From positions 2,233,001-2,297,000 of the forward strand of contig NZ_JPOL01000002.1 in the NCBI RefSeq assembly GCF_000733945.1: a DNA stretch of 64,000 nt, in the 5' to 3' direction. Shown one piece after another: positions 1 through 64,000 of the stretch. The notes under the pieces were generated by a model that had not been told where the DNA came from, did no database searches, and saw only the letters and a list, made by a program, of their open reading frames with translations. The stretch is from Flavimarina sp. Hel_I_48. Lineage in GTDB: Bacteria; Bacteroidota; Bacteroidia; Flavobacteriales; Flavobacteriaceae. A program made the position numbers and the translations under genes. Position 1 is the stretch's first letter, and each line of letters opens with the position of its first letter.

Positions 1-82
1 CGGCCAAGATGATCCTCACAAGCCAGACAGCCGCAAGAATACTTATTATGATCGAAACGATTTTTAAGATTTTATGTAACAT
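1..82 (-). CDS. Small membrane protein, partial (C-terminus beyond left edge)
   Basis: Reading the minus strand from the ATG at 80-82 gives MLHKILKIVSII followed by a continuous hydrophobic stretch to the window edge, so a membrane-spanning N-terminus is clear. It starts 27 bases after the stop of the ExbB-like gene on the same strand, so the two are probably cotranscribed. In Bacteroidota a small membrane protein of unknown function is often found between exbB/tolQ-like and exbD/tolR-like genes, and this could be that gene or the start of ExbD itself. Only 27 residues are visible, so no function is assigned. Confidence 0.55.
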   Translation of the reverse strand, partial: MLHKILKIVSIIISILAAVWLVRIILA

Positions 83-109
83 AAGTATAAATTGTATAAA
101 AGATTGATA

Positions 110-919
110 TTACTTTCTGATAGTAGGATTCTTGTAACGTACAAGCATGTCAATCAAAGTAATAGAAGCATCTTCCATATCGTTTACAATACTATCAATC
201 TTAGCGATAATATAATTATAGAAAATCTGAAGGATAATTGCCACGATAAGACCGAATACAGTCGTCAAAAGTGCAACTTTAATACCACCCGCAACAAGTG
301 AAGGCTGCATGTCCCCTGCTGCTTCAATACGGTCAAATGCCTCAATCATACCAAGTACGGTACCCATGAAACCAAGCATAGGAGCAAGAGCGATAAATAA
401 GGATACCCAAGAAACGTTTTTCTCAAGTTGGCCCATTTGAACACCACCGTAAGCTACAACAGCCTTTTCAGCAGCATCAACGCCTTCGTCAACACGGTCT
501 AAACCTTGGTAATAAATAGATGCAACCGGTCCGCTTGTGTTTCTGCAAACTTCTTTAGCTGCTTCCACACCGCCACTGTTTAATGCATCTTCTACATCCT
601 GCGCTAATTTTTTTGTATTAGTTGTAGCAAGATTAAGGAATATGATACGTTCTATAGCAATTGCAAGACCTAAGATCAAACATAAGAGTACAATACCCAT
701 AAATGCTGGTCCACCTTCAATAAAACGTTTTTTAAGCGTTTGTGTAAAAGAAAGATCCTCTTCAGTATCGGCTGCCATTTCCTGGTCAGCTTGCTCATCT
801 TGTACCGCTGTGATTACGGCAGAATTAGTTAAAGTTAATGCAGCAGTATTTGCCTGCATCGAAAAATTGCCCACTGCCATAACAGCTGCGATTGTTAAGA
901 TTGAAAATAGTCTTTTCAT
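110..919 (-). CDS. exbB: MotA/TolQ/ExbB proton channel family protein
   Basis: This is a 269-residue inner-membrane protein of the ExbB/TolQ/MotA family, which conducts protons to power TonB-type outer-membrane transport or Tol-type envelope work. A cleavable-looking hydrophobic N-terminus (about residues 1-25) and an acidic linker precede a membrane helix (FMGIVLLCLILGLAI), and then the two family helices around SLFIALAPMLGFMGTVLGMI and VALLTTVFGLIVAIIL. The start at 919 (MKRLFSIL) was chosen because the longer reading frame to 1087 runs through the tRNA-Ser gene. A small membrane protein follows 27 bases downstream, and an ExbD partner would be expected beyond the window edge. Whether it serves TonB or another energy-coupled system cannot be told from sequence. 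Confidence 0.88.
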   Translation of the reverse strand: MKRLFSILTIAAVMAVGNFSMQANTAALTLTNSAVITAVQDEQADQEMAADTEEDLSFTQTLKKRFIEGGPAFMGIVLLCLILGLAIAIERIIFLNLATTNTKKLAQDVEDALNSGGVEAAKEVCRNTSGPVASIYYQGLDRVDEGVDAAEKAVVAYGGVQMGQLEKNVSWVSLFIALAPMLGFMGTVLGMIEAFDRIEAAGDMQPSLVAGGIKVALLTTVFGLIVAIILQIFYNYIIAKIDSIVNDMEDASITLIDMLVRYKNPTIRK

Positions 920-990
920 TGCTTTTGATCTTAAAATTTGGTTAGTAAAGTGATAAAGATATAAAAATAATTGTTTAAAAATAAAATTAG

Positions 991-1078
991 CAGAGAGGAA
1001 GGGATTCGAACCCTCGATACGCTTTTGGCGTATACACGCTTTCCAGGCGTGCGCCTTCGACCGCTCGGCCACCTCTCT
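991..1078 (-). tRNA. tRNA-Ser (anticodon GGA)
   Basis: The minus strand folds as a class II (long variable arm) tRNA: a 7-bp acceptor stem (1072-1078 with 992-998), a D arm GTGGCCGAGCGG, an anticodon stem CACGC/GCGTG around loop CTGGAAA with GGA as anticodon, a long variable arm, and a T arm GGGTTCGAATCCC. Position 991 gives G as discriminator base, as expected for serine tRNAs. No CCA is encoded. The gene lies 71 bases upstream of the ExbB-like start on the same strand. Confidence 0.97.
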
Positions 1079-1137
1079 CAATAACAAAACCCAAAAAAGG
1101 CATAAGGTCCTTTCACTGAATTAGGGATAAGCAAATA

Positions 1138-1165
1138 ACGAAAAAAAAACCGTTCTCAAAAACGT
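1138..1165 (-). terminator. Possible intrinsic terminator after ansA
   Basis: On the minus strand a short stem CGTT/AACG (1161-1164 with 1151-1154) is followed by a run of nine T (1141-1149). The stem is only four to five pairs long, so this is weak, but it is well placed between the asparaginase stop and tRNA-Ser. Confidence 0.35.
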
Positions 1166-1189
1166 GAAGAGAATAAAATATTTTAAATA

Positions 1190-2215
1190 TTAGCACATTT
1201 CCCCACGAATTGATGTTTCAAATATAGTTTTAAAGACTTGTTTTCCCAAATCCTGACCCAAGAGATACATCATCTTTGCAATCGCCGCTTCGGTTGTTAT
1301 ATCCTTGCCAGAGATCACTCCAAGTTGCCCCAATTGTGTACTCGTCTCATAGTTACCCATTTGCACAACTCCGGAAAGGCATTGTGTTACATTGACCACT
1401 GGAATATCCCTGTCTATACAATTTTTTAAAAGTTTTAAAAACCAGGGTTGTGTACTGGCATTTCCATTTCCAAATGTCTTTAAAATCACTCCCGAAAATT
1501 TTGTTTTCGTGAGCATTTGTGTTAATAATTCCTCATTTAAGCCCGGAAAAAGATGAATAACCAAAATATCGGTGATCATTTTTTCATGAACTATAAGTTT
1601 TTTACGCCTATAGGGACGCAGATTTTGATCTGCAATCGTAAGATTTACCCCAGAAGTGGCAAGTGGAATACAATTAGGAGAGGCAAAAGCTTCAAAATGT
1701 TCTGCACTTGCCTTAGTTGTCCTATTGCCACGATATAGTTTGTATTCAAAGTAAAGGCATACTTCGGTAATATAAGGACGTCCATTTTTGCGTAGGGAGG
1801 CCAATTGTGCCGCGGTAATCAGATTTTCTTTTGCATCTGTGCGTAAGTCGCCTATGGGCAATTGTGAGCCGGTAAGTATTACCGGTTTTGAAAGGTTTTC
1901 AAGCATAAAACTAAGGGCAGAGGCTGTGTAGCTCATGGTGTCACTGCCATGAAGAACTACGAATCCATTATGGTCTGCATAGTTTTCATTGATAATGTTA
2001 CAGATGTCAACCCAATTTGTAGGTTGCATATTTGAGCTATCGATAGGTTGCTCCAGCGAAATAGTTGAAATATCGCAATCAAGCAACTTTAGTTCAGGGA
2101 TCTGATTTAAAAGTTGGTCAAAATTGAAATTCTTTAGGGCACCGGTTTCAAAATCCTTAACCATACCTATAGTACCACCAGTATAGATAAGGAGTATAGA
2201 GCTCTTTTTGCTCAT
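1190..2215 (-). CDS. ansA: Type I L-asparaginase
   Basis: A 341-residue cytoplasmic asparaginase, hydrolysing L-asparagine to aspartate and ammonia. The N-terminal nucleophile motif YTGGTIGM (about residues 11-18) and the second active-site motif HGSDTMSYTASAL with the catalytic Thr-Asp pair are both present, followed by PVILTGSQLPIG. There is no signal peptide, and length and motif spacing fit the type I (AnsA) group rather than the periplasmic type II enzymes. It starts 2 bases after the stop of the acyltransferase gene, so the two are read as one transcript. Confidence 0.93.
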   Translation of the reverse strand: MSKKSSILLIYTGGTIGMVKDFETGALKNFNFDQLLNQIPELKLLDCDISTISLEQPIDSSNMQPTNWVDICNIINENYADHNGFVVLHGSDTMSYTASALSFMLENLSKPVILTGSQLPIGDLRTDAKENLITAAQLASLRKNGRPYITEVCLYFEYKLYRGNRTTKASAEHFEAFASPNCIPLATSGVNLTIADQNLRPYRRKKLIVHEKMITDILVIHLFPGLNEELLTQMLTKTKFSGVILKTFGNGNASTQPWFLKLLKNCIDRDIPVVNVTQCLSGVVQMGNYETSTQLGQLGVISGKDITTEAAIAKMMYLLGQDLGKQVFKTIFETSIRGEMC

Positions 2216-2217
2216 TT

Positions 2218-3339
2218 CTAAAATTTTTCCTTATTGATTACAGGGTTGGCGTACATAAGTAAGAAACTTTCGCGGGCAACTTCTGTTTCGGTAGTTATCC
2301 TTCGTTCTATACGTCGTTCAAAAGAACGCTTGTCCCTTTCTGTATAGGCGTGTTCATATTTTGTGGTATTGTTGTAAAGGTCGTAAGCCACAAGATTAGA
2401 AGGCCATAATTTATAAATACCATAGATACAGCGGTCTATTTCCTGGGCAAGTTCTTGTAGCTTATCATTATCAGAAATGGGTTTTGCGTCTATGGTGTCA
2501 AAAATTGAATCATCAAGGCTGCCAAGGCTTATATGAACACGTTTTTTGCTGCCCAGGGCACCGCGCATGATACTATTAAAATCCTCATTGCTGCTCTTTA
2601 CATATTCTACATCTTCACTTTTTGCTATGAGTTCAGGGACCTTGAGAATATCTGTGGGATCAAATTCATAAGAAATCGCCACAGGTACGATTCGCATTTT
2701 TTTCAAACAGGTCATTACTGAATCTTGGCCACGATTCATTGCAAGCATTTTCAAAACACCCTGCTGGGTCCTGTCGTTACCATCTTTTGTGCGGCCTTCG
2801 CGTTGCGCCATCCATATAGATTGCTTTTCACTTAACAGCGTCTGTATATAAATAGACAGTTTTTTTGAACTGGCAAGCATTTCACGTGGTGATAGGCTGC
2901 GGCGAACGAGAAAGTTGCGGTTGAGCTTTGAAAGCGTCAACAAAAAGGATTTTTTGACAAGATTGTCACCTATGGCAGACGCGGTCATGATTTGCTCATG
3001 ATTTAGTAAGGCAAAATTGATAAAGGAAGTATCCAGGATAATATCCCTGTGATTAGAAAGATAGAGATAGGACTGTGTTCTGTCAAGGTTGTCAAACCCT
3101 GATGTGGAAAAGCCTTCCGTACTTTTCTCTATTACTTTTGCCACGGAATAATAGATCACATAGTTCTGAAAATCTTCAATGGAATGGCATTTTTCTAAAA
3201 TTTCCAGAATTCCCTTTTCATCTTTATCTGGAAAAGTGAATTGTAACAGAGCCCGAAACATGGGGTGCCTGGCGTACTCCATAATGGCGCCATTTACCTC
3301 TGGTGCATCGTAAAACCGGATGTCATCGAAAGTTTGCAA
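2218..3339 (-). CDS. 1-acyl-sn-glycerol-3-phosphate acyltransferase family protein
   Basis: A 373-residue protein of the glycerolipid acyltransferase (PlsC/PlsB-like) superfamily, expected to transfer acyl chains at the inner face of the cytoplasmic membrane. The acyltransferase block I is seen as LSNHRDIILD, with the catalytic His; its Asp is displaced by one residue from classical H-x4-D spacing. A block III-like element QREGRTKDG follows about 75 residues later. No clear membrane helix or signal peptide is present. It sits between tatD-like and ansA genes on the same strand, 2 bases ahead of ansA. The actual acyl donor and acceptor are unknown; it could act on phospholipids or on an amino-lipid. 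Confidence 0.75.
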   Translation of the reverse strand: MQTFDDIRFYDAPEVNGAIMEYARHPMFRALLQFTFPDKDEKGILEILEKCHSIEDFQNYVIYYSVAKVIEKSTEGFSTSGFDNLDRTQSYLYLSNHRDIILDTSFINFALLNHEQIMTASAIGDNLVKKSFLLTLSKLNRNFLVRRSLSPREMLASSKKLSIYIQTLLSEKQSIWMAQREGRTKDGNDRTQQGVLKMLAMNRGQDSVMTCLKKMRIVPVAISYEFDPTDILKVPELIAKSEDVEYVKSSNEDFNSIMRGALGSKKRVHISLGSLDDSIFDTIDAKPISDNDKLQELAQEIDRCIYGIYKLWPSNLVAYDLYNNTTKYEHAYTERDKRSFERRIERRITTETEVARESFLLMYANPVINKEKF

Positions 3340-3555
3340 TAGTTTGTGTTTAATCGATTAGCTATTTATTGGGTAAAAGAACAAAATAATTTGATTTATA
3401 GGCAAAAAAACCTGCTTTTTACATGTTTTAGCTCATTTTTAGATTAGGATTTAAAATATTTCGATCAATTATACGGAAGATTTTTATACTTAAATATGCA
3501 TTACCTGGAGTAGGCCCATCATGTCTAAATATTTCAGGGCTACTTTGTAACTGCC

Positions 3556-4335
3556 TTAATCCGTATTCAGGTCAAAAATTTGAAGGGTGTTGGCACTTGT
3601 TATTTTGGCGACTTCCTCTAGTGGTATGTTATAAATGTGCGCTATTTTTTGTGCTATTTTTAGGAGATAGGCACTTTCATTTCTCTTCCCACGATAGGGG
3701 GCAGGCGCGAGGTAGGGGGCATCTGTTTCAAGTATAATTTCTTGAATGGGTATTTCTTTTAAGAACTGATCTATTTTCCCGTTCTTGAAAGTAGCTACAC
3801 CACCTATGCCCAGTTTTAAATTAAAACTTAGCGCCTTTTTTGCTTGTTCGAGTGTGCCGGTAAAACAGTGAAACGCACCATACAGGTCGTCGTCATGTTC
3901 GCTTTCTAAAACCTCAAATGTTTCTTCAAAAGCATCTCTGCAGTGAATTACGATGGGAAGCTTATTCTTTTTCGCCCATTGGATCTGGGTTTTAAATGCT
4001 TCCTTTTGAATGTTTAGTGTTGACTTGTCCCAGTAGAGGTCAATCCCTATTTCGCCAACGGCCGTAAAACTTTTTTCCCCGAGCCTATCTGCAACATGTT
4101 TGAGTTCACTCTTATAGGTATCCTCTTTCACCTGAGTGGGATGAAGCCCGGTCATTAGGTGCATTTGTTTAGGATATTCAGATTTGAGACGATCCATTTC
4201 AGGGGTGTGGGTAGAATCTATTGCGGGCAGGACAAAATTCAATATTCCAAGATCATTTGCCCGTTTTATTACGGCATCACGGTCCTGGTCAAATTCTTCT
4301 TTATATAAATGAGTATGTGTGTCTATAAAATGCAT
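3556..4335 (-). CDS. tatD: TatD family metal-dependent hydrolase
   Basis: A 259-residue TIM-barrel amidohydrolase-fold nuclease of the TatD family, whose characterised members are metal-dependent 3'-5' DNases. The metal ligands are all visible: HxH in DTHTHL at residues 5-10, Glu in GEIGID, His in VIHCRDA, His in AFHCFTG, and Asp in LETDAPYLAP. Length is typical. It is followed, after 216 bases, by the acyltransferase-ansA pair on the same strand, so a single long transcript is possible but unproven. Confidence 0.92.
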   Translation of the reverse strand: MHFIDTHTHLYKEEFDQDRDAVIKRANDLGILNFVLPAIDSTHTPEMDRLKSEYPKQMHLMTGLHPTQVKEDTYKSELKHVADRLGEKSFTAVGEIGIDLYWDKSTLNIQKEAFKTQIQWAKKNKLPIVIHCRDAFEETFEVLESEHDDDLYGAFHCFTGTLEQAKKALSFNLKLGIGGVATFKNGKIDQFLKEIPIQEIILETDAPYLAPAPYRGKRNESAYLLKIAQKIAHIYNIPLEEVAKITSANTLQIFDLNTD

Positions 4336-4412
4336 GGGCTAAATGTAACCAATGGGAGCCCGTTGTTACAAACTTTAATAAACATTTAATGGAGAGAAGA
4401 GCCGTTAAAATC

Positions 4413-4420
4413 TAAGTTTG
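4413..4420 (+). promoter_or_regulatory. Candidate -7 promoter element (TAAGTTTG)
   Basis: TAAGTTTG matches the Bacteroidota sigma-A -7 consensus TAnnTTTG and lies 23 bases before the protease start codon. No TTG is found at the proper -33 distance, so support is partial. Confidence 0.4.
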
Positions 4421-4443
4421 TTTGCAATCAATAAAACCAATAG

Positions 4444-4887
4444 ATGTCTTTACGCCAATTTCTAGAACAGAAGGATTATGAACGTATCAAGTTAAATACT
4501 ACACAAACGGGTCATTATAAGTTTTGTCTTTTCCTTAATAATGTAAAAGGCACGTTTATATTAGATACCGGCGCTTCAAATACCTGCGTTGACCTTAATG
4601 CCATAGATCAGTATAATCTATTTGCCATTGATAGCGATATCAAAGCCGCAGGAGCTGGTGCCATTAATATGATGACTCAGATTTCTTCAGATAATACCAT
4701 AAAAATAAATAAGTGGAAATGTACTGGCGTGGATATAGTCCTGTTTGATCTCTCACATGTAAATACGGCGCTAATAGATCATGAGATTGCTGCCGTTGAT
4801 GGTATTATGGGTGCAGATATACTCAATCTGGGTAAAGCTATCATTGATTACGACAAAAACTGTTTGTATTTAAAAAGGTTAAAATAA
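4444..4887 (+). CDS. Retropepsin-like aspartic protease family protein
   Basis: A 147-residue single-domain protein of the retropepsin-like (clan AA) aspartic protease superfamily. The catalytic motif is ILDTGASNTCVD at about residues 38-49, and the later hydrophobic-Gly motif is seen as GIMGADIL. A single lobe implies that the active enzyme would be a homodimer, as in retroviral proteases and bacterial homologues. There is no signal peptide or membrane helix, so it is predicted to be cytoplasmic. Substrate and role are unknown. It stands alone: the gene to the left is divergent and the region to the right holds only short or mobile elements. Confidence 0.83.
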   Translation: MSLRQFLEQKDYERIKLNTTQTGHYKFCLFLNNVKGTFILDTGASNTCVDLNAIDQYNLFAIDSDIKAAGAGAINMMTQISSDNTIKINKWKCTGVDIVLFDLSHVNTALIDHEIAAVDGIMGADILNLGKAIIDYDKNCLYLKRLK

Positions 4888-5010
4888 AAATTCGAACAGC
4901 TCAATTATCGGTCGAAATGCATATATTTAAAGATAAAGTGAAATTAAGTGTTAAATTAAACTAAATATTTATTATATTGCGGTCTGTTAATTTGATAAAC
5001 CCCATTTGAT

Positions 5011-5133
5011 ATGCATTTAGTTCCTGTTTTCAGCACTTTTTGCGGAATGTTATTATTAGTCATCTTGATTTACAAAATCTTTCAACTATGTTGTGGTAAA
5101 CGCTACACGGAGAATATGGTAGACGATCAATAG
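5011..5133 (+). CDS. Possible 40-residue single-pass membrane protein
   Basis: A short frame from ATG 5011 to TAG 5131-5133 encodes 40 residues. A hydrophobic segment of about 16 residues (around CGMLLLVILIYKIF) is followed by a Cys-Cys pair, a basic stretch (GKRY) and an acidic tail. This looks like a small membrane protein, but there is no homologue I recognise and no clear promoter. It could be a chance frame in AT-rich intergenic DNA. Confidence 0.33.
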   Translation: MHLVPVFSTFCGMLLLVILIYKIFQLCCGKRYTENMVDDQ

Positions 5134-5182
5134 ATCGCATTTGAAGAGCACTTTTTTTAGAGGTAAAGCAATTGTGGCGTAG

Positions 5183-5286
5183 GTATAAATAAAGAAAGCC
5201 AGCTACGAGAGCTGGCTTTCACCCCAAATCATAATTGATTATTACAAGTCAATTACAACAGTCTTAAATATTTTCTGCCGTTAAGC
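5183..5286 (-). ncRNA. Candidate small non-coding RNA ending in an intrinsic terminator
   Basis: On the minus strand a perfect TATATTTG -7 element (5291-5298) is followed by about 100 nt with no usable reading frame. It contains a 7-bp hairpin (TAATTGA/TCAATTA, 5249-5255 with 5232-5238) and ends in an 11-bp perfect hairpin (GAAAGCCAGCT/AGCTGGCTTTC, 5210-5220 with 5194-5204) followed by a T-rich tail. This is the layout of a free-standing small RNA. No minus-strand gene lies upstream that would need this terminator. A -33 TTG is not obvious. An Rfam family match could not be tested. Confidence 0.45.
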
Positions 5287-5290
5287 AACG

Positions 5291-5298
5291 CAAATATA
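5291..5298 (-). promoter_or_regulatory. -7 promoter element (TATATTTG) for the candidate small RNA
   Basis: The minus strand reads TATATTTG, an exact match to TAnnTTTG. A TTG at the usual 19-base spacing is absent; the nearest is only 12 bases upstream. Confidence 0.42.
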
Positions 5299-5530
5299 AA
5301 ATAAAATTTGCAATTAGTTCCCGATCCTAAAATTAAATTAAAATTTTTTTATTTTATTTAATTTCAATGGTTGCGTAAATCTAATCAAAAGTATGAATTT
5401 TTAAGTGTTGAAATGATTTTTTTCATAAAATTTTTATTCGATTTCTACTTAAAAAAATCATCGTATTGATCATCCCCCAAAAATTAGGACAGTAATTTAA
5501 GTTCAAAAATAACTTTAAATTTACTGTATC

Positions 5531-5806
5531 ATGACAAGAAGAAAATTCACATCGAAATTCAAGACCAAAGTAGTCCTTGAAGCTTTAAAAGAGCGTCAAA
5601 CAACCCAGGAACTGGCTCAGAAATTTGAAATAACCCCTCAGCAGATAGGCACTTGGAAACGGGAGTTTTTAAAAGAAGCCGATACGGTTTTTTCCAAGGG
5701 GGGCAAATCCAAAAAATCGGAAGAAGAGGAAAAGAAAGATCAGCTTCTTAAGGTGATCGGGGAGCTTAAAGTTGAGAATGATTTTTTAAATAACGCCTTG
5801 CGATAA
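5531..5806 (+). CDS. IS3-family transposase OrfA
   Basis: A 91-residue DNA-binding protein: an N-terminal helix-turn-helix (RRKFTSKFKTKVVLEAL through ITPQQIGTWKREF) followed by a charged, leucine-containing coiled coil (about residues 60-91, ending NDFLNNALR). In this family OrfA binds the terminal repeats and contributes the N-terminus of the OrfAB fusion. The orfB frame lies -1 relative to orfA and is open from 5794, so the two overlap by about 13 bases. Fusion would require a shift close to the orfA stop codon. Confidence 0.92.
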   Translation: MTRRKFTSKFKTKVVLEALKERQTTQELAQKFEITPQQIGTWKREFLKEADTVFSKGGKSKKSEEEEKKDQLLKVIGELKVENDFLNNALR

Positions 5807-5829
5807 AGCCTTTAGGGGAGCGTCGAACA

Positions 5830-6660
5830 ATGATAAGCAAGGGTCATTCCAAACTCAGCCTTAAGCGGCAGTGCAAACTATTACAGATCCATCGCAGCGG
5901 TATTTATTACAAGCCCCGTGGGGAGAGCGAACTTAATCTAGAACTTATGCGATTGATGGATGAACATTATACCGATCATCCCTTTAAAGGGGCCAAACGG
6001 ATGCATACCTGGCTTAGCCTGGACAAAGGATACAAGGTTAACAAAAAGCGTATTGAACGCCTCTATTCCAAATTGATGGGGCTCCAGGCTATTATGCCTG
6101 GTAAGCATACTTCACGGCGACACAAAGAACATAAGGTTTATCCCTATCTCTTAAGAAACCTCACAGTAGAGCGTCCCAATCAGGTCTGGGCCACTGATAT
6201 TACTTACATACCCATGCGAAAAGGTTTTATGTACCTGATAGCGATCATAGACCTGCACAGCCGCTTTGTGCTCAATTGGTCGGTATCCAATTCCATGGAC
6301 GCCCAATGGTGTAAAGAAGCTTTGGAAGAAGCTATTGAGCTGCACGGTAAACCTGAGATACTCAACACAGATCAGGGAAGCCAGTTTACTTCAGAGACCT
6401 TTACTGAAAGTGTGCTCTCCAATAAAATCAAACTCAGTATGGATGGTAAAGGAAGAGCTATTGATAATGTTTTTATAGAACGCTTATGGAGAAGTGTGAA
6501 ATACGAAAACATTTATCTCAATCCCCCGGAATCCGGGGTGGGCCTGTACAGGCAACTCCGGGAATACTTTGATTTTTACAACCATAGACGAAGGCACCAG
6601 GGAATAGAAAATCAGATACCCATCAACCGATATTTAAAACAAGAAAGAAAAGCTGCTTAA
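5830..6660 (+). CDS. IS3-family transposase OrfB (DDE integrase)
   Basis: A 276-residue rve-type integrase. An N-terminal HTH-like part (LSLKRQCKLLQIHRSGIYYK) precedes the catalytic core with Asp in WATDITYIP, Asp in LNTDQGSQFTS and Glu in NVFIERLWRSVKYE. The C-terminus YFDFYNHRRRHQGI is typical. In-frame codons just upstream of the ATG (from 5794) encode KPLGERR, which looks like family sequence, so in vivo translation may begin by frameshift from orfA rather than at this ATG. No A6G-type slippery heptamer is seen in the overlap. All catalytic residues are intact. Confidence 0.93.
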   Translation: MISKGHSKLSLKRQCKLLQIHRSGIYYKPRGESELNLELMRLMDEHYTDHPFKGAKRMHTWLSLDKGYKVNKKRIERLYSKLMGLQAIMPGKHTSRRHKEHKVYPYLLRNLTVERPNQVWATDITYIPMRKGFMYLIAIIDLHSRFVLNWSVSNSMDAQWCKEALEEAIELHGKPEILNTDQGSQFTSETFTESVLSNKIKLSMDGKGRAIDNVFIERLWRSVKYENIYLNPPESGVGLYRQLREYFDFYNHRRRHQGIENQIPINRYLKQERKAA

Positions 6661-6720
6661 TAAATGAAAAATAGAACTTAATTTAGCAGCAAAGCTGTCC
6701 TAACAAATGGGGTTCTTCAT

Positions 6721-7186
6721 TATCTCCTTTCTTTTTAGAATCTTTATATGGTTTTAAAATTTAAAGCCAAATAATCGTATTTAAATGAATTAAAAGACTT
6801 TTAAAAACTAATTTTCTGGCACTCTGTATTATTACTTTACGCTAATTTCAGCTTTATGATAACTTTAGTTTAGAGAGTTTTATTTTTTGAAATTGAAAAT
6901 ATTAACACCTTCTTTAAAGGTTTTAAAACCATGATTTCAATTATTCAATACTGGCTATAGTATTTATTTACGGTTCTCTTTTTTACATATTATTCATTTT
7001 TAGAACTTATCACACTTAAGTGTAAAGTTTCAGAAGTAGAATTGAAATAATGCTTTCTGAGTAAATGAATATTTTGATAAGATAATTTACTAATTGCATA
7101 ATACCTGGAAAATAGTGCCGTGTTTTTGAATATGTACTATCATCTTACGGTATTCATTGACTAATATTGCGAACTAAAATCGTAGT
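6721..7186. other. Intergenic region right of the IS element
   Basis: About 465 bases of strongly AT-rich DNA without a supportable gene, RNA or strong hairpin. I looked for the other half of a gene split by the IS and saw none on either strand. A weak -7-like sequence TAATATTG (7162-7169) precedes the phosphoesterase start by 17 bases. Confidence 0.6.
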
Positions 7187-8416
7187 ATGCGTTGGTTTAT
7201 TTTTATTCTTCTTTACATTGCCATAGATATTTATTCATTTCAGGCCTTTAGGACGATCACAAAAGTGCAATGGCTACATTATGTGTATCTCGCTCTATCT
7301 TTAATTGTACTTGCCAATTTAATTTATCATATCGCCAATACCGATCCGTACAAAGGGTTTGATAGGCTTACCATGTACGCCTTGGGATTTTTTTTGGTCC
7401 TGTTTGTACCGAAACTTTTGACGGTCGTTTTCATGTTGATGGAGGATCTGATTCGTTTGTTGGTGGGTCTTTATGATAGATATATTGCCCACGAAAATAG
7501 GTTTGTCCTGCCTTCCCGTCGCAAATTTATAAGTGGTTTGGCACTTGGCCTTGCCGCAGTTCCTTTCCTATCCCTTTTGTATGGGATGTATAAGGGTAAA
7601 TACCGGTTTAGGGTACTTAATTACGAGTTGTTCTTTGAAGATCTGCCGGATGCTTTTGATGGTTATAAAATTACACAGATCAGCGACGTACATAGCGGAA
7701 GTTTTGATAATCGTGAAAAAATTGCTTATGCGGTAGATCTCATTAATCAACAAAATGGTGATGTAATTCTTTTTACTGGTGATCTGGTGAATAATACCGC
7801 CACGGAAATGAATGATTGGAAATCCTTATTTAGCACCTTACAGGCTAAAGATGGAGTTTTTTCAATCTTGGGAAACCATGATTATGGAGACTATGTAACA
7901 TGGAAAAGTGGACAAGCCAAAAGGCAAAACCTTGAAGATCTTAAGAATTTACAACGTGATATGGGTTGGGATTTGTTGCTAAATGAACATCGTCTCCTGG
8001 AGCGTGATGGTCAAAAGATCGCATTAGTAGGTGTGGAAAACTGGGGTGCCGGGGGTTTTAAAAAAGCTGGAGATGTAGATGTTGCTTCCGCTGGTTTAAA
8101 AAGTACAGATTTCAAGATACTTATGAGTCATGACCCTTCTTACTGGGCGGAAAAAATTAAAATGCACCCTAAGAATTTTCAGCTTACACTGAGTGGCCAT
8201 ACCCATGGGATGCAGTTTGGTATAGAAATACCTGGATTGATTAAATGGAGTCCCGTGCAATATCGCTATAAATACTGGGCAGGAATTTATGAGCAGAATA
8301 AAAGAATGATAAATGTAAATAGGGGTTTTGGATTTTTAGGTTATCCTGGAAGAGTGGGAATATGGCCAGAAATTACCACTATCATTTTGAAAAGGGGAAA
8401 TATGAGTACTATTTAA
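7187..8416 (+). CDS. Membrane-anchored calcineurin-like metallophosphoesterase
   Basis: A 409-residue protein. The first ~135 residues contain about four hydrophobic segments (residues 1-20, 30-50, 65-88 and 113-130), with a basic motif before the last. The remainder is a calcineurin-like phosphoesterase domain with every metal-binding motif: ISDVHSG, TGDLVNN, LGNHDYGDY, MSHDP and SGHTHGMQ. The arrangement resembles the YkuE/YaeI-type membrane phosphoesterases, some of which act on lipids such as UDP-diacylglucosamine. Orientation and the true substrate are not evident. It stands alone on its strand, with 118 bases before the next gene. Confidence 0.88.
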   Translation: MRWFIFILLYIAIDIYSFQAFRTITKVQWLHYVYLALSLIVLANLIYHIANTDPYKGFDRLTMYALGFFLVLFVPKLLTVVFMLMEDLIRLLVGLYDRYIAHENRFVLPSRRKFISGLALGLAAVPFLSLLYGMYKGKYRFRVLNYELFFEDLPDAFDGYKITQISDVHSGSFDNREKIAYAVDLINQQNGDVILFTGDLVNNTATEMNDWKSLFSTLQAKDGVFSILGNHDYGDYVTWKSGQAKRQNLEDLKNLQRDMGWDLLLNEHRLLERDGQKIALVGVENWGAGGFKKAGDVDVASAGLKSTDFKILMSHDPSYWAEKIKMHPKNFQLTLSGHTHGMQFGIEIPGLIKWSPVQYRYKYWAGIYEQNKRMINVNRGFGFLGYPGRVGIWPEITTIILKRGNMSTI

Positions 8417-8496
8417 CACGTCCTTCGTAAATTTAATCTGAGTATAAATCTTAAAATAAATCGTTTAAATAACAAATTATTACGATAATCGGTATT

Positions 8497-8526
8497 TTTT
8501 TGTAAATTGGTATAAGTTTACAAAAA
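8497..8526. promoter_or_regulatory. 10-bp perfect inverted repeat before the secreted-protein gene
   Basis: TTTTTGTAAA (8497-8506) and TTTACAAAAA (8517-8526) are perfect inverted repeats separated by 10 bases, ending 8 bases before the start codon at 8535. The spacing of about two helical turns between arm centres suits a dimeric regulator. The site also overlaps a TAAGTTTA (8513-8520), one base off the -7 consensus. Confidence 0.4.
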
Positions 8527-8534
8527 TAAATGTT

Positions 8535-9944
8535 ATGCGTTTTTTTATAAAGTTTTTGACTTTGGCCTTCTTCTTGAGTACACCTAATTTGGCCATAAGT
8601 CAAATAGGAATAGGTACCCAGAGCCCTGATGCCTCTGCATTAATGGATATAAGTTCACAGAATCAAGGTATTCTTACCCCGCGAATGACCACGTTGCAAC
8701 GGGAAGCAATTGACAATCCCGCAAATGGTTTACTTGTTTTTGATACTGATTTAAATGCTTTTCAGTATTACAACAGTTCTTTAGGAACATGGGAGAAAAT
8801 GAGTAGCGAAAAAAGGAATAATTATGTACTGGTTAAAAGTCAGGCAGATTTTCCCATGCCATCAGGGGGGGTGATCACTCTTGATGCCGGGACTTATTAT
8901 GAAATAAACGGTCTTATAACACTTTCTTCACCCATTGATATCAACAACGCTTATATCTCAGGACTTGATTCGACTGAAGATGTTTTATCTTATCCTGGAG
9001 GAACAATTTTTCAAGGAAATAATGGAGGAAGTATACGTAATGTGACCTTAACAGGTGGAAGGGCTTTTAATATTACTGGATCAGGATCCAGTAACAGTAT
9101 AATGCTGTTACAAAATTGTATTATTACTAATATGACTATAAGTGTAGGTGGCATATCTGGTATAGGTGTATATTTTAGCAGTGTAATTCAATTTCTAAAC
9201 AACGCAGATGGAATAACCTATAGCAACATTGGTAAATTGTTATTAAACAATCAAGGTTGGTTCACTAATAATGCGGGAACCTACGAAACATTGAAAGGTG
9301 CGTTCAACCAAGTAGAAAAAATAGGAGGATTTTCTAATGTGGAAGGATCTGCCGTGGGTTTTGATGTAAGTTCTAATCCCACAGTTAAAACAGGCGTAGT
9401 TCTAAGTAGGGTTTTTTCGGGATCAGGTATTTATGTAAAGGGATATACATCTGGTAGTTACCCGGGGTATAACTTTACAAATAACTGGACTATTAATTGT
9501 CCTGGTCTTCCAGAAGAGTCTGATGTTAGGGCAACGGCAAATTTGTATTACTCAAACTCTAACATTGTAGTTTTGTCAAACAATACACCTAGGAAGTTAC
9601 CTGTAACTACAGTGAGTGCACGCAATTTTAGAACTACTAGTCCAGAATCGAATCAAGTTGTTTATAAAGGGTCGAAGCCACGTTCTTTAAATATTTATAC
9701 CTCAATTTCATTTACTGCCATAGCAGGAATGCGCTTAACTTTTTCACTTTATAAAAACGGTAGCCAAGTAATTGGTACGAACACTGTCTATGATGTACCT
9801 CAAACAAACGGACGTTTAAGTTTGCCCATAATAGGTACTGTAATGGTTGATCCCGATGATAAGATAGAAGTTTGGGTTGAAAGAAATACAGGTAGCGGTG
9901 GTAATGAATTTCTTGTCACCAGCTATAACCTATTGGTTAATTAA
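8535..9944 (+). CDS. Secreted protein with fibre-like architecture, function unknown
   Basis: A 469-residue exported protein. A Sec signal peptide (about residues 1-22, ending AIS) is followed by a module common in Bacteroidota surface proteins (GIGTQSPDASALMDISS ... GILTPRMTTLQREAI ... GLLVFDTD ... FQYYNSS). The middle (about 110-330) is rich in Gly/Asn/Ser/Thr and short beta-prone repeats, like a beta-helix. The last ~110 residues look like a jelly-roll or receptor-binding domain (LTFSLYKNG ... DPDDKIEVWVERN). The overall plan recalls phage tail fibres and adhesins. No T9SS C-terminal sorting domain or enzyme motif is seen. A surface-binding or adhesive role is inference. Confidence 0.65.
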   Translation: MRFFIKFLTLAFFLSTPNLAISQIGIGTQSPDASALMDISSQNQGILTPRMTTLQREAIDNPANGLLVFDTDLNAFQYYNSSLGTWEKMSSEKRNNYVLVKSQADFPMPSGGVITLDAGTYYEINGLITLSSPIDINNAYISGLDSTEDVLSYPGGTIFQGNNGGSIRNVTLTGGRAFNITGSGSSNSIMLLQNCIITNMTISVGGISGIGVYFSSVIQFLNNADGITYSNIGKLLLNNQGWFTNNAGTYETLKGAFNQVEKIGGFSNVEGSAVGFDVSSNPTVKTGVVLSRVFSGSGIYVKGYTSGSYPGYNFTNNWTINCPGLPEESDVRATANLYYSNSNIVVLSNNTPRKLPVTTVSARNFRTTSPESNQVVYKGSKPRSLNIYTSISFTAIAGMRLTFSLYKNGSQVIGTNTVYDVPQTNGRLSLPIIGTVMVDPDDKIEVWVERNTGSGGNEFLVTSYNLLVN

Positions 9945-9995
9945 TGTTCTTTTAGTAAGATTTAAGACAAGCGACTTATAAAGCTTATATTTAAA

Positions 9996-10010
9996 CTTCT
10001 AAATTAGAAG
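9996..10010. promoter_or_regulatory. Perfect palindrome (CTTCTAA-A-TTAGAAG) before the thioredoxin-like gene
   Basis: Two 7-bp arms around a single A end 5 bases before the start codon at 10016. A TATATTTA (9986-9993), one base off the -7 consensus, abuts it, so the palindrome would cover the start-site region. It could be an operator, or a chance AT-rich palindrome. Confidence 0.3.
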
Positions 10011-10015
10011 GTACT

Positions 10016-10321
10016 ATGTCAAATTTTGGGACACTTATAGATTCAGATTTTCCTGTTTTGCTTGATTTCTACACAGACTGGAACGAAGCTTCTACCACAA
10101 TGCATCCCGTATTAAGGGATGTGGCCGCGGCGATGGGGGATCATGCCAAGGTTATTAAAATAAACATAGACAAAAATCCAGAACTTGCCGAAGCCCTTCG
10201 TATAAAAACGATTCCCACTCTAATGATCTATCAACGAGGAGAGATGCGATGGCGTCAAAGCGGTGAACAGGATGCAAATACACTCATTGCACTTATACAA
10301 AAATTCGCTACAAAGACTTAA
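10016..10321 (+). CDS. Thioredoxin-fold protein lacking the CxxC motif
   Basis: A 101-residue protein that follows the thioredoxin fold throughout: VLLDFYTDW, then the active-site helix, VIKINIDKNPELAEAL, the cis-proline segment KTIPTLMIYQRGE and a C-terminal helix. Where thioredoxins have WCGPC this protein has WNEAS (about residues 22-26), and no cysteine occurs anywhere in the chain. It therefore cannot act as a dithiol oxidoreductase and may be a binding or chaperone-like protein. There is no signal peptide, so it is cytoplasmic. Its end overlaps by 14 bases with the end of the convergent deacetylase gene. Confidence 0.82.
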   Translation: MSNFGTLIDSDFPVLLDFYTDWNEASTTMHPVLRDVAAAMGDHAKVIKINIDKNPELAEALRIKTIPTLMIYQRGEMRWRQSGEQDANTLIALIQKFATKT

Positions 10322-10991
10322 AAGTATAGCCTTCACGGGCAAAACTTTCCAGCACTTTGGGCAATGCGATTTTAATATTCTCATAAGCCTTTAAACTATC
10401 GTGAAAGAGGATAATACTGCCATTTTCGGCATGGTTTAAGACGTTTTTTGAGCATTTATTGCCAGTAGTAGATTTATCCCAGTCGTAGGCAAGTACATCG
10501 TAAAGTACGATGGTGTAGCCTTTCTTCTTTAATAATTTAGCCTGGTTGCTTCTTAACTGGCCATACGGTGGCCTAAACAATTTTTGCTTTTTATGATATG
10601 CTAAATAGCGTTCTGGCGCTGTTTTTTGAATGTTTTCTTGTATTTTTTGGTCTGTTTTAATGATATTCTCCCAGTAAAACTTCAACTCTGATTTCTTACC
10701 ATTTAGGTGATTGTAGGTGTGATTACCTATTCTATGACCATTGTACAAAACATCCTGAAAGATTTCAGGATGTTTTGCTACATTTTCACCTATGACAAAA
10801 AAAGTGGCTTTTGCATCGTATTTTCTTAAGAGTTCCAGAACCCATGGTGTTACCATGGGAATGGGGCCATCATCAAAGGTCAGGAATAAAATTTTCTCTC
10901 CCTTGCACTCCTTTTTTTTATCCCATAAATAGTTGGGATAGATCCATTTTACGATCTGTGGCATTTTTACCGGTAGTGGTAAACGTATCAT
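10308..10991 (-). CDS. Polysaccharide deacetylase family protein (NodB-like, CE4)
   Basis: A 227-residue NodB-homology protein. The catalytic-base motif FLTFDDGP, the zinc motif H-x3-H in GNHTYNHLNG, and FRPPYGQLR are all present, and SIILFHDS matches the last family motif. The family removes N-acetyl groups from chitin-like oligosaccharides, peptidoglycan or exopolysaccharides using a metal ion. No clear signal peptide is seen, which is common among flavobacterial homologues. Its ATG overlaps the stop of the DUF2723 gene by 4 bases, so the two are translationally coupled. Confidence 0.87.
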   Translation of the reverse strand: MIRLPLPVKMPQIVKWIYPNYLWDKKKECKGEKILFLTFDDGPIPMVTPWVLELLRKYDAKATFFVIGENVAKHPEIFQDVLYNGHRIGNHTYNHLNGKKSELKFYWENIIKTDQKIQENIQKTAPERYLAYHKKQKLFRPPYGQLRSNQAKLLKKKGYTIVLYDVLAYDWDKSTTGNKCSKNVLNHAENGSIILFHDSLKAYENIKIALPKVLESFAREGYTFKSL

Positions 10992-13900
10992 CGCATGGTG
11001 GTGTCTGGCATTTCTGGAGCAATCTGCCTCGACTGATTTGTGTCTCTTGGCATTAGTTCAGGGTCAGACGGTATTTGCTCCTCGTCGCTATAGAAGTGCG
11101 CAAATTTTTGTAAGTAACTGTTGAATTCCTCAGCTTTTTCAGGAAGTAACTCGCTGTCTTTGTTGCGTGCAAGCAGATCAATAAGACTTCGGTAGCGCTC
11201 TATGTCTGTAATCACATCTTCGGCATAATTGCGCTGTCTGGAAATAGGCAAGGTGCTCCAGTAATCCAGCTTTTCCTGATATTTCTTAGCTAATTCATTC
11301 CAGAGATTGCGCGCGGTTTCTTTCTCACCTACCGCATAATAACCACTTACATAAGGCTCCAATAACGTGTAATATTCAAAGTACTCTAAAGGCATTTTTT
11401 CCATAGCGAGATCTAAAAGGTCTTTGGCTTTATCCTTTTTACCTTCCGAAAGTAATTTTTCTATTCCCCTGGCGATGTTTCCGCGGTAAGTAATCCCATT
11501 GCGACGGGTTTCTGTATCATAATATAAATCAGGATCACCACTATTTCCCCAGTACCAACCTGTAACAATATTATAGAATTTATCGCTATCTATCCTTCCC
11601 ATATCGTACGGGTTCCGCTTATCAATAGGTGTTTTTATGGGTACAAGCTTATAGGTAACTCCATCCAACTGGAGATAATCTTTCATCCAGAGATAATCAT
11701 CATCGCCAAAACTTCCACCGGTAAAATTAATAGGCCGTTTCCAATTATTGTTTGCTATAATATCCAGCATAAGGAGTCGGTTTTTATAAAGAACATCCCC
11801 TTTTATGGTTAAATTGACTTCATCTGCGATACGATCGGCATCCTTTTGTGCGACCACTTTATTTGCCAAAACACTGCCTTTATCTACCGGAATCGTAATA
11901 TTTTTAGTAGGGAATGTATGTATCATGGTACCGCTTTGTAGTTCTGCCATGGTGCGAGGATCATCACTTGCGATCCAGTTCATCCATTGTTTGATATCTA
12001 AGGTATCCTTAGTGGTGGGTTTGAAAAAGACAGCATCACGCGTACCTGCTATATACTGATCATGCGTCAACTGAGACGGTATGGGGTCGCTGTCGTAAGC
12101 CTTTTTCTTCATATCGTCAATATACCATGACGTCTGGAAAAGACTGGTGTTTACGATACGTACATCCCGGCGGTATCCTTCAATTTCCTGGGCGTACCAT
12201 AAGGCAAAAGTATCATTGTCCCCTATGGTAAAAAGTATGGCATTGGGGTCGCACGAATCCAGATACATTTTTGCCATGGCAAGGGCTGTTTTTTTGCCAG
12301 AACGGTCATGATCGTTCCAGTTTTCTGAAGCAAGTACAACGGGTACGGCCAGCATGCAAACTACGGTCACAAGGGGCAGGACTATTTTTGGTTTCAAATA
12401 TTCCTTTAGCATATCAAAAAGCGCATAAACCCCAAAACCTATCCAGATGGCAAAGACATAAAAGGAGCCCACCAGTGCATAATCCCGCTCACGAGGTTCA
12501 AAAGGACGCTCGTTTAGGTAGATTTTAAGCGCAATACCGGTAAATAGGAAAAATACAAGCAATACCCAAAAGCTTTTTCTGTCTTTGCTGGCCTGAAATA
12601 TCAACCCAAGCAAGCCTAAAATAAGCGGTAGAAAATAATATGTATTTCTACCTTTATTGTTCTCTACATCGCTGGGCAGATTTTCCTGGGAACCCAAGCG
12701 GGCTTCGTCAACAAAATCAATACCGCTCAGCCAGTTACCGTGCAGATCATTGTAATTACCCTGAATATCGTCCTGTCTGCCAGTAAAATTCCACATAAAA
12801 TAGCGCCAGTACATATACCCAAACTGATAATCGAAAAGGTAGTTCATGTTATCGCCAAAGCTGGGTTTTTCTACATCGATATATTCCCTAATCTGCATAA
12901 GGAATTTGTGATAACCATCATTATCTACACGACCTAACGCGTAATCAGATCTAAACTTTGCAATGGCCTGTTGCAAATCCTGGTTTGAAGCATATTCTGG
13001 TTTAACGGTAAAATCGAGAGGCCCGGTAAACTGCATATAATTTGCAATATGCTCTGTGCTCCACATTCTGGGAAGCAATGCTTTCTGGGAATCATCTGTG
13101 TTTTGAACAGAATTTTTCCAGTTGTTTACAATGATGTATTTTCCGCTTGCTTCGTCTTTTTCATAATTGGGCTTATCATCAACATAAGGATTGTCAGGAT
13201 CCAGCCCACCATAAATCTCTGAAAACTGGGGTCCGTAGAAAAGTGCAGGGCCAGAATATTGTTCCCTATTGTAATAAGCAAGCAGTTCCTGTGCATTGTC
13301 CGGATTATTTTCATTGATCGTGGTGCCCGCATTCGCACGAATGGGAAGCATCAACCAGCTGGAAAAACCGATAAATATAAAGACTACACAAAGCAATAGA
13401 GTATTTAACTGATAGTATGATTTTTTTTGTGTGTAGCGGAACAGGTAATAAAAAATAGCGATAAATATAAGGCCTGCGATGATAGTACCACTGTTAAAAG
13501 GCAGACCGAAGGTATTGACGAAGAAAATTTCGGCGTAGCCAAAAAAGCTCAGTGTATAGGGAAGCAAAAATTTAAATATAAATAGGAGTATCGCGACTAC
13601 CACCACGTTTGCAATAATAAAATTGCTTACGGTGACCGGTTTGTAATTTTTAAAGAAGTAAAGGAAACCAATAGCGGGAATCGTAAGTAGAGCCATGAAG
13701 TGCACTCCAAAGGAAAGGCCTATGACAAAACAGATCAATATCAGCCAGCGATTGCCGCGGGGTTTGAACATATCCCGTTCCCATAACAACGCGAGATAGA
13801 AGAGAAGCGCCAATAGAAAAGTGGCCATTGCATAAACTTCTGCCTCAACAGCGTTAAACCAAAAGCTATCTGTAAACACAAATGCCACAGACCCTATGAA

Positions 13901-14278
13901 AGCGCTTGAAAGAATAGCCCAGGATTTTGTGACGGTCAGTGATTCTTTAGAACGTTTTAAGAGTTTAAGGAGTAAAAGTATGATAGACCAGAACATAAAA
14001 AGTACCGCAAAAGCAGAGGCGAGGCAGGACATAAAATTTACGGCTAGGGCAACATACGTGCTATCTGGGGCAAAAGTTGAGAAAAAAGCGCCCATCATTT
14101 GATAAAGCGGTGCTCCCGGCGGGTGACCTATTTCTAATTTTGAAGAAGTGGAAATGTATTCTCCCGCATCCCAGAAACTTGCGGTGGGCTCTACCGTTAA
14201 ACTAAAGGTAACGAGGGCAACGGCGAAGGCCAGCCAGCCAAATATTCTGTTATACTTCCTAAAACTGAAGTCATTCAT
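10988..14278 (-). CDS. DUF2723 family multi-pass membrane glycosyltransferase (TMEM260-like)
   Basis: A protein of 1096 residues from the ATG at 14278; an upstream in-frame ATG at 14314 would add 12 residues, but MNDFSFRKYNRIFGWL is the usual family start. The N-terminal half has about ten membrane helices and the signature SFWDAGEYI followed by GHPPGAPLY. A second helix group lies near residues 560-660, and the C-terminal ~450 residues form a soluble domain. DUF2723 is homologous to human TMEM260, a protein O-mannosyltransferase, and Bacteroidota have general protein O-glycosylation. A GT-C transferase acting on exported proteins is therefore a reasonable inference, not proven. It is followed by the coupled deacetylase. 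Confidence 0.85.
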   Translation of the reverse strand: MNDFSFRKYNRIFGWLAFAVALVTFSLTVEPTASFWDAGEYISTSSKLEIGHPPGAPLYQMMGAFFSTFAPDSTYVALAVNFMSCLASAFAVLFMFWSIILLLLKLLKRSKESLTVTKSWAILSSAFIGSVAFVFTDSFWFNAVEAEVYAMATFLLALLFYLALLWERDMFKPRGNRWLILICFVIGLSFGVHFMALLTIPAIGFLYFFKNYKPVTVSNFIIANVVVVAILLFIFKFLLPYTLSFFGYAEIFFVNTFGLPFNSGTIIAGLIFIAIFYYLFRYTQKKSYYQLNTLLLCVVFIFIGFSSWLMLPIRANAGTTINENNPDNAQELLAYYNREQYSGPALFYGPQFSEIYGGLDPDNPYVDDKPNYEKDEASGKYIIVNNWKNSVQNTDDSQKALLPRMWSTEHIANYMQFTGPLDFTVKPEYASNQDLQQAIAKFRSDYALGRVDNDGYHKFLMQIREYIDVEKPSFGDNMNYLFDYQFGYMYWRYFMWNFTGRQDDIQGNYNDLHGNWLSGIDFVDEARLGSQENLPSDVENNKGRNTYYFLPLILGLLGLIFQASKDRKSFWVLLVFFLFTGIALKIYLNERPFEPRERDYALVGSFYVFAIWIGFGVYALFDMLKEYLKPKIVLPLVTVVCMLAVPVVLASENWNDHDRSGKKTALAMAKMYLDSCDPNAILFTIGDNDTFALWYAQEIEGYRRDVRIVNTSLFQTSWYIDDMKKKAYDSDPIPSQLTHDQYIAGTRDAVFFKPTTKDTLDIKQWMNWIASDDPRTMAELQSGTMIHTFPTKNITIPVDKGSVLANKVVAQKDADRIADEVNLTIKGDVLYKNRLLMLDIIANNNWKRPINFTGGSFGDDDYLWMKDYLQLDGVTYKLVPIKTPIDKRNPYDMGRIDSDKFYNIVTGWYWGNSGDPDLYYDTETRRNGITYRGNIARGIEKLLSEGKKDKAKDLLDLAMEKMPLEYFEYYTLLEPYVSGYYAVGEKETARNLWNELAKKYQEKLDYWSTLPISRQRNYAEDVITDIERYRSLIDLLARNKDSELLPEKAEEFNSYLQKFAHFYSDEEQIPSDPELMPRDTNQSRQIAPEMPDTTMR

Positions 14279-14397
14279 AAGGTCAAAATTGTCTATGGGA
14301 GCGAATTTAAGCATTTAATATAAATGCGATGCCGTTTTTTGGCAAACGCGTTAATAGACGTGTTATTTTTACAAATGAGAATTTATTCACTAAAAGT

Positions 14398-14427
14398 TTG
14401 TACAACTAAAAGTTTGTTTTAAATTTG
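14398..14427 (+). promoter_or_regulatory. Promoter of tRNA-Gln (TTG-N19-TAAATTTG)
   Basis: TTG at 14398-14400, a 19-base spacer and TAAATTTG at 14420-14427 match the Bacteroidota housekeeping consensus exactly. The tRNA begins 67 bases downstream, leaving a leader for processing. Confidence 0.72.
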
Positions 14428-14494
14428 CACCCGCCTACAAAACGCTAGTGCGTTTTTACAACGGTTCATTCCGTTTGATTTTTATTTATTTTAT

Positions 14495-14567
14495 TGGCCT
14501 ATGGTGTAACTGGCAACACGTCTGGTTTTGGTCCAGAAGAGTCTAGGTTCGAGCCCTAGTAGGCCAA
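14495..14567 (+). tRNA. tRNA-Gln (anticodon TTG)
   Basis: A canonical cloverleaf: acceptor stem TGGCCTA/TAGGCCA (14495-14501 with 14560-14566), D arm with GGTGTAACTGGCAACAC, anticodon stem TCTGG/CCAGA around loop TTTTGGT with TTG as anticodon, and T arm CTAGGTTCGAGCCCTAG. The discriminator is A and no CCA is encoded. Confidence 0.97.
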
Positions 14568-14576
14568 CGCTTATTC

Positions 14577-14612
14577 AAAATCCGTACTTAATTTTAAGTA
14601 CGGATTTTTTTT
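14577..14612 (+). terminator. Intrinsic terminator after tRNA-Gln
   Basis: The stem AAAATCCGTACTTA / TAAGTACGGATTTT is perfect over at least 12 pairs and runs into eight consecutive T. It lies 10 bases after the tRNA and makes it a single-gene unit. Confidence 0.85.
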
Positions 14613-14860
14613 ATGCCCTAAAAATTGGTGCAACGTTTATTCTGAGCGAGTGGCGGGCAGAGTTTAACGTCAGTTATTCATGATAAAAATCGATATCAAG
14701 TTTTTGAATAGTTGGTTGTGGTTTTTGTACTATAAACTTCAGCATCCGTCTCCTTATCTCAAATTAGCGCGTTCAGTTTTTACTAAGTACTTCTTAATTA
14801 ACCTTTATTTAGAACCTCGTAGGGGATCGCTTTAGTAACTTTCAGAAAAAAACAAAGATT

Positions 14861-15541
14861 ATGGCAGAAGAAATCCATAAAGTGAAAATCCTGAGAAAAA
14901 GTTTTATCAATCATGATGTGATGCATATTGAAACCGAGAAACCGCAAGGTTACTCTTACACACCGGGACAAGCCACGCACGTACGTATAGATAAAGAAGG
15001 CTGGAGGGGTGAGAAAGGAGCTTTTACGTTCACTAATCTTCCAGATGAAGACCATTTGGAATTTACCATTAAATCCTACCCTTCGCACAATGGCGTTACT
15101 GAGCGTATGGCGAGCCTTGAAGAAGGTGATACCTTGATTTTAGAGGAGGTTTATGGCGCTATTGAATACAAAGGCAAGGGCGTTTTTATTGCGGGTGGTG
15201 CTGGAGTCACCCCATTTATTGCAATCTTTAAGGATTTAGTCAATAAAAAAGATATTGAGGGCAATACCTTGATTTTTGCCAATCAAGAAGAGCGTGATAT
15301 TTTCAAAAAGGAAAGCCTTGAAGCAATATTGGGAGACAATTTTCTAAATATTCTTTCTGAAGAAAAAACAGAGGCTCATGCCCATGGCCGTATAGATCTC
15401 GAGTTTCTAAAAAAGAACATTGAAGATTTTAGTCAATATTTTTACCTCTGCGGTCCACCAAAGATGATGAAAGAAGTTAAAAAGCATCTTTTTGGACTGG
15501 GTGTTACCGAAAAACAAATCGTTCAGGAGGATCTCGATTAA
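14861..15541 (+). CDS. Flavodoxin reductase-like FAD/NAD(P)-binding oxidoreductase
   Basis: A 226-residue protein of the ferredoxin-NADP reductase superfamily. The N-terminal beta-barrel (about 1-100) would bind flavin, with GAFTFTNLP in place of the usual RxYS motif. The NAD(P)-binding half begins with VFIAGGAGVTPFIAIF (about residues 108-122) and ends with the FYLCGPPKMM motif. No [2Fe-2S] domain is attached, so its electron partner must be a separate protein such as a ferredoxin or flavodoxin. It is cytoplasmic, transcribed alone, and ends at a shared terminator with the convergent universal stress gene. Confidence 0.8.
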   Translation: MAEEIHKVKILRKSFINHDVMHIETEKPQGYSYTPGQATHVRIDKEGWRGEKGAFTFTNLPDEDHLEFTIKSYPSHNGVTERMASLEEGDTLILEEVYGAIEYKGKGVFIAGGAGVTPFIAIFKDLVNKKDIEGNTLIFANQEERDIFKKESLEAILGDNFLNILSEEKTEAHAHGRIDLEFLKKNIEDFSQYFYLCGPPKMMKEVKKHLFGLGVTEKQIVQEDLD

Positions 15542-15560
15542 ACCGAATTTTGGTACTTAA

Positions 15561-15593
15561 AAAGCTAAAAACAGGTCGTTTTTAGCCTTTTTT
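15561..15593. terminator. Bidirectional intrinsic terminator
   Basis: GCTAAAAAC (15564-15572) and GTTTTTAGC (15578-15586) form a perfect 9-bp stem with a 5-base loop, followed by T6 on the plus strand and preceded by an A run that serves the minus strand. It separates two convergent genes. Confidence 0.75.
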
Positions 15594-15605
15594 GTGCTTT
15601 TTATT

Positions 15606-16433
15606 TCAAATATTAAATGTTATTACGGGTCGTTTTGCGTGATTTACCAGGTCCTGACTTATGGATCCATTGAAGAAATGGGAGAGTCCTTTGCGGCCAT
15701 GGGTTCCTATACCTAGAAGTTCAACGTTCTTGTAATTTATAAAGTTGAGTATGCCGCGTTCTATGGTCTGGTCATTGAAGATTGTAAAATTGTCAATTGA
15801 AGTACCCAGATACTCCACAAACTTATTAAAATTGTTCATGATTTCCAGTGTGGTCTTAAACCTGTTTGGCGTATTGATATAGACTAGCTGAAACGTTGCC
15901 TTTTCCTTGTGTGCAAATTTTAATGCCTTTCTTACAGGTTCTATATTGTCTTCCTGTAGATCTGTTGCAAAAACAAAGTTTTTGATCTTAAAATCAAGGT
16001 TTTGGCTCTTTATTACCAAAACCGGTACTTTAGAATGACGAACAACCTTTTCTGTATTTGACCCTATGAAAAGCTCCTGGATCCCTTTTGCGCCATGAGA
16101 GCCCATAACAATGCCATCAATTTCATATTTATTGACGTACTCCATAATTCCTTCAAAGGCCCCATAAAATTCTGCAGCTTCTATAATTTCAACATCTTGT
16201 AAAAGTGGTAATTCCAGTATAGAATCAAATTTTTTGTGTGCAAGGCGCATAAAAAATAATGCTTCAGGCAATTCGCTGGTTTTTGCCAGAGGGCCATCGC
16301 CCAGCATTTCCGGCATTTCAAGCAAATGCAAAAGATAGATTTTTGCATTGTAACGTTTGGCCAGTTGAACAGCAATTTCCAATGCATACATGGCCTGTTC
16401 TGAAAAATCTGTTGGGACGAGTATTTTGTTCAT
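15606..16433 (-). CDS. Universal stress protein, two tandem UspA domains
   Basis: A 275-residue cytoplasmic protein with two UspA folds in one chain. Domain 1 (about 1-147) begins MNKILVPTDFSEQAMYALE and ends with the ATP-binding signature GSHGAKGIQELFIGSNTEKVV, with VPVLVIK after it. Domain 2 (about 150-275) has the shorter signature GTHGRKGLSHFFNGSISQDLV and ends RPVITFNI. The G-x2-G-x9-G(S/T) spacing in domain 1 fits nucleotide binding. Such proteins are usually induced by starvation or oxidative stress. It diverges from the rimP operon. Confidence 0.9.
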   Translation of the reverse strand: MNKILVPTDFSEQAMYALEIAVQLAKRYNAKIYLLHLLEMPEMLGDGPLAKTSELPEALFFMRLAHKKFDSILELPLLQDVEIIEAAEFYGAFEGIMEYVNKYEIDGIVMGSHGAKGIQELFIGSNTEKVVRHSKVPVLVIKSQNLDFKIKNFVFATDLQEDNIEPVRKALKFAHKEKATFQLVYINTPNRFKTTLEIMNNFNKFVEYLGTSIDNFTIFNDQTIERGILNFINYKNVELLGIGTHGRKGLSHFFNGSISQDLVNHAKRPVITFNI

Positions 16434-16530
16434 GATTCAGGGATTATAAATTAGGGGTGTTAGCTCTATCGTTTAAAAATAAACATTTTATTTGCCTTGA
16501 CAGTCAATTTTATATATCGATAATTATTAT

Positions 16531-16538
16531 TATATTTG
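16531..16538 (+). promoter_or_regulatory. -7 promoter element (TATATTTG) of the rimP-nusA-infB operon
   Basis: An exact TAnnTTTG match, 67 bases before the rimP start and just upstream of the leader hairpin. A TTGACA lies at 16497-16502, but its 28-base spacing is too long for the usual -33 role. Confidence 0.55.
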
Positions 16539-16564
16539 CAGCGTTGAAATTAGATAATCTACTT

Positions 16565-16591
16565 GAGGGGACAAAAAAGTCCCCTCTTTTT
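16565..16591 (+). terminator. Terminator-like hairpin in the leader of the rimP operon (possible attenuator)
   Basis: GAGGGGAC (16565-16572) and GTCCCCTC (16579-16586) form a perfect 8-bp GC-rich stem with an A6 loop and five T immediately after. It lies between the operon's -7 element (16531-16538) and the rimP start codon, so transcription must read through it to reach rimP, nusA and infB. Because NusA itself affects pausing and termination at such hairpins, feedback attenuation is a reasonable inference. An alternative is that it ends a very short leader RNA or an upstream transcript. Confidence 0.6.
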
Positions 16592-16605
16592 ATAGTAAAT
16601 GTGCT

Positions 16606-17070
16606 TTGTTTAAGGAAAAAGTAAATGCTCTGGTTACACAGGCATTAGAAGAAAATACATCCCTGTTTTTAATAGACCTGTCCATTAAGGGCAATAACGC
16701 GATCACCATAGTGCTTGATGGCGACAATGGTGTGACCATTGATGATTGTATTGCTTTCAGTAGGAAGGTAGAGCATAATCTGGATCGTGAAGAAGAAGAT
16801 TTTTCACTCGAAGTTATGTCTGCAGGTGCTACAGAAACGTTTGTAAACAACAGGCAGTACGGTAAAAATATAGGCAGGCTTTTAGCGATCAAGCTAAAAG
16901 ATGACACCAAGATGGAAGGCGAATTGCTGGATGTCAATAATGATTCTGTAAAAATAGGCTGGAAATCGCGCGAGCCGAAGGCTGTAGGTAAAGGCAAGGT
17001 GACCGTAAACAGGGAGGTAGTCCTCAACTATGATGATATCGCCGAAGCTAAAGTGAAGATTAAATTTTAA
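16606..17070 (+). CDS. rimP: Ribosome maturation factor RimP
   Basis: A 154-residue RimP homologue needed for assembly of the 30S ribosomal subunit. The N-terminal alpha/beta domain (about 1-80) includes LFLIDLSIKGNNAITIVLDGDNGVTIDDCI and YSRK-like FSRKVEHNLD; the C-terminal SH3-like domain follows (GRLLAIKLKDDTKMEGELLDV). Translation is taken from a TTG at 16606 (MFKEKV...), because no in-frame ATG or GTG exists upstream and flavobacterial homologues usually begin with this sequence. It is the first gene of rimP-nusA-infB, with nusA starting 12 bases after its stop. Confidence 0.9.
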   Translation: MFKEKVNALVTQALEENTSLFLIDLSIKGNNAITIVLDGDNGVTIDDCIAFSRKVEHNLDREEEDFSLEVMSAGATETFVNNRQYGKNIGRLLAIKLKDDTKMEGELLDVNNDSVKIGWKSREPKAVGKGKVTVNREVVLNYDDIAEAKVKIKF

Positions 17071-17082
17071 GGAACTTTCCAT

Positions 17083-18312
17083 ATGGAGAATATTGCATTA
17101 ATAGAGTCATTTTCAGAGTTTAAGGACGATAAACTTATCGATAGGGTAACGCTAATGGCGATACTTGAAGAAGTCTTTAGGAGTACGTTGAAAAAACGTT
17201 TTGGGAGTGATGATAACTTTGATATCATTATAAATCCAGATAAGGGTGACCTTGAGATCTGGCGTAATCGTATTGTTGTTGCAGATGGTGAGGTTGAAGA
17301 TAACAACTCTGAAATAAGCATTTCAGACGCCAGAAAAATAGAGCCTGACTTTGAAGTGGGGGAGGATGTTTCGCAAGAAGTGAAATTGATTGATCTGGGG
17401 CGTCGTTCCATATTGGCGCTGAGACAAAATTTGATAGGAAAGATACACGAGCACGACAACACGAATATCTATAAGAACTTTAAAGAGCTTGAGGGTGAAC
17501 TTTACAATGCAGAAGTGCACCACATTCGCCACAGGGCGATTATATTGCTTGATGATGAGGGCAATGAAATCATCATGCCTAAGGATAAGCAGATCCCTTC
17601 AGACTTTTTCCGTAAAGGGGAAAGTGTACGTGGGCTCATAGAAAGTGTTGAACTTAAAGGGAACAAGCCCGTCATTATCATGTCGCGCACGTCTCCTTTG
17701 TTTTTAGAAAAGCTATTTGAAGCGGAGATCCCAGAGGTTTTTGATGGTTTGATCACTGTTAAGAAAGTTGTACGTATCCCTGGTGAAAAAGCAAAAGTTG
17801 CAGTTGATTCTTATGATGACCGTATAGATCCCGTTGGGGCCTGTGTGGGTATGAAAGGTTCGCGTATTCATGGCATTGTTCGTGAGTTGGGCAACGAAAA
17901 TATTGATGTGATCAACTTCACAAACAATTTACAACTTTATATCACCAGAGCCCTTAGCCCGGCAAAAATCACTTCCATAAAAATGGATGATGAGAAGATG
18001 ACTGCAGAGGTTATGCTTAAGCCAGAGGAGGTTTCAAAGGCTATTGGCCGGGGCGGTCACAACATACGATTAGCTGGTCAGCTCACAGGCTATGAGATTG
18101 ATGTATTTAGAGAAGGCGTTGAAGAAGACGTGGAACTCAAAGAATTTTCAGATGAAATTGAGGATTGGGTTATAGCAGAATTTGCTAAGATAGGTCTGGA
18201 TACCGCAAGAAGTATTTTAGAGCAGGATGTAGAGGAATTAGTGAGGAGAACTGACCTGGAAGAAGAGACCATTGCAGATGTAATGCGCATCCTTCGGGAA
18301 GAGTTTGAATAA
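17083..18312 (+). CDS. nusA: Transcription termination/antitermination protein NusA
   Basis: A 409-residue NusA. The order is an N-terminal RNA-polymerase-binding domain (ALIESFSEFKDDKLIDR, about 1-130), an S1 domain (about 135-200, GELYNAEVHHIRHRAIIL), and two KH domains with the typical DPVGACVGMKGSRIHGIVRELG and AIGRGGHNIRLAGQLTGYEIDV motifs. The short acidic C-terminus (ELKEFSDEIEDWV ... EEF) replaces the acidic repeats of E. coli NusA, which is normal for this phylum. It modulates pausing, termination and transcription-translation coupling. It is cotranscribed with rimP and infB. Confidence 0.96.
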   Translation: MENIALIESFSEFKDDKLIDRVTLMAILEEVFRSTLKKRFGSDDNFDIIINPDKGDLEIWRNRIVVADGEVEDNNSEISISDARKIEPDFEVGEDVSQEVKLIDLGRRSILALRQNLIGKIHEHDNTNIYKNFKELEGELYNAEVHHIRHRAIILLDDEGNEIIMPKDKQIPSDFFRKGESVRGLIESVELKGNKPVIIMSRTSPLFLEKLFEAEIPEVFDGLITVKKVVRIPGEKAKVAVDSYDDRIDPVGACVGMKGSRIHGIVRELGNENIDVINFTNNLQLYITRALSPAKITSIKMDDEKMTAEVMLKPEEVSKAIGRGGHNIRLAGQLTGYEIDVFREGVEEDVELKEFSDEIEDWVIAEFAKIGLDTARSILEQDVEELVRRTDLEEETIADVMRILREEFE

Positions 18313-18366
18313 AACTAGGATATTACTAGTATTTTAGGTTAATTTTACAAAGAATTAAAGCAGTTT

Positions 18367-21246
18367 ATGGCAGAAGTAAAAAATATGAGGTTAAATAAAG
18401 TGTTACGCGAACTTAACATCTCACTTGATCGTGCCGTTGATTTTCTTAAAGAGAAAGGTCACGAGATCGAAGCGCGCCCAAACACCAAAATATCTGCCGA
18501 CATTTATGGGGTCCTTTCCGATGAATTTCAGACAGATGCCCATAAGAAAATAGAGTCCAAAGAAGTCGCTATTGAGAAAGAGAAGGAGAAAGAGGCATTG
18601 CGTGCTGCCCGTGAAGAGGAAATAGAAGAAAAGCGGAAAAAGCAGGAAGAGTCAGACAGGAGGAGAGAGAAGGAGTCTGATGTTATCAAAGCTAAAGGCA
18701 AAATTGAAGGTTTCAAACAGGTGGGTAAAATTGACCTGGACAAGAAACCTAAGAAGTTTGTCAAAGGTGAGGACAAGGAAGTTGAGAAAGAACAGCCGAA
18801 GGAAATAGAAAATCCAAAAGAAGAGCAAGTTCCAGAAGCTAAAGAAAATAAAGAGGGCACTGCAGATAAGAAAACTGAAGAGCCGGCAGCTGTAGCGCCT
18901 AAACAGGAGGATAAAGTTCAGCCAAAAGAGGAGGCTAAAGACCAAAAAGAAGATTCTAAAGTAGAATCCCCTAAAGTCGAAGCGCCAAAAGCTGAAGCGG
19001 ACAATAAAGAGGCTGTAAAAGTTGAGGGTGATCAAAAACCTAAAGAAGAAGTACAGGCTTCTACAGAAAAAGAAGCATCTGCCGAATCCAAGTTAGGCGA
19101 TGATGTTGTAAAGACCGATTATAAGAAACTGGAGGGATTAAACTTCACCGGTGAAAAAATTGATCTTTCCAAATTTAAAAAACCTGAAAAGAAGAAAAAG
19201 GCTACTGCTGCTTCGAATGATAAAAAACGAAGAAGAAAGCGTATAACCAAGAACGCCCCCACAGGAAATAGACCTCGTGGTACGGGTGCTCGGGGTGGTA
19301 ACCGCAGAGGTAGTACAAGTCAGGTTTCCAAAGCTGAGCCTACGGAAGAAGAAGTACAAAAACAAGTGCGTGAAACCCTTGAGAAGTTACAGGGGAAATC
19401 AAGTAAAGGTAAAGGTGCTAAATACCGTAGGGACAAGCGTGATCAACACCGTCAGAAAACGGAGGACGATGCTGCGCAGCAAGAAGAAGAAAACAAAATC
19501 TTAAAAGTAACGGAATTTGTTACGGTAAGCGAAGTAGCTACCATGATGGATGTTTCGGTAACTAAAATTATATCTGCGTGTATGTCGCTAGGTATGATGG
19601 TAACCATGAACCAGCGTCTGGATGCTGAAACGTTAAGTATCGTTGCAGATGAGTTTGGATTTGAAGTTGATTTTGTAACTGCAGATCTTGAAGAAAATAT
19701 TGAAGTAGAGGAAGATAGAGAAGAAGATTTAAGGTCTAGGGCTCCTATCGTGACCGTTATGGGACATGTTGACCATGGTAAAACCTCGCTACTGGATTAT
19801 ATAAGGGAAGAAAACGTAATTGCCGGTGAGAGTGGTGGTATTACGCAGCACATTGGTGCCTACGCAGTAACACTTAAGAATGGTCAAAGTATGGCATTCC
19901 TGGATACTCCAGGTCACGAGGCCTTTACGGCAATGCGTGCACGTGGTGCCCAGGTTACCGATATCGCGATTATTGTGGTTGCAGCAGATGATGATGTGAT
20001 GCCGCAGACTAAAGAAGCCATATCTCACGCCCAGGCTGCAGGAGTTCCCATTATATTTGCAATAAACAAGGTGGACAAGCCAGATTCCAATCCAGAAAAG
20101 ATAAAAGAACAGTTGGCAAATATGAACCTGCTGGTAGAAGATTGGGGTGGTAAAATTCAATCCCATGATATTTCTGCAAAAACAGGTATAGGTATACCAG
20201 AGTTGCTTGAAAAAGTACTCCTTGAAGCCGAAATTTTAGAGCTGAAAGCGAATCCTAACAAAGCTGCTAACGGTACTGTGGTAGAAGCTTTCTTAGATAA
20301 AGGTAGAGGATATGTTTCAACGGTTCTGGTTTCCGGAGGCACGCTGCGTATTGGGGATTATGTCCTTGCGGGCACTAATAGTGGTAAAGTTAAGGCCATG
20401 CAGGATGAACGCGGGAAAGAGATCAAGGAAGCCGGACCTTCTACGCCTGTATCCATTTTAGGTCTTGACGGTGCGCCACAGGCTGGTGATAAGTTCAGGG
20501 TAATGGCAGATGAGCGTGAGGCTAAGGATATTGCTTCAAAACGTACACAATTGCAGCGTGAACAATCTGTAAGAACACAGCGTCATATTACACTTGATGA
20601 GATAGGGCGTCGTATAGCACTTGGTGACTTTAAAGAGTTAAATATCATACTGAAGGGTGACGTGGATGGTTCTGTAGAAGCATTGACAGATAGTTTCCTA
20701 AAACTTACAACTGAAGAAATTGCGGTTAATATCATACATAAAGGTGTGGGTGCCATTACAGAAAGTGATGTACTCCTGGCATCTGCTTCAGACGCCATAA
20801 TAATAGGTTTCAACGTGAGGCCTGCTGGTAATGCCCGTCAGATTGCAGACAAGGAGGAAATCGACATCCGTATGTACTCTATCATCTATGATGCTATCAA
20901 TGACTTGAAAGATGCTATGGAGGGAATGCTTTCTCCAGAGATCAAAGAGGAGATAACGGGTAACGCAGAGATACGTGAGACATTCAAAATTTCTAAAGTA
21001 GGTACCATTGCAGGTTGTATGGTTACAACTGGTAAGATCTTCCGTAATTCTGGAATACGTCTCATACGAGATGGAGTAGTTATCTATACCGGGGAGCTTG
21101 CATCCCTTAAACGTTTCAAAGACGATGTTAAGGAGGTTAGCAAAGGTTATGACTGTGGTATACAGGTCAAAAACTACAATGATATCCATGAAGGTGATAT
21201 CATAGAAGCTTACCAGGAAGTAGCTGTTAAGAAAAAGCTGAAATAG
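18367..21246 (+). CDS. infB: Translation initiation factor IF-2
   Basis: A 959-residue IF-2, the GTPase that places fMet-tRNA on the 30S subunit and promotes subunit joining. A short N-terminal helical domain ([25 protein letters not shown]) is followed by about 340 residues of Lys/Glu-rich low-complexity sequence with an Arg/Gly-rich patch (about 280-320). A second N-domain precedes the G domain, which starts near residue 459 with [14 protein letters not shown], then [15 protein letters not shown] and the effector region. C-terminal domains II-IV are complete. The long charged linker is typical of Bacteroidota. A strong terminator follows the stop codon, closing the operon. Confidence 0.97.
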
Positions 21247-21264
21247 GACTTGAATTCATAGAAT

Positions 21265-21298
21265 AAAAAAACCCTGACTATTTAAGTCAGGGTTTTTT
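21265..21298 (+). terminator. Intrinsic terminator of the rimP-nusA-infB operon
   Basis: ACCCTGAC / GTCAGGGT form a perfect stem with A6 before and T6 after, 19 bases beyond the infB stop. It could act in both directions. Confidence 0.88.
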
Positions 21299-21335
21299 AT
21301 TATAAAACATTACACTGAATACGTCATTTGGACAC

Positions 21336-21364
21336 AAAAAAAGAGCTGGTACAGCTCTTTTTTT
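21336..21364 (-). terminator. Intrinsic terminator of the SPOR-domain gene
   Basis: GAGCTG / CAGCTC with a 3-base loop is flanked by seven A and seven T, so it works on either strand. It lies 65 bases past the minus-strand SPOR gene stop and backs up the infB terminator. Confidence 0.75.
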
Positions 21365-21428
21365 ATTTAAATTAAAGTTATTTGAAATACCAATTCAAAA
21401 CTTTATCTGATTATTTCATAATAGGCAT

Positions 21429-21818
21429 TTAGTTATTAGGCTGAAATACAAAGGCATTGGGGAACTCTTTTTTGACTTCCAGTAAAGCACGATCTGCCTC
21501 AAGCCTGTTTGCAAAATGGCCCACCCAGACTTTATAATTAGGGGATTGATAGGCCACATTAGCAGGCCATTGATCAAATGTTTTTTTGTAAGTATCTATT
21601 ATATCGTTGGCATCTTTGAGATCGCCAAACCCCATTATCTGGATTTTAAAACGGTCGTTGAGTTCATTATTCTTAATCATTTGAGATTTTAAGGCAAGAA
21701 GTTTAGGGATTTTAGAATCCTGAACAATAGTAACTTCCGCGTTTTGTGCCAAGACGTTATATGAATTAAGGGCGAAAAATGAACCCAGGATCAACGTGCT
21801 AAAAGATTTAAATTTCAT
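21429..21818 (-). CDS. Exported SPOR-domain protein
   Basis: A 129-residue protein with a Sec signal peptide (about 1-24, ending NVLAQ) followed by a SPOR domain over about residues 55-128 (RFKIQIMGFGDLKDANDIID ... NYKVWVGHFANRLEADRALLEVKKEFPNAFVF). SPOR domains bind denuded glycan strands of septal peptidoglycan, so a periplasmic role in cell-wall or division-site binding is likely. There is no catalytic domain. It is a single-gene unit transcribed away from the ACIII operon. Confidence 0.85.
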   Translation of the reverse strand: MKFKSFSTLILGSFFALNSYNVLAQNAEVTIVQDSKIPKLLALKSQMIKNNELNDRFKIQIMGFGDLKDANDIIDTYKKTFDQWPANVAYQSPNYKVWVGHFANRLEADRALLEVKKEFPNAFVFQPNN

Positions 21819-21834
21819 AGAAAATTGTTTAATG

Positions 21835-21842
21835 CAAATGTA
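21835..21842 (-). promoter_or_regulatory. Candidate -7 element (TACATTTG) of the SPOR gene
   Basis: The minus strand reads TACATTTG, a full TAnnTTTG match, 16 bases before the start codon. No -33 TTG is seen. Confidence 0.38.
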
Positions 21843-21950
21843 TATTTAATAACTTTAAACCCTATGTTTTTATTATTTAGAACAGGTATAAATTATGTTT
21901 TAACGGATTGCTAACACTTTAAAACGCTTCAAAAATCCACTTTGAAGTCT

Positions 21951-21958
21951 TACTTTTG
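21951..21958 (+). promoter_or_regulatory. Candidate -7 element (TACTTTTG) of the ACIII-cox operon
   Basis: An exact TAnnTTTG match 89 bases before the chosen actA start. No -33 TTG at 19-bp spacing is visible, so support is partial. Confidence 0.4.
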
Positions 21959-22047
21959 CGTTCAAATTTCGCGGTATCTTTTTCATGTTTGAGCTTGAAA
22001 TCTGTACTGAAAAATTTAGCAAACAACGAAGACAATTCTATCTTACT

Positions 22048-23406
22048 ATGAGACAGGTTAAAAACCTCAATTCAATTTCAAGAACCGCATTGCTTCTGCT
22101 AGCATTTTTGATTTCATTATCATCTGTAGCATTCGGTCAGGATGCTGCCGCTGCGGCAGACGGGGCTGATACGCCTTCTGGAGAGCCGCAATCTGCAGCT
22201 GTTTCAAGTGCTGATGCCGGTGCCGGTAAAGAGCTTTTCAATGCAAATTGTGCGGCATGTCATAAGCTTTATAGCCGTGCAGTGGGGCCGGCACTTTATG
22301 ATGTAACTAGCCGTCATGATAAGCAGTGGCTTTATAAGTGGATCAAAAACAATAAAGAACTTATTGATGCAGGTGATTCAGAGGCCCTTGAAATTTATAA
22401 TGAATTCAATCAAGCGAACATGAATGCGTTTCCGCAATTGACCAATGCGGATATTGATAATATTCTAGCGTATACTGATACTGCAAAACCGGAGCCAACT
22501 GCTGGTGCAGCTACTGCAGTAGCTGCTAATGGATCTGGTGGTGGTTCGGGTATCTCAAATAATATCATTTTAGGTGTTCTTGCTGTTGTTTTGCTAATGC
22601 TTGTCGCCATATTATTTTTGGTGAACAATACACTAACTCGTTTTGCTACCTTACAAGGTGTTGAATTACCTGTGAAAGAAAAGCGCAAACCTATCTGGAA
22701 GGCTTTTGTCGATAATCAATTTTTAGTACTTGTATCCACAATATTTCTTCTTTTGGGAGGTGCGTATTTTGCCTATGGGTGGATGATGCAGGTAGGTGTT
22801 GATCAGGGGTATGAGCCTATACAGCCTATACATTATTCACACAGAATCCATGCGGGGTTGAATGAGATAGAATGTAAGTATTGCCACTCTTCCGCACGTA
22901 CTTCCAAACATTCCGGTATACCTTCTTTAAATGTTTGTATGAACTGTCATAAAAGTATAGCCGAGGTGGCGGATGCTACTTCTGAATATACTTCTGTTAC
23001 TGAAGACTATTCAAAGGAATTTTACGATAAAGAAATTCAGAAGCTTTACAAGGCTGCAGGTTGGGATCCTGCTACGCAATCTTATACTGGTGTAACCCAA
23101 CCAGTGGAATGGGTTCGCATTCACAATTTACCTGACTTTGCATACTTTAATCACTCACAACACGTGACTGTTGCTGGTATACAATGTCAAAAATGTCATG
23201 GTCCTGTAGAAGAAATTGAGGTTATGTATCAATTTGCTCCGCTGACAATGGGGTGGTGTATTAATTGTCACCGTGAGACACAGGTTACTATGACTGGGAA
23301 TGCATATTACGATAAGATACACGAAGCGCTGTCCAAGAAATACGGTCTTGAGAAATTGACCGTTGCGCAGTTAGGTGGACTCGAATGTGGTAAGTGCCAC
23401 TACTAA
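22048..23406 (+). CDS. actA: ACIII subunit ActA, multiheme cytochrome c
   Basis: A 452-residue cytochrome of the alternative complex III, which oxidises quinol and passes electrons to cytochrome oxidase. The start at 22048 (MRQVKNLNS) is chosen over 21985 because a proper signal peptide follows (cleaved near FGQ). An N-terminal monoheme domain has CAACH (about residue 68); two membrane helices follow (about 171-194 and 224-246). The C-terminal domain has five more heme sites: CKYCH, CMNCH, CQKCH, CINCH and CGKCH. Six hemes in total suggests fusion of a monoheme cytochrome to the pentaheme ActA core. It is first in an eight-gene respiratory operon. Confidence 0.92.
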   Translation: MRQVKNLNSISRTALLLLAFLISLSSVAFGQDAAAAADGADTPSGEPQSAAVSSADAGAGKELFNANCAACHKLYSRAVGPALYDVTSRHDKQWLYKWIKNNKELIDAGDSEALEIYNEFNQANMNAFPQLTNADIDNILAYTDTAKPEPTAGAATAVAANGSGGGSGISNNIILGVLAVVLLMLVAILFLVNNTLTRFATLQGVELPVKEKRKPIWKAFVDNQFLVLVSTIFLLLGGAYFAYGWMMQVGVDQGYEPIQPIHYSHRIHAGLNEIECKYCHSSARTSKHSGIPSLNVCMNCHKSIAEVADATSEYTSVTEDYSKEFYDKEIQKLYKAAGWDPATQSYTGVTQPVEWVRIHNLPDFAYFNHSQHVTVAGIQCQKCHGPVEEIEVMYQFAPLTMGWCINCHRETQVTMTGNAYYDKIHEALSKKYGLEKLTVAQLGGLECGKCHY

Positions 23407-23465
23407 TAAAAAAAGACTAGGCTTTAGCTGCTGCTAATCCTTTCAAATATAATAACAGATAATTT

Positions 23466-26400
23466 ATGTCATCAAACAAGAAATACTGGAGAAGTGTTGA
23501 GGAGCTTAAAGAAAATAGCTCTATTGTTGAGACACTCAAGCAGAATGAGTTTGTTGAGGAGATACCTACAGATGAATTCCTTGGTAACAAGGAGTCCCTT
23601 GAAGGTTCTGCAACCTCACGCCGAGATTTCTTAAAGTATGTAGGTTTTTCTACTGCGGCCGCAACACTGGCTGCTTGTGAGGGTCCCGTGAATAAATCAA
23701 TACCTTATGTGGTAGCGCCAGAGCGAATCACGGTAGGTAAGGCTGACTATTATGCTACTACAATGGCTAATGGTTTTGATTTTGCGAGTATTTTAGTTAA
23801 AACCCGCGAAGGCCGGCCTATCAAAATTGAGAATAATGACATGGGCAATAACATAGGCAATACCAACGCCCGTGTACATGCTTCGGTTTTGTCTTTATAC
23901 GATTCTAAAAGATTACAGGAGCCTAAAATCAAGGGTGAGGCTGCATCCTGGGAGCAATTGGATAAAGATCTTTTAAGCAGGTTGAATTCTTTGAATGGAA
24001 AACAAATAGCGCTATTGACGCCTACCTTTGCAAGTCCTTCTACAGAAAAACTAATTGCTTCTTTTTCTAGTGCTTATCCTAATGTGAACCATGTCATTTA
24101 CGATACAATAAGTGAAAGTGCCGCATTAGATGCTTTTGAAAGTAAGTATGGCTCCAGGGCCTTACCAGATTATGATATGTCTGATGCCGAAATGATTGTT
24201 TCGGTAGGAGCTGATTTTCTAGGAGATTGGCAAGGTGGCGGTTACGATTCCAGCTATGCGCAAGGTCGTATTCCTAAAAATGGTAAAATGTCGCGTCATG
24301 TACAATTTGAAGCAAATATGACACTTACAGGTGCTAATGCTGATAAACGTATAATGATGACCCCGATGCAGCAGAAGCAAGCCGTTTCTGCAATGCATGC
24401 GCTGATAATGGGCGGTAATTCAACTGGTCTTTCCGGTAAAATGGATGAAGCGGTGCGTAATGCAGCGGCTCAACTTCGTAAGGCTGGCAGCAAGGGTGTG
24501 TTTGTTACCGGAGTTCAGGATGCAAATGCTCAGATGCTTGCGCTTTCTATAAACGAAAGACTTGGAAGTACGATAATAAATACAACAAAGCCCAAATTAA
24601 TACGCCAGGGTAGTGCTCAAAAAGTTCTCAAGCTAGTTGAGGATATGAATGCTGGCAACGTTGGGGCGCTACTTGCGGTAGATGTGAATCCCGCATATAG
24701 TTTGCCCAATGTTCAGGAATTTAAAAAAGGCATCAAGAATGTAGATCTTACTGTTTCTTTTACAATGAAAGAAGATGAAACTGCTATTCTTTGCGAATAT
24801 TTGGCTCCCATACCTCATTATTTGGAAGCCTGGGGTGATGTTGAAATTAAACGAGGATCAGTTTGCTTGATGCAACCTACAATACGTCCTTTATTCAATA
24901 CGCGCCAATTTCAGGATAACTTGCTTATATGGACTGGTGCCAATACGAGTTATTATGACTACTTGAAGTCTAACTGGGGTGGAAGCAGTAAAAGTTTCAA
25001 TCAAGCCCTTCAGGATGGTATTGTTGAAATGGATGCTTCTTCATCACCTACTTCAGAAAACGTGCAAAATGAAAGCATGAGTTCTTCCGCAGGGATTACA
25101 GTAGCAAGTGCTGTTGCTGCTCTTTCTGCTCAGGAGCAAGCTGCGTCAAATAATGGTTTTGAGCTTACTTTATATTCAAGCACAAGCATAGGTGACGGTC
25201 GCCAGGCAAATAACCCATGGCTTCAAGAGATGCCAGATCCTATTACCAGGACTTCCTGGGACAACTACTTAACAATGTCCAAGGCTGATGCAGAAGCCCT
25301 AGGTGTTGAAAATGAACATGTTTCAAACGGTGCGCTCAACGGTAATTACGTAAACATCACCGTTGATGGGGCAACGCTTAAAAATGTGCCTGTCTTTATA
25401 CAACCGGGTCAAGCTAAAGGATCTGTAGGTTTGGCCTTAGGTTATGGTAAAAAGGAGGCCGTACAAGAAGAAATGCAAGTAGGGGTAAATGCTTACCCTC
25501 TTTATAAAAATTTCAATACTGTTCAGTCGGTAACTATAGAAAATGCAGAAAATGGCTGGCATGAATTCGCATGTGTTCAGTTGCAAAATACAATGGCTGG
25601 GCGTGCAGATGACATTATAAAGGAAACTACTTTAGAGATATTTAATACTAAAGATAAAGGTGCCTGGAATCATGTAGGAGAGGTTGATTATAATCATTCT
25701 GAAATAGATGTGCGCAATCCTAAAGCTGACATCTGGGAATCTTTTGATACTTCCCTAGGGCCTTTCTTCAATCTATCAATTGACCTGAATGCCTGTACGG
25801 GTTGTGGAGCTTGTGTAATAGCATGTCATTCCGAAAACAATGTCCCGGTAGTAGGTAAAGATGAAGTGAGGAATTTCAGGGATATGCACTGGTTGCGTAT
25901 TGATAGATATTATTCTTCTGCAGATACTTTTGAGGAAGAAACTAAAAATCTTGAGGAATTACCTCTAATGGACTCTTATTCAATTGTTGAAGAGGAGTCT
26001 TACGATAATCCTGAAGTTGCTTTTCAACCAGTAATGTGTCAGCATTGTAATCACGCACCATGTGAAACTGTTTGTCCAGTGGCGGCAATAGGCCACGGTA
26101 GACAAGGTCAAAATCAAATGACTTATAATCGTTGCGTAGGTACCAGGTACTGTGCAAACAATTGTCCTTATAAGGTACGTCGTTTTAACTGGTTCCTGTA
26201 TAGTGAGAATGATGAGTTCCCATACAATATGAGTAATGATTTAGGCCGTATGGTTCTCAATCCTGATGTAACGGTGCGTTCTCGTGGTGTTATGGAGAAA
26301 TGTTCTTTTTGTATCCAAATGACGCAGAAAACCATTTTAGATGCTAAGCGTGAAGGCAGGCCAATAGAAGATGGTGAATTTTCTACTGCATGTAGTAATG

Positions 26401-26561
26401 CGTGTAACAAAGGGGCTATCAAGTTTGGAGATGTAAATATTCCTGATTCAGAGATATCTAAATTGAAGGACGATGACCGTAAATATTATCTGCTAGAAGA
26501 TATTGGTGTTAAACCGAATGTTTTTTATCATGTTAAGGTAAAAAACACAGCAGAAGCTTAA
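23466..26561 (+). CDS. actB: ACIII subunit ActB, molybdopterin-like/iron-sulfur protein
   Basis: A 1031-residue periplasm-facing subunit. A twin-arginine signal SRRDFLKYVG (about residue 53) and a following lipobox-like Cys (LAACEG) suggest Tat export and membrane anchoring. Residues ~60-740 resemble a molybdopterin oxidoreductase, a part which in ACIII is not known to carry Mo. A ferredoxin-like domain from ~775 contains four Cys clusters: CTGCGACVIAC, CQHCNHAPCETVC, CVGTRYCANNC and CSFC with CSNAC later, fitting three [4Fe-4S] and one [3Fe-4S] clusters. It starts 59 bases after actA. Confidence 0.94.
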   Translation: MSSNKKYWRSVEELKENSSIVETLKQNEFVEEIPTDEFLGNKESLEGSATSRRDFLKYVGFSTAAATLAACEGPVNKSIPYVVAPERITVGKADYYATTMANGFDFASILVKTREGRPIKIENNDMGNNIGNTNARVHASVLSLYDSKRLQEPKIKGEAASWEQLDKDLLSRLNSLNGKQIALLTPTFASPSTEKLIASFSSAYPNVNHVIYDTISESAALDAFESKYGSRALPDYDMSDAEMIVSVGADFLGDWQGGGYDSSYAQGRIPKNGKMSRHVQFEANMTLTGANADKRIMMTPMQQKQAVSAMHALIMGGNSTGLSGKMDEAVRNAAAQLRKAGSKGVFVTGVQDANAQMLALSINERLGSTIINTTKPKLIRQGSAQKVLKLVEDMNAGNVGALLAVDVNPAYSLPNVQEFKKGIKNVDLTVSFTMKEDETAILCEYLAPIPHYLEAWGDVEIKRGSVCLMQPTIRPLFNTRQFQDNLLIWTGANTSYYDYLKSNWGGSSKSFNQALQDGIVEMDASSSPTSENVQNESMSSSAGITVASAVAALSAQEQAASNNGFELTLYSSTSIGDGRQANNPWLQEMPDPITRTSWDNYLTMSKADAEALGVENEHVSNGALNGNYVNITVDGATLKNVPVFIQPGQAKGSVGLALGYGKKEAVQEEMQVGVNAYPLYKNFNTVQSVTIENAENGWHEFACVQLQNTMAGRADDIIKETTLEIFNTKDKGAWNHVGEVDYNHSEIDVRNPKADIWESFDTSLGPFFNLSIDLNACTGCGACVIACHSENNVPVVGKDEVRNFRDMHWLRIDRYYSSADTFEEETKNLEELPLMDSYSIVEEESYDNPEVAFQPVMCQHCNHAPCETVCPVAAIGHGRQGQNQMTYNRCVGTRYCANNCPYKVRRFNWFLYSENDEFPYNMSNDLGRMVLNPDVTVRSRGVMEKCSFCIQMTQKTILDAKREGRPIEDGEFSTACSNACNKGAIKFGDVNIPDSEISKLKDDDRKYYLLEDIGVKPNVFYHVKVKNTAEA

Positions 26562-26591
26562 ATCTAGTACAATAAATATCAATAAATTAAT

Positions 26592-28415
26592 ATGTCGTCA
26601 CATTACGAAGCACCTATAAGAGAGCCTTTAGTTCTAGGAGATAAATCCTACCATGACATTAGTGTTGATGTGGGAGCTCCCGTCTTGGGGAAGGCCAACA
26701 AATCATGGTGGATAGTATTTTCTATCGCACTTGTTGCGTTTTTATGGGGATTGGGCTGTATCGTTTATACCGTTTCAACAGGTATAGGCGTATGGGGTCT
26801 AAACAAAACAATTGGCTGGGCTTGGGATATTACCAACTTTGTATGGTGGGTAGGTATTGGCCACGCGGGTACTTTGATTTCTGCGGTTTTGCTGCTCTTC
26901 CGTCAGAAATGGCGTATGGCAATTAACCGTAGTGCGGAGGCAATGACCATCTTTGCGGTAGTGCAGGCAGGTCTTTTTCCTATTATTCACATGGGTCGCC
27001 CCTGGTTAGCATATTGGGTGTTGCCTATCCCTAACCAATTTGGTTCTCTATGGGTCAATTTTAACTCCCCATTACTTTGGGACGTTTTCGCGATATCAAC
27101 GTATCTTTCAGTATCCCTTGTATTTTGGTGGACCGGTCTGCTTCCTGACTTTGCTATGATTCGGGATAGGACTAACAGTCCCTTCCAGAAGAAAATTTAT
27201 ACAATACTAAGTTTTGGGTGGAGCGGTCGCGTTAAAGACTGGCAACGTTTTGAGGAAGTATCACTGGTTTTGGCAGGTCTTGCTACTCCACTTGTACTTT
27301 CTGTGCACACGATCGTATCTTTTGACTTTGCTACTTCCGTAGTACCTGGATGGCATAGTACTATATTCCCTCCCTATTTTGTTGCAGGGGCGATATTTTC
27401 TGGTTTCGCCATGGTGCAGACTCTTCTTTTGGTTATGAGAAAAGTATCCAACCTCGAAGATTATATTACGGTTACGCATATTGAGTTTATGAATAAAGTA
27501 ATACTTCTTACGGGAGGTATTGTTACAGTGGCATACCTGACGGAATACTTTATAGGATGGTACTCAGGTGTCCCTTATGAAAATTATACGTATTTGTCTT
27601 TTGGTGCAGCTACCGGTCCTTACTGGTGGGCATTCTGGGCACTTATAATATGTAACCTGATCGTTCCCCTTTCCTTATGGGTTAAGAAACTGAGAAGGAA
27701 TATAAAATGGACGTTTTTTGTTGCATTGGTCGTGAACATCGGTATGTGGTTTGAGCGATTCGATATCATTGTTATCTGTTTAAGTAAAGACCGTCTGACT
27801 TCTTCCTGGGCAATGTTTACCCCTACATTTGTTGACATTGGTATCTTTATCGGAACGATAGGCTTTTTCTTTGTATTATTTTTGCTATACGCAAGAACTT
27901 TCCCGGTAATTGCACAAGCAGAGGTGAAAACTATCCTAAAATCATCTGGTGCTAAATACAAAGCACTACGTGAAGCTGGTAAGGTTATGAATGGAAGTGA
28001 TAAGAGAACTTCCAGTAGTTACAAGGATTTTAATGTAATGGCAAGAACGCCTGTAGCCAACTCTTCTGTAAGTGAAGGCCGTAGTGGTTTTGATGATAAT
28101 AATCTGGAACATGAACCTACAGTTAATGCTGATGCGCTTATAGATAGCGAAGTTAAAAAGGATCAAATTGACCAAATGCTCGTTCGAGTAGGAAGATTCA
28201 ATCCAGCCAATCAAACTGCTGATGATCTTCAGAAAATCAGCAAAGTAGGTCCTGTAATGGAGCAGAACCTGCATCAGGTAGGTATCTACACCTACGATCA
28301 GGTTAGCAAAATGACAAAAAAGGATTACGATCTTCTGGATGATATCATACCTTCTTTCGCCGCACGGGCGGAACGTGATGATTGGGCAGATCAAGCAACA
28401 AAACTTAAAAAATAA
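26592..28415 (+). CDS. actC: ACIII subunit ActC (NrfD/PsrC-like quinol-binding membrane protein) with C-terminal extension
   Basis: A 607-residue polytopic protein of the NrfD/PsrC family, which binds quinol in ACIII. About ten helices fill residues 45-440 (WIVFSIALVAFLWGLGC, VPGWHSTIFPPYFVAGAIFSG and others). After the last helix a ~70-residue linker leads to an extra domain at about residues 512-607, with a helix-hairpin-helix-like core (DDLQKISKVGPVMEQNLHQVGIYTYDQVSKM). That extension is soluble, highly charged and not part of the canonical subunit. It starts 30 bases after actB and ends 4 bases before actD. Confidence 0.92.
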   Translation: MSSHYEAPIREPLVLGDKSYHDISVDVGAPVLGKANKSWWIVFSIALVAFLWGLGCIVYTVSTGIGVWGLNKTIGWAWDITNFVWWVGIGHAGTLISAVLLLFRQKWRMAINRSAEAMTIFAVVQAGLFPIIHMGRPWLAYWVLPIPNQFGSLWVNFNSPLLWDVFAISTYLSVSLVFWWTGLLPDFAMIRDRTNSPFQKKIYTILSFGWSGRVKDWQRFEEVSLVLAGLATPLVLSVHTIVSFDFATSVVPGWHSTIFPPYFVAGAIFSGFAMVQTLLLVMRKVSNLEDYITVTHIEFMNKVILLTGGIVTVAYLTEYFIGWYSGVPYENYTYLSFGAATGPYWWAFWALIICNLIVPLSLWVKKLRRNIKWTFFVALVVNIGMWFERFDIIVICLSKDRLTSSWAMFTPTFVDIGIFIGTIGFFFVLFLLYARTFPVIAQAEVKTILKSSGAKYKALREAGKVMNGSDKRTSSSYKDFNVMARTPVANSSVSEGRSGFDDNNLEHEPTVNADALIDSEVKKDQIDQMLVRVGRFNPANQTADDLQKISKVGPVMEQNLHQVGIYTYDQVSKMTKKDYDLLDDIIPSFAARAERDDWADQATKLKK

Positions 28416-28419
28416 GAAT

Positions 28420-28956
28420 ATGGCATCGCCAAATGTTATCCATGTACTTTATAACGATGACGACATTCTAATGAATGCTGTCAAAGAAATTCGTGCAAAT
28501 CATTATACGATCGAAGAAGTGTATACACCTTTTCCTGTGCATGGTCTTGATAAGGCTATGGGTCTAGCACCTACACGTCTCGCTATCACTTCCTTTATGT
28601 ATGGCCTTGTGGGCTTGAGTGTGGCGGTTTTAATGATGAATTATATAATGATCGAAGACTGGCCACGAAATATAGGTGGTAAGCCAAGTTTTAGTTTTCA
28701 CCAGAATATGCCGGCATTCGTACCGATTATGTTTGAACTTACCGTATTTTTCGCGGCGCATTTAATGGTAATTACTTTTTATATGCGCAGTAAGATATGG
28801 CCTTTCAAAAAACCCGAAAATCCAGATTTGCGAACTACAGATGACCATTTTCTAGTTGAAATGCATATTGGAGACAATGATCTTGAGAAGGTGTCTAAGT
28901 TTCTTAGGGATACCGGTGCAGCAGAAATCAGTTTAGTTCATAATGAAGAAGCTTAA
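28420..28956 (+). CDS. actD: ACIII subunit ActD (DUF3341)
   Basis: A 178-residue membrane subunit of alternative complex III. The start at 28420 (MASPNVIHVLYND) is chosen because it follows the actC stop by 4 bases and begins the conserved cytoplasmic domain (DILMNAVKEIRANHYTIEEVYTPFPVHGLD). Two membrane helices follow (about 58-77 and 97-118), typical of DUF3341, with a short soluble C-terminus. No cofactor is bound. Confidence 0.93.
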   Translation: MASPNVIHVLYNDDDILMNAVKEIRANHYTIEEVYTPFPVHGLDKAMGLAPTRLAITSFMYGLVGLSVAVLMMNYIMIEDWPRNIGGKPSFSFHQNMPAFVPIMFELTVFFAAHLMVITFYMRSKIWPFKKPENPDLRTTDDHFLVEMHIGDNDLEKVSKFLRDTGAAEISLVHNEEA

Positions 28957-28959
28957 TAA

Positions 28960-29634
28960 ATGAAGAAATCAATCCAAATAATGCTAGTGACCGCTATGGT
29001 AGGTTTTCTAACCTCCTGCCAGAATACTGGGGAACCTAACTATCAGTATATGCCAAACATGTATCAAGAAGTTAGCTACGAGGCATATGGGAATTATGAG
29101 GTATTTCCTAGTGGAATGGAAGCGATGATACCTGCCGAAGGTTCTGTCTCCCGAGGATGGATGCCCTACGAGTATGACAACGATAGGGAAGGGTATGAGG
29201 CGGCGAAGACCAACTTGAAGAACCCTATCCCTTTTACTGAGGATAACGTAAATGAAGGGAAAGCCCTTTACACAACGTATTGTGCCGTATGTCATGGCGA
29301 CCAGGGCAATGGTAAAGGTATTCTTGCACAACGCGAGAAAATTTTAGGTATACCTGCTTATAATGATGAAGGACGGGCTATTACAGAAGGTAGTGTTTAC
29401 CATGTGATGTATTATGGCATAAACAACATGGGTTCTTATGCATCACAGACAACAGAGAATGAACTTTGGCAAATCAATCATTACGTTATGATTTTAAAGG
29501 ATAAGCTGAACGGTAATCCCGAACGTCCTTTTGAAAATTCAGGTTCTTCAGACAATGAAGTTCAAATGACAGCTAGTAATGCTAACGCTGGAAGCAATGC
29601 CGACGATGCTGAAGCAACTGTAAAAAATCAATAA
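28960..29634 (+). CDS. actE: ACIII subunit ActE, monoheme cytochrome c lipoprotein
   Basis: A 224-residue lipoprotein: signal peptide with lipobox FLTSC (Cys about residue 20), then a periplasmic cytochrome c domain with the single heme motif CAVCHG (about residue 108) and a likely axial Met further on (VMYYGINNMGSY). The N-terminal region YMPNMYQEVSYEAYGNYEVF is characteristic of ActE. A disordered Asn/Ala/Asp-rich tail ends the protein. It starts 3 bases after the actD stop and should hand electrons on toward the oxidase. Confidence 0.93.
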   Translation: MKKSIQIMLVTAMVGFLTSCQNTGEPNYQYMPNMYQEVSYEAYGNYEVFPSGMEAMIPAEGSVSRGWMPYEYDNDREGYEAAKTNLKNPIPFTEDNVNEGKALYTTYCAVCHGDQGNGKGILAQREKILGIPAYNDEGRAITEGSVYHVMYYGINNMGSYASQTTENELWQINHYVMILKDKLNGNPERPFENSGSSDNEVQMTASNANAGSNADDAEATVKNQ

Positions 29635-29657
29635 TACACCTCAGGAGAACTATACTT

Positions 29658-31049
29658 ATGTACACTTTATCTAGTAAATTAAGAATCTTTTCCATAATTA
29701 TTATGGTGCTCGGCCTGGTAGGTTTGGTATTCGGTTTTATTTCGGTTCCTTCCACTATAGAGGAAGCCAAAGCCGCGATGACTACTTCCCATGAAGGTGA
29801 ATCTCATGGAGAAGCAACGAATGAACATGCTTCGGATGCACACCATGAGGAAGAAGCCAGTTTCGTTGATATGGCTCGAGGGGAAGAAGGATATTCTGAA
29901 GCAGCAATGTCTAAATCCAAGGATTCTGGCACAGCAGAACATCATAGTGATGAAGAACATATGGGTCACGTCTTGCACCAGATGCAAACTAAACCTTGGT
30001 CTGCTTTATTTGTCGCTGCATTTTTCTTTATGATGATTGCTTTGGGTACGCTGGTATTCTATGCTATTCAATATGCATCACAATCAGGGTGGTCACCAGT
30101 GCTATATCGTGTTATGGAAGGTATTACTTCCTATTTGTTGCCTGGATCTATAATTGTAGTGCTCATCGTTCTCTTTGCAGGAACACATTTTTACCCTTGG
30201 CAGGACCATGAACTGGTGGCCGAAGATAGTATCCTACAAGGAAAGTCTGGTTATCTTAACTTTCCATTCTTCATTATAAGGGCAGTTGTTTATTTGATCG
30301 GGTGGAACCTTTTCCGCTATTTTTCAAGAAGAAATTCTTTATTACAGGATACTGCCAATGACATTGAGCCTTACAAGAAGAATTTTAAATATTCTGTATT
30401 ATTCCTGGCCTTTTTCCTGGCAACGGAATCGATGATGGCGTGGGACTGGTTCATGTCTATGACTCCGCACTGGTTCAGCACCTTATTTGCCTGGTATATT
30501 CTTGCAAGTATCTTGGTTTCGGCAGTTACTGTTATAGCTTTAGTAACCATATTTTTAAAAGGTCTTGGTCACTTGGATTTTGTAAATGACAGTCACTTGC
30601 ATGACCTGGCCAAGTTTATGTTCGGTTTCAGTATATTCTGGACCTACTTATGGTTCGGTCAATTCATGTTGATCTGGTATGCAAATATTCCAGAAGAGGT
30701 CACCTATTTTATTTTAAGAATTCAGGAGTACAACTTGCTGTTTTTTGGGATGCTAGTGCTTAACTTTGTGTTCCCTATTTTAATGCTTATGAACAGCGAT
30801 TATAAGCGCGTACCATGGTTTGTTGTTATGGCGGGAGTGATCATTCTAGTAGGACATTATATAGATATATTTTTACTTGTTATGCCCTCTACTGTTGGGC
30901 CATACTGGTCTTTTGGAATTACGGAAATTGCAGCAGTACTTTTCTTTTTAGGTCTTTTCATTTTTATTGTGGGGACCGGTCTTGGAAAAGTATCCCTGCG
31001 ACCCAGAAGAAATCCATATATTGTGGAGAGCGAGCATTACCATTATTAA
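29658..31049 (+). CDS. actF: ACIII subunit ActF (NrfD-related membrane protein)
   Basis: A 463-residue polytopic membrane subunit, distantly related to ActC. One N-terminal helix (about 8-30) precedes a ~80-residue extramembrane loop very rich in His, Glu, Asp and Ser (about 35-110, with runs such as DAHHEEE and EHHSDEEHMGH). About nine further helices follow (from about 115). ActF supports the complex and the proton-pathway side of ACIII. Whether the His-rich loop binds metal is unknown. It lies 24 bases after actE and 27 before coxB. Confidence 0.92.
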   Translation: MYTLSSKLRIFSIIIMVLGLVGLVFGFISVPSTIEEAKAAMTTSHEGESHGEATNEHASDAHHEEEASFVDMARGEEGYSEAAMSKSKDSGTAEHHSDEEHMGHVLHQMQTKPWSALFVAAFFFMMIALGTLVFYAIQYASQSGWSPVLYRVMEGITSYLLPGSIIVVLIVLFAGTHFYPWQDHELVAEDSILQGKSGYLNFPFFIIRAVVYLIGWNLFRYFSRRNSLLQDTANDIEPYKKNFKYSVLFLAFFLATESMMAWDWFMSMTPHWFSTLFAWYILASILVSAVTVIALVTIFLKGLGHLDFVNDSHLHDLAKFMFGFSIFWTYLWFGQFMLIWYANIPEEVTYFILRIQEYNLLFFGMLVLNFVFPILMLMNSDYKRVPWFVVMAGVIILVGHYIDIFLLVMPSTVGPYWSFGITEIAAVLFFLGLFIFIVGTGLGKVSLRPRRNPYIVESEHYHY

Positions 31050-31076
31050 TAGCAACGACAAAGAAAAGAGACTCAA

Positions 31077-32153
31077 ATGACCGTTTTTTTAGTACTTATA
31101 GTAATTATTCTTTTTGCTATTGCCATTTGGCAAATGAGCAAGATTTACAAGCTTTCTAAGCCTGTCAATAAGGATAGTAGTTTTCAGCACGAAGTTGCTA
31201 ATGATAAGGATAACCGTATCAATGCAAAATTGATGCTTATGTTCCTCATTTTTATGTACTTTTTGATGGGGTATTGTTTTTGGTATTACTCCAGATTTTA
31301 TCTTCCAGAGGCTTCATCAGATCATGGCGGACTTTATGATAGCTTATTTTTTATAACCCTTGCGGTAATAATGTTTGTGCAATTGGTTACACAGGTTTTA
31401 ATTCACTGGTTTTCCTATAAATATCATGGGAAAAAAGGAAGAAGAGCATTATTTTATGCTGACAATGATAAATTAGAGTTTATCTGGACCATTATCCCGG
31501 TAATAGTTCTTTCTGGATTGATTATATATGGATTGTTTACCTGGTCTGATATTATGAACTTTGAGAAAGACGAAGATGCACTTGTTGTAGAGCTTTATGC
31601 GCAACGTTTCAACTGGAAGGCCAGATATGCCGGAGAAGATAGAATATTAGGTAATGCTAATGTTCGCTTTATCGAAGGTGTTAATACTGTAGGTGTTGAT
31701 GCCAGTGATGATGATGGAATGGATGACGTTATCACTCAGGAGTTACATTTACCTGTAGGGAAACAGGTCGTTTTTAAACTGCGTTCTCAGGATGTATTGC
31801 ACTCCGCATATATGCCTCATTTTAGGGCTCAAATGAACGTGGTTCCTGGGATGATTACTCAATTCTCATTCACTCCTACTGTTACCACAAAAGAGATCCG
31901 TGAAACTGATTATATTAAGGATAAAATGAGAAGGATCCAAAAAATCAGGACTGAAAAGAGTAAGGAGCTTGTAGCTTCTGGTCAGGCACAACTTGATGAT
32001 TATGAAAATTTTGATTACTATTTGTTATGTAATAAAATTTGTGGTCAGAGTCATTACAACATGCAAATGAAGATCGTAGTGGAAACGCAGGAGGAATATG
32101 AGGAGTGGATAGCTACTCAAAAGACTTTTAAGCAAACGATCGCACAACAGTAA
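31077..32153 (+). CDS. coxB: Cytochrome c oxidase subunit II
   Basis: A 358-residue subunit II carrying the CuA centre that receives electrons for the oxidase. Three hydrophobic helices are seen: one at the extreme N-terminus (about 2-22) and two in the subunit II anchor (about 56-78 and 85-107, then 140-160 near TIIPVIVLSGLII). The CuA ligands are visible in the cupredoxin domain: His in VLHSAYMPHF (about 240) and the cluster CNKICGQSHYNM (about 316-327). No heme c domain is fused, so it is an aa3-type rather than caa3-type subunit. It directly follows the ACIII genes. Confidence 0.95.
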   Translation: MTVFLVLIVIILFAIAIWQMSKIYKLSKPVNKDSSFQHEVANDKDNRINAKLMLMFLIFMYFLMGYCFWYYSRFYLPEASSDHGGLYDSLFFITLAVIMFVQLVTQVLIHWFSYKYHGKKGRRALFYADNDKLEFIWTIIPVIVLSGLIIYGLFTWSDIMNFEKDEDALVVELYAQRFNWKARYAGEDRILGNANVRFIEGVNTVGVDASDDDGMDDVITQELHLPVGKQVVFKLRSQDVLHSAYMPHFRAQMNVVPGMITQFSFTPTVTTKEIRETDYIKDKMRRIQKIRTEKSKELVASGQAQLDDYENFDYYLLCNKICGQSHYNMQMKIVVETQEEYEEWIATQKTFKQTIAQQ

Positions 32154-32181
32154 AAAAATTGTTTTTAAAGAATAGAACTAT

Positions 32182-34005
32182 ATGTCAGCACACGCACCAG
32201 CATTAGACCACGGTCATGATGATCATGCGCATCATCATAAACAGACTTTCATAACTAAATATATTTTTAGTACAGATCATAAAATGATCTCAAGACAATA
32301 CCTAATAACTGGTATTTTCATGGGATTCATTGGTATCGCAATGTCCCTTCTTTTTAGGATGCAATTAGCGTGGCCAGGTGAAAAGTTTGCCATTTTCGAA
32401 GTATTACTTGGTAAATGGGCGCCTGACGGTGTCATGGATCCAAGTATTTATCTTTCTTTGGTTACTATTCACGGTACCATTATGGTATTCTTCGTACTTA
32501 CAGCTGGTTTGAGTGGTACGTTTAGTAACCTATTGATTCCACTTCAAATAGGTGCCCGGGACATGGCTTCAGGGTTTTTGAATATGGTATCTTATTGGTT
32601 GTTTTTCTTATCATCCATCATAATGCTGAGTTCTTTATTCGTTGAATCTGGACCTGCAGCTGCAGGCTGGACAATATATCCACCTTTAAGTGCCTTACCA
32701 GAATCAATCCCGGCAGCTGGTCTGGGGATGACTTTATGGTTGGTATCTATGGCTGTATTTATTGCATCTTCATTATTAGGTTCTTTAAATTATATAGTGA
32801 CCGTCATAAACTTAAGAACTAAAGGTATGTCTATGACTAGACTACCTCTTACGATTTGGGCGTTCTTTGTTACTGCTATTATTGGTGTCGTATCGTTCCC
32901 GGTTTTGGTATCTGCGGTTTTACTTCTTATAATGGACCGTAGTTTTGGAACCTCTTTTTACTTATCTGATATTTATATAGGTGGTGAGGTGTTGCATAAC
33001 AGTGGTGGATCTCCGGTTTTATTTGAACACCTTTTTTGGTTCCTGGGTCACCCAGAAGTTTATATCGTACTGTTGCCAGCGCTTGGTATTACTTCGGAAA
33101 TTATTGCAACAAATTCCCGTAAACCTATTTTCGGTTATAGGGCCATGGTTGCCTCTATTCTAGCAATCGCATTTTTATCTACGATTGTATGGGGACACCA
33201 CATGTTTGTCTCTGGTATGAATCCATTTTTAGGATCTGTATTTACTTTTACAACTTTATTAATTGCAATTCCTTCGGGAGTTAAAGCGTTCAACTATATA
33301 ACCACTTTATGGAAGGGTAATCTTCAGATGAACCCAGGCATGCTGTTTTCCATAGGTCTTGTTTCTACGTTCATTACTGGTGGTCTTACGGGTATTATTC
33401 TTGGGGATAGCACACTTGATATAAACGTACATGATACTTATTTTGTGGTAGCTCACTTTCACCTGGTAATGGGTATATCTGCACTTTATGGACTTTTCGC
33501 TGGAGTGTATCACTGGTTCCCTAAAATGTTTGAAGGCAAGATGATGAACAAGAATTTAGGCTATCTCCACTTTTGGGTGACTGCTATAGGTTCTTACGCT
33601 ATCTTTTTTCCCATGCACTTTATCGGGATGGCAGGACTTCCAAGACGATATTATTCTAACACGGCTTTTCCATATTTTGATGATCTTGCAGATGTAAATG
33701 TTATGATCACCATTGCGGCACTTGTTACTGGCGCTGTACAATTGGTCTTCCTTTACAATTTCTTCCATTCTATGTTCTACGGAAAAATAGGAGCTAAGAA
33801 TCCATGGAGGTCTAATACATTGGAATGGACTACAGAGCATAAGCATATTCATGGTAACTGGGAAGGTGCGATTCCTCATGTATACAGATGGGCCTACGAC
33901 TATAGTAAGCTTAACGAAGACGAGGATGACTACGTAATCGCTGGTCAGGATTATACTCCACAGAATATTCCACTTCAGGAAAATGAGGAAGAGATGAATC
34001 ACTAA
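32182..34005 (+). CDS. coxA: Cytochrome c oxidase subunit I
   Basis: A 607-residue heme-copper oxidase catalytic subunit that reduces O2 to water. After a His-rich N-terminal tail (HGHDDHAHHH) there are twelve membrane helices. Heme a ligands lie in TIHGTIMVF (about residue 96) and HFHLVMG (about 425); CuB ligands are in GHPEVYIVLLP (about 289, with the His-Tyr cross-link pair) and WGHHMF (about 337); the heme a3 ligand is in HDTYFVVAHFH. Subunit III is not fused and does not follow, so it must be encoded elsewhere. A terminator follows the stop. Confidence 0.97.
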   Translation: MSAHAPALDHGHDDHAHHHKQTFITKYIFSTDHKMISRQYLITGIFMGFIGIAMSLLFRMQLAWPGEKFAIFEVLLGKWAPDGVMDPSIYLSLVTIHGTIMVFFVLTAGLSGTFSNLLIPLQIGARDMASGFLNMVSYWLFFLSSIIMLSSLFVESGPAAAGWTIYPPLSALPESIPAAGLGMTLWLVSMAVFIASSLLGSLNYIVTVINLRTKGMSMTRLPLTIWAFFVTAIIGVVSFPVLVSAVLLLIMDRSFGTSFYLSDIYIGGEVLHNSGGSPVLFEHLFWFLGHPEVYIVLLPALGITSEIIATNSRKPIFGYRAMVASILAIAFLSTIVWGHHMFVSGMNPFLGSVFTFTTLLIAIPSGVKAFNYITTLWKGNLQMNPGMLFSIGLVSTFITGGLTGIILGDSTLDINVHDTYFVVAHFHLVMGISALYGLFAGVYHWFPKMFEGKMMNKNLGYLHFWVTAIGSYAIFFPMHFIGMAGLPRRYYSNTAFPYFDDLADVNVMITIAALVTGAVQLVFLYNFFHSMFYGKIGAKNPWRSNTLEWTTEHKHIHGNWEGAIPHVYRWAYDYSKLNEDEDDYVIAGQDYTPQNIPLQENEEEMNH

Positions 34006-34029
34006 ATATCTTTGATTTCTATAAAATTT

Positions 34030-34060
34030 AAGACCCGTTCCATGTAGGAACGGGTCTTTT
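34030..34060 (+). terminator. Intrinsic terminator of the ACIII-cox operon
   Basis: AGACCCGTTCC and GGAACGGGTCT form a perfect 11-bp stem with a 5-base loop and a T tract, 25 bases after the coxA stop. Confidence 0.88.
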
Positions 34061-34146
34061 GATTTGAAAGGTTTTAAATATTCTTCTATTTATTCTTTTC
34101 CATTTCTATAGTAAATAATAACAAACAAGAGCTTGATTCGTTTTCT

Positions 34147-34154
34147 TATATTTG
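34147..34154 (+). promoter_or_regulatory. -7 element (TATATTTG) directly before ruvB
   Basis: An exact TAnnTTTG ends only 4 bases before the ruvB ATG. If used, transcription would begin at or next to the start codon, giving a leaderless mRNA. No TTG at 19-bp spacing is present. Confidence 0.42.
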
Positions 34155-34158
34155 ATGT

Positions 34159-35181
34159 ATGAATGAACATCTTGATCCCACTGGTGAGAACCTTTCAAAT
34201 ACGGAGCATGATATAGAACGTGCCCTACGTCCTGTAAACTTTGACGATTTTGCCGGGCAGGATCAGGTGCTTGAAAATCTTAAGGTATTTGTGGAGGCTG
34301 CAAACCGCAGGGGCGAGGCGCTTGATCATACCCTTTTTCATGGACCTCCGGGACTGGGTAAAACTACACTCGCCAATATACTTGCAAATGAGCTTGGGGT
34401 CAGTATCAAAATAACCTCTGGTCCCGTACTTGATAAACCTGGTGATCTGGCAGGTTTGCTTACAAATCTTGAAGAGCGGGATGTCCTTTTTATAGATGAA
34501 ATTCATCGTCTCAGCCCTATAGTTGAAGAGTATTTATATTCAGCTATGGAAGATTACAAGATCGATATCATGATAGAAAGTGGGCCAAATGCCCGCACCG
34601 TACAGATTAATCTTAATCCATTTACCTTAATTGGCGCGACTACCCGTTCCGGTTTATTAACTGCGCCTATGCGTGCGCGTTTTGGTATTGCTTCGCGGCT
34701 GGAGTATTACAGTACAGAATTGTTGACCACGATCGTAGAACGCAGTTCAGAGATTTTAAATGTTCCCATAGCGCTTGATGCCGCTATTGAAATTGCCGGT
34801 CGTAGCCGGGGTACACCACGTATTGCAAATGCCCTTTTACGTCGTGTTCGTGATTTTGCCCAGATCAAAGGCAATGGATCCATAGATCTTGAAATCGCTA
34901 AATACAGTCTGAAGGCATTAAATGTTGACGCGCATGGCCTCGATGAGATGGATAATAAAATCCTGCGTACCATCATAGACAAATTCAAGGGCGGTCCGGT
35001 AGGAATTACCACCATTGCTACCGCTGTTTCTGAAAGTCCGGAGACCATTGAAGAAGTATACGAACCTTTCCTAATTCAGCAAGGGTTTATCATGCGTACC
35101 CCACGGGGTCGGGAAGTAACGGAAGCGGCCTACAAACATTTAGGACGCGTTAAAAATAATATCCAGGGGGGCTTATTTTAA
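34159..35181 (+). CDS. ruvB: Holliday junction branch migration helicase RuvB
   Basis: A 340-residue AAA+ motor that drives branch migration with RuvA during recombination and repair. Visible motifs are Walker [14 protein letters not shown], Walker [12 protein letters not shown], the sensor/arginine-finger region [17 protein letters not shown], and the C-terminal winged-helix part ([21 protein letters not shown]). Length and motifs are standard. It leads a group ruvB-P450-queG with gaps of 12 and 2 bases. Confidence 0.97.
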
Positions 35182-35193
35182 AAGTTTTGCTTT

Positions 35194-36528
35194 ATGGCCA
35201 AATTTACTGAAATACCTCAGGTTTCCACCTTTCGCTTTGTGCGTCACGCCAACGAGATCTTAAATAAGCCGCTGCCATTTCACGCCGAAAATTTTAAGCG
35301 CCATGGGGATACCTTTCAGCTCAATCTAGGCTTTGGTCAGTCCGTTGTATTTTCCAGGGATGCGGGCTTTGTTCAGCATGCCCTGCAAAAAAATCAGAAA
35401 AACTATTCCAAATCCCCCATACAGACTAAAGATGTTGCAAAATATGTGGGTGAAGGACTCCTAACGGCTGAGGGCGAACATTGGCGTAGACAACGTAAAA
35501 TGATTCAGCCGGCATTTCATAAGAAACAACTTTATACGTTGCTTGGGCGTATTCAAGAAGCCATAAATACCGAACTAAACCGTATAAAAACTGGTGAAAA
35601 GATCGATATTTTTCCTGTTTTTAATGATCTGGCTTTTCAAACTGTTGTAAAGTCATTGTTCAGTAGTGCCGTGGGAGTTGAAGAGATCAACAGGTTGCAG
35701 CATATAACGGAAACTACCCAGAAAATGCTGGTACGGGAATTACGTCAGCCTTTTAAGGGATGGTGGTTCAAATTAAGTGGACAAATTAAAGAACATACTG
35801 ATTTAACGGATGAAGCCCGGGACATTTTGATAAAACTTGTACAGGAAAGGCGTAAAAGCAAACAACGGGAGGATGATTTGCTTGACATGTTGCTCGAGGC
35901 ACGTTATGAAGATGGTAGCGCCATGAGTGAAAGACAGCTCATTGATGAGATTTTAATCCTATTTACCGCGGGACATGAGACCACTTCAAATGCACTCACT
36001 TTTACTGCACAATTACTGGCACAACATCAGGATATCCAGGAGCAGGTTTATGAAGAAATATGTCAAATAAGGTCAAAAACAACCGATTTATTGTCCTTTT
36101 TAAAAGGTTTAATCTACACAAAGCAAGTGGTTGAAGAATCATTGAGGCTCTACCCGCCCGCCTACTTTATTGACCGCATGAACAGGGAAGAAGATATTTA
36201 TAACGGCATGCGCATTCCGGCGCAATCCCGTTTGCTGTTTTCCATACAGGAAATTCACCGGCATACTGCGCATTGGGAAGCTCCAGATACATTTGATCCC
36301 TCGCGTTTTGATGATGGGAATTCCTTAAAATATTCTTCGTTTTATTATCCTTTTGGAGCTGGTCCAAGAATGTGCATCGGTAATAATTTTGCTATGTATG
36401 AGATGATTTTGGCAGTTGCAGAATTGATCGCTACCTTTAAGATCTTTAAAAAGAAAACTCCTATTGAAATATTGCCCCTGATCACACTGAAACCAAAAAA
36501 CGCGTTTCTGGAGTTTGAAAAGAGATAG
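35194..36528 (+). CDS. Cytochrome P450
   Basis: A 444-residue P450 monooxygenase. The I-helix oxygen-activation motif is [12 protein letters not shown] (about 256-267), the ExxR motif is EESLRLYPP (K helix), and the heme-thiolate loop is [13 protein letters not shown] with the ligand Cys near residue 393. No reductase domain is attached, so it needs separate redox partners. It has no membrane anchor and should be soluble. The sequence looks closer to fatty-acid or terpene hydroxylase types than to steroid enzymes, but substrate is unknown. It lies between ruvB and queG, 2 bases before queG. Confidence 0.95.
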
Positions 36529-36530
36529 CA

Positions 36531-37457
36531 ATGACTTCTAATAAAGCAAACCATACTGCTTTTATCAAAGCCGAAGCAAAGCGGCTTGGATTTATGTCCT
36601 GTGGTATTTCCAAAGCCGAATTTCTTGAGGAAGAAGCCCCGCGGCTGGAATCCTGGCTCAACAAAAACCACAATGGTAAAATGCATTACATGGAAAACCA
36701 TTTTGATAAGCGCCTTGATCCTACAAAACTCGTTCCCGGTGCAAAAAGTGTGATTTCCATGTTGCTCAACTATTATCCAGAAAAGAAACAAACAGAAGAC
36801 AGTTATAAACTTTCCAAATACGCGTACGGTACAGATTACCATTTTGTGATCAAGGATAAATTAAAGGAACTCCTATTTATGATCAATGCTGAGATAGGCG
36901 AAGTGGATGGCCGCGCCTTTGTAGATTCGGCTCCCGTTCTGGACAGGGCTTGGGCCGCAAAAAGCGGTCTGGGTTGGGTAGGTAAAAGCAGTAATTTATT
37001 GACAAAACAAACCGGTTCCTTTTATTTCATTGCAGAACTGATCCTGGATCTGGATCTTGAATATGATCATGCGGTTACAGATCACTGCGGTTCCTGCACT
37101 GCTTGTCTTGACGCATGTCCCACACAAGCTATTTTAGAACCTTACGTGGTAGATGGCAGCAAATGCATAAGTTACTACACTATAGAACTCAAAGATGAAA
37201 TTCCTGAAGAGGCTAGTGGTACTATGGCAGACTGGATGTTTGGCTGCGATATTTGCCAGGACGTTTGCCCGTGGAACCGTTTTTCCAAAGCACATAACGA
37301 ACCCCTTTTTAATCCACAGCCTCAGTTGCTGGATATGACTAAAGAAGACTGGCAGGAAATTACCCAGGAAGTTTTCTCTCAGATATTCAAAAAATCAGCC
37401 GTAAAACGTACAAAATTCAGTGGCTTGACCCGAAATATCGACTTTCTTCAGAAATAG
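36531..37457 (+). CDS. queG: Epoxyqueuosine reductase QueG
   Basis: A 308-residue cobalamin-dependent iron-sulfur enzyme for the last step of queuosine synthesis, reducing epoxyqueuosine in tRNA to queuosine. The catalytic domain has [27 protein letters not shown]. The two [4Fe-4S] sites are [13 protein letters not shown] (about 186) and [13 protein letters not shown] (about 239). It is on the short side because it lacks the C-terminal HEAT repeats found in some homologues. It is likely cotranscribed with P450 and ruvB. Confidence 0.95.
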
Positions 37458-37504
37458 AAGTTTAAGAACAATTTCAATCTCTTGGATCTTTCCGAAGCAA
37501 ATAC

Positions 37505-37518
37505 TTCAAATATTTGAA
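37505..37518. promoter_or_regulatory. 14-bp palindrome (TTCAAATATTTGAA) upstream of maeB
   Basis: A perfect palindrome in the 139-base gap between queG and maeB. It could be a regulator site, but AT-rich palindromes of this length can arise by chance. Confidence 0.25.
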
Positions 37519-37558
37519 ATGAGAGCCAGAAAACCCATGAAGCGTCAATAAGAACAGT

Positions 37559-37566
37559 TATTTTTG
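37559..37566 (+). promoter_or_regulatory. Candidate -7 element (TATTTTTG) of maeB
   Basis: An exact TAnnTTTG match 30 bases before the maeB ATG, without a recognisable -33 TTG. Confidence 0.4.
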
Positions 37567-37596
37567 TTTAGCATAGGCCTAACAATACCTTCCATT

Positions 37597-39888
37597 ATGA
37601 GTAAAGAAAGCAAACGGCGAGAAGCCTTGATATATCATGCAAAACCACAACCTGGTAAAATCGAGGTTGTCCCCACTAAAAAATATTCCTCGCAGCGGGA
37701 CTTATCCCTGGCCTATTCGCCTGGCGTGGCAGAACCTTGCCTGGAGATTGCAAAAGAAACCGAGAACGTATATAAATATACCGCAAAGGGTAACCTTGTT
37801 GCCGTAATTTCAAATGGAACCGCGGTACTTGGTCTGGGTGATATAGGTCCGGAAGCATCAAAACCAGTAATGGAAGGCAAGGGACTTCTTTTTAAGATTT
37901 TTGCAGGTATTGACGTTTTTGATATTGAAGTAGGTACTAAGGACGTTGATGCTTTTATAGAGACCGTTAAGAATATTGCGCCAACATTTGGCGGCATCAA
38001 CCTTGAAGATATTAAAGCTCCGGAAGCCTTTGAGATTGAAAGACGTTTAAAGGAAGAACTTGATATTCCCGTGATGCATGATGATCAGCACGGTACGGCC
38101 ATAATTTCTGCGGCTGCACTTCTTAATGCTTTGGAAATTAATGGTAAAAAGTTAGAAGAAGTACGTATTGTAATTAGTGGTGCTGGAGCCGCTGCGATCT
38201 CATGTACACGTTTATACCAGGCCTTTGGTGCAAAACGTGAGAATATTGTCATGCTTGATAGCAAAGGTGTCATTCGAAACGATCGCGAAAACCTGGCTGG
38301 CGAAAAAACCGAATTTTCCACCCATAGAAAAATTGATACGCTGGTTGATGCTATGAAAGACGCAGACGTGTTTGTAGGCCTTTCCATAGCAAATATAGTT
38401 GATCAGGATATGCTTAGATCCATGGCACAAGACCCCATTGTTTTTGCGATGGCTAACCCTGATCCTGAGATCGCCTATGATCTTGCCATTGCAACCCGGG
38501 ATGATATTATTATGGCCACAGGCCGTTCAGATCATCCTAATCAGGTAAACAATGTATTGGGTTTCCCTTTTATTTTCCGCGGAGCGTTAGATGTTCGAGC
38601 CACGAAAATCAATGAAGAAATGAAAATGGCAGCGGTCAAAGCACTTGCTGATCTTGCGAAGGAGTCTGTACCTGAACAGGTGAATATCGCCTATGGGGAG
38701 ACCCGTCTTAACTTCAGCAAAGAGTATATCATACCTAAGCCCTTTGATCCGCGTCTTATAACTGCCGTTCCTCCAGCAGTTGCAAAAGCAGCCATGGAAA
38801 GCGGTGTTGCCCGTGAACCTATAACTGACTGGCAAAAATACGAGGACGAGCTGCTTGACCGTATGGGCTCTGATAATAAAATCGTGCGCCTACTCCTCAA
38901 CCGTGCACGTACAAATCCTAAACGTATCGTGTTTGCTGAATCTGACCAGCTGGATGTGCTCAAGGCAGCCCAGATCGTTCATGATGATGGTATTGCGCAC
39001 CCAGTACTTTTAGGTAACAGGGAAACCATTCTGGAACTTATGCAGGAAATAGATTTTACTGCAAACGTAGAAATCATTGATCCAAAATCTACCGAAGAAA
39101 AAGATACTGTAAACAAATACGCAAACACCTACTGGAAGTCACGCAAGCGGAAAGGAATAACCCTTTTTGACGCCCAGAAGTTGATGAGGCAACGTAACTA
39201 TTTTGCTTCCATGATGGTAAGTGAAGGGGATGTAGATGGTATGATTACAGGGTACAGCAGCAGCTACCCTTCAGCCGTAAGACCTGTACTTGAAGTTATA
39301 GGTGCTGCCCCCGGCGTTCAAAAAGCTGCAACCGCAAACTTGATGATCACGTCCCGCGGCCCACTGTTTCTTGCAGATACCTCTATCAATATTGAGCCTT
39401 CTGCTAAAGAATTGGCTAAAATAGGCCAGATGACCGCACATACGGTGCGTATGTTTGGGCTTGAGCCGGTAATGGCCATGACTTCCTATTCTAACTTTGG
39501 ATCTTCGGCAAATGAGAAGGTTGCCAAAATAAGGGAGGCCGTTTCCTATTTACACCGTAATTATCCAGATTTGCTTGTTGATGGGGAGGTACAAGCTGAT
39601 TTTGCGCTGAATATGGAACTCATGAAAAGCAAATTTCCATTTTCAAAAATAGCGGGCAAAAAGGTAAATACACTCGTTTTTTCTAATATAGATTCCGCTA
39701 ATATTACCTACAAAATGCTCAAGGAGCTGAATAAAGCGGATAATATTGGTCCCATAATGATGGGTATGCGTAAGCCCGTACACGTTTTGCAATTGGGAGC
39801 GAGTGTTGATGAGATCGTAAATATGGCAGCGATTACCGTAATTGATGCCCAGCAGAAGGAAAAAAAGCAAGAAGTCGAAGAAATTTAG
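37597..39888 (+). CDS. maeB: NADP-dependent malic enzyme with phosphotransacetylase-like domain
   Basis: A 763-residue enzyme converting malate to pyruvate and CO2 with NADP reduction. The ATG at 37597 ([14 protein letters not shown]) is preferred to the longer frame from a TTG at 37564. The malic enzyme part (about 1-420) includes [37 protein letters not shown] and the nucleotide-binding [12 protein letters not shown]. The C-terminal part (about 430-763) resembles phosphate acetyltransferase ([29 protein letters not shown]) but in MaeB proteins it is regulatory, sensing acetyl-CoA. The gene stands alone with its own terminator. Confidence 0.95.
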
Positions 39889-39914
39889 ATTTTTAAAATT
39901 TAAAATGTTTTTTA

Positions 39915-39959
39915 CAGAGGTATCTAGAGAGGTTTCTTTTGATACCTCTACGTTTTTTT
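39915..39959 (+). terminator. Intrinsic terminator of maeB
   Basis: AGAGGTATC (39916-39924) pairs perfectly with GATACCTCT (39941-39949) across a 16-base loop; three bases later comes T7. Confidence 0.75.
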
Positions 39960-40145
39960 GAGGGTCAATATTATAAAAAGTCAAATTTTATGATCTATAT
40001 TGAAACTTAAGATCGAATAAAATTACTCAAATATATTTTCGTAAATTTCTAAATAATTGAAAGATATTATGGGTAGATTTTGAATTCCCTCTACTTTTTG
40101 TCTAACGGCTATAATTAATTTCCATTTATAAATTTATAATTTCTT

Positions 40146-43100
40146 TTGAAACAAAACAACAATAAACAGGGTGTGGAACATATTGTACTATTGGGTGCTT
40201 CTGCCGGCGGCCTGAAGGCTTTCAAAGAGTTTCTGGAAGGGGTTAAAAAGAGTTTTTCTACGGCATATATTCTGTTACAACACCTAGACCCCAATCATAG
40301 AAGCATGCTCCCAGAGCTTTTGCAAAGTGTTTCTTCCATTCCTGTTGTTGAGATTTCAAATGGGCTTACACTAGAAAGTGATACGGTTTATGTACTGCCA
40401 AGTGATAAGGTGCCGCAACTTAATAAAGGTGTTTTCAGCTTACATAAAAAAGATAGTGTAACTGGATCTGCGCATTTAATTGATGACTTTTTTGAGATCA
40501 TGGCAAAAGAATATTCTTCAAAACTTATAGGTGTTATCCTATCTGGTACCGGTAGTGATGGAGCTAATGGCCTTAGGAAAATAAGGGAAAGAAAAGGGGT
40601 TACTTTTGTACAGGAACCCGCTTTGGCAGAGTGGTCTGATATGCCAGAATCTGCAATTAATAAAGGTGTGGTGGATTTTATACTTCCTGCGGCTGAAATC
40701 CCACAAAAGATCTACGAACTTAATATTACTGGTAATCTAGATATGGCTGGAAACGTCCCACAGATGCAGCAGGATTCTCAACAGGAAGAAGTACTCTATG
40801 AGATATTGCTGATCATGGAGCGTCGAAAGGGTACAGACTTCAGTAATTACAAAAAGAATACCATCTTACGACGCGTAAAGAGACGCCAGGTATTAAACGG
40901 CTATAATAATTTAAAGGATTATTTAGAGTATATGGAAGATAACAATGATGAAATTTCGGCATTGTTTGATGACTTTCTTATACCAGTGACAGAATTTTTT
41001 AGGGATCAGAGCACTTTCGTTTATTTGGAAAAGGAGATTTTTCCAAAATTACTGGCAAATAAAGATAGCAAAAACATGCTGCGTATTTGGATACCGGCAT
41101 GCAGTACCGGGCAGGAAGCCTATTCCATTGCCATTTGTATTCTGGATTATATAAAGAAAATAGGTAATGACAATCCGTACGGTGTGACAAATGGTAATGA
41201 AAAAGAATTCATTAAAATATTTGCTACAGACCTAAGCTCTAAAGCTATTCTAAGGGCGAGAAAAGGGATTTATCAAGAACCTGAGTTGAAAGGTGTAAGT
41301 AACGAGAGGCTGGAGGCCTATTTTAACAAGACTTCTTCTGGCTATGAAATTAATAAGGATATTAGGAGCATGTGTGTTTTTGCGGAACACGATTTTCTAA
41401 ATGATTATCCATTTGGTGCCATGCATCTGGTCAGTTGTAGAAATGCACTTATTTATTTAAATTCAGAACTTCAGGAAAAGGCGCTTACTAATTTTCATTA
41501 TGCCTTAGTGGAAAATGGTATGCTGCTTTTAGGTAATTCAGAAACTATAAATAGTGTTCCAGAGCTCTTTAACCGTATAAAGAGTGGTTATAAAATATAC
41601 AGGCGTAGCAGTGCAAAACGTAAAATCATAACACATCTGGCAAAAAATAAAAATCACAAATCCCTAAAACCTTCTACATCTGCGGCAGGAAAGAGCGTGT
41701 CACGGAATATAAAAGACTATGCTGAAGCACTTTTGTTAAAAGATTATGCTCCAGTTGCCATTGTGGTAAACAAAAACCTAAACCTTGTAACCATACATAG
41801 CAAAACCGGTAAATATTTAGAACATGCTCCTGGTACTGTTAGTCATAATATTCTGAAACTTGCCAAGGGAGACTTAGGATTTGAGATTAAACGAATCATA
41901 AGAAAATTCAATCTCGAGAAGGATAAAACTTTAGAAAGGAAAGGCATAAAATTATTAAGTGAAGGTAGAAGGTATTTAGTTGATATTTCGGTAAGCCGTA
42001 TAGAAGAAATGGATCCCCCTCATTTTCTTGTGGTTTTTAAAGATAAAGAAATTGAAGAGTTACCTGCGTTACATGAAGATAGTGATGAGAAGGAAATTTA
42101 TATCGCTTCATTAGAAAGAGAACTGGTGAGTTTAAAAGAGGAAATACTCGCAAATTTAGAAGAACATCAGGTAGCGGAAGAGGAATTACAAAGTGCCAAT
42201 GAGGAGCTCATGAGCAGTACCGAAGAGCTCCAAACCCTTAATGAAGAGCTTGAGACTAGTAAAGAAGAATTACAAAGCACGGTTGAAGAAATAACAATTG
42301 TAAACCAGGAGCTCAAAACCCTTAATAGCCTATTGATACAGGAGAAGAAATTTTCCGAAAGTATAATAAGGACCATTAGAAATCCTTTGTTAATTCTTAA
42401 TAAAGACTTTGAGGTAATAATGGCCAATAGGTCATTTTATAAGAATTTTAAAGTTGAGGAGTCCACTACATTAGGGAGACTCTTATTTCAATTGGGCAAT
42501 GGCCAGTGGGATATTCCAAAGCTGCATACATTACTCGAGTCTATCCTTCCCTTAAGAGGGGCATTTGCAGATTATGAAGTCACACACACGTTTGAGACAC
42601 TAGGCAAGCGCACCATACTGCTCAACGGGCAAATATTAAAAGAGGAAGCCGGTCAGGAAGAATCGATACTCCTTTCTTTTGAAGATGTTACAGAACGTAA
42701 CAAAGCGCAAAAAGACCTTAGGGAAAGTGTAAATATTCATAAAGAATTCATAGAAAGTTCTCCTTGGCCTATTGCTGTATTGAAGGGGGAAGAACACACG
42801 ATTGATATTGCAAATGAATCTATGTTGAGATCACTGCGCAAGAAGAGCAATATTATAGGCCAAACCTTCAAAAAAGCGATGCCGGAACTTGAAAAACAGG
42901 GTTTCTTTAAATTACTTGATCAAGTTTACAAAAGTGGTGTGGCGCACGAGGCTTTCAACACACCAGCATATTTTATAAATGAAAAGGGAGAGGAAGAACT
43001 GGACTATTTTGATTATATCTATCAGCCACAGCGTAACCTGGATGGTGATGTGGTAGGTGTTTCAATAATTACTACCGTGGTGACACAACAAGTGATTCTA

Positions 43101-44174
43101 AATGAAAAGATTAAAAAAAGCGAGAAACAATTCAGGCAGCTGGCAAACCATCTTCCTGAGCTAATCGTAAGTTATGATATCAAAGAAAAAACACGTTATT
43201 TTAATAAAAGCTTTCTGAAATTTACGGGAATGAATGTCAGGGAATTGAAAGAAAAAAGTTGGTATACTGCTGTACATCCTGATGACTATGAACGCATGAT
43301 GAGAGAGTATGGAAAAAAAATAGAAAATGCTGAAAATTTTGAAATGGAACTGCGTATCCGCAATGCAGATGGTGACTATCTCTGGTGCCTCAACAAAAAT
43401 CATTGTGTGACTGATCGCCAGGGCGAGCCCATAAGGTGGATAGGTACTAATATGGTGATACAGCGTATAAAGGACGAAGAAAAACGTAAGGAGGATTTTC
43501 TAAAACTCGTAAGCCATGAGCTAAAGACCCCAGTTACTTCCATTAAAGGGTATGTGCAAATGCTCCTTAGTATGATCTCAAAAGATCCAGGTAAATCTAT
43601 AAATGCACTACCTATTGAATCTTCACTTCTTAGGGTGGAAAATCAGATCACGCGTTTGACACATCTTATTTCAGAAATGTTGGACCTATCTAGGGTAGAG
43701 GAAAGCAAACTGGAACTCAATCTAGAAATGTTTGAACTTTGTGAACTTGTGGAAGAAACCATTCAAGATGTAAAACACTCAAACGGTATGGTGCCTATCG
43801 TTTCAGATTATATAGATGACTGGGAAGTCAGGGCAGATAAGGACCGCATAGGCCAAGTCCTCATTAATCTCATCACTAATGCCATAAAATATTCACCTAA
43901 ACAAAAAAACATAAAAGTAACGGTTTATAATAATGAACCTGGATTTATCGCAGTAAGCGTTAAGGATTCGGGTATAGGAATAGGTAAAGAGGACTTAAGC
44001 AAGATATTTGATCGGTTTTACCGTGTAAGTGGGGAGAATGAGGCTACCTACGATGGTTTTGGTATAGGTCTTTATCTTGCCAAAGAAATTTTGGATAGGC
44101 ACAAGGGAAAAATTAAAGTAGAGAGCACGCTAGGGGAAGGATCAAATTTCATTTTCAGCCTGCCTCTTGAATAA
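40146..44174 (+). CDS. CheB-CheR-PAS-histidine kinase fusion protein
   Basis: A 1342-residue cytoplasmic signalling protein beginning at a TTG. A CheB methylesterase domain (about 12-195) has its triad Ser in GASAGGLKAF, His in LQHLDPNH and Asp in GTGSDGANGL. A CheR methyltransferase domain (about 215-480) has WIPACSTGQEAYS and FATDLSSKAILRARKG. A Glu/Leu-rich coiled coil (about 665-735) follows, then three PAS-like regions (about 745-1110), a HisKA domain with LVSHELKTP (phospho-His near 1123), and an HATPase with NLITNAIKYS, DSGIGIG and GFGIGLYLAKEIL. A response regulator follows 6 bases later. No flagellar or classical chemotaxis genes are nearby, so its output is unknown. Confidence 0.9.
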   Translation: MKQNNNKQGVEHIVLLGASAGGLKAFKEFLEGVKKSFSTAYILLQHLDPNHRSMLPELLQSVSSIPVVEISNGLTLESDTVYVLPSDKVPQLNKGVFSLHKKDSVTGSAHLIDDFFEIMAKEYSSKLIGVILSGTGSDGANGLRKIRERKGVTFVQEPALAEWSDMPESAINKGVVDFILPAAEIPQKIYELNITGNLDMAGNVPQMQQDSQQEEVLYEILLIMERRKGTDFSNYKKNTILRRVKRRQVLNGYNNLKDYLEYMEDNNDEISALFDDFLIPVTEFFRDQSTFVYLEKEIFPKLLANKDSKNMLRIWIPACSTGQEAYSIAICILDYIKKIGNDNPYGVTNGNEKEFIKIFATDLSSKAILRARKGIYQEPELKGVSNERLEAYFNKTSSGYEINKDIRSMCVFAEHDFLNDYPFGAMHLVSCRNALIYLNSELQEKALTNFHYALVENGMLLLGNSETINSVPELFNRIKSGYKIYRRSSAKRKIITHLAKNKNHKSLKPSTSAAGKSVSRNIKDYAEALLLKDYAPVAIVVNKNLNLVTIHSKTGKYLEHAPGTVSHNILKLAKGDLGFEIKRIIRKFNLEKDKTLERKGIKLLSEGRRYLVDISVSRIEEMDPPHFLVVFKDKEIEELPALHEDSDEKEIYIASLERELVSLKEEILANLEEHQVAEEELQSANEELMSSTEELQTLNEELETSKEELQSTVEEITIVNQELKTLNSLLIQEKKFSESIIRTIRNPLLILNKDFEVIMANRSFYKNFKVEESTTLGRLLFQLGNGQWDIPKLHTLLESILPLRGAFADYEVTHTFETLGKRTILLNGQILKEEAGQEESILLSFEDVTERNKAQKDLRESVNIHKEFIESSPWPIAVLKGEEHTIDIANESMLRSLRKKSNIIGQTFKKAMPELEKQGFFKLLDQVYKSGVAHEAFNTPAYFINEKGEEELDYFDYIYQPQRNLDGDVVGVSIITTVVTQQVILNEKIKKSEKQFRQLANHLPELIVSYDIKEKTRYFNKSFLKFTGMNVRELKEKSWYTAVHPDDYERMMREYGKKIENAENFEMELRIRNADGDYLWCLNKNHCVTDRQGEPIRWIGTNMVIQRIKDEEKRKEDFLKLVSHELKTPVTSIKGYVQMLLSMISKDPGKSINALPIESSLLRVENQITRLTHLISEMLDLSRVEESKLELNLEMFELCELVEETIQDVKHSNGMVPIVSDYIDDWEVRADKDRIGQVLINLITNAIKYSPKQKNIKVTVYNNEPGFIAVSVKDSGIGIGKEDLSKIFDRFYRVSGENEATYDGFGIGLYLAKEILDRHKGKIKVESTLGEGSNFIFSLPLE

Positions 44175-44180
44175 TAAATT

Positions 44181-44537
44181 ATGAAGAAAATTTTAATCGT
44201 TGATGATGATCCCATTCTGGGCATTATGATTCAAGAAATGCTGGAGTGGAAAGGTTATGAAGTTACTTTATTGCGCTTACCACAAGAAACGGAACAAAAT
44301 ATTATAGAAAAACAAGTAGATCTTGTGATCCTTGATAAACTTATATCTGGTACAGATGGTATAAATGTCTGTAAATGGATTAGGATCAATGAAAAAACCA
44401 GAGATGTGCCTATAATAATGATAACGGCAATGCACGCTTCTAAACAGGCCTGTTTGGACGCAGGAGCTGATGAGTTTATAGCGAAGCCTTTTGAAATGGA
44501 AGATTTTTTATCAAAAGTTAAAAAGCTATTGGCTTAG
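44181..44537 (+). CDS. Single-domain response regulator
   Basis: A 118-residue receiver domain without an output domain. Acidic pocket residues lie in LIVDDDP (about 5-9), the phospho-acceptor Asp in VILDKLISGTDG (about residue 52), the conserved Thr in IIMITAMHA and Lys in FIAKPFEME. It starts 6 bases after the CheB-CheR-kinase stop, so it is almost certainly the partner. Lacking a DNA-binding or enzyme domain, it must act by protein contact or in a phosphorelay. Confidence 0.92.
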   Translation: MKKILIVDDDPILGIMIQEMLEWKGYEVTLLRLPQETEQNIIEKQVDLVILDKLISGTDGINVCKWIRINEKTRDVPIIMITAMHASKQACLDAGADEFIAKPFEMEDFLSKVKKLLA

Positions 44538-44587
44538 CAAAGAATCCTGAGTAAAATCAATTTGCATAGTATTTTGCTTTGCTTTTT
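44536..44587. terminator. Possible weak terminator between convergent genes
   Basis: AGCAAAG (44536-44542) pairs with CTTTGCT (44577-44583), followed by TTTT. The loop of 34 bases makes it a weak candidate. Confidence 0.28.
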
Positions 44588-44609
44588 ATGTAATAAAAGG
44601 GTAGAGTAC

Positions 44610-45629
44610 TTATTGCTCGTAGTATTCAAAAGCATCAACCAGATCTAAATAGACTCCATTAAAACCAGCATTGATTATTTTATTTAGATAAGAGTCTGAA
44701 TTTCCAAAAATGATTTTTTGCCAGTTAGGGTTCCAATATTTCACTTTATAATTGCCTTTCCAGTCGGGATTTTCATTATCTAACCAAGAAGGTGGGTTCT
44801 TCGTCCATTCCTCTTTCCAGTAATATCTGTAATCTTCAGCCTCACCTATGGACATGTAGGCAATTACCAAACGACTACCGCCATTTTTCTTGGTTTTTAA
44901 TTGGTTGATTTCAGTTGCTGTTAAACTGTTTCCGTCATTAAAGAAAAGGTCTAAAATTATAAGATCGTAGTTAGTATTTGCAATAGCTTCCAATAGTTCT
45001 TTTCTAGATTCAAATTCTTCAAGATTGATGAGGTATAAAAAGTTTTTGACCAGTCCTAAATTTTCTATGTTATTTGAATTTTCGGCATATATGGGAATTG
45101 GATGGTTAGGGATATTATTGAGTTCTCTGTGATCTGCGGCAAAAGAAACGTAATTTAAGTCGTTATTGTTTTGATAAGAATCATTCATTTTGGCTGGTGT
45201 AGATACATAATCGGTAACCAGGATTTTCTTTCCGTTATTTTTAGAAAGATTTAAAAATTCTTTTAGGTAAAGAGTCCTCTCTTTTGGAGTGACTTTATTG
45301 TCCTCGTCATAGCCATAAAATAGATCTTCTTGACCATGACCATCTATAGCGTTGATGTATGCTGATGTTATTTCCTCTGTGGTATTTTCAACTCCTGCAA
45401 TCAGTTCAATACCGTTTTGGGGAACGACCAGAAATGAAGAGTCCCTTTCTTTTGCGTAACCACTCATATTTTCAATAAAAGATCGCATTTCATCTCTGTA
45501 GGTAATATTTTCGGTTTCCATATCATCTTGTGAGTTTGAGGATGCACAAGAGATTAAAAAAGCGATTATAATCAAAAGGACGATAGAACAGTGGGTTGTT
45601 TTCATGGCGGTAAAAGTAATTTTTTTCAT
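44610..45629 (-). CDS. Lipoprotein with GH114-type (TM1410-like) glycoside hydrolase domain
   Basis: From the ATG at 45629 (MKKITFTAM) the product has 339 residues; ATG 45605 is a second possible start. A signal peptide ends in the lipobox FLISC, so it is a lipoprotein. The hydrolase part carries motifs of the GH114/TM1410 endo-alpha-1,4-polygalactosaminidase group: YDLIILDLFF, RLVIAYMSIGEAEDYRYYW, NPDWKGNYKVKYWNPNW and GFNGVYLDLVDAFEYYE. The C-terminus ends soon after that last motif, so it may lack the end of the barrel. It is divergent from the Pel-like operon, whose polymer (if GalN/GalNAc-rich) could be its substrate. That link is inference. Confidence 0.8.
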   Translation of the reverse strand: MKKITFTAMKTTHCSIVLLIIIAFLISCASSNSQDDMETENITYRDEMRSFIENMSGYAKERDSSFLVVPQNGIELIAGVENTTEEITSAYINAIDGHGQEDLFYGYDEDNKVTPKERTLYLKEFLNLSKNNGKKILVTDYVSTPAKMNDSYQNNNDLNYVSFAADHRELNNIPNHPIPIYAENSNNIENLGLVKNFLYLINLEEFESRKELLEAIANTNYDLIILDLFFNDGNSLTATEINQLKTKKNGGSRLVIAYMSIGEAEDYRYYWKEEWTKNPPSWLDNENPDWKGNYKVKYWNPNWQKIIFGNSDSYLNKIINAGFNGVYLDLVDAFEYYEQ

Positions 45630-45651
45630 ATAAATGTTGAGATTAAGTTTA

Positions 45652-45668
45652 CATAGAAAGTTTCTATG
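45652..45668. promoter_or_regulatory. Perfect palindrome (CATAGAAA-G-TTTCTATG) before the GH114 lipoprotein gene
   Basis: Two 8-bp arms around one G lie 23 bases upstream of the minus-strand start at 45629. The position and symmetry suit an operator, though no regulator gene is adjacent. A hairpin in the leader is the alternative. Confidence 0.35.
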
Positions 45669-45680
45669 ATATAGGAACAC

Positions 45681-46020
45681 AACATTTTAGAAGGGTTAAA
45701 AACTTAGTGGGATGCTTCAAAAAGAATTTTTTTTATACGGCTCTGTTTTGGGATTTTGTGCTTTTCCTAAATCCGCTTTATACTGGATGTTTCTAGAAAG
45801 ATAATTTATTTACGCAATTATGAAAATTATGAAAATTCGATTTTGGCAAAGCAATAATGAGTATTTTGAATAATTTTTTTGTATATGAACGATATTATTA
45901 CATATAAATTTGTTAATTTATGTTAATTGCATATATTTGTAATCCTACACAAAGGTTGTTTTTAGTTGAGTCAAGTGGATTATAATAATATAGATTCTTT
46001 TCTTAACATAAATTTTCTAT
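45681..46020. other. Divergent control region of the Pel-like locus
   Basis: No gene. It holds the plus-strand promoter at 45910-45939 and about 80 nt of leader before pelF. A short direct repeat ATGAAAATT occurs twice near 45820-45840. No clear minus-strand promoter was found for the GH114 lipoprotein. Confidence 0.55.
45910..45939 (+). promoter_or_regulatory. Promoter of the Pel-like operon (TTG-N19-TATATTTG)
   Basis: TTG at 45910-45912, a 19-base spacer and TATATTTG at 45932-45939 match the Bacteroidota sigma-A consensus in both elements and spacing. Predicted transcription starts near 45945, about 75-95 bases before the first gene. Confidence 0.7.
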
Positions 46021-46041
46021 GTGAGTTTAACCCCAACAATA

Positions 46042-47568
46042 ATGTTTCCTGATAAAAAATCCATTCTGCTTATTCTTGAAGGTACCTATCCCTTCAATGG
46101 GGGAGGTGTATCAACCTGGGCTCATATTTTATGCAACCGCGTTTCCTGCGTAGATTACAAACTTTATTCAATAAACTCTGATTTTGAGGATAAACCGCGT
46201 TATGAACTAAGCAAAAACATTAGCGAGGTTCTTCAAGTACCGCTTTGGACCCCTGATGAACCCTATGATTATAGAAGCTATGGTGAGGAATATTATAAAA
46301 CAGTAGGCAAAAAAGAGTGGACAACGGGGGCCGTTGTGAAGCGTAAGTTCGTTCCTATTTTTAAAGATCTTTTAAAAATTATTTACAGTGATGAACCGAA
46401 CATGCCAGAACTGGATGCTATTTTTAAAAAACTTTGGCTCTATTTTGAACATTATGATTATAAGGAGACCATACGTAATGAGTTTGTGTGGATCACCTAT
46501 AGGGACACCGTTTCAAAATTAATAGTAGGTGAGCGCAACCCAGATGCTTCACTTATAGATTTAACCATTGGCTTAAGGTGGATCTACCGTTTTTTAATTC
46601 CTTTGGCCATTGTAAATGTACCAAAGGTTGATATTGCCCATTTGACGCTGAGTGGTTTTGTTATAATACCTGCCCTAATTGCTAATTATAAGTATGGCAC
46701 CAAGATCATGCTTACGGAGCACGGGGTTTTTATCAGGGAAAGATTACTCGCAATAAACAATTCAGAATATCCTTTTTTTCTTAAAAATCTTTTGATAAAA
46801 TTTTCAGAAGCCATGGCCAGGTTGGTTTATTATAAATCTGAAAAAATTATTTCTGTGAATAATTTTAATAGGAAATGGGAAATCATGTACGGGGCAGATC
46901 CTAGAAAGATCCAGGTTGTTTATAATGGTATAGATACAGATCTATTTAAGCCCAAGGCTAAACCAGATCATCTATCTGCCATTCCTACGGTAGTTGCGGC
47001 AGCGCGTATCTTTGATCTCAAAGATATCGTTACCATGATCCAATCGTGCGCTGTGGTCATAAAGGAAATTCCTAACGTACAATATCTAATTTATGGTGAT
47101 GATCAGGCAGTTCCAGAATATACCGAAGAATGCCTAATCCTTATTAAGGAACTTGATCTGGAACGCAATTTTAAATTTATGGGCCCACGCCCAGATCCTC
47201 ATAATATTTTTCCTGAAGGCGATATCTCTATTTTAACTTCCATTTCAGAAGGTTTTCCCTATACCGTATTGGAGTCTATGAGCTGCGGCGTGCCGGTTAT
47301 AGCCACAGATGTGGGTGGTGTTAGTGAAGCTCTAGGTGAGGGTTGTGGTTTTGCCTGCAAGCCCAAGGATCCCGAAGAAATAGGTGCGCGCGTAATTGAG
47401 GTGCTTAAAAACGTTGATTTAAGAGAGAGAATGAGCAAAAATGCCAGACGGCGGGTGCTCGAAAATTTTACTATAGATACGTTTATAAACCAGTATGAAG
47501 AGGTTTATGAGTCAGTACTAAAAGGTACAATTAAAGAAAATTACGAACTAGAAAAAGTATTACTCTAA
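46042..47568 (+). CDS. pelF: PelF-like GT4 glycosyltransferase
   Basis: A 508-residue cytosolic glycosyltransferase from ATG 46042 (MFPDKKSILLILEG); a GTG at 46021 would add 7 residues. The N-terminus LILEGTYPFNGGGVSTWAH is the signature of PelF/DUF3492 proteins, and HGVFIRERL follows in the middle. The C-terminal GT4 part has the donor-site region FMGPRPDPHNIFPEGDISIL, the E-x7-E element SEGFPYTVLESM and CGVPVIATDVGGVSEAL. Length matches P. aeruginosa PelF (about 507). PelF polymerises the Pel chain from UDP-GalNAc; the same donor here is inference. It is first in a five-gene operon. Confidence 0.88.
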   Translation: MFPDKKSILLILEGTYPFNGGGVSTWAHILCNRVSCVDYKLYSINSDFEDKPRYELSKNISEVLQVPLWTPDEPYDYRSYGEEYYKTVGKKEWTTGAVVKRKFVPIFKDLLKIIYSDEPNMPELDAIFKKLWLYFEHYDYKETIRNEFVWITYRDTVSKLIVGERNPDASLIDLTIGLRWIYRFLIPLAIVNVPKVDIAHLTLSGFVIIPALIANYKYGTKIMLTEHGVFIRERLLAINNSEYPFFLKNLLIKFSEAMARLVYYKSEKIISVNNFNRKWEIMYGADPRKIQVVYNGIDTDLFKPKAKPDHLSAIPTVVAAARIFDLKDIVTMIQSCAVVIKEIPNVQYLIYGDDQAVPEYTEECLILIKELDLERNFKFMGPRPDPHNIFPEGDISILTSISEGFPYTVLESMSCGVPVIATDVGGVSEALGEGCGFACKPKDPEEIGARVIEVLKNVDLRERMSKNARRRVLENFTIDTFINQYEEVYESVLKGTIKENYELEKVLL

Positions 47569-47569
47569 T

Positions 47570-49186
47570 TTGACCTCCCACCACCTCAAAGCAGTAGCAA
47601 AACTCATTGTGGCCGTAAAAGAGCGCAATGGTAAGCCTATTAACGTAAATGTAGTTGCGGCCTCTATAGAGTCTTTTGGCATTCGGGATATGGATGTTAA
47701 AGAAGATTATGGTTTTGAAGATATCTCAGATCTTGCCCGTTATATTTACAAAAGCTTGGATTTCAAAGCTTTTGCTAACCTGAAAAATAACAAACAGCGG
47801 GTTGCAGAATTTGAAAATAGGAAAAAATTAGCGCTCACGGATTATATTACGGCCAGAAATACAAAGCGTTTTGTACGTGATTATACTGCCGGGCTCATTC
47901 ATCTTTTTCCTGTTTTTCTTCAAGTTGTTGGCATCGTGCTCTTCGGTTTTTCATTGTGGACCTTTTCAAAGTTCAACAACTTACAATCTACCGCAGTTGT
48001 ATTAGGTGTGATAATTGGTTTTGTTGTAACGGGCGGTTTTGTACAGGTTGTGGGTAAGCAGGTCTCCTTTTACTGGTATAATAAAGATTTTGTTATGGCA
48101 AAACATTCAATAATTAATATTATTAGGAATGGAGTATTGACAATGCTCGCTGTTTTTGGACTTATTGCCATCTTAAACATTGTTCTTCCGCTTTATCCAT
48201 TTTCTTTTATACTTATAACATTTATATACGCATTTTTAATAGGTTTTTTATTGCTTGTACTTTCCCCATTATATGCAATAAAACAAAGGTGGGTGCTTTC
48301 CGTAAGTATTTTAATAGGGAGCCTTACCGCATTTTTCTTTCACTTTTATACACCCTTATACATATATATCGTTCATTGGGTAGGGATTTTGACATCCTGT
48401 TGTTGCTCCGTTATATTCCTTTATTTTTTCCTAAAACATACCTTGGGAAATCATAAAGGTCTAGCGAATGCAGCACCTAAATTAATGCTTTCGGTATACC
48501 GTAATTTCAACTATTTTTTCTACGGTATTTTACTTTTTATTTTTGTTTTTCTGGATCGTATTTTGGCCTGGTCGTCTACCTTGAACCGTAATATACCCTA
48601 TGTGGTATATTATGAAAAGAACTACGAAATAGGTATGGACCTTGCGATCCTGATGTTTTTTCTTATGGGTGGTGTTCTGGAATATAGCATATCTTCTTAC
48701 AACCGCCATATGGATTTTCATCAGCTTAAAACCAAATACTTTGAGTATCATGAGTTTAATAAAAAACTGATGAAAATGTATGTAAAACACCTGCGAATAT
48801 TTTTTTTTAGCGCTTCTGTTATCGCATTTTTTCTCTATTGTATTATAACAAAACCCTGGGGGTACCAGGCGGGTTTTGACGAGTCATTATTGCCACTTAG
48901 TATTAAGGTTTGCGTCATAGGTGGAGCAGGTTATCTTTTTTTGACTTTGGGAATGCTTAATGTACTCTACGCCTACACCCTTGGTCAACATAGAAAACCA
49001 CTGGTGGCCATAATAATCGCACTTGCATGTAATCTGGTTGTGGGTATACTGCTCAGCAGATTAATTTCATATGAATATAGTGTGGTAGGCATGCTCGTGG
49101 GATCTATTGTTTTTGCCTTTATTACCACGCTAGATACTTATAGATTTTTTAAAAACCTGGATTACTACTATTATGCCGCTTATTAA
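47570..49186 (+). CDS. pelG: PelG-like polysaccharide transporter
   Basis: A 538-residue membrane protein with about twelve hydrophobic segments from residue ~105 onward, starting at a TTG one base after pelF. Features such as AGLIHLFPVFLQVVG, SISSYNRHMDFHQLKTKYFEYHEFNKKL (cytoplasmic loop) and the helices after it resemble PelG, the MOP-superfamily inner-membrane exporter of Pel. About 105 N-terminal soluble residues, charged and helical, have no counterpart I know in the ~456-residue Pseudomonas protein. Its end overlaps the next gene by 14 bases. Identification rests on both sequence character and position next to PelF. Confidence 0.8.
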   Translation: MTSHHLKAVAKLIVAVKERNGKPINVNVVAASIESFGIRDMDVKEDYGFEDISDLARYIYKSLDFKAFANLKNNKQRVAEFENRKKLALTDYITARNTKRFVRDYTAGLIHLFPVFLQVVGIVLFGFSLWTFSKFNNLQSTAVVLGVIIGFVVTGGFVQVVGKQVSFYWYNKDFVMAKHSIINIIRNGVLTMLAVFGLIAILNIVLPLYPFSFILITFIYAFLIGFLLLVLSPLYAIKQRWVLSVSILIGSLTAFFFHFYTPLYIYIVHWVGILTSCCCSVIFLYFFLKHTLGNHKGLANAAPKLMLSVYRNFNYFFYGILLFIFVFLDRILAWSSTLNRNIPYVVYYEKNYEIGMDLAILMFFLMGGVLEYSISSYNRHMDFHQLKTKYFEYHEFNKKLMKMYVKHLRIFFFSASVIAFFLYCIITKPWGYQAGFDESLLPLSIKVCVIGGAGYLFLTLGMLNVLYAYTLGQHRKPLVAIIIALACNLVVGILLSRLISYEYSVVGMLVGSIVFAFITTLDTYRFFKNLDYYYYAAY

Positions 49187-49982
49187 TTTTTTATTTATTT
49201 TTTTAGCTTGCTCCATGGCAAAATCACTTAATTCCCAGACTTTGGTTCGCCAAAAAGTACTTTTCAACTACGGGGATTTCTATCCAGAGGATGTTGCCGG
49301 TTATGATTATGTGATATTGGAAAGTGCTCATTTTAGCAGTGCTGATATTGCAGTCCTAAAAAAGAACAACGGTCTCGTACTTGCCTATGTTAGCCTGGGG
49401 GAAGTAAATGAAGGCGCTTTACATTACGATGAGATTAAGCAATATACTTTTGGAAAAAACAAACTTTGGGACAGTCACTTTCTTGATATTAAGAATGAGG
49501 AAACAGCCGCTATTTTGCTCGATATATTTGAGTTGAACATCGTGGAAAAGAATTTTGACGGTATGTTTTTGGACAATATAGATAATTATACAATTCACGG
49601 GCCTACTCCAGTCCGTAAAGAAGCGCTTATTGAATTCCTGTCAAAGGCGAAAATTAAATTTCCAGAAGCGCATTTTATGCAAAATGCAGGGGTACTGATC
49701 TTAAAAGATACCAGTCCTTACATCAATTCGTTGGCGATAGAGTCTGTTGCGACCGATTATGATTTTGAAAAATCCAAGTATAAGTTGAGAAAACTTGAAC
49801 AATTCTCCTCCATTTTAAATGAACTGGAGCAGGCGCATCAAGATTATGATCTACCCATAATATTAATAGAATATGCCGACACAAAAAAACTTTATAACGA
49901 GGTGATAGACCGTATAGCATATAAATGCTGGCCTTTTTTTATTGGTTCAATAGAACTTCAATCCATAACAGAATTCAAATAA
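49173..49982 (+). CDS. PelA hydrolase-like (GH114-type) exported protein
   Basis: A 269-residue protein with an N-terminal hydrophobic signal (about 1-22) and a TIM-barrel hydrolase of the GH114/PelA N-terminal type: YDYVILESAHFS, GLVLAYVSLGEVNEG (about 65-80), KNFDGMFLDNIDNYT (about 126-140), PEAHFMQNAGVLIL and LAIESVATDY. In P. aeruginosa this domain is the N-terminal part of PelA and cleaves Pel; here it is a separate gene. The deacetylase half occurs two genes downstream. The start overlaps pelG by 14 bases. It probably trims polymer in the periplasm. Confidence 0.82.
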   Translation: MPLINFLFIFLACSMAKSLNSQTLVRQKVLFNYGDFYPEDVAGYDYVILESAHFSSADIAVLKKNNGLVLAYVSLGEVNEGALHYDEIKQYTFGKNKLWDSHFLDIKNEETAAILLDIFELNIVEKNFDGMFLDNIDNYTIHGPTPVRKEALIEFLSKAKIKFPEAHFMQNAGVLILKDTSPYINSLAIESVATDYDFEKSKYKLRKLEQFSSILNELEQAHQDYDLPIILIEYADTKKLYNEVIDRIAYKCWPFFIGSIELQSITEFK

Positions 49983-49995
49983 GACCTGGTCTTCT

Positions 49996-51984
49996 ATGAA
50001 CGCAGCCCCATCCATGTTTTTAGGACCTTTAAGACTTAGCATCTTTTTCTTTTTGATCTTTGTGCTATACCGTATTGCGTCTCTAAAAATCTCAAATCAG
50101 AAGGGGCTTAACTTCTTTTTTCCAAGATATTGTTTGTTGCTTTCTATTAGCGTGATCACTGGCTTTCTACTCACGCTTCTCAACGCTTTTGATCTAATGG
50201 TGATCTTTTTGATCCTATTTTTTATCATTCTAATGGTCTTTATGAACCTCAAAAGAAAGAAAGCCCTTCGTAAACAATTCAATAGAATATATACCAGGAT
50301 TATTCTTTATACGGTAATCAAATTTGAAAAGGACGAGTTTTTTATTGATAGGGATAATGTGAACAAACTGAAAAAGACAGACAGCTTCTCAGAACTTTCA
50401 GGTCTCAATAGAAAGTGGCAATATGCGCTAGCTACAGTGATCCTTGTTGTGACCTATTCCTCAAGGTACTTTTTTTATGAATACGATAGTTTCACACTTT
50501 CAGAATCTTGGTATTACGAACTTTCCCTTATCAAGGAAATTTCTGCTCAGCGGTGGTTTTTTCATTCGGGCAGCATGATGGGAGATCATGTACTGATTAA
50601 TATTTATGGAAAATTAGCTCACCTAAGCGATGCTATTGCCCTTCAAAGTTTTGGCCTTATAGAAATTTCTATACTCGCGCTGGTATTGTACTGGGTCTCT
50701 TATAAAATTACAGGAAGGCATGGTCCAGGTTGCATTGCGGCATTTTCTTTTGGTTTCCTCTATGCTTTTTTGCCTTTGAATATTGATCAGTTACTTCAAC
50801 ATAAATCTATTTTTTTAGCGTTGACACTGGCCATTCCCACTATGGTATTTTCTATATATCCTAAGGCACTTCGGTTAAAACACAGCATCTATTTACGGTG
50901 GATGACTTATTTCTTTAGTGCTGTTTTATTGATCGATCTGTACGTAGGTCTTTATATAATACCTCCATTTTTAGTACTTACCGGTCTATTCAACTATAAA
51001 TATAGAAAACCCTATGTGCTGCGGGGCCTTCTTGCATATGTTATTGCCTTCGCATGTGTGGGAATCATATATTATGCTGCTTCAATTATTAAGGACCAGA
51101 ACTTACGGGATTTTGTGATCTCAAATTTATTTTCATTCAATAGTTATACCTACACTCCACAACTCATTATTCCTTTTGATTCGCTCATGCACTATTATCA
51201 GGGAGCAGCTGTGCTGTTGCTGATAATAAGCTTTGTAAGATATACTTTGAGTCCAGAAAAGTGGACGGGAGTCATCATTTTTATGGTTTATTTCAATCTG
51301 CTTTTTAACCTGTACTGGCTAGATGATTACTTTCTTGACTATGATTTATTTACCCAGACCATCTCTGTATTTTTACCATTGTTTTTTGGATTAGGTTTTT
51401 ACATTCTGTCCTCTTTGATCCCCACAATTAAAAAAAGTGTAAGGTTTATTACGGGGATGGATTTTGCGATTGCAACGGCCTTTGTTTTCTTGATTGGTTT
51501 TTTTACTAAAGATTATCTCACCGTACTACCGGTAACCGGGTACAGGTTGCAAGACCAGATCTTTGATGCATACATTGATATTGAATCTTCAAGATTGCCC
51601 TACTCCTACACGGTGGTCAATTCTAATGCTAATTCCATTCTGAGCAGGGGGAGTCATTATTATTTGAGCTACAATGTTTTTAATGCAGATTACCTTGATC
51701 GCGATGCGCGGTTCAATAAATTCAAAAAAAATACGGAGTATCTCAGGAAGCATACAGAGCTGATACTGCCGCAAAGTGTCCTTGTATTTATTTATAATGA
51801 TGAGGCCCTTAAAAATAAATCGTATGGCCTATATGAAGACCAGCAAACTTTGACAAGAAAACAATTGGCAAGACTAAAAGAGCGCGGGAGAAGCGTAGAA
51901 CTTGTTTATAAAAAACCATTACTGGAAGTCTATGAAATAATAAATAGACCTCGCTCCAGTAAAATCAATGATCTAATATTTTGA
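49996..51984 (+). CDS. Unrecognised polytopic membrane protein of the Pel-like locus
   Basis: A 662-residue protein. About twelve to thirteen hydrophobic segments fill residues 10-80 and 145-520, split by a charged cytoplasmic stretch (about 80-140, KRKKALRKQF). The last ~140 residues form a soluble domain (YTVVNSNANSILSRGSHYYLSY ... LLEVYEIINRP). A helix bundle followed by a soluble C-terminal domain recalls GT-C glycosyltransferases, but I see no family motif. It is not similar to PelD (no GAF/GGDEF) and lacks PelE-type TPRs. It lies between the PelA-hydrolase-like gene and the deacetylase-barrel gene, overlapping the latter by 4 bases, so a role in synthesis or export of the same polymer is likely. 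Confidence 0.7.
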   Translation: MNAAPSMFLGPLRLSIFFFLIFVLYRIASLKISNQKGLNFFFPRYCLLLSISVITGFLLTLLNAFDLMVIFLILFFIILMVFMNLKRKKALRKQFNRIYTRIILYTVIKFEKDEFFIDRDNVNKLKKTDSFSELSGLNRKWQYALATVILVVTYSSRYFFYEYDSFTLSESWYYELSLIKEISAQRWFFHSGSMMGDHVLINIYGKLAHLSDAIALQSFGLIEISILALVLYWVSYKITGRHGPGCIAAFSFGFLYAFLPLNIDQLLQHKSIFLALTLAIPTMVFSIYPKALRLKHSIYLRWMTYFFSAVLLIDLYVGLYIIPPFLVLTGLFNYKYRKPYVLRGLLAYVIAFACVGIIYYAASIIKDQNLRDFVISNLFSFNSYTYTPQLIIPFDSLMHYYQGAAVLLLIISFVRYTLSPEKWTGVIIFMVYFNLLFNLYWLDDYFLDYDLFTQTISVFLPLFFGLGFYILSSLIPTIKKSVRFITGMDFAIATAFVFLIGFFTKDYLTVLPVTGYRLQDQIFDAYIDIESSRLPYSYTVVNSNANSILSRGSHYYLSYNVFNADYLDRDARFNKFKKNTEYLRKHTELILPQSVLVFIYNDEALKNKSYGLYEDQQTLTRKQLARLKERGRSVELVYKKPLLEVYEIINRPRSSKINDLIF

Positions 51985-54900
51985 GCAAAACCCATTCAAA
52001 CATACTGTTCATTTTATTCATCTATGTTCTGGGCGCTTGCTTTCTTTCATGTCAAAAAGAGGAGCGGGAAGATAAGATTGATAAAAGTAGCCCAAGGGTA
52101 ATCTATGCGCCAGAGAGTCAACAACCTCTTGTTGCTTTTGTGCGCGATAGTACAAATAATCAAAATCTACAGCTTGAAGGGCAAATAAGAAAACCTCTTG
52201 GCTATAGTAAGATACCATACCAACACATAGATCTAAATGAATTGAATAAAAAAGCCAGCATCAAAAATTCAGTAAGGGTCCTGGTTGTACAGGATGTTTC
52301 AATATTAAGTGATGTGGCTATAACGGCTGTCATAAAATTTGTAGTGGAAGGAGGGACGCTTTTTTTACCACAGGGAAATACAGACCGGAGTTTTGGTTTT
52401 TTTGCAGGTGTAAAAAAGGATGCTACTTATAAAATTGATTTTGATGCCATAGGTCTGGATTTTAAAGTGGCTCTTGTGCCTGATTTTAAAGGGAAAACCA
52501 TAAAGAATGGACAGCGGCATTATGGCCTTGAAGCTTCTAATTTTGATGAAAATATTGAATTTATCGCAACTTCATCATCAAATCCTGCATACCCGCTCAT
52601 CATAAAAAATAAAATGGGCGTGGGCAAGGTTATTGCTTTTAATACACAGTTACAGCCAGAAAAAAGAAACCGCGGAATCTATTTTGGCTGTATGCTTTAC
52701 GGTCTTAATGGGATTCCCTATCCGGTTGCCAATGTAAGTAGTATTTTCCTGGATGATTTTCCAGCGCCATTGTATAACTTAAAAATGGAACCGGTGGCCT
52801 CTGAGATGAATGTCACACAAGCTGCCTTTTATACAGATTATTGGTGGCCAGATTTACTCAAGCTGGCCAAGGATGAAAATTTGGAATATACGACCTATGT
52901 TTGTTTTGATTATCGTAATCTAACAGAGCCCCCATTCAACTTTAAAGAGTGGGAAATTGCCAGCACTAATAAGGGCAACCATACTGTTTCGGCACCAGAC
53001 TGGCTTATGCAAGAGGTACGCAACAGTAAGCACGAACTTGGATTTCATGGCTACAATCACGTATCGCTTATTAAAAAAGACTGGAACAATCCTTCTTTTA
53101 TGGGCCTTGGTCTGCGGGCGGTAAAGAAACGGTGGGAGGCAAGGGCTTATGGTAATTTGCCGGTCTCTTATGTCCCACCGTCAAACGATATTGATAGTAT
53201 TGGGATAGTAGCCCTCGCCTATAATATGCCCTCTCTAAAATATAACAGTAGCCTGTATCATGGTACTTTTGAAGAAGGTGGGGAGCGAGAATTTGATCCT
53301 GAGCCTTTTGCCCCCCAACTATTCAATTACCCACGTGTAACGAGTGGATATATAATGAACAATTCCCGTCAATTTTCCCAGCAGTCCCTTTACCTTTATA
53401 CCGGTATTTGGACACATTTTATACATGCTGATGATATTTACCAGATACCGTCAAACGATACTGATAGCGTTGATGATGAGTATGGCTTGAGAAATATACA
53501 TGGTTATGGCTGGCACATTTCGGAAAACGGCTCGCCAGGTCTTTTGCCCAGGTTTAGGGAGTATCTCAAACATATTAGGGAATTATTTCCACTCTCTCGC
53601 TATCTCACAGTAGATAAAGCTGCACCCATTACTAGAAGTTGGAGGGAAGCCACCTTTCAGCACTCCATAAAAAAGAACTCCTATACGGTTAAAACCACTT
53701 CAAAAACAGAAAAAAACCAACCGTTCTATTGGTTTTATTATGCCGAAGAAAATGATATTAAAAACATTGAAAACAAATTAGAATCAAAAGATTATAGGTT
53801 TCATAAGATCCCTTTACTTGATGGAGCATTGTTTAATATCGAAACAAACTCAGGCTCATTAACTTTACCAGTCACTCAACACAAAGAGGAAAAACTATTG
53901 ACTTATGTTGATTTTAAAGCGTATAAAGGCTTTTTAGATGAGGAAGGGTCGCCACAACAAGATACAGAGACCCAGATAACCAACCTCAAAATACAGCTTG
54001 CGGGATCAGCAATTGTTTCAGAAAAATCCTGGTTTTCTTTATTTAAATATTTGGGCTGGCAAAGTCGGGAAAAAGAAATCTGGCCTTTGCTTGAAAATAC
54101 GTACAACAAGTTGAAATCAAATAGCCTGGTGGTTTTGGCAGACAAATTCATTGCCCACAGCGATTACCCAGATATGGAAACAAGAAAAAGGTGGATGCAA
54201 CGTCAGATAGCAAATGATCCTCAGGACCTTGAGCTCAAAATGCGTTATGTCTCTTACTTTGGCGAAGACCAGAATGTGCAAATCCAAATGGCTGAACTCA
54301 TAAATATTTTTGAAAATGAAAAGAGTATAGAAAATAGGACAAGCACCGTTGACCTTCTAATTAAAAAATATCCCGAAACAGCCAGCTCGTTTCTCTCAAA
54401 AATTGATGCTGAAAATTTAGATTATAACAAAGCAGCAAAAAACATCATGTGGTTTTTCGCAGATCAGGAAAATTACTTAAAAGCAATTGCCTGGTCCAAG
54501 AAAGTGGAAACTATAGACGTAGAAACGGTAGATAACTGGCGCTTACAAACCGGGGATTATGAATTTTTAAAGGAAAAGGATTTTCCTAAATACATCAATT
54601 ACCTATTGGGCTATAATCCAAAAAAGGCAACAGCCGCCCTTATTGATAAAACGCCATGTATGCCGGTATTGCTCCCACAGGCCACTGCTATTGCATACGA
54701 ATTTGGCAATCAGGGAAGTTATAGAAAAGCAATTGCCTGGTCTAAGTGCGCGGTAGATTTTCCGCTGGTTAATCAATTGCAGTGGTATTATGGGCTCAAG
54801 GATACTAAAGCAATAGATGCTATCTACACGGCGCATATTCAAAATAATATTCCCACTGAAGCTTTGAAAGGTTTCATGGCCGATTATTATATAGGGCGCG

Positions 54901-55964
54901 CCCAATTTGTAAATGCCTGGAAAATGGCAGAATCCCTGAAAAATTCAGACAAGCGGGAGACATTGCGCTTACAGTACAACAAAGATGTGGTTTTTGCCGA
55001 AAGCGAAACTCAAAAGCTGCTCATGAATGAAAATCCCGATTTTTTCTATCCTGAAACCTTGGCTAGAATTAAAAAAGACCTGCGCATTGCAACTGGTGAT
55101 TTTTTAGAACTTGAAAATAGGGTGATCAGCGATCGCTTTGAGCCCACATCTTTGGGCAATGCCATTTTTTATGGTATTAGGGATTCGCGTTTAAATGAAC
55201 ATAAATTTGGTATAAGTCAGTTTAGGGCTTATCCGTTGATCGGTAATTTTGATGCTCGTATAAACAAGCCGCACGACCTTTACGGCATTGCCTATGAATT
55301 TAAAGAACTGCCGAAACCAAACACGTTCAGTTATGGGGCAGGGGGCAAGATTGAATTTGATGACGAGGGTAAAACATATTACCACATAAATACATCCGCG
55401 GCAATTACAAAAGACAGTCTTTATGCCTCTGTACAGATCTTTAGGCGCCCGGCGATCACAGGCCCAGCGTACAGTTTGAATATATATCAAACGCAGCTCA
55501 ATATGTACTCAGAACTGCGTATGAAGAAGAATTATCAGGCCATTTTTTACCTGGAAAGCAATCAGTTTGACGATCAGGGCGCGCTGGATGCTACCGCACT
55601 GATCAATTTTGGGAAAAATTTTAAATTAAACCAAAGCGTCAAAATTAAGGGCTACGCCGAAATTTCAGGAATGCTGGGCAATACAGACCAGCGGCAGGGT
55701 TACCCATATTGGACCATTAATGAACGGCTATATGGTGGCCTTGGGGTGAGCTACAATTACGCTAACAATAGCAATAAGCTACAGTTTAGCTTAGATGCCT
55801 CCTCTTTTCTTGATACATTTTCAGAACAGTTTCAGCGCTACCGCGGGCAGTTGAACGTACCGCTTTTTAACTATTTGCACCTGGAGGCAAATGCCGAATT
55901 CTTCACGTTGAAAGACTTTTATTCCAATAGTTTTGGCCTTGGTCTACGGTATTATTTAAATTAA
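51981..55964 (+). CDS. Lipoprotein fusion: PelA-type deacetylase, helical repeats and beta-barrel (PelB-like)
   Basis: A 1327-residue protein starting at TTG 51981, overlapping the previous stop. A lipoprotein signal (CFLSCQ, Cys about residue 24) leads to a Rossmann-like region (about 40-240) and a DUF2194/CE4-like deacetylase: metal/base Asp pair in IFLDDFPAP (about 255), zinc His pair in HELGFHGYNHVS (about 351) and YVPPSNDID. A linker and a helical-repeat region follow (about 690-1040), with near-duplicate YLKAIAWSK (about 832) and YRKAIAWSK (about 913). The last ~275 residues are alternating beta-strands ending in LGLRYYLN, like an outer-membrane barrel. This combines functions split between PelA and PelB in Pseudomonas: deacetylate, guide and export the polymer. 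Confidence 0.8.
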   Translation: MSKTHSNILFILFIYVLGACFLSCQKEEREDKIDKSSPRVIYAPESQQPLVAFVRDSTNNQNLQLEGQIRKPLGYSKIPYQHIDLNELNKKASIKNSVRVLVVQDVSILSDVAITAVIKFVVEGGTLFLPQGNTDRSFGFFAGVKKDATYKIDFDAIGLDFKVALVPDFKGKTIKNGQRHYGLEASNFDENIEFIATSSSNPAYPLIIKNKMGVGKVIAFNTQLQPEKRNRGIYFGCMLYGLNGIPYPVANVSSIFLDDFPAPLYNLKMEPVASEMNVTQAAFYTDYWWPDLLKLAKDENLEYTTYVCFDYRNLTEPPFNFKEWEIASTNKGNHTVSAPDWLMQEVRNSKHELGFHGYNHVSLIKKDWNNPSFMGLGLRAVKKRWEARAYGNLPVSYVPPSNDIDSIGIVALAYNMPSLKYNSSLYHGTFEEGGEREFDPEPFAPQLFNYPRVTSGYIMNNSRQFSQQSLYLYTGIWTHFIHADDIYQIPSNDTDSVDDEYGLRNIHGYGWHISENGSPGLLPRFREYLKHIRELFPLSRYLTVDKAAPITRSWREATFQHSIKKNSYTVKTTSKTEKNQPFYWFYYAEENDIKNIENKLESKDYRFHKIPLLDGALFNIETNSGSLTLPVTQHKEEKLLTYVDFKAYKGFLDEEGSPQQDTETQITNLKIQLAGSAIVSEKSWFSLFKYLGWQSREKEIWPLLENTYNKLKSNSLVVLADKFIAHSDYPDMETRKRWMQRQIANDPQDLELKMRYVSYFGEDQNVQIQMAELINIFENEKSIENRTSTVDLLIKKYPETASSFLSKIDAENLDYNKAAKNIMWFFADQENYLKAIAWSKKVETIDVETVDNWRLQTGDYEFLKEKDFPKYINYLLGYNPKKATAALIDKTPCMPVLLPQATAIAYEFGNQGSYRKAIAWSKCAVDFPLVNQLQWYYGLKDTKAIDAIYTAHIQNNIPTEALKGFMADYYIGRAQFVNAWKMAESLKNSDKRETLRLQYNKDVVFAESETQKLLMNENPDFFYPETLARIKKDLRIATGDFLELENRVISDRFEPTSLGNAIFYGIRDSRLNEHKFGISQFRAYPLIGNFDARINKPHDLYGIAYEFKELPKPNTFSYGAGGKIEFDDEGKTYYHINTSAAITKDSLYASVQIFRRPAITGPAYSLNIYQTQLNMYSELRMKKNYQAIFYLESNQFDDQGALDATALINFGKNFKLNQSVKIKGYAEISGMLGNTDQRQGYPYWTINERLYGGLGVSYNYANNSNKLQFSLDASSFLDTFSEQFQRYRGQLNVPLFNYLHLEANAEFFTLKDFYSNSFGLGLRYYLN

Positions 55965-56021
55965 AACTATGTTGGATTTTGACGTTTAAAAGGTTATTTT
56001 AAGAACGTAAAAATCCATTTT

Positions 56022-56804
56022 ATGCCAGAGTTGCCAGAAGTTACTTATTATAAAAAATATGTGGATGCCACCGCCCTGCATCAGGAAATTGTTGCAGTGC
56101 ATGTAGATGATCCCAAGATTGCCCAGGCTTCAGAAAAAGATTTTAAAGAAGCTTTGCTACAGCAAAAACTGGAAAAAAGCCTTCGTCACGGCAAATATGT
56201 ACTCCTCACTCTGAGCAATAACAAGATACTGATATTTCATTTTGGGATGAGCGGTAGTTTTGAATATCTCAAACACGACGAACTCCCGAAATACGCGTAT
56301 TTTACATTGATTTTCAGTGATAATTCGAGATTGTGCTTTACATGTCCGCGTAAGTTCGGTAAAGTATTTTTGGCCGAAAGTATTGAAGCGTTCAAAAAAG
56401 AGCATAACCTTGGTATTGACGCTATGGATCTTGATTTCAATACTTTTAAAAATTTACTTTCCGGTAAAAAAGGAAGTATAAAAGGAGCCCTTCTTGATCA
56501 GCACCTTATCGCGGGCATAGGGAATATGTATGCTGATGAAATGCTGTTTCAGACTAAAATACACCCTAAAACAAGCATAGATAAACTTTCTGAATCCACT
56601 ATTAAAGCACTTTTCAAAAGCATGCATCCAGTCCTAAAAACTGTGATCAATAGTCAATCTCAGGATGAACCTCTGCCTAAGGACTATCTTACGCCCCATC
56701 GTAAACCAGATGCTCCATGCCCTAACGGAAATGGAAAAGTAGAGAAAATAAAGGTTTCCGGAAGGAGTACTTATTTTTGTCCGGAATGTCAAAAGGAAAA
56801 GTGA
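56022..56804 (+). CDS. Fpg/Nei family DNA glycosylase with incomplete zinc finger
   Basis: A 260-residue base-excision repair enzyme of the formamidopyrimidine/endonuclease VIII family. The catalytic N-terminus PELPEVTYYKKYV, the Lys-containing LRHGKYVLL, the H2TH region (LLDQHLIAGIGNMYADEMLFQ) and the zinc-finger loop GRSTYFCPECQ are present. The first zinc-ligand pair is broken: APCPNGNG has one Cys where the family has CxxC, leaving three of four ligands. It stands between the Pel-like operon and an alpha-glucosidase with gaps of 57 and 205 bases. The enzyme may still fold, as zincless members are known. Confidence 0.9.
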   Translation: MPELPEVTYYKKYVDATALHQEIVAVHVDDPKIAQASEKDFKEALLQQKLEKSLRHGKYVLLTLSNNKILIFHFGMSGSFEYLKHDELPKYAYFTLIFSDNSRLCFTCPRKFGKVFLAESIEAFKKEHNLGIDAMDLDFNTFKNLLSGKKGSIKGALLDQHLIAGIGNMYADEMLFQTKIHPKTSIDKLSESTIKALFKSMHPVLKTVINSQSQDEPLPKDYLTPHRKPDAPCPNGNGKVEKIKVSGRSTYFCPECQKEK

Positions 56805-57009
56805 TTGTTAACTTTGGGTTATTTCCCATTAAATAGCCTAAAAACTACTAAAACCTGTTTTATACTGATTTTTTTCAATTGGTATTCTGCTTTTTAATTT
56901 TTAAAATAATTCTATATTTATTGTTGGAAATAGGGTGTGGGCGTGAATGGAAATAGTTCCGCCAGAGGCGAAAAATCAGCTTAAAATGCCTAAAAAACGG
57001 TTTAAAACT

Positions 57010-58758
57010 ATGAAAAAACTACTACTTTTTATCTTCGTCTTATTTTTGCTTGCATCCTGTAAAACCGAACCAAAAATGGAACCCCAGGCCCAGATTCCCG
57101 ATACCATGGATCAAAAATGGTGGAAGGAAGGTATTATCTACCAGATTTATCCACGCAGTTTTAAAGATACTGATGGCGATGGGGTAGGCGATATTCCAGG
57201 GGTGATCGAGAAACTGGATTATATAGACAGTCTGGGTGTGACCATGGTGTGGATGAACCCGTTTTTTAAATCTCCCAATGTAGATAACGGTTATGATGTG
57301 AGCGATTACCGCGTCATTCAGTCTGAATTTGGCAGTATGGAAGATTTTGATAAACTGCTCGCCGGGCTACATGCCCGCGATATCAAGTTTGTGCTTGATG
57401 TGGTTGTAAACCACAGCAGCGACCAGCATGAGTGGTTTCAACAAGCACGCAGTTCACGCGATAATAAATACCGCGATTACTACCACTGGTGGCCGGCAGA
57501 AAAAGGAAAACCCAACAACCGCTACAGCTTATTTGATGAAAAGGGCGAGGCGTGGAAATACGATAGCCTTACAGACGCGTACTACCTGCACTATTTTGCC
57601 CAGGAGCAGCCAGATCTCAACTGGGAAAACCCAAAAGTGCGCCAGGAGGTTTATGATATCATGAAATTCTGGGCAAAAAAGGGTGTTAATGGTTTTCGGC
57701 TTGATGCGTTTCAGTATGTTTCAAAAGACACCATCTTTCCCGCCCTTCCCGAAGGTTATGAAAAGGATGTGATCAAGTATTATGGTATGGGGCCAAACCT
57801 GCATGAATACCTGCGCGAAATGAATGAGGAGGTGCTGAGCAAATATGATGTTTTTGCCGTTTCTGAAGGTGTGGGCAGTACCTTTGAAGATGCCCACGAT
57901 CTTGTGGACGCTGATCGCGCTGAACTCCAGCTCGCCTATCATTTTCAGGGTATGGATGTGGGCAACAGTTTGGAAGGTTATGACCTTTCGGAATTCAAGG
58001 AAGTGTATTCTAAATGGGATAGCGCATTTGCGAAAAAAGGCTGGCTTTCTATTTTTCTGGCGAATCACGATGTGCCACGCATGGTTTCAAAATTTGGTGA
58101 TGACCGCCCAGAATTTAGGGCTGCCTCAGCAAAAATGCTGAATACTTTTTTATTGAGTATGCGAGGAACGCCCTACTGTTATTATGGTGACGAACTGGGG
58201 ATGACCAATATTGATTTTCAGGAAATTGACCAATATCAAGATATTTCGGCTATAAACGGGTATAAAAAAGCCAAAGCTGAAGGTAAGGATATGGAGCAAT
58301 TCATGAAAGAACTCAACCTGCTCTCGCGTGACAATGGCCGCACGCCCATGCAGTGGGATGCTTCGGCACATGCCGGTTTTACGGTGGGAAATCCCTGGTT
58401 GCCAGTCAATGAAAATTATAAAGAAGTAAATGTGACGGTGGAACGCGACGATCCTAATTCTACCTTAAACCATTTTATGAAAATGACCGCACTGCGAAAA
58501 GCCAATAAAGTACTGGTTTATGGCGATTATACCCTGATTCAGGCAGAAAATCCTACCATTTATGCGTACACACGTACTCTGGGAGATAAGAAAATGCTCG
58601 TACTTCTCAATTTTTCAGATGGCAATTCCACTATAAAATTGGATGCTGAATTAAAAATGGAAGGAGTGCATATCAATAATTATCCAGATTTTCAGATAAA
58701 TGAAAATAGGGTTGAATTGAAGCCCTATCAGGCGATGATTGTTGAAGTTGAAAACTAA
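57010..58758 (+). CDS. GH13 alpha-glucosidase (oligo-1,6-glucosidase type), lipoprotein
   Basis: A 582-residue exported alpha-amylase-family enzyme. The start at 57010 (MKKLLLFIF) gives a lipoprotein signal with lipobox FLLASC; the longer frame from 56947 would place 21 polar residues before it. Catalytic residues are Asp in GFRLDAFQYV (about 231), Glu in AVSEGVGS (about 285) and Asp in LANHDVPRM (about 353), with the upstream DVVVNHSSDQHEWF. Domain order and the insert near the end fit oligo-1,6-glucosidase/alpha-glucosidase types that act on short malto- or isomalto-oligosaccharides. It is probably anchored in the envelope. No SusCD genes are adjacent. Confidence 0.92.
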   Translation: MKKLLLFIFVLFLLASCKTEPKMEPQAQIPDTMDQKWWKEGIIYQIYPRSFKDTDGDGVGDIPGVIEKLDYIDSLGVTMVWMNPFFKSPNVDNGYDVSDYRVIQSEFGSMEDFDKLLAGLHARDIKFVLDVVVNHSSDQHEWFQQARSSRDNKYRDYYHWWPAEKGKPNNRYSLFDEKGEAWKYDSLTDAYYLHYFAQEQPDLNWENPKVRQEVYDIMKFWAKKGVNGFRLDAFQYVSKDTIFPALPEGYEKDVIKYYGMGPNLHEYLREMNEEVLSKYDVFAVSEGVGSTFEDAHDLVDADRAELQLAYHFQGMDVGNSLEGYDLSEFKEVYSKWDSAFAKKGWLSIFLANHDVPRMVSKFGDDRPEFRAASAKMLNTFLLSMRGTPYCYYGDELGMTNIDFQEIDQYQDISAINGYKKAKAEGKDMEQFMKELNLLSRDNGRTPMQWDASAHAGFTVGNPWLPVNENYKEVNVTVERDDPNSTLNHFMKMTALRKANKVLVYGDYTLIQAENPTIYAYTRTLGDKKMLVLLNFSDGNSTIKLDAELKMEGVHINNYPDFQINENRVELKPYQAMIVEVEN

Positions 58759-58866
58759 ATAGATATAATGTTATTCGCTAATTTAAAAGATGAATAATGC
58801 TTAATCTATACCTAAATTAAGCCGATTTTTGATATAAATAACCAATTTTTCCAACCTAATCTAACA

Positions 58867-60447
58867 ATGAAATTAATTTTTTCAATTTTAATCACCTTGG
58901 TTTTTGTTTCATGCAAAACCACAAAAGAAGATTTACCCAAGTATGCCCGCGTATCCACGCAAAACGGTAACTTAGAAGGTATTTACGCGCCAGATACGAA
59001 GCTAAATATGTATTATGGTATTCCCTATGCATCCCCTCCGGTGGGCGATTTGCGCTGGAAGGCACCCCAACCTGTTGAAAACTGGACGGGAACGCGTGAT
59101 GCAAAAACCTTTGGAGATCGTCCCATGCAAGAGCGCCTGTGGGATGACTTAATCTACAGGTCCCAAAAAATGAGTGAGGATTGCCTCTATCTCAATATCT
59201 GGGCTCCTGCAAACGCTTCAGGAAAGAAACTTCCCGTTCTTTTTTACATACACGGCGGTGGTTTTAATGCTGGTGACGGTTCTGAGTTACGTTATGACGG
59301 TTCAAGCATGGCGCAAAAAGGCATGGTCGTGGTCACGATCAATTACCGTTTAAATATTTTTGGGTTTTTAGCATCGCCCGAACTGAGCGCCGAATCAGCA
59401 TACAACGCTTCCGGAAATTATGGGTTACTGGATCAGGTCGCAGCCTTAAAATGGGTAAAAAACAATATCGCAGCCTTCGGGGGAAATCCAGACCAGATCA
59501 CGGTTGCTGGTGAATCTGCGGGATCTATTTCGGTAAGCAGCCTTATGGCTTCGCCACTTTCAAGGGACATGATCGCGGGAGCAATAGGGGAGAGCGGTGC
59601 GGCAATAAATCCCACGTTAGCACCTGTTTCCCTAAATAAGGCGGAAACTAACGGTTCCACTTTTGTGAAAGCTATGGGAAATGTTTCCCTTGCAAATTTG
59701 CGTGCGATGGATGCCGAAGAACTTTTTGATATCTATAAAAACGCAGAAAATAAAAGCTTCCCTACGGTTATTGATCAGCATTTTTACACAGAAAATCTTG
59801 CTCAAACATTTAATGCAGGCAAACAGGCGCAGGTTCCTCTATTAGTAGGATGGAATTCTGCTGAACTTCCCGGCGCCGCGTTTATGCAAGGCCAGGAAAC
59901 TACTCCTGAAAATTTTATAAACCGTGTGGAAGAAAGCTACCCAGAAAACGCAGATGAGGTTTTAAAACTTTATGCCCATGATACGCCCGAAGAAGTGGGG
60001 CTGTCCAGTACCGCATTGATTTCAGATGGTTTTATAGCTTTTAGTACATGGAAATGGTTTGACCTCCACCGTAAAAACAGCGATCAACCGGTTTACAGAT
60101 ATCTTTACAGTAAAATCAGGCCGCAGGCCGAAGCAGATTCTTTAGCGCCGAAATCCCTGGGTGCAGGTCATGCGAATGAGATTGAATATGCCCTTGGTAA
60201 TTTACACTATATAAAAGCACACCAGTGGACTGAAGAAGATTACAGCGTTTCAGAAACAATGCAGGATTATTTTGCCAACTTCATCAAAACGGGCAATCCC
60301 AATGCGGAAAGCCTACCGCAATGGCCAGCTGCCGAAAAGGATTCCGCTGCGCCCCCACTTATGAATATTGACACAAAATCACAAGCGGAAGAAGCCAAGG
60401 ATGACGATCGCTACCGCTTCTGGGATACGTATTATTCAAAGAATTAA
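58867..60447 (+). CDS. Carboxylesterase type B family lipoprotein
   Basis: A 526-residue alpha/beta-hydrolase of the carboxylesterase/cholinesterase family. A signal peptide with lipobox VFVSC marks it as a lipoprotein. The oxyanion-hole motif IHGGGFNAGDG (about 127), the nucleophile elbow VAGESAGSISV (Ser about 217) and the catalytic His in GAGHANEIEYALG (about 435) are clear, and the N-terminal YGIPYASPPVGDLRWKAP is the family signature. It would hydrolyse carboxylic esters outside the inner membrane; the substrate is unknown. It follows the GH13 gene after 108 bases and may be cotranscribed. A terminator follows. Confidence 0.92.
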   Translation: MKLIFSILITLVFVSCKTTKEDLPKYARVSTQNGNLEGIYAPDTKLNMYYGIPYASPPVGDLRWKAPQPVENWTGTRDAKTFGDRPMQERLWDDLIYRSQKMSEDCLYLNIWAPANASGKKLPVLFYIHGGGFNAGDGSELRYDGSSMAQKGMVVVTINYRLNIFGFLASPELSAESAYNASGNYGLLDQVAALKWVKNNIAAFGGNPDQITVAGESAGSISVSSLMASPLSRDMIAGAIGESGAAINPTLAPVSLNKAETNGSTFVKAMGNVSLANLRAMDAEELFDIYKNAENKSFPTVIDQHFYTENLAQTFNAGKQAQVPLLVGWNSAELPGAAFMQGQETTPENFINRVEESYPENADEVLKLYAHDTPEEVGLSSTALISDGFIAFSTWKWFDLHRKNSDQPVYRYLYSKIRPQAEADSLAPKSLGAGHANEIEYALGNLHYIKAHQWTEEDYSVSETMQDYFANFIKTGNPNAESLPQWPAAEKDSAAPPLMNIDTKSQAEEAKDDDRYRFWDTYYSKN

Positions 60448-60537
60448 ATTTGATTAGCCAATAGTCAACTAATTATAAAACTTGGATTTTTTAATAAATA
60501 GGGTTAGAATTGTAGTGTTAAAATCAGTAAATCGCAT

Positions 60538-60586
60538 AAAAAAACCGGTAAAAAAGGAGTATTTAATCCTTTTTACCGGTTTTTTA
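60538..60586. terminator. Bidirectional intrinsic terminator
   Basis: AAAACCGGTAAAAAAGG and CCTTTTTACCGGTTTT form a stem of about 15 pairs around an AT-rich loop, with A and T tracts on either side. It sits between the convergent esterase and gnd genes. Confidence 0.82.
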
Positions 60587-60613
60587 GCAAAAATTCTATT
60601 CCGTTTTAGCGGT

Positions 60614-62026
60614 TTATTTTCCCCATTCGGTATGAAAAATTCCTTCTTTGTCCTTACGTTCGTAGGTATGTGAGCCAAAGTTGTCACGCTGCGCCTGTAT
60701 TAAGTTCAACGGTAAATGGCTAGAGGTGTAGGCTTCAAAATAATTGAGCGAATTACACAATCCAGGTACTGGAACACCGCTTTTTACCGCGAATGCGACA
60801 ATTTCCCTTACAGAACTTATGGTATCCTGAACCTGAGGTACAAAAGATGGCGCTAATAACAGATTTTTCAGGTCATTATCTTTCTTGAACGCATCGGCGA
60901 TGTCTGCAAGCAGACCGGCACGTATGATGCAACCGGCACGCCATATTTTAGCGACGGTGGCCATATTCAGTTCATATCCATATTCTTTAGAAGCTGCCGC
61001 CAGCTGGCTCATACCCTGGGCATAGGCCATAATAAAGGAAAAGTACAGCGCTTCTTCTGCCATACTGATGAGTTTTTCCTTTTCCATTTCTAAAGGCTCT
61101 GGGCGATCGTATAACTTGTCTGCCGCTACACGCTCATCCTTAAGGGCAGAAACCTCGCGCATACTAACCGCGATATCAATTGTAGGAATAGGGATTCCCA
61201 GGTCCATGGCGTTTTGTGAAGTCCATTTACCGGTACCTTTTTGTTTGGCTTTGTCTAAAATCTTATCTATAAGATCACCATCTGATTCTTCGTCTTTCTG
61301 GGCAAAAATTTCAGCCGTGATTTCAACAAGGAAGGATTGCAACCTTCCATCGTTCCATTTGCTATAAACTTTATGAAGCTCTTCATTTGTGAGTCCGCCG
61401 GCTTTTTTCAGAAGATCATAAATTTCTGAGGTAAGCTGCATCATACCATATTCAATACCATTATGAACCATTTTCACATAGTTTCCGGCAGATTTTGGGC
61501 CTAAATAGGCAACACATGGATCTCCTTCATACTTTGCGGAAACCGCTTCAAAAATTGGTTTTACATGTTGATAGGCTTCTTTATCGCCACCGGGCATAAT
61601 GCTGGGGCCTTTACGCGCGCCTTCTGCACCTCCGGAAACACCGGCACCAAAAAAGTGGATGCCTTTTTCTTTTAATTCTGCTTCCCTACGGTCAGTATCT
61701 TCAAAATAGGAATTACCACCATCTATAATCAAATCGCCTTTGTCAAGGTGCGGCAGCAAACCATCTATAACGGTGTCAACAATTTTTCCGGCAGGTACTA
61801 ATAACATGATGACCCGTGGGGTGCTTAAAGATTGCGTAAATACTTTAACATCTGTTGATGCATTTACTTTTTCCAGATCATCACCTGCTTTTTTTAGCGC
61901 ATCTACTTTTTCCTGATCAAGATCCTGACCAAAAGCCCTAAAACCACTGTCTGCGACATTTAAAATAAAATTTTGTCCCATGACCCCAAGACCTATTAAT
62001 CCAAAATTATAATCTTTATACTCCAT
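60614..62026 (-). CDS. gnd: 6-phosphogluconate dehydrogenase, decarboxylating
   Basis: A 470-residue enzyme converting 6-phosphogluconate to ribulose-5-phosphate and CO2 with NADP reduction. The NADP-binding fingerprint is GLIGLGVMGQNF (about residues 9-20); LIIDGGNSYF, the substrate signature FFGAGVSGGAEGARKGPSIMPGG and the catalytic Lys region VKMVHNGIEYGMM follow, and the C-terminal tail is complete. It is transcribed away from zwf, with 199 bases between their starts, so both halves of the oxidative pentose phosphate branch may share control there. Confidence 0.97.
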   Translation of the reverse strand: MEYKDYNFGLIGLGVMGQNFILNVADSGFRAFGQDLDQEKVDALKKAGDDLEKVNASTDVKVFTQSLSTPRVIMLLVPAGKIVDTVIDGLLPHLDKGDLIIDGGNSYFEDTDRREAELKEKGIHFFGAGVSGGAEGARKGPSIMPGGDKEAYQHVKPIFEAVSAKYEGDPCVAYLGPKSAGNYVKMVHNGIEYGMMQLTSEIYDLLKKAGGLTNEELHKVYSKWNDGRLQSFLVEITAEIFAQKDEESDGDLIDKILDKAKQKGTGKWTSQNAMDLGIPIPTIDIAVSMREVSALKDERVAADKLYDRPEPLEMEKEKLISMAEEALYFSFIMAYAQGMSQLAAASKEYGYELNMATVAKIWRAGCIIRAGLLADIADAFKKDNDLKNLLLAPSFVPQVQDTISSVREIVAFAVKSGVPVPGLCNSLNYFEAYTSSHLPLNLIQAQRDNFGSHTYERKDKEGIFHTEWGK

Positions 62027-62225
62027 AATTATTTGTTAGCATTGTTATAAATTAAAAGCCATTCTCTATAAGAAAAGCCCGCACTCAGGTAAATTATCTC
62101 TAACTTTACCTTTGATGCCATTCAAATTTAACTGAAATGATTTAAATGACGTTTTTTTTAGACTTAAACTAGCCTTAAAATACCAATAATAACCTTAAAT
62201 CAGCTTTACAAAATACCTATTATTT

Positions 62226-63758
62226 ATGGAAAAGACCATTAATCAAATGCTTATCATATTTGGAGCTTCGGGAGATCTTACGGCTCGTAAACTTATCCCA
62301 GCGCTTTATAATCTATATAAAAACAAACATATCCCAGAAAATTTTGTTGTCCTGGGAGCCAGCCGTAGTGCAATGACAGATGCCGCTTTTCGTAAAAAAG
62401 TGGTTCAGGAGAGCAAATACCTGCAGGAAAAAATAGGCAAGGAGGACAAGGATTTCATCAAGAAGTTTTCTGATAAAATGCACTATGAAGACATAGGGGA
62501 TGATTATGATACAGATTATACAAAACTTGCAAAACGCATAAAAGAACTGAACGAAAATGCGGGCACAGATGATAATTTCATCTTTTACCTTTCCACACCG
62601 CCCAGCTTATATGAAACAATCGCAAAGAACCTTTCTAATGCAGGGCTTACCGATGAGAAAAAAGGCTGTAAAAGGATCATTGTCGAAAAACCTTTTGGCT
62701 ATAGTTTAAAAACCGCAGAGGAGCTCAATAACGGACTCCAGAAATATTTTGGGGAATCCCAGATTTACAGGATTGACCACTACCTGGGTAAAGAAACGGT
62801 ACAGAACTTACTGGTAACCCGCTTCTCAAATTCTATTTTTGAACCGTTATGGAACCGTAACTACATTCATCATGTAGAGATTACAAATGCCGAAACGGTA
62901 GGAGTTGAAAAACGTGGTGGTTATTACGATAAGTCTGGAGCCCTACGGGATATGTTTCAGAGTCACCTGCTACAAATTGTATCGCTGATCGTTATGGAAC
63001 CGCCCATAAACTCAAGCGCTGAGGAAATCAGAAATGAAAAGGTAAAGGCCTTAAAATCCCTGCGTATTATGAAGGATAAGGAAACCCTATTCAATAACAC
63101 GATGAAAGGGCAATATGTTTCTTCAACTATAGATGGTAAAAAAGTTAACGGCTACCGTCAGGAAGAAGGGGTAGATACAAAATCAAAAACCGAAACCTAT
63201 GCGGCGATCAAATTTTTTGTTGACAACTGGCGATGGAAAGATATCCCATTCTATGTGCGTACCGCTAAGCGTATGCCTACTAAAGTTACCGAAGTAGTAA
63301 TACATTTTAAATCGCCACACCATGCGATTTTCACGAACGAAGATCGCTACAATACCGATAATAAACTTATCATCAGAATTCAGCCAGATGAAGGTATTTT
63401 GATCAAATTTGGTGTAAAAGTACCAGGACAGGGCTTTGACGTAGAGCGTGCGAACCTTGATTTTTATTATTCTGAGCTTGTGGATACCGTGGTTATGGAT
63501 GCTTATGAGCGTTTATTGCTGGATGCGATGCAAGGTGATGCCACCCTTTACGCGCGTGCCGATGAAGTTGAGGCCGCATGGGCATTTGTAGATCCTATTC
63601 TTGAATACTGGGCGAAAGATAAAAGCGTTAACACGTATGGTTATCCTGCCGGAACCTGGGGTCCCAAAAATTCTGATGATTTGATTGAAGATAGTTTTGG
63701 GTGGAGAAACCCAGGTCAGCATCTAACCGATGAATCAGGATTTTCAATTATTAAGTAA
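62226..63758 (+). CDS. zwf: Glucose-6-phosphate 1-dehydrogenase
   Basis: A 510-residue enzyme for the first step of the oxidative pentose phosphate pathway, forming 6-phosphoglucono-lactone and NADPH. The coenzyme motif IFGASGDLTARKLIPALYN is at residues ~11-28, and the substrate and catalytic signature RIDHYLGKETVQNL is near 180-193. The C-terminal beta+alpha domain is complete. The pgl gene begins 42 bases after its stop, so zwf-pgl form an operon. Confidence 0.97.
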   Translation: MEKTINQMLIIFGASGDLTARKLIPALYNLYKNKHIPENFVVLGASRSAMTDAAFRKKVVQESKYLQEKIGKEDKDFIKKFSDKMHYEDIGDDYDTDYTKLAKRIKELNENAGTDDNFIFYLSTPPSLYETIAKNLSNAGLTDEKKGCKRIIVEKPFGYSLKTAEELNNGLQKYFGESQIYRIDHYLGKETVQNLLVTRFSNSIFEPLWNRNYIHHVEITNAETVGVEKRGGYYDKSGALRDMFQSHLLQIVSLIVMEPPINSSAEEIRNEKVKALKSLRIMKDKETLFNNTMKGQYVSSTIDGKKVNGYRQEEGVDTKSKTETYAAIKFFVDNWRWKDIPFYVRTAKRMPTKVTEVVIHFKSPHHAIFTNEDRYNTDNKLIIRIQPDEGILIKFGVKVPGQGFDVERANLDFYYSELVDTVVMDAYERLLLDAMQGDATLYARADEVEAAWAFVDPILEYWAKDKSVNTYGYPAGTWGPKNSDDLIEDSFGWRNPGQHLTDESGFSIIK

Positions 63759-63800
63759 AATCGGCATTTTTTAGCTAAAAACCGGCAAAAAGAACAAGTA

Positions 63801-64000
63801 ATGGATTTACATGTAAACGATACAAAGCAGGAAGTTGCGGAGAATTTTTCAAAGTATTTTAGAAATGCTGCCCACGATACCGATGTTTTTCGGGTGGCAC
63901 TTTCTGGCGGAAGCACACCAAAAATAGTTTTTGACTTTATGGCCGAACATTATAAAGAGGAGGTGGACTGGTCGCGCGTACATTTTTTCTGGGGTGATGA
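63801..64000 (+). CDS. pgl: 6-phosphogluconolactonase, partial (3' end beyond right edge)
   Basis: From ATG 63801 the frame stays open to the window edge, giving 66 residues. VALSGGSTPKIVFDFM and WSRVHFFWGD are hallmarks of the DevB/SOL type 6-phosphogluconolactonase, which hydrolyses the lactone made by Zwf. It starts 42 bases after zwf. The remaining three quarters of the protein lies outside the window. Confidence 0.9.
   Translation, partial: MDLHVNDTKQEVAENFSKYFRNAAHDTDVFRVALSGGSTPKIVFDFMAEHYKEEVDWSRVHFFWGD

Follow-up and report, generated by a model that had tools for sequence, protein, structure and literature searches.

Pel exopolysaccharide systems have been described for Proteobacteria and Gram-positive bacteria, and in the available texts of the literature searched they are mostly controlled by c-di-GMP through PelD. 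The operon of P. aeruginosa has the order pelABCDEFG. In B. cereus ATCC 10987 the operon is pelDEADAFG, the DUF2194-type deacetylase (PelADA) is a separate protein, and a divergent hydrolase gene, BCE_5582, adjoins the operon (available text of PMC7112168 and PMC13254593). For the streptococcal Pel operons, c-di-GMP-independent control has already been proposed, because their PelD, which retains the membrane part and the GAF domain, is without the GGDEF domain (PMC7112168, as far as its available text goes). Among the matches listed in our literature search, no title or abstract described the Bacteroidota arrangement reported here.

Here we report a compact five-gene cluster of a marine flavobacterium, Flavimarina sp. 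Hel_I_48, whose probable function is the synthesis and export of a sticky, Pel-like polysaccharide. The cluster shares with P. aeruginosa PelF, a PelG-like transporter, a PelA-type hydrolase, and a pore in which helical repeats are combined with a 16-stranded barrel. However, no PelC, PelD or PelE was detected in it, and the deacetylase and the pore are in one chain. PelF, a PelG-like transporter and the DUF2194-type deacetylase are shared with the B. cereus operon, and a divergent hydrolase gene likewise adjoins the cluster. Unlike that operon, the cluster has no detected PelD or PelE, pelF and pelG come first, the deacetylase is fused to a solenoid-barrel pore, a lipoprotein-like signal replaces the membrane helix, and a GT-C-fold protein is added. 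The best explanation of the whole locus, and a likely one, is in our view a variant of the Pel exopolysaccharide system that is conserved in Bacteroidota.

Gene layout and distribution of the locus

The window, that is, the whole stretch of 64,000 nucleotides analysed, contains five packed ORFs on the plus strand where the initial annotation had placed them, with spacings of +1, -14, +13 and -4 bases, and all of them are open. The same annotation had put these genes behind one consensus promoter. Two overlapping Bacteroidetes-type promoter-like matches indeed lie upstream of gene 1, at 45878-45912 and 45909-45939 (the latter on the plus strand, TTTG-n-TANNTTTG), under what we take to be the consensus. 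However, the window holds 10 matches of this type where 4.2 would be expected; the evidence for a promoter is accordingly weak, and the match at 45909-45939 means little by itself.

In addition, a divergent gene that was absent from the initial annotation lies upstream of the five genes (44610-45680, minus strand). It encodes an accessory GH114/TM1410-type hydrolase (TIGR01370, 198 bits, cut-off 181), whose alignment with TM1410 runs in two swapped stretches, the halves being in circularly permuted order. A homologue was found near the locus in 29 of the 80 loci of our sample (the best 80 of 388 relatives). We also considered, and rejected, a conserved regulator in the locus flanks: the top neighbour cluster, present in 28/70 loci of the best 80 of 388 relatives, fits this accessory hydrolase.

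In the same sample, the order pelF, pelG, hydrolase, GT-C-fold protein, deacetylase-pore fusion (F-G-H-X-AB) was found in 70 of the 70 complete loci, and the remaining 10 of the 80 start within the locus at a contig end. Since genes and order are identical in all complete loci, the five-gene arrangement is not due to chance. Furthermore, the 14-base overlap of pelG with the hydrolase gene occurs in 58/70 of these loci (best 80 of 388 relatives). The locus had been regarded as rearranged, with PelA split. The order does differ from pelABCDEFG, but Flavobacteriaceae and some other Bacteroidota have this architecture in fixed form, and it is not a broken P. aeruginosa operon. The different order would also be expected of a scrambled, decaying pel operon without function; this is extremely improbable, because the order and the catalytic residues are conserved, the latter without exception, and none of the five ORFs in the window is interrupted.

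The distribution of the locus is patchy. In searches of 296 genomes, in which part of the first-look candidates were scored, in most cases 4 or 5 for each genome, the same 23 genomes hold all four markers searched. The PelF model matched 296/296 genomes at E 0.001, because GT4 enzymes are common, and 23 genomes were over the cut-off. For DUF2194 there were 37/296 genomes at E 0.001 and 24 over the cut-off. Genome G252 is excluded from the 23, as its DUF2194 is a partial match of 30.8 bits, and neither the GT-C protein nor PelG nor gene 5 was matched in its locus; genome G250, with a weak PelG match, was also excluded. The GT-C match in G299 spans only positions 168-365, and the genome G012 is 81% complete. 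Among 60 near relatives, 3 have the GT-C protein, as do 2 of the 13 genomes of the genus, own genome included.

PelF, the PelG-like transporter and the hydrolase

Gene 1 (46021-47568, plus strand; GTG start, ATG at 46042) encodes PelF, a GT4 glycosyltransferase. The protein reaches 176.9 bits with the PelF model NF038011 (cut-off 100), also matches DUF3492, and is aligned by hhalign to three Gram-negative PelF proteins at probability 100, which upholds its initial description as PelF-like. The residues E410 and E418 are kept in 71/71 sequences. PelF would act in the cytoplasm and build the chain from a UDP-sugar, for which UDP-GalNAc is the most likely candidate.

Gene 2 (47570-49186, plus strand) is, judged by its sequence, PelG with less certainty. 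PF16933 is present in many orthologues, and NCBI gives some of these the name PelG, in line with the PelG-like label given at first. However, the PF16933 match of the protein itself (residues 107-535) scores 25 bits where the cut-off is 29, and hhalign found no match to three Gram-negative PelG proteins. The orthologue of locus L117 is over the cut-off with 29.9 bits, and that of L119 had no match over it. The N-terminal extension (residues 1 to about 106) is conserved across 21 aligned rows, and a search of own genome found no second PelG. This transporter would move the chain across the inner membrane. As a separate observation, pelG of the related genome G147 holds an internal TAG.

Gene 3 (49173-49982, plus strand), which has the 14-base overlap with pelG, encodes a PelA-type glycoside hydrolase with a signal-like N-terminus. 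It matches GH114 and the PelA hydrolase (structure 5tcb, E 2e-14), and hhalign gave 99.6 against the hydrolase part of PelA, so the earlier comparison with this enzyme was right. D134 and E190 are kept in 76/76 sequences, and the hydrolase Glu is retained in 76/76, at a position where the second PelA entry, 5tsy, has Ala. The enzyme may trim the chain.

The deacetylase-pore fusion

Gene 5 (51981-55964, plus strand) encodes a PelADA-PelB-like fusion with a lipoprotein-like signal. In the predicted structure, DUF2194 is followed by a helical solenoid and then by 16 strands; the deacetylase-repeat-barrel fusion that had been read from the sequence is therefore present, and the fold supports a PelB-type pore.

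The putative de-N-acetylase domain (residues 55-598, 52143-53774, plus strand) is assigned by profile (DUF2194, 204 bits), structure match (PelADA structure 9zau, E 7.7e-35) and conserved residues, with D258, D259, H356, H360, R452, H482 and D485 in 77/77 sequences. These catalytic positions are named in the available text of PMC13254593 and were transferred by hand from the alignment. According to that text, PelADA deacetylates alpha-1,4-GalNAc oligomers. The expected homology to a Pel deacetylase is thus found, and by profile the domain belongs with PelADA/DUF2194, a type of deacetylase that Gram-positive Pel operons are known to have. It gave no match to three Gram-negative PelA proteins, and the PelA deacetylase of P. 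aeruginosa belongs to CE21, whereas the one here is DUF2194. The domain would strip acetyl groups from the chain.

The pore has the helical repeats and 16-stranded barrel of the PelB type: a TPR-like solenoid (residues 645-1038, 53913-55094, plus strand; model mean pLDDT 89.7) and an outer-membrane barrel (residues 1041-1325, 55101-55955, plus strand). In the structural comparison, 4y25 (which we take to be PgaA), BcsC and PelB rank above every other barrel, and the modelled barrel is of the exopolysaccharide-secretin type. An unrelated porin was rejected, as these secretins lead the next barrel in the ranking by more than 6 Z units. The structural matches cover only the last part of the solenoid, and hhalign found no sequence match of barrel plus solenoid to Gram-negative PelB; the modelled link to PelB is one of fold only. 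Unlike in the BcsC and PgaA secretins, the barrel here is fused to a deacetylase.

A lipobox-like pattern, which is a loose one, occurs in 66/77 of the fusion proteins, and an N-terminal lipid probably anchors the polypeptide. The chain would exit along its solenoid and then through its 16-stranded barrel. In P. aeruginosa an interaction of PelA with PelB has been reported (available text of PMC12022489), and the fusion fits it. In effect, the PelA-PelB complex for deacetylation and export would here consist of one chain.

The GT-C-fold protein, regulation and product

Gene 4 (49996-51984, plus strand) had been left as an unrecognised membrane protein, and profile searches indeed found no family for it. 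Its predicted structure (pLDDT 63.6, which is middling, with further N-terminal helices at low confidence) has a GT-C fold, with the core at about residues 133-510 (nt 50392-51525) and a C-terminal domain. The fold matches include the GT-C glycosyltransferases STT3/PglB, DPY19 and ArnT, and GPI transamidase chains. GT-C enzymes carry an acidic residue in the first outer loop, and D164 is the presumed catalytic Asp. Of 90 sequences, 79 have it; Asn takes its place in 9, and His and Ser in 1 each. These 11 deviating loci make up families f26, f37 and f44 completely. Compared with the GT-C glycosyltransferases, the fourth protein has no sequence family and its outer-loop Asp is not universal.

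The GT-C protein might be an active periplasmic polyprenyl-phosphate-sugar transferase, which adds a second sugar, a branch or a lipid end, so that the product would be a modified Pel. D164 is invariant in 16 aligned rows and in all 79 sequences outside the three families, and other residues are conserved as strictly; both points fit an active site. However, the loss of D164, whose catalytic role is itself presumed, in the 11 sequences and the middling model speak against an active enzyme, and we put this possibility somewhat below an even chance. Alternatively, the protein may be a non-catalytic scaffold that holds PelF at PelG, as PelD and PelE do elsewhere. This would suit the failure to find PelD, or to detect PelE in the locus, and the presence of the GT-C protein in every one of the 23 locus-bearing genomes. 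Moreover, one group of loci has lost Asp164, and GPI transamidase, a non-catalytic GT-C relative, is among the fold matches. The site-like conservation just described speaks against the scaffold, which we also put somewhat below an even chance. In the reading that we prefer, the protein would be an obligate inner-membrane partner where PelD and PelE are not found. A GT-C-fold partner was met in no described Pel system in the literature searched. The plasmid PelF locus of Thermus brockianus (L135) likewise combines PelF with a deacetylase and GH114-type hydrolases in a single cluster, but it has no GT-C match at E 0.01 and its deacetylase matches Agd3 models. The GT-C gene and pelF appear joined in P0006, on a 3.7-kb contig; the join is probably an assembly artefact.

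As the initial annotation had stated for the locus, no PelD, PelC or PelE was detected by profiles or hhalign. The PelD model PF16963 matched 0/296 genomes and was positive in 3/3 Pel-bearing plasmid records used as control. Its silence alone is weak evidence, because the model is reported to miss the B. cereus PelD (available text of PMC7112168). The five locus proteins had no GAF or GGDEF match in profile searches. Tested by hhalign against three PelE or PelC proteins, the five families gave no match (best value, probability 9.9 for gene 5 against PelE), in a test that also missed PelG. An ordinary P. aeruginosa-type operon was rejected on the PF16963 and hhalign results. Furthermore, no GGDEF was found in own genome or in 22 of the 25 locus-bearing genomes, which fits the proposed control without PelD and c-di-GMP. 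The locus may serve as a natural test of synthase-dependent polymer secretion without c-di-GMP.

A wider reading is rather doubtful in our judgement. It takes the locus for a Pel branch of Bacteroidota's own, in which an obligate GT-C transferase acts on the polymer in the periplasm, the product is a decorated or lipid-ended Pel, and one polypeptide deacetylates and exports. Control would have moved away from the GAF/GGDEF receptor (PelD): some families would use an HD-GYP-like protein instead, and in Flavobacteriaceae there would be no nucleotide receptor that can be recognised.

For the Pel variant that we prefer, the product would be a cationic GalN/GalNAc polymer, as proposed initially; a Pel locus is expected to yield alpha-1,4-GalNAc that is partially deacetylated. 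The PelB interior has been described as negative. The inward face of the barrel has 14 basic and 14 acidic residues by a crude count (hydropathy of alternate strand positions), and its mean charge is -0.9 (range -9 to 2) over 64 rows; the barrel charge was therefore rejected as support for a cationic product. This neutral lining, and the position of PelF of such loci far from Gram-negative PelF in a tree of 28 hand-picked rows, would suit a different amino-sugar polymer that is not GalNAc-based, PelF and DUF2194 having drifted in sugar use. Such a drift is improbable, as the deacetylase and the hydrolase keep active-site residues and their relatives, in the available texts, act on alpha-1,4-GalNAc polymers. 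Own genome contains a galE-family gene over the cut-off, and galE-family genes are common.

Gene identities and conservation of the locus

The five-gene locus lies at 46021-55964 on the plus strand of the window, with intergenic spacing of +1, -14, +13, and -4 bases, in a host genome of 4.14 Mb on four contigs; close homologues bear the name Leeuwenhoekiella, which places this flavobacterial host in or near that genus. By family searches, gene 1 encodes PelF, the product of gene 3 is a hydrolase of the PelA/GH114 type, and gene 5 contains DUF2194. The initial annotation had recognised the individual parts correctly. There was no match to gene 4 in these searches. Gene 2 matches PelG with a score below the curated cut-off; many of its orthologues carry the PelG family, and some are named after it. 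In addition, this PelG-like protein has an N-terminal extension of about 106 residues (window 47570-47887, plus strand), kept in 21 aligned orthologues, whereas the PelG of three Gram-negative species is just 455-457 residues long.

To survey relatives, genome contigs were scanned with the gene 5 alignment, and the best 80 of 388 were kept. All five genes were present in 70 of these 80 loci, and the remaining 10 begin within the locus at a contig end. Gene order and the single strand were identical in all 70 complete loci, and the overlap between pelG and the hydrolase gene was exactly 14 bases in 58 of them. Hosts among the best 80 of 388 include Salegentibacter, Christiangramia, Mesonia, and Maribacter, and also Flavobacterium, Nonlabens, Tenacibaculum, and Roseivirga.

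Furthermore, 296 genomes sampled evenly across the phylum were surveyed. DUF2194 (above cut-off) and PelG of this type were each found in 24 genomes, and PelF (above cut-off) and the GT-C protein encoded by gene 4 each in 23. All four markers coincide in one and the same set of 23 genomes, and the two extras are partial matches, DUF2194 in G252 and PelG in G250. Thus, within this sample the GT-C protein accompanies every copy of the locus and is not found elsewhere. The distribution of the locus is patchy: it is present in 3 of 60 near relatives and 2 of 13 genomes in the genus.

Overall, the five-gene locus represents a variant Pel system, conserved in Bacteroidota and with a putative polymer product, that has a one-chain deacetylase-secretin and a GT-C-fold partner. 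A plain Pel assignment is opposed by the absence of PelD, by the failure to detect PelE or PelC, by a PelG score below cut-off, and by a barrel that is neutrally lined and has no sequence similarity to PelB.

Several loci of f26 and f37, which are other Bacteroidota families, have a second, shorter PelF-like GT4 gene 5' of pelF (1708-2895 in locus L119). In L119, DUF2752 and a small TM2 protein follow the last gene (14550-15192).

PelD, GGDEF, and the HD protein

The PelD Pfam model gave zero matches in the 296 genomes. As a positive control, it was applied to three plasmid records whose Pel operons are annotated, and it matched all three. A caveat is that B. cereus PelD reportedly escapes this model (PMC7112168). 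Independently of the model, no GGDEF domain was found in the host genome, nor in 22 of the 25 genomes bearing the locus; at E 0.001 it was found in 2 of 60 relatives, one above cut-off. In this host, c-di-GMP control is not detectable. For streptococci, whose PelD is without GGDEF, c-di-GMP-independent Pel was proposed earlier in that paper (PMC7112168).

In f26 and f37, an HD_5-domain protein of about 520-540 residues is encoded between pelG and the hydrolase gene. This HD-GYP-like protein lies inside the locus at 6115-7737 in L119, with equivalents in L121-L129; its middle looks GAF-like by eye, but Pfam does not give GAF. In L117, of family f44, genes for a GAF-SpoIIE protein and a GAF-HD protein (5962-9538) separate the GT-C gene from the last one, and no hydrolase gene was recognised there. 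The HD protein had a match in 20 of the 25 genomes bearing the locus, and the five without it are those of the window's own family.

The HD-GYP signature is HHEWVDGWGYP in L117, from a genome with a GGDEF match, and GYP is changed to GTP, GSP, or GMP in the remaining 10 of 11 aligned HD sequences. Most altered sequences come from genomes without GGDEF; the exceptions are L126 and L127, whose genomes each have six GGDEF matches. In a PelF tree of 28 chosen rows, the nine PelF with an HD-type neighbour formed one side of one branch, with support of 88/79, below the program's 95/80 mark. These results suggest, without proving it, a nucleotide-sensing partner altered in one branch and absent in Flavobacteriaceae. 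Furthermore, the GT-C protein has lost its outer-loop Asp (D164) in all 11 loci with the HD protein (L117, L119, and L121-L129) versus none of 79 other sequences, and this coincidence may be a single event in one branch.

Neighbouring genes

A second hydrolase gene of the region, of GH114/TM1410 type, lies at 44610-45680 on the minus strand, divergent from the locus. Its halves are swapped (circularly permuted) relative to TM1410, with query 233-356 corresponding to chain 23-140 and query 64-173 to chain 152-248. A homologue with the same half order occurs near 29 of the best 80 of 388 loci. The B. cereus pel operon is likewise adjoined by a divergently transcribed hydrolase gene (PMC7112168).

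On reading of the translations, the very large gene at 40146-44537 (plus strand) resembles a CheB-CheR-PAS-histidine kinase fusion and is followed by a response-regulator-like gene; it shows no sign of membership in the locus. In addition, a Thermus brockianus plasmid locus (L135, 6909-13282) groups PelF with GH114-type hydrolases and with a deacetylase that matches Agd3 models, and is another PelF-based arrangement.
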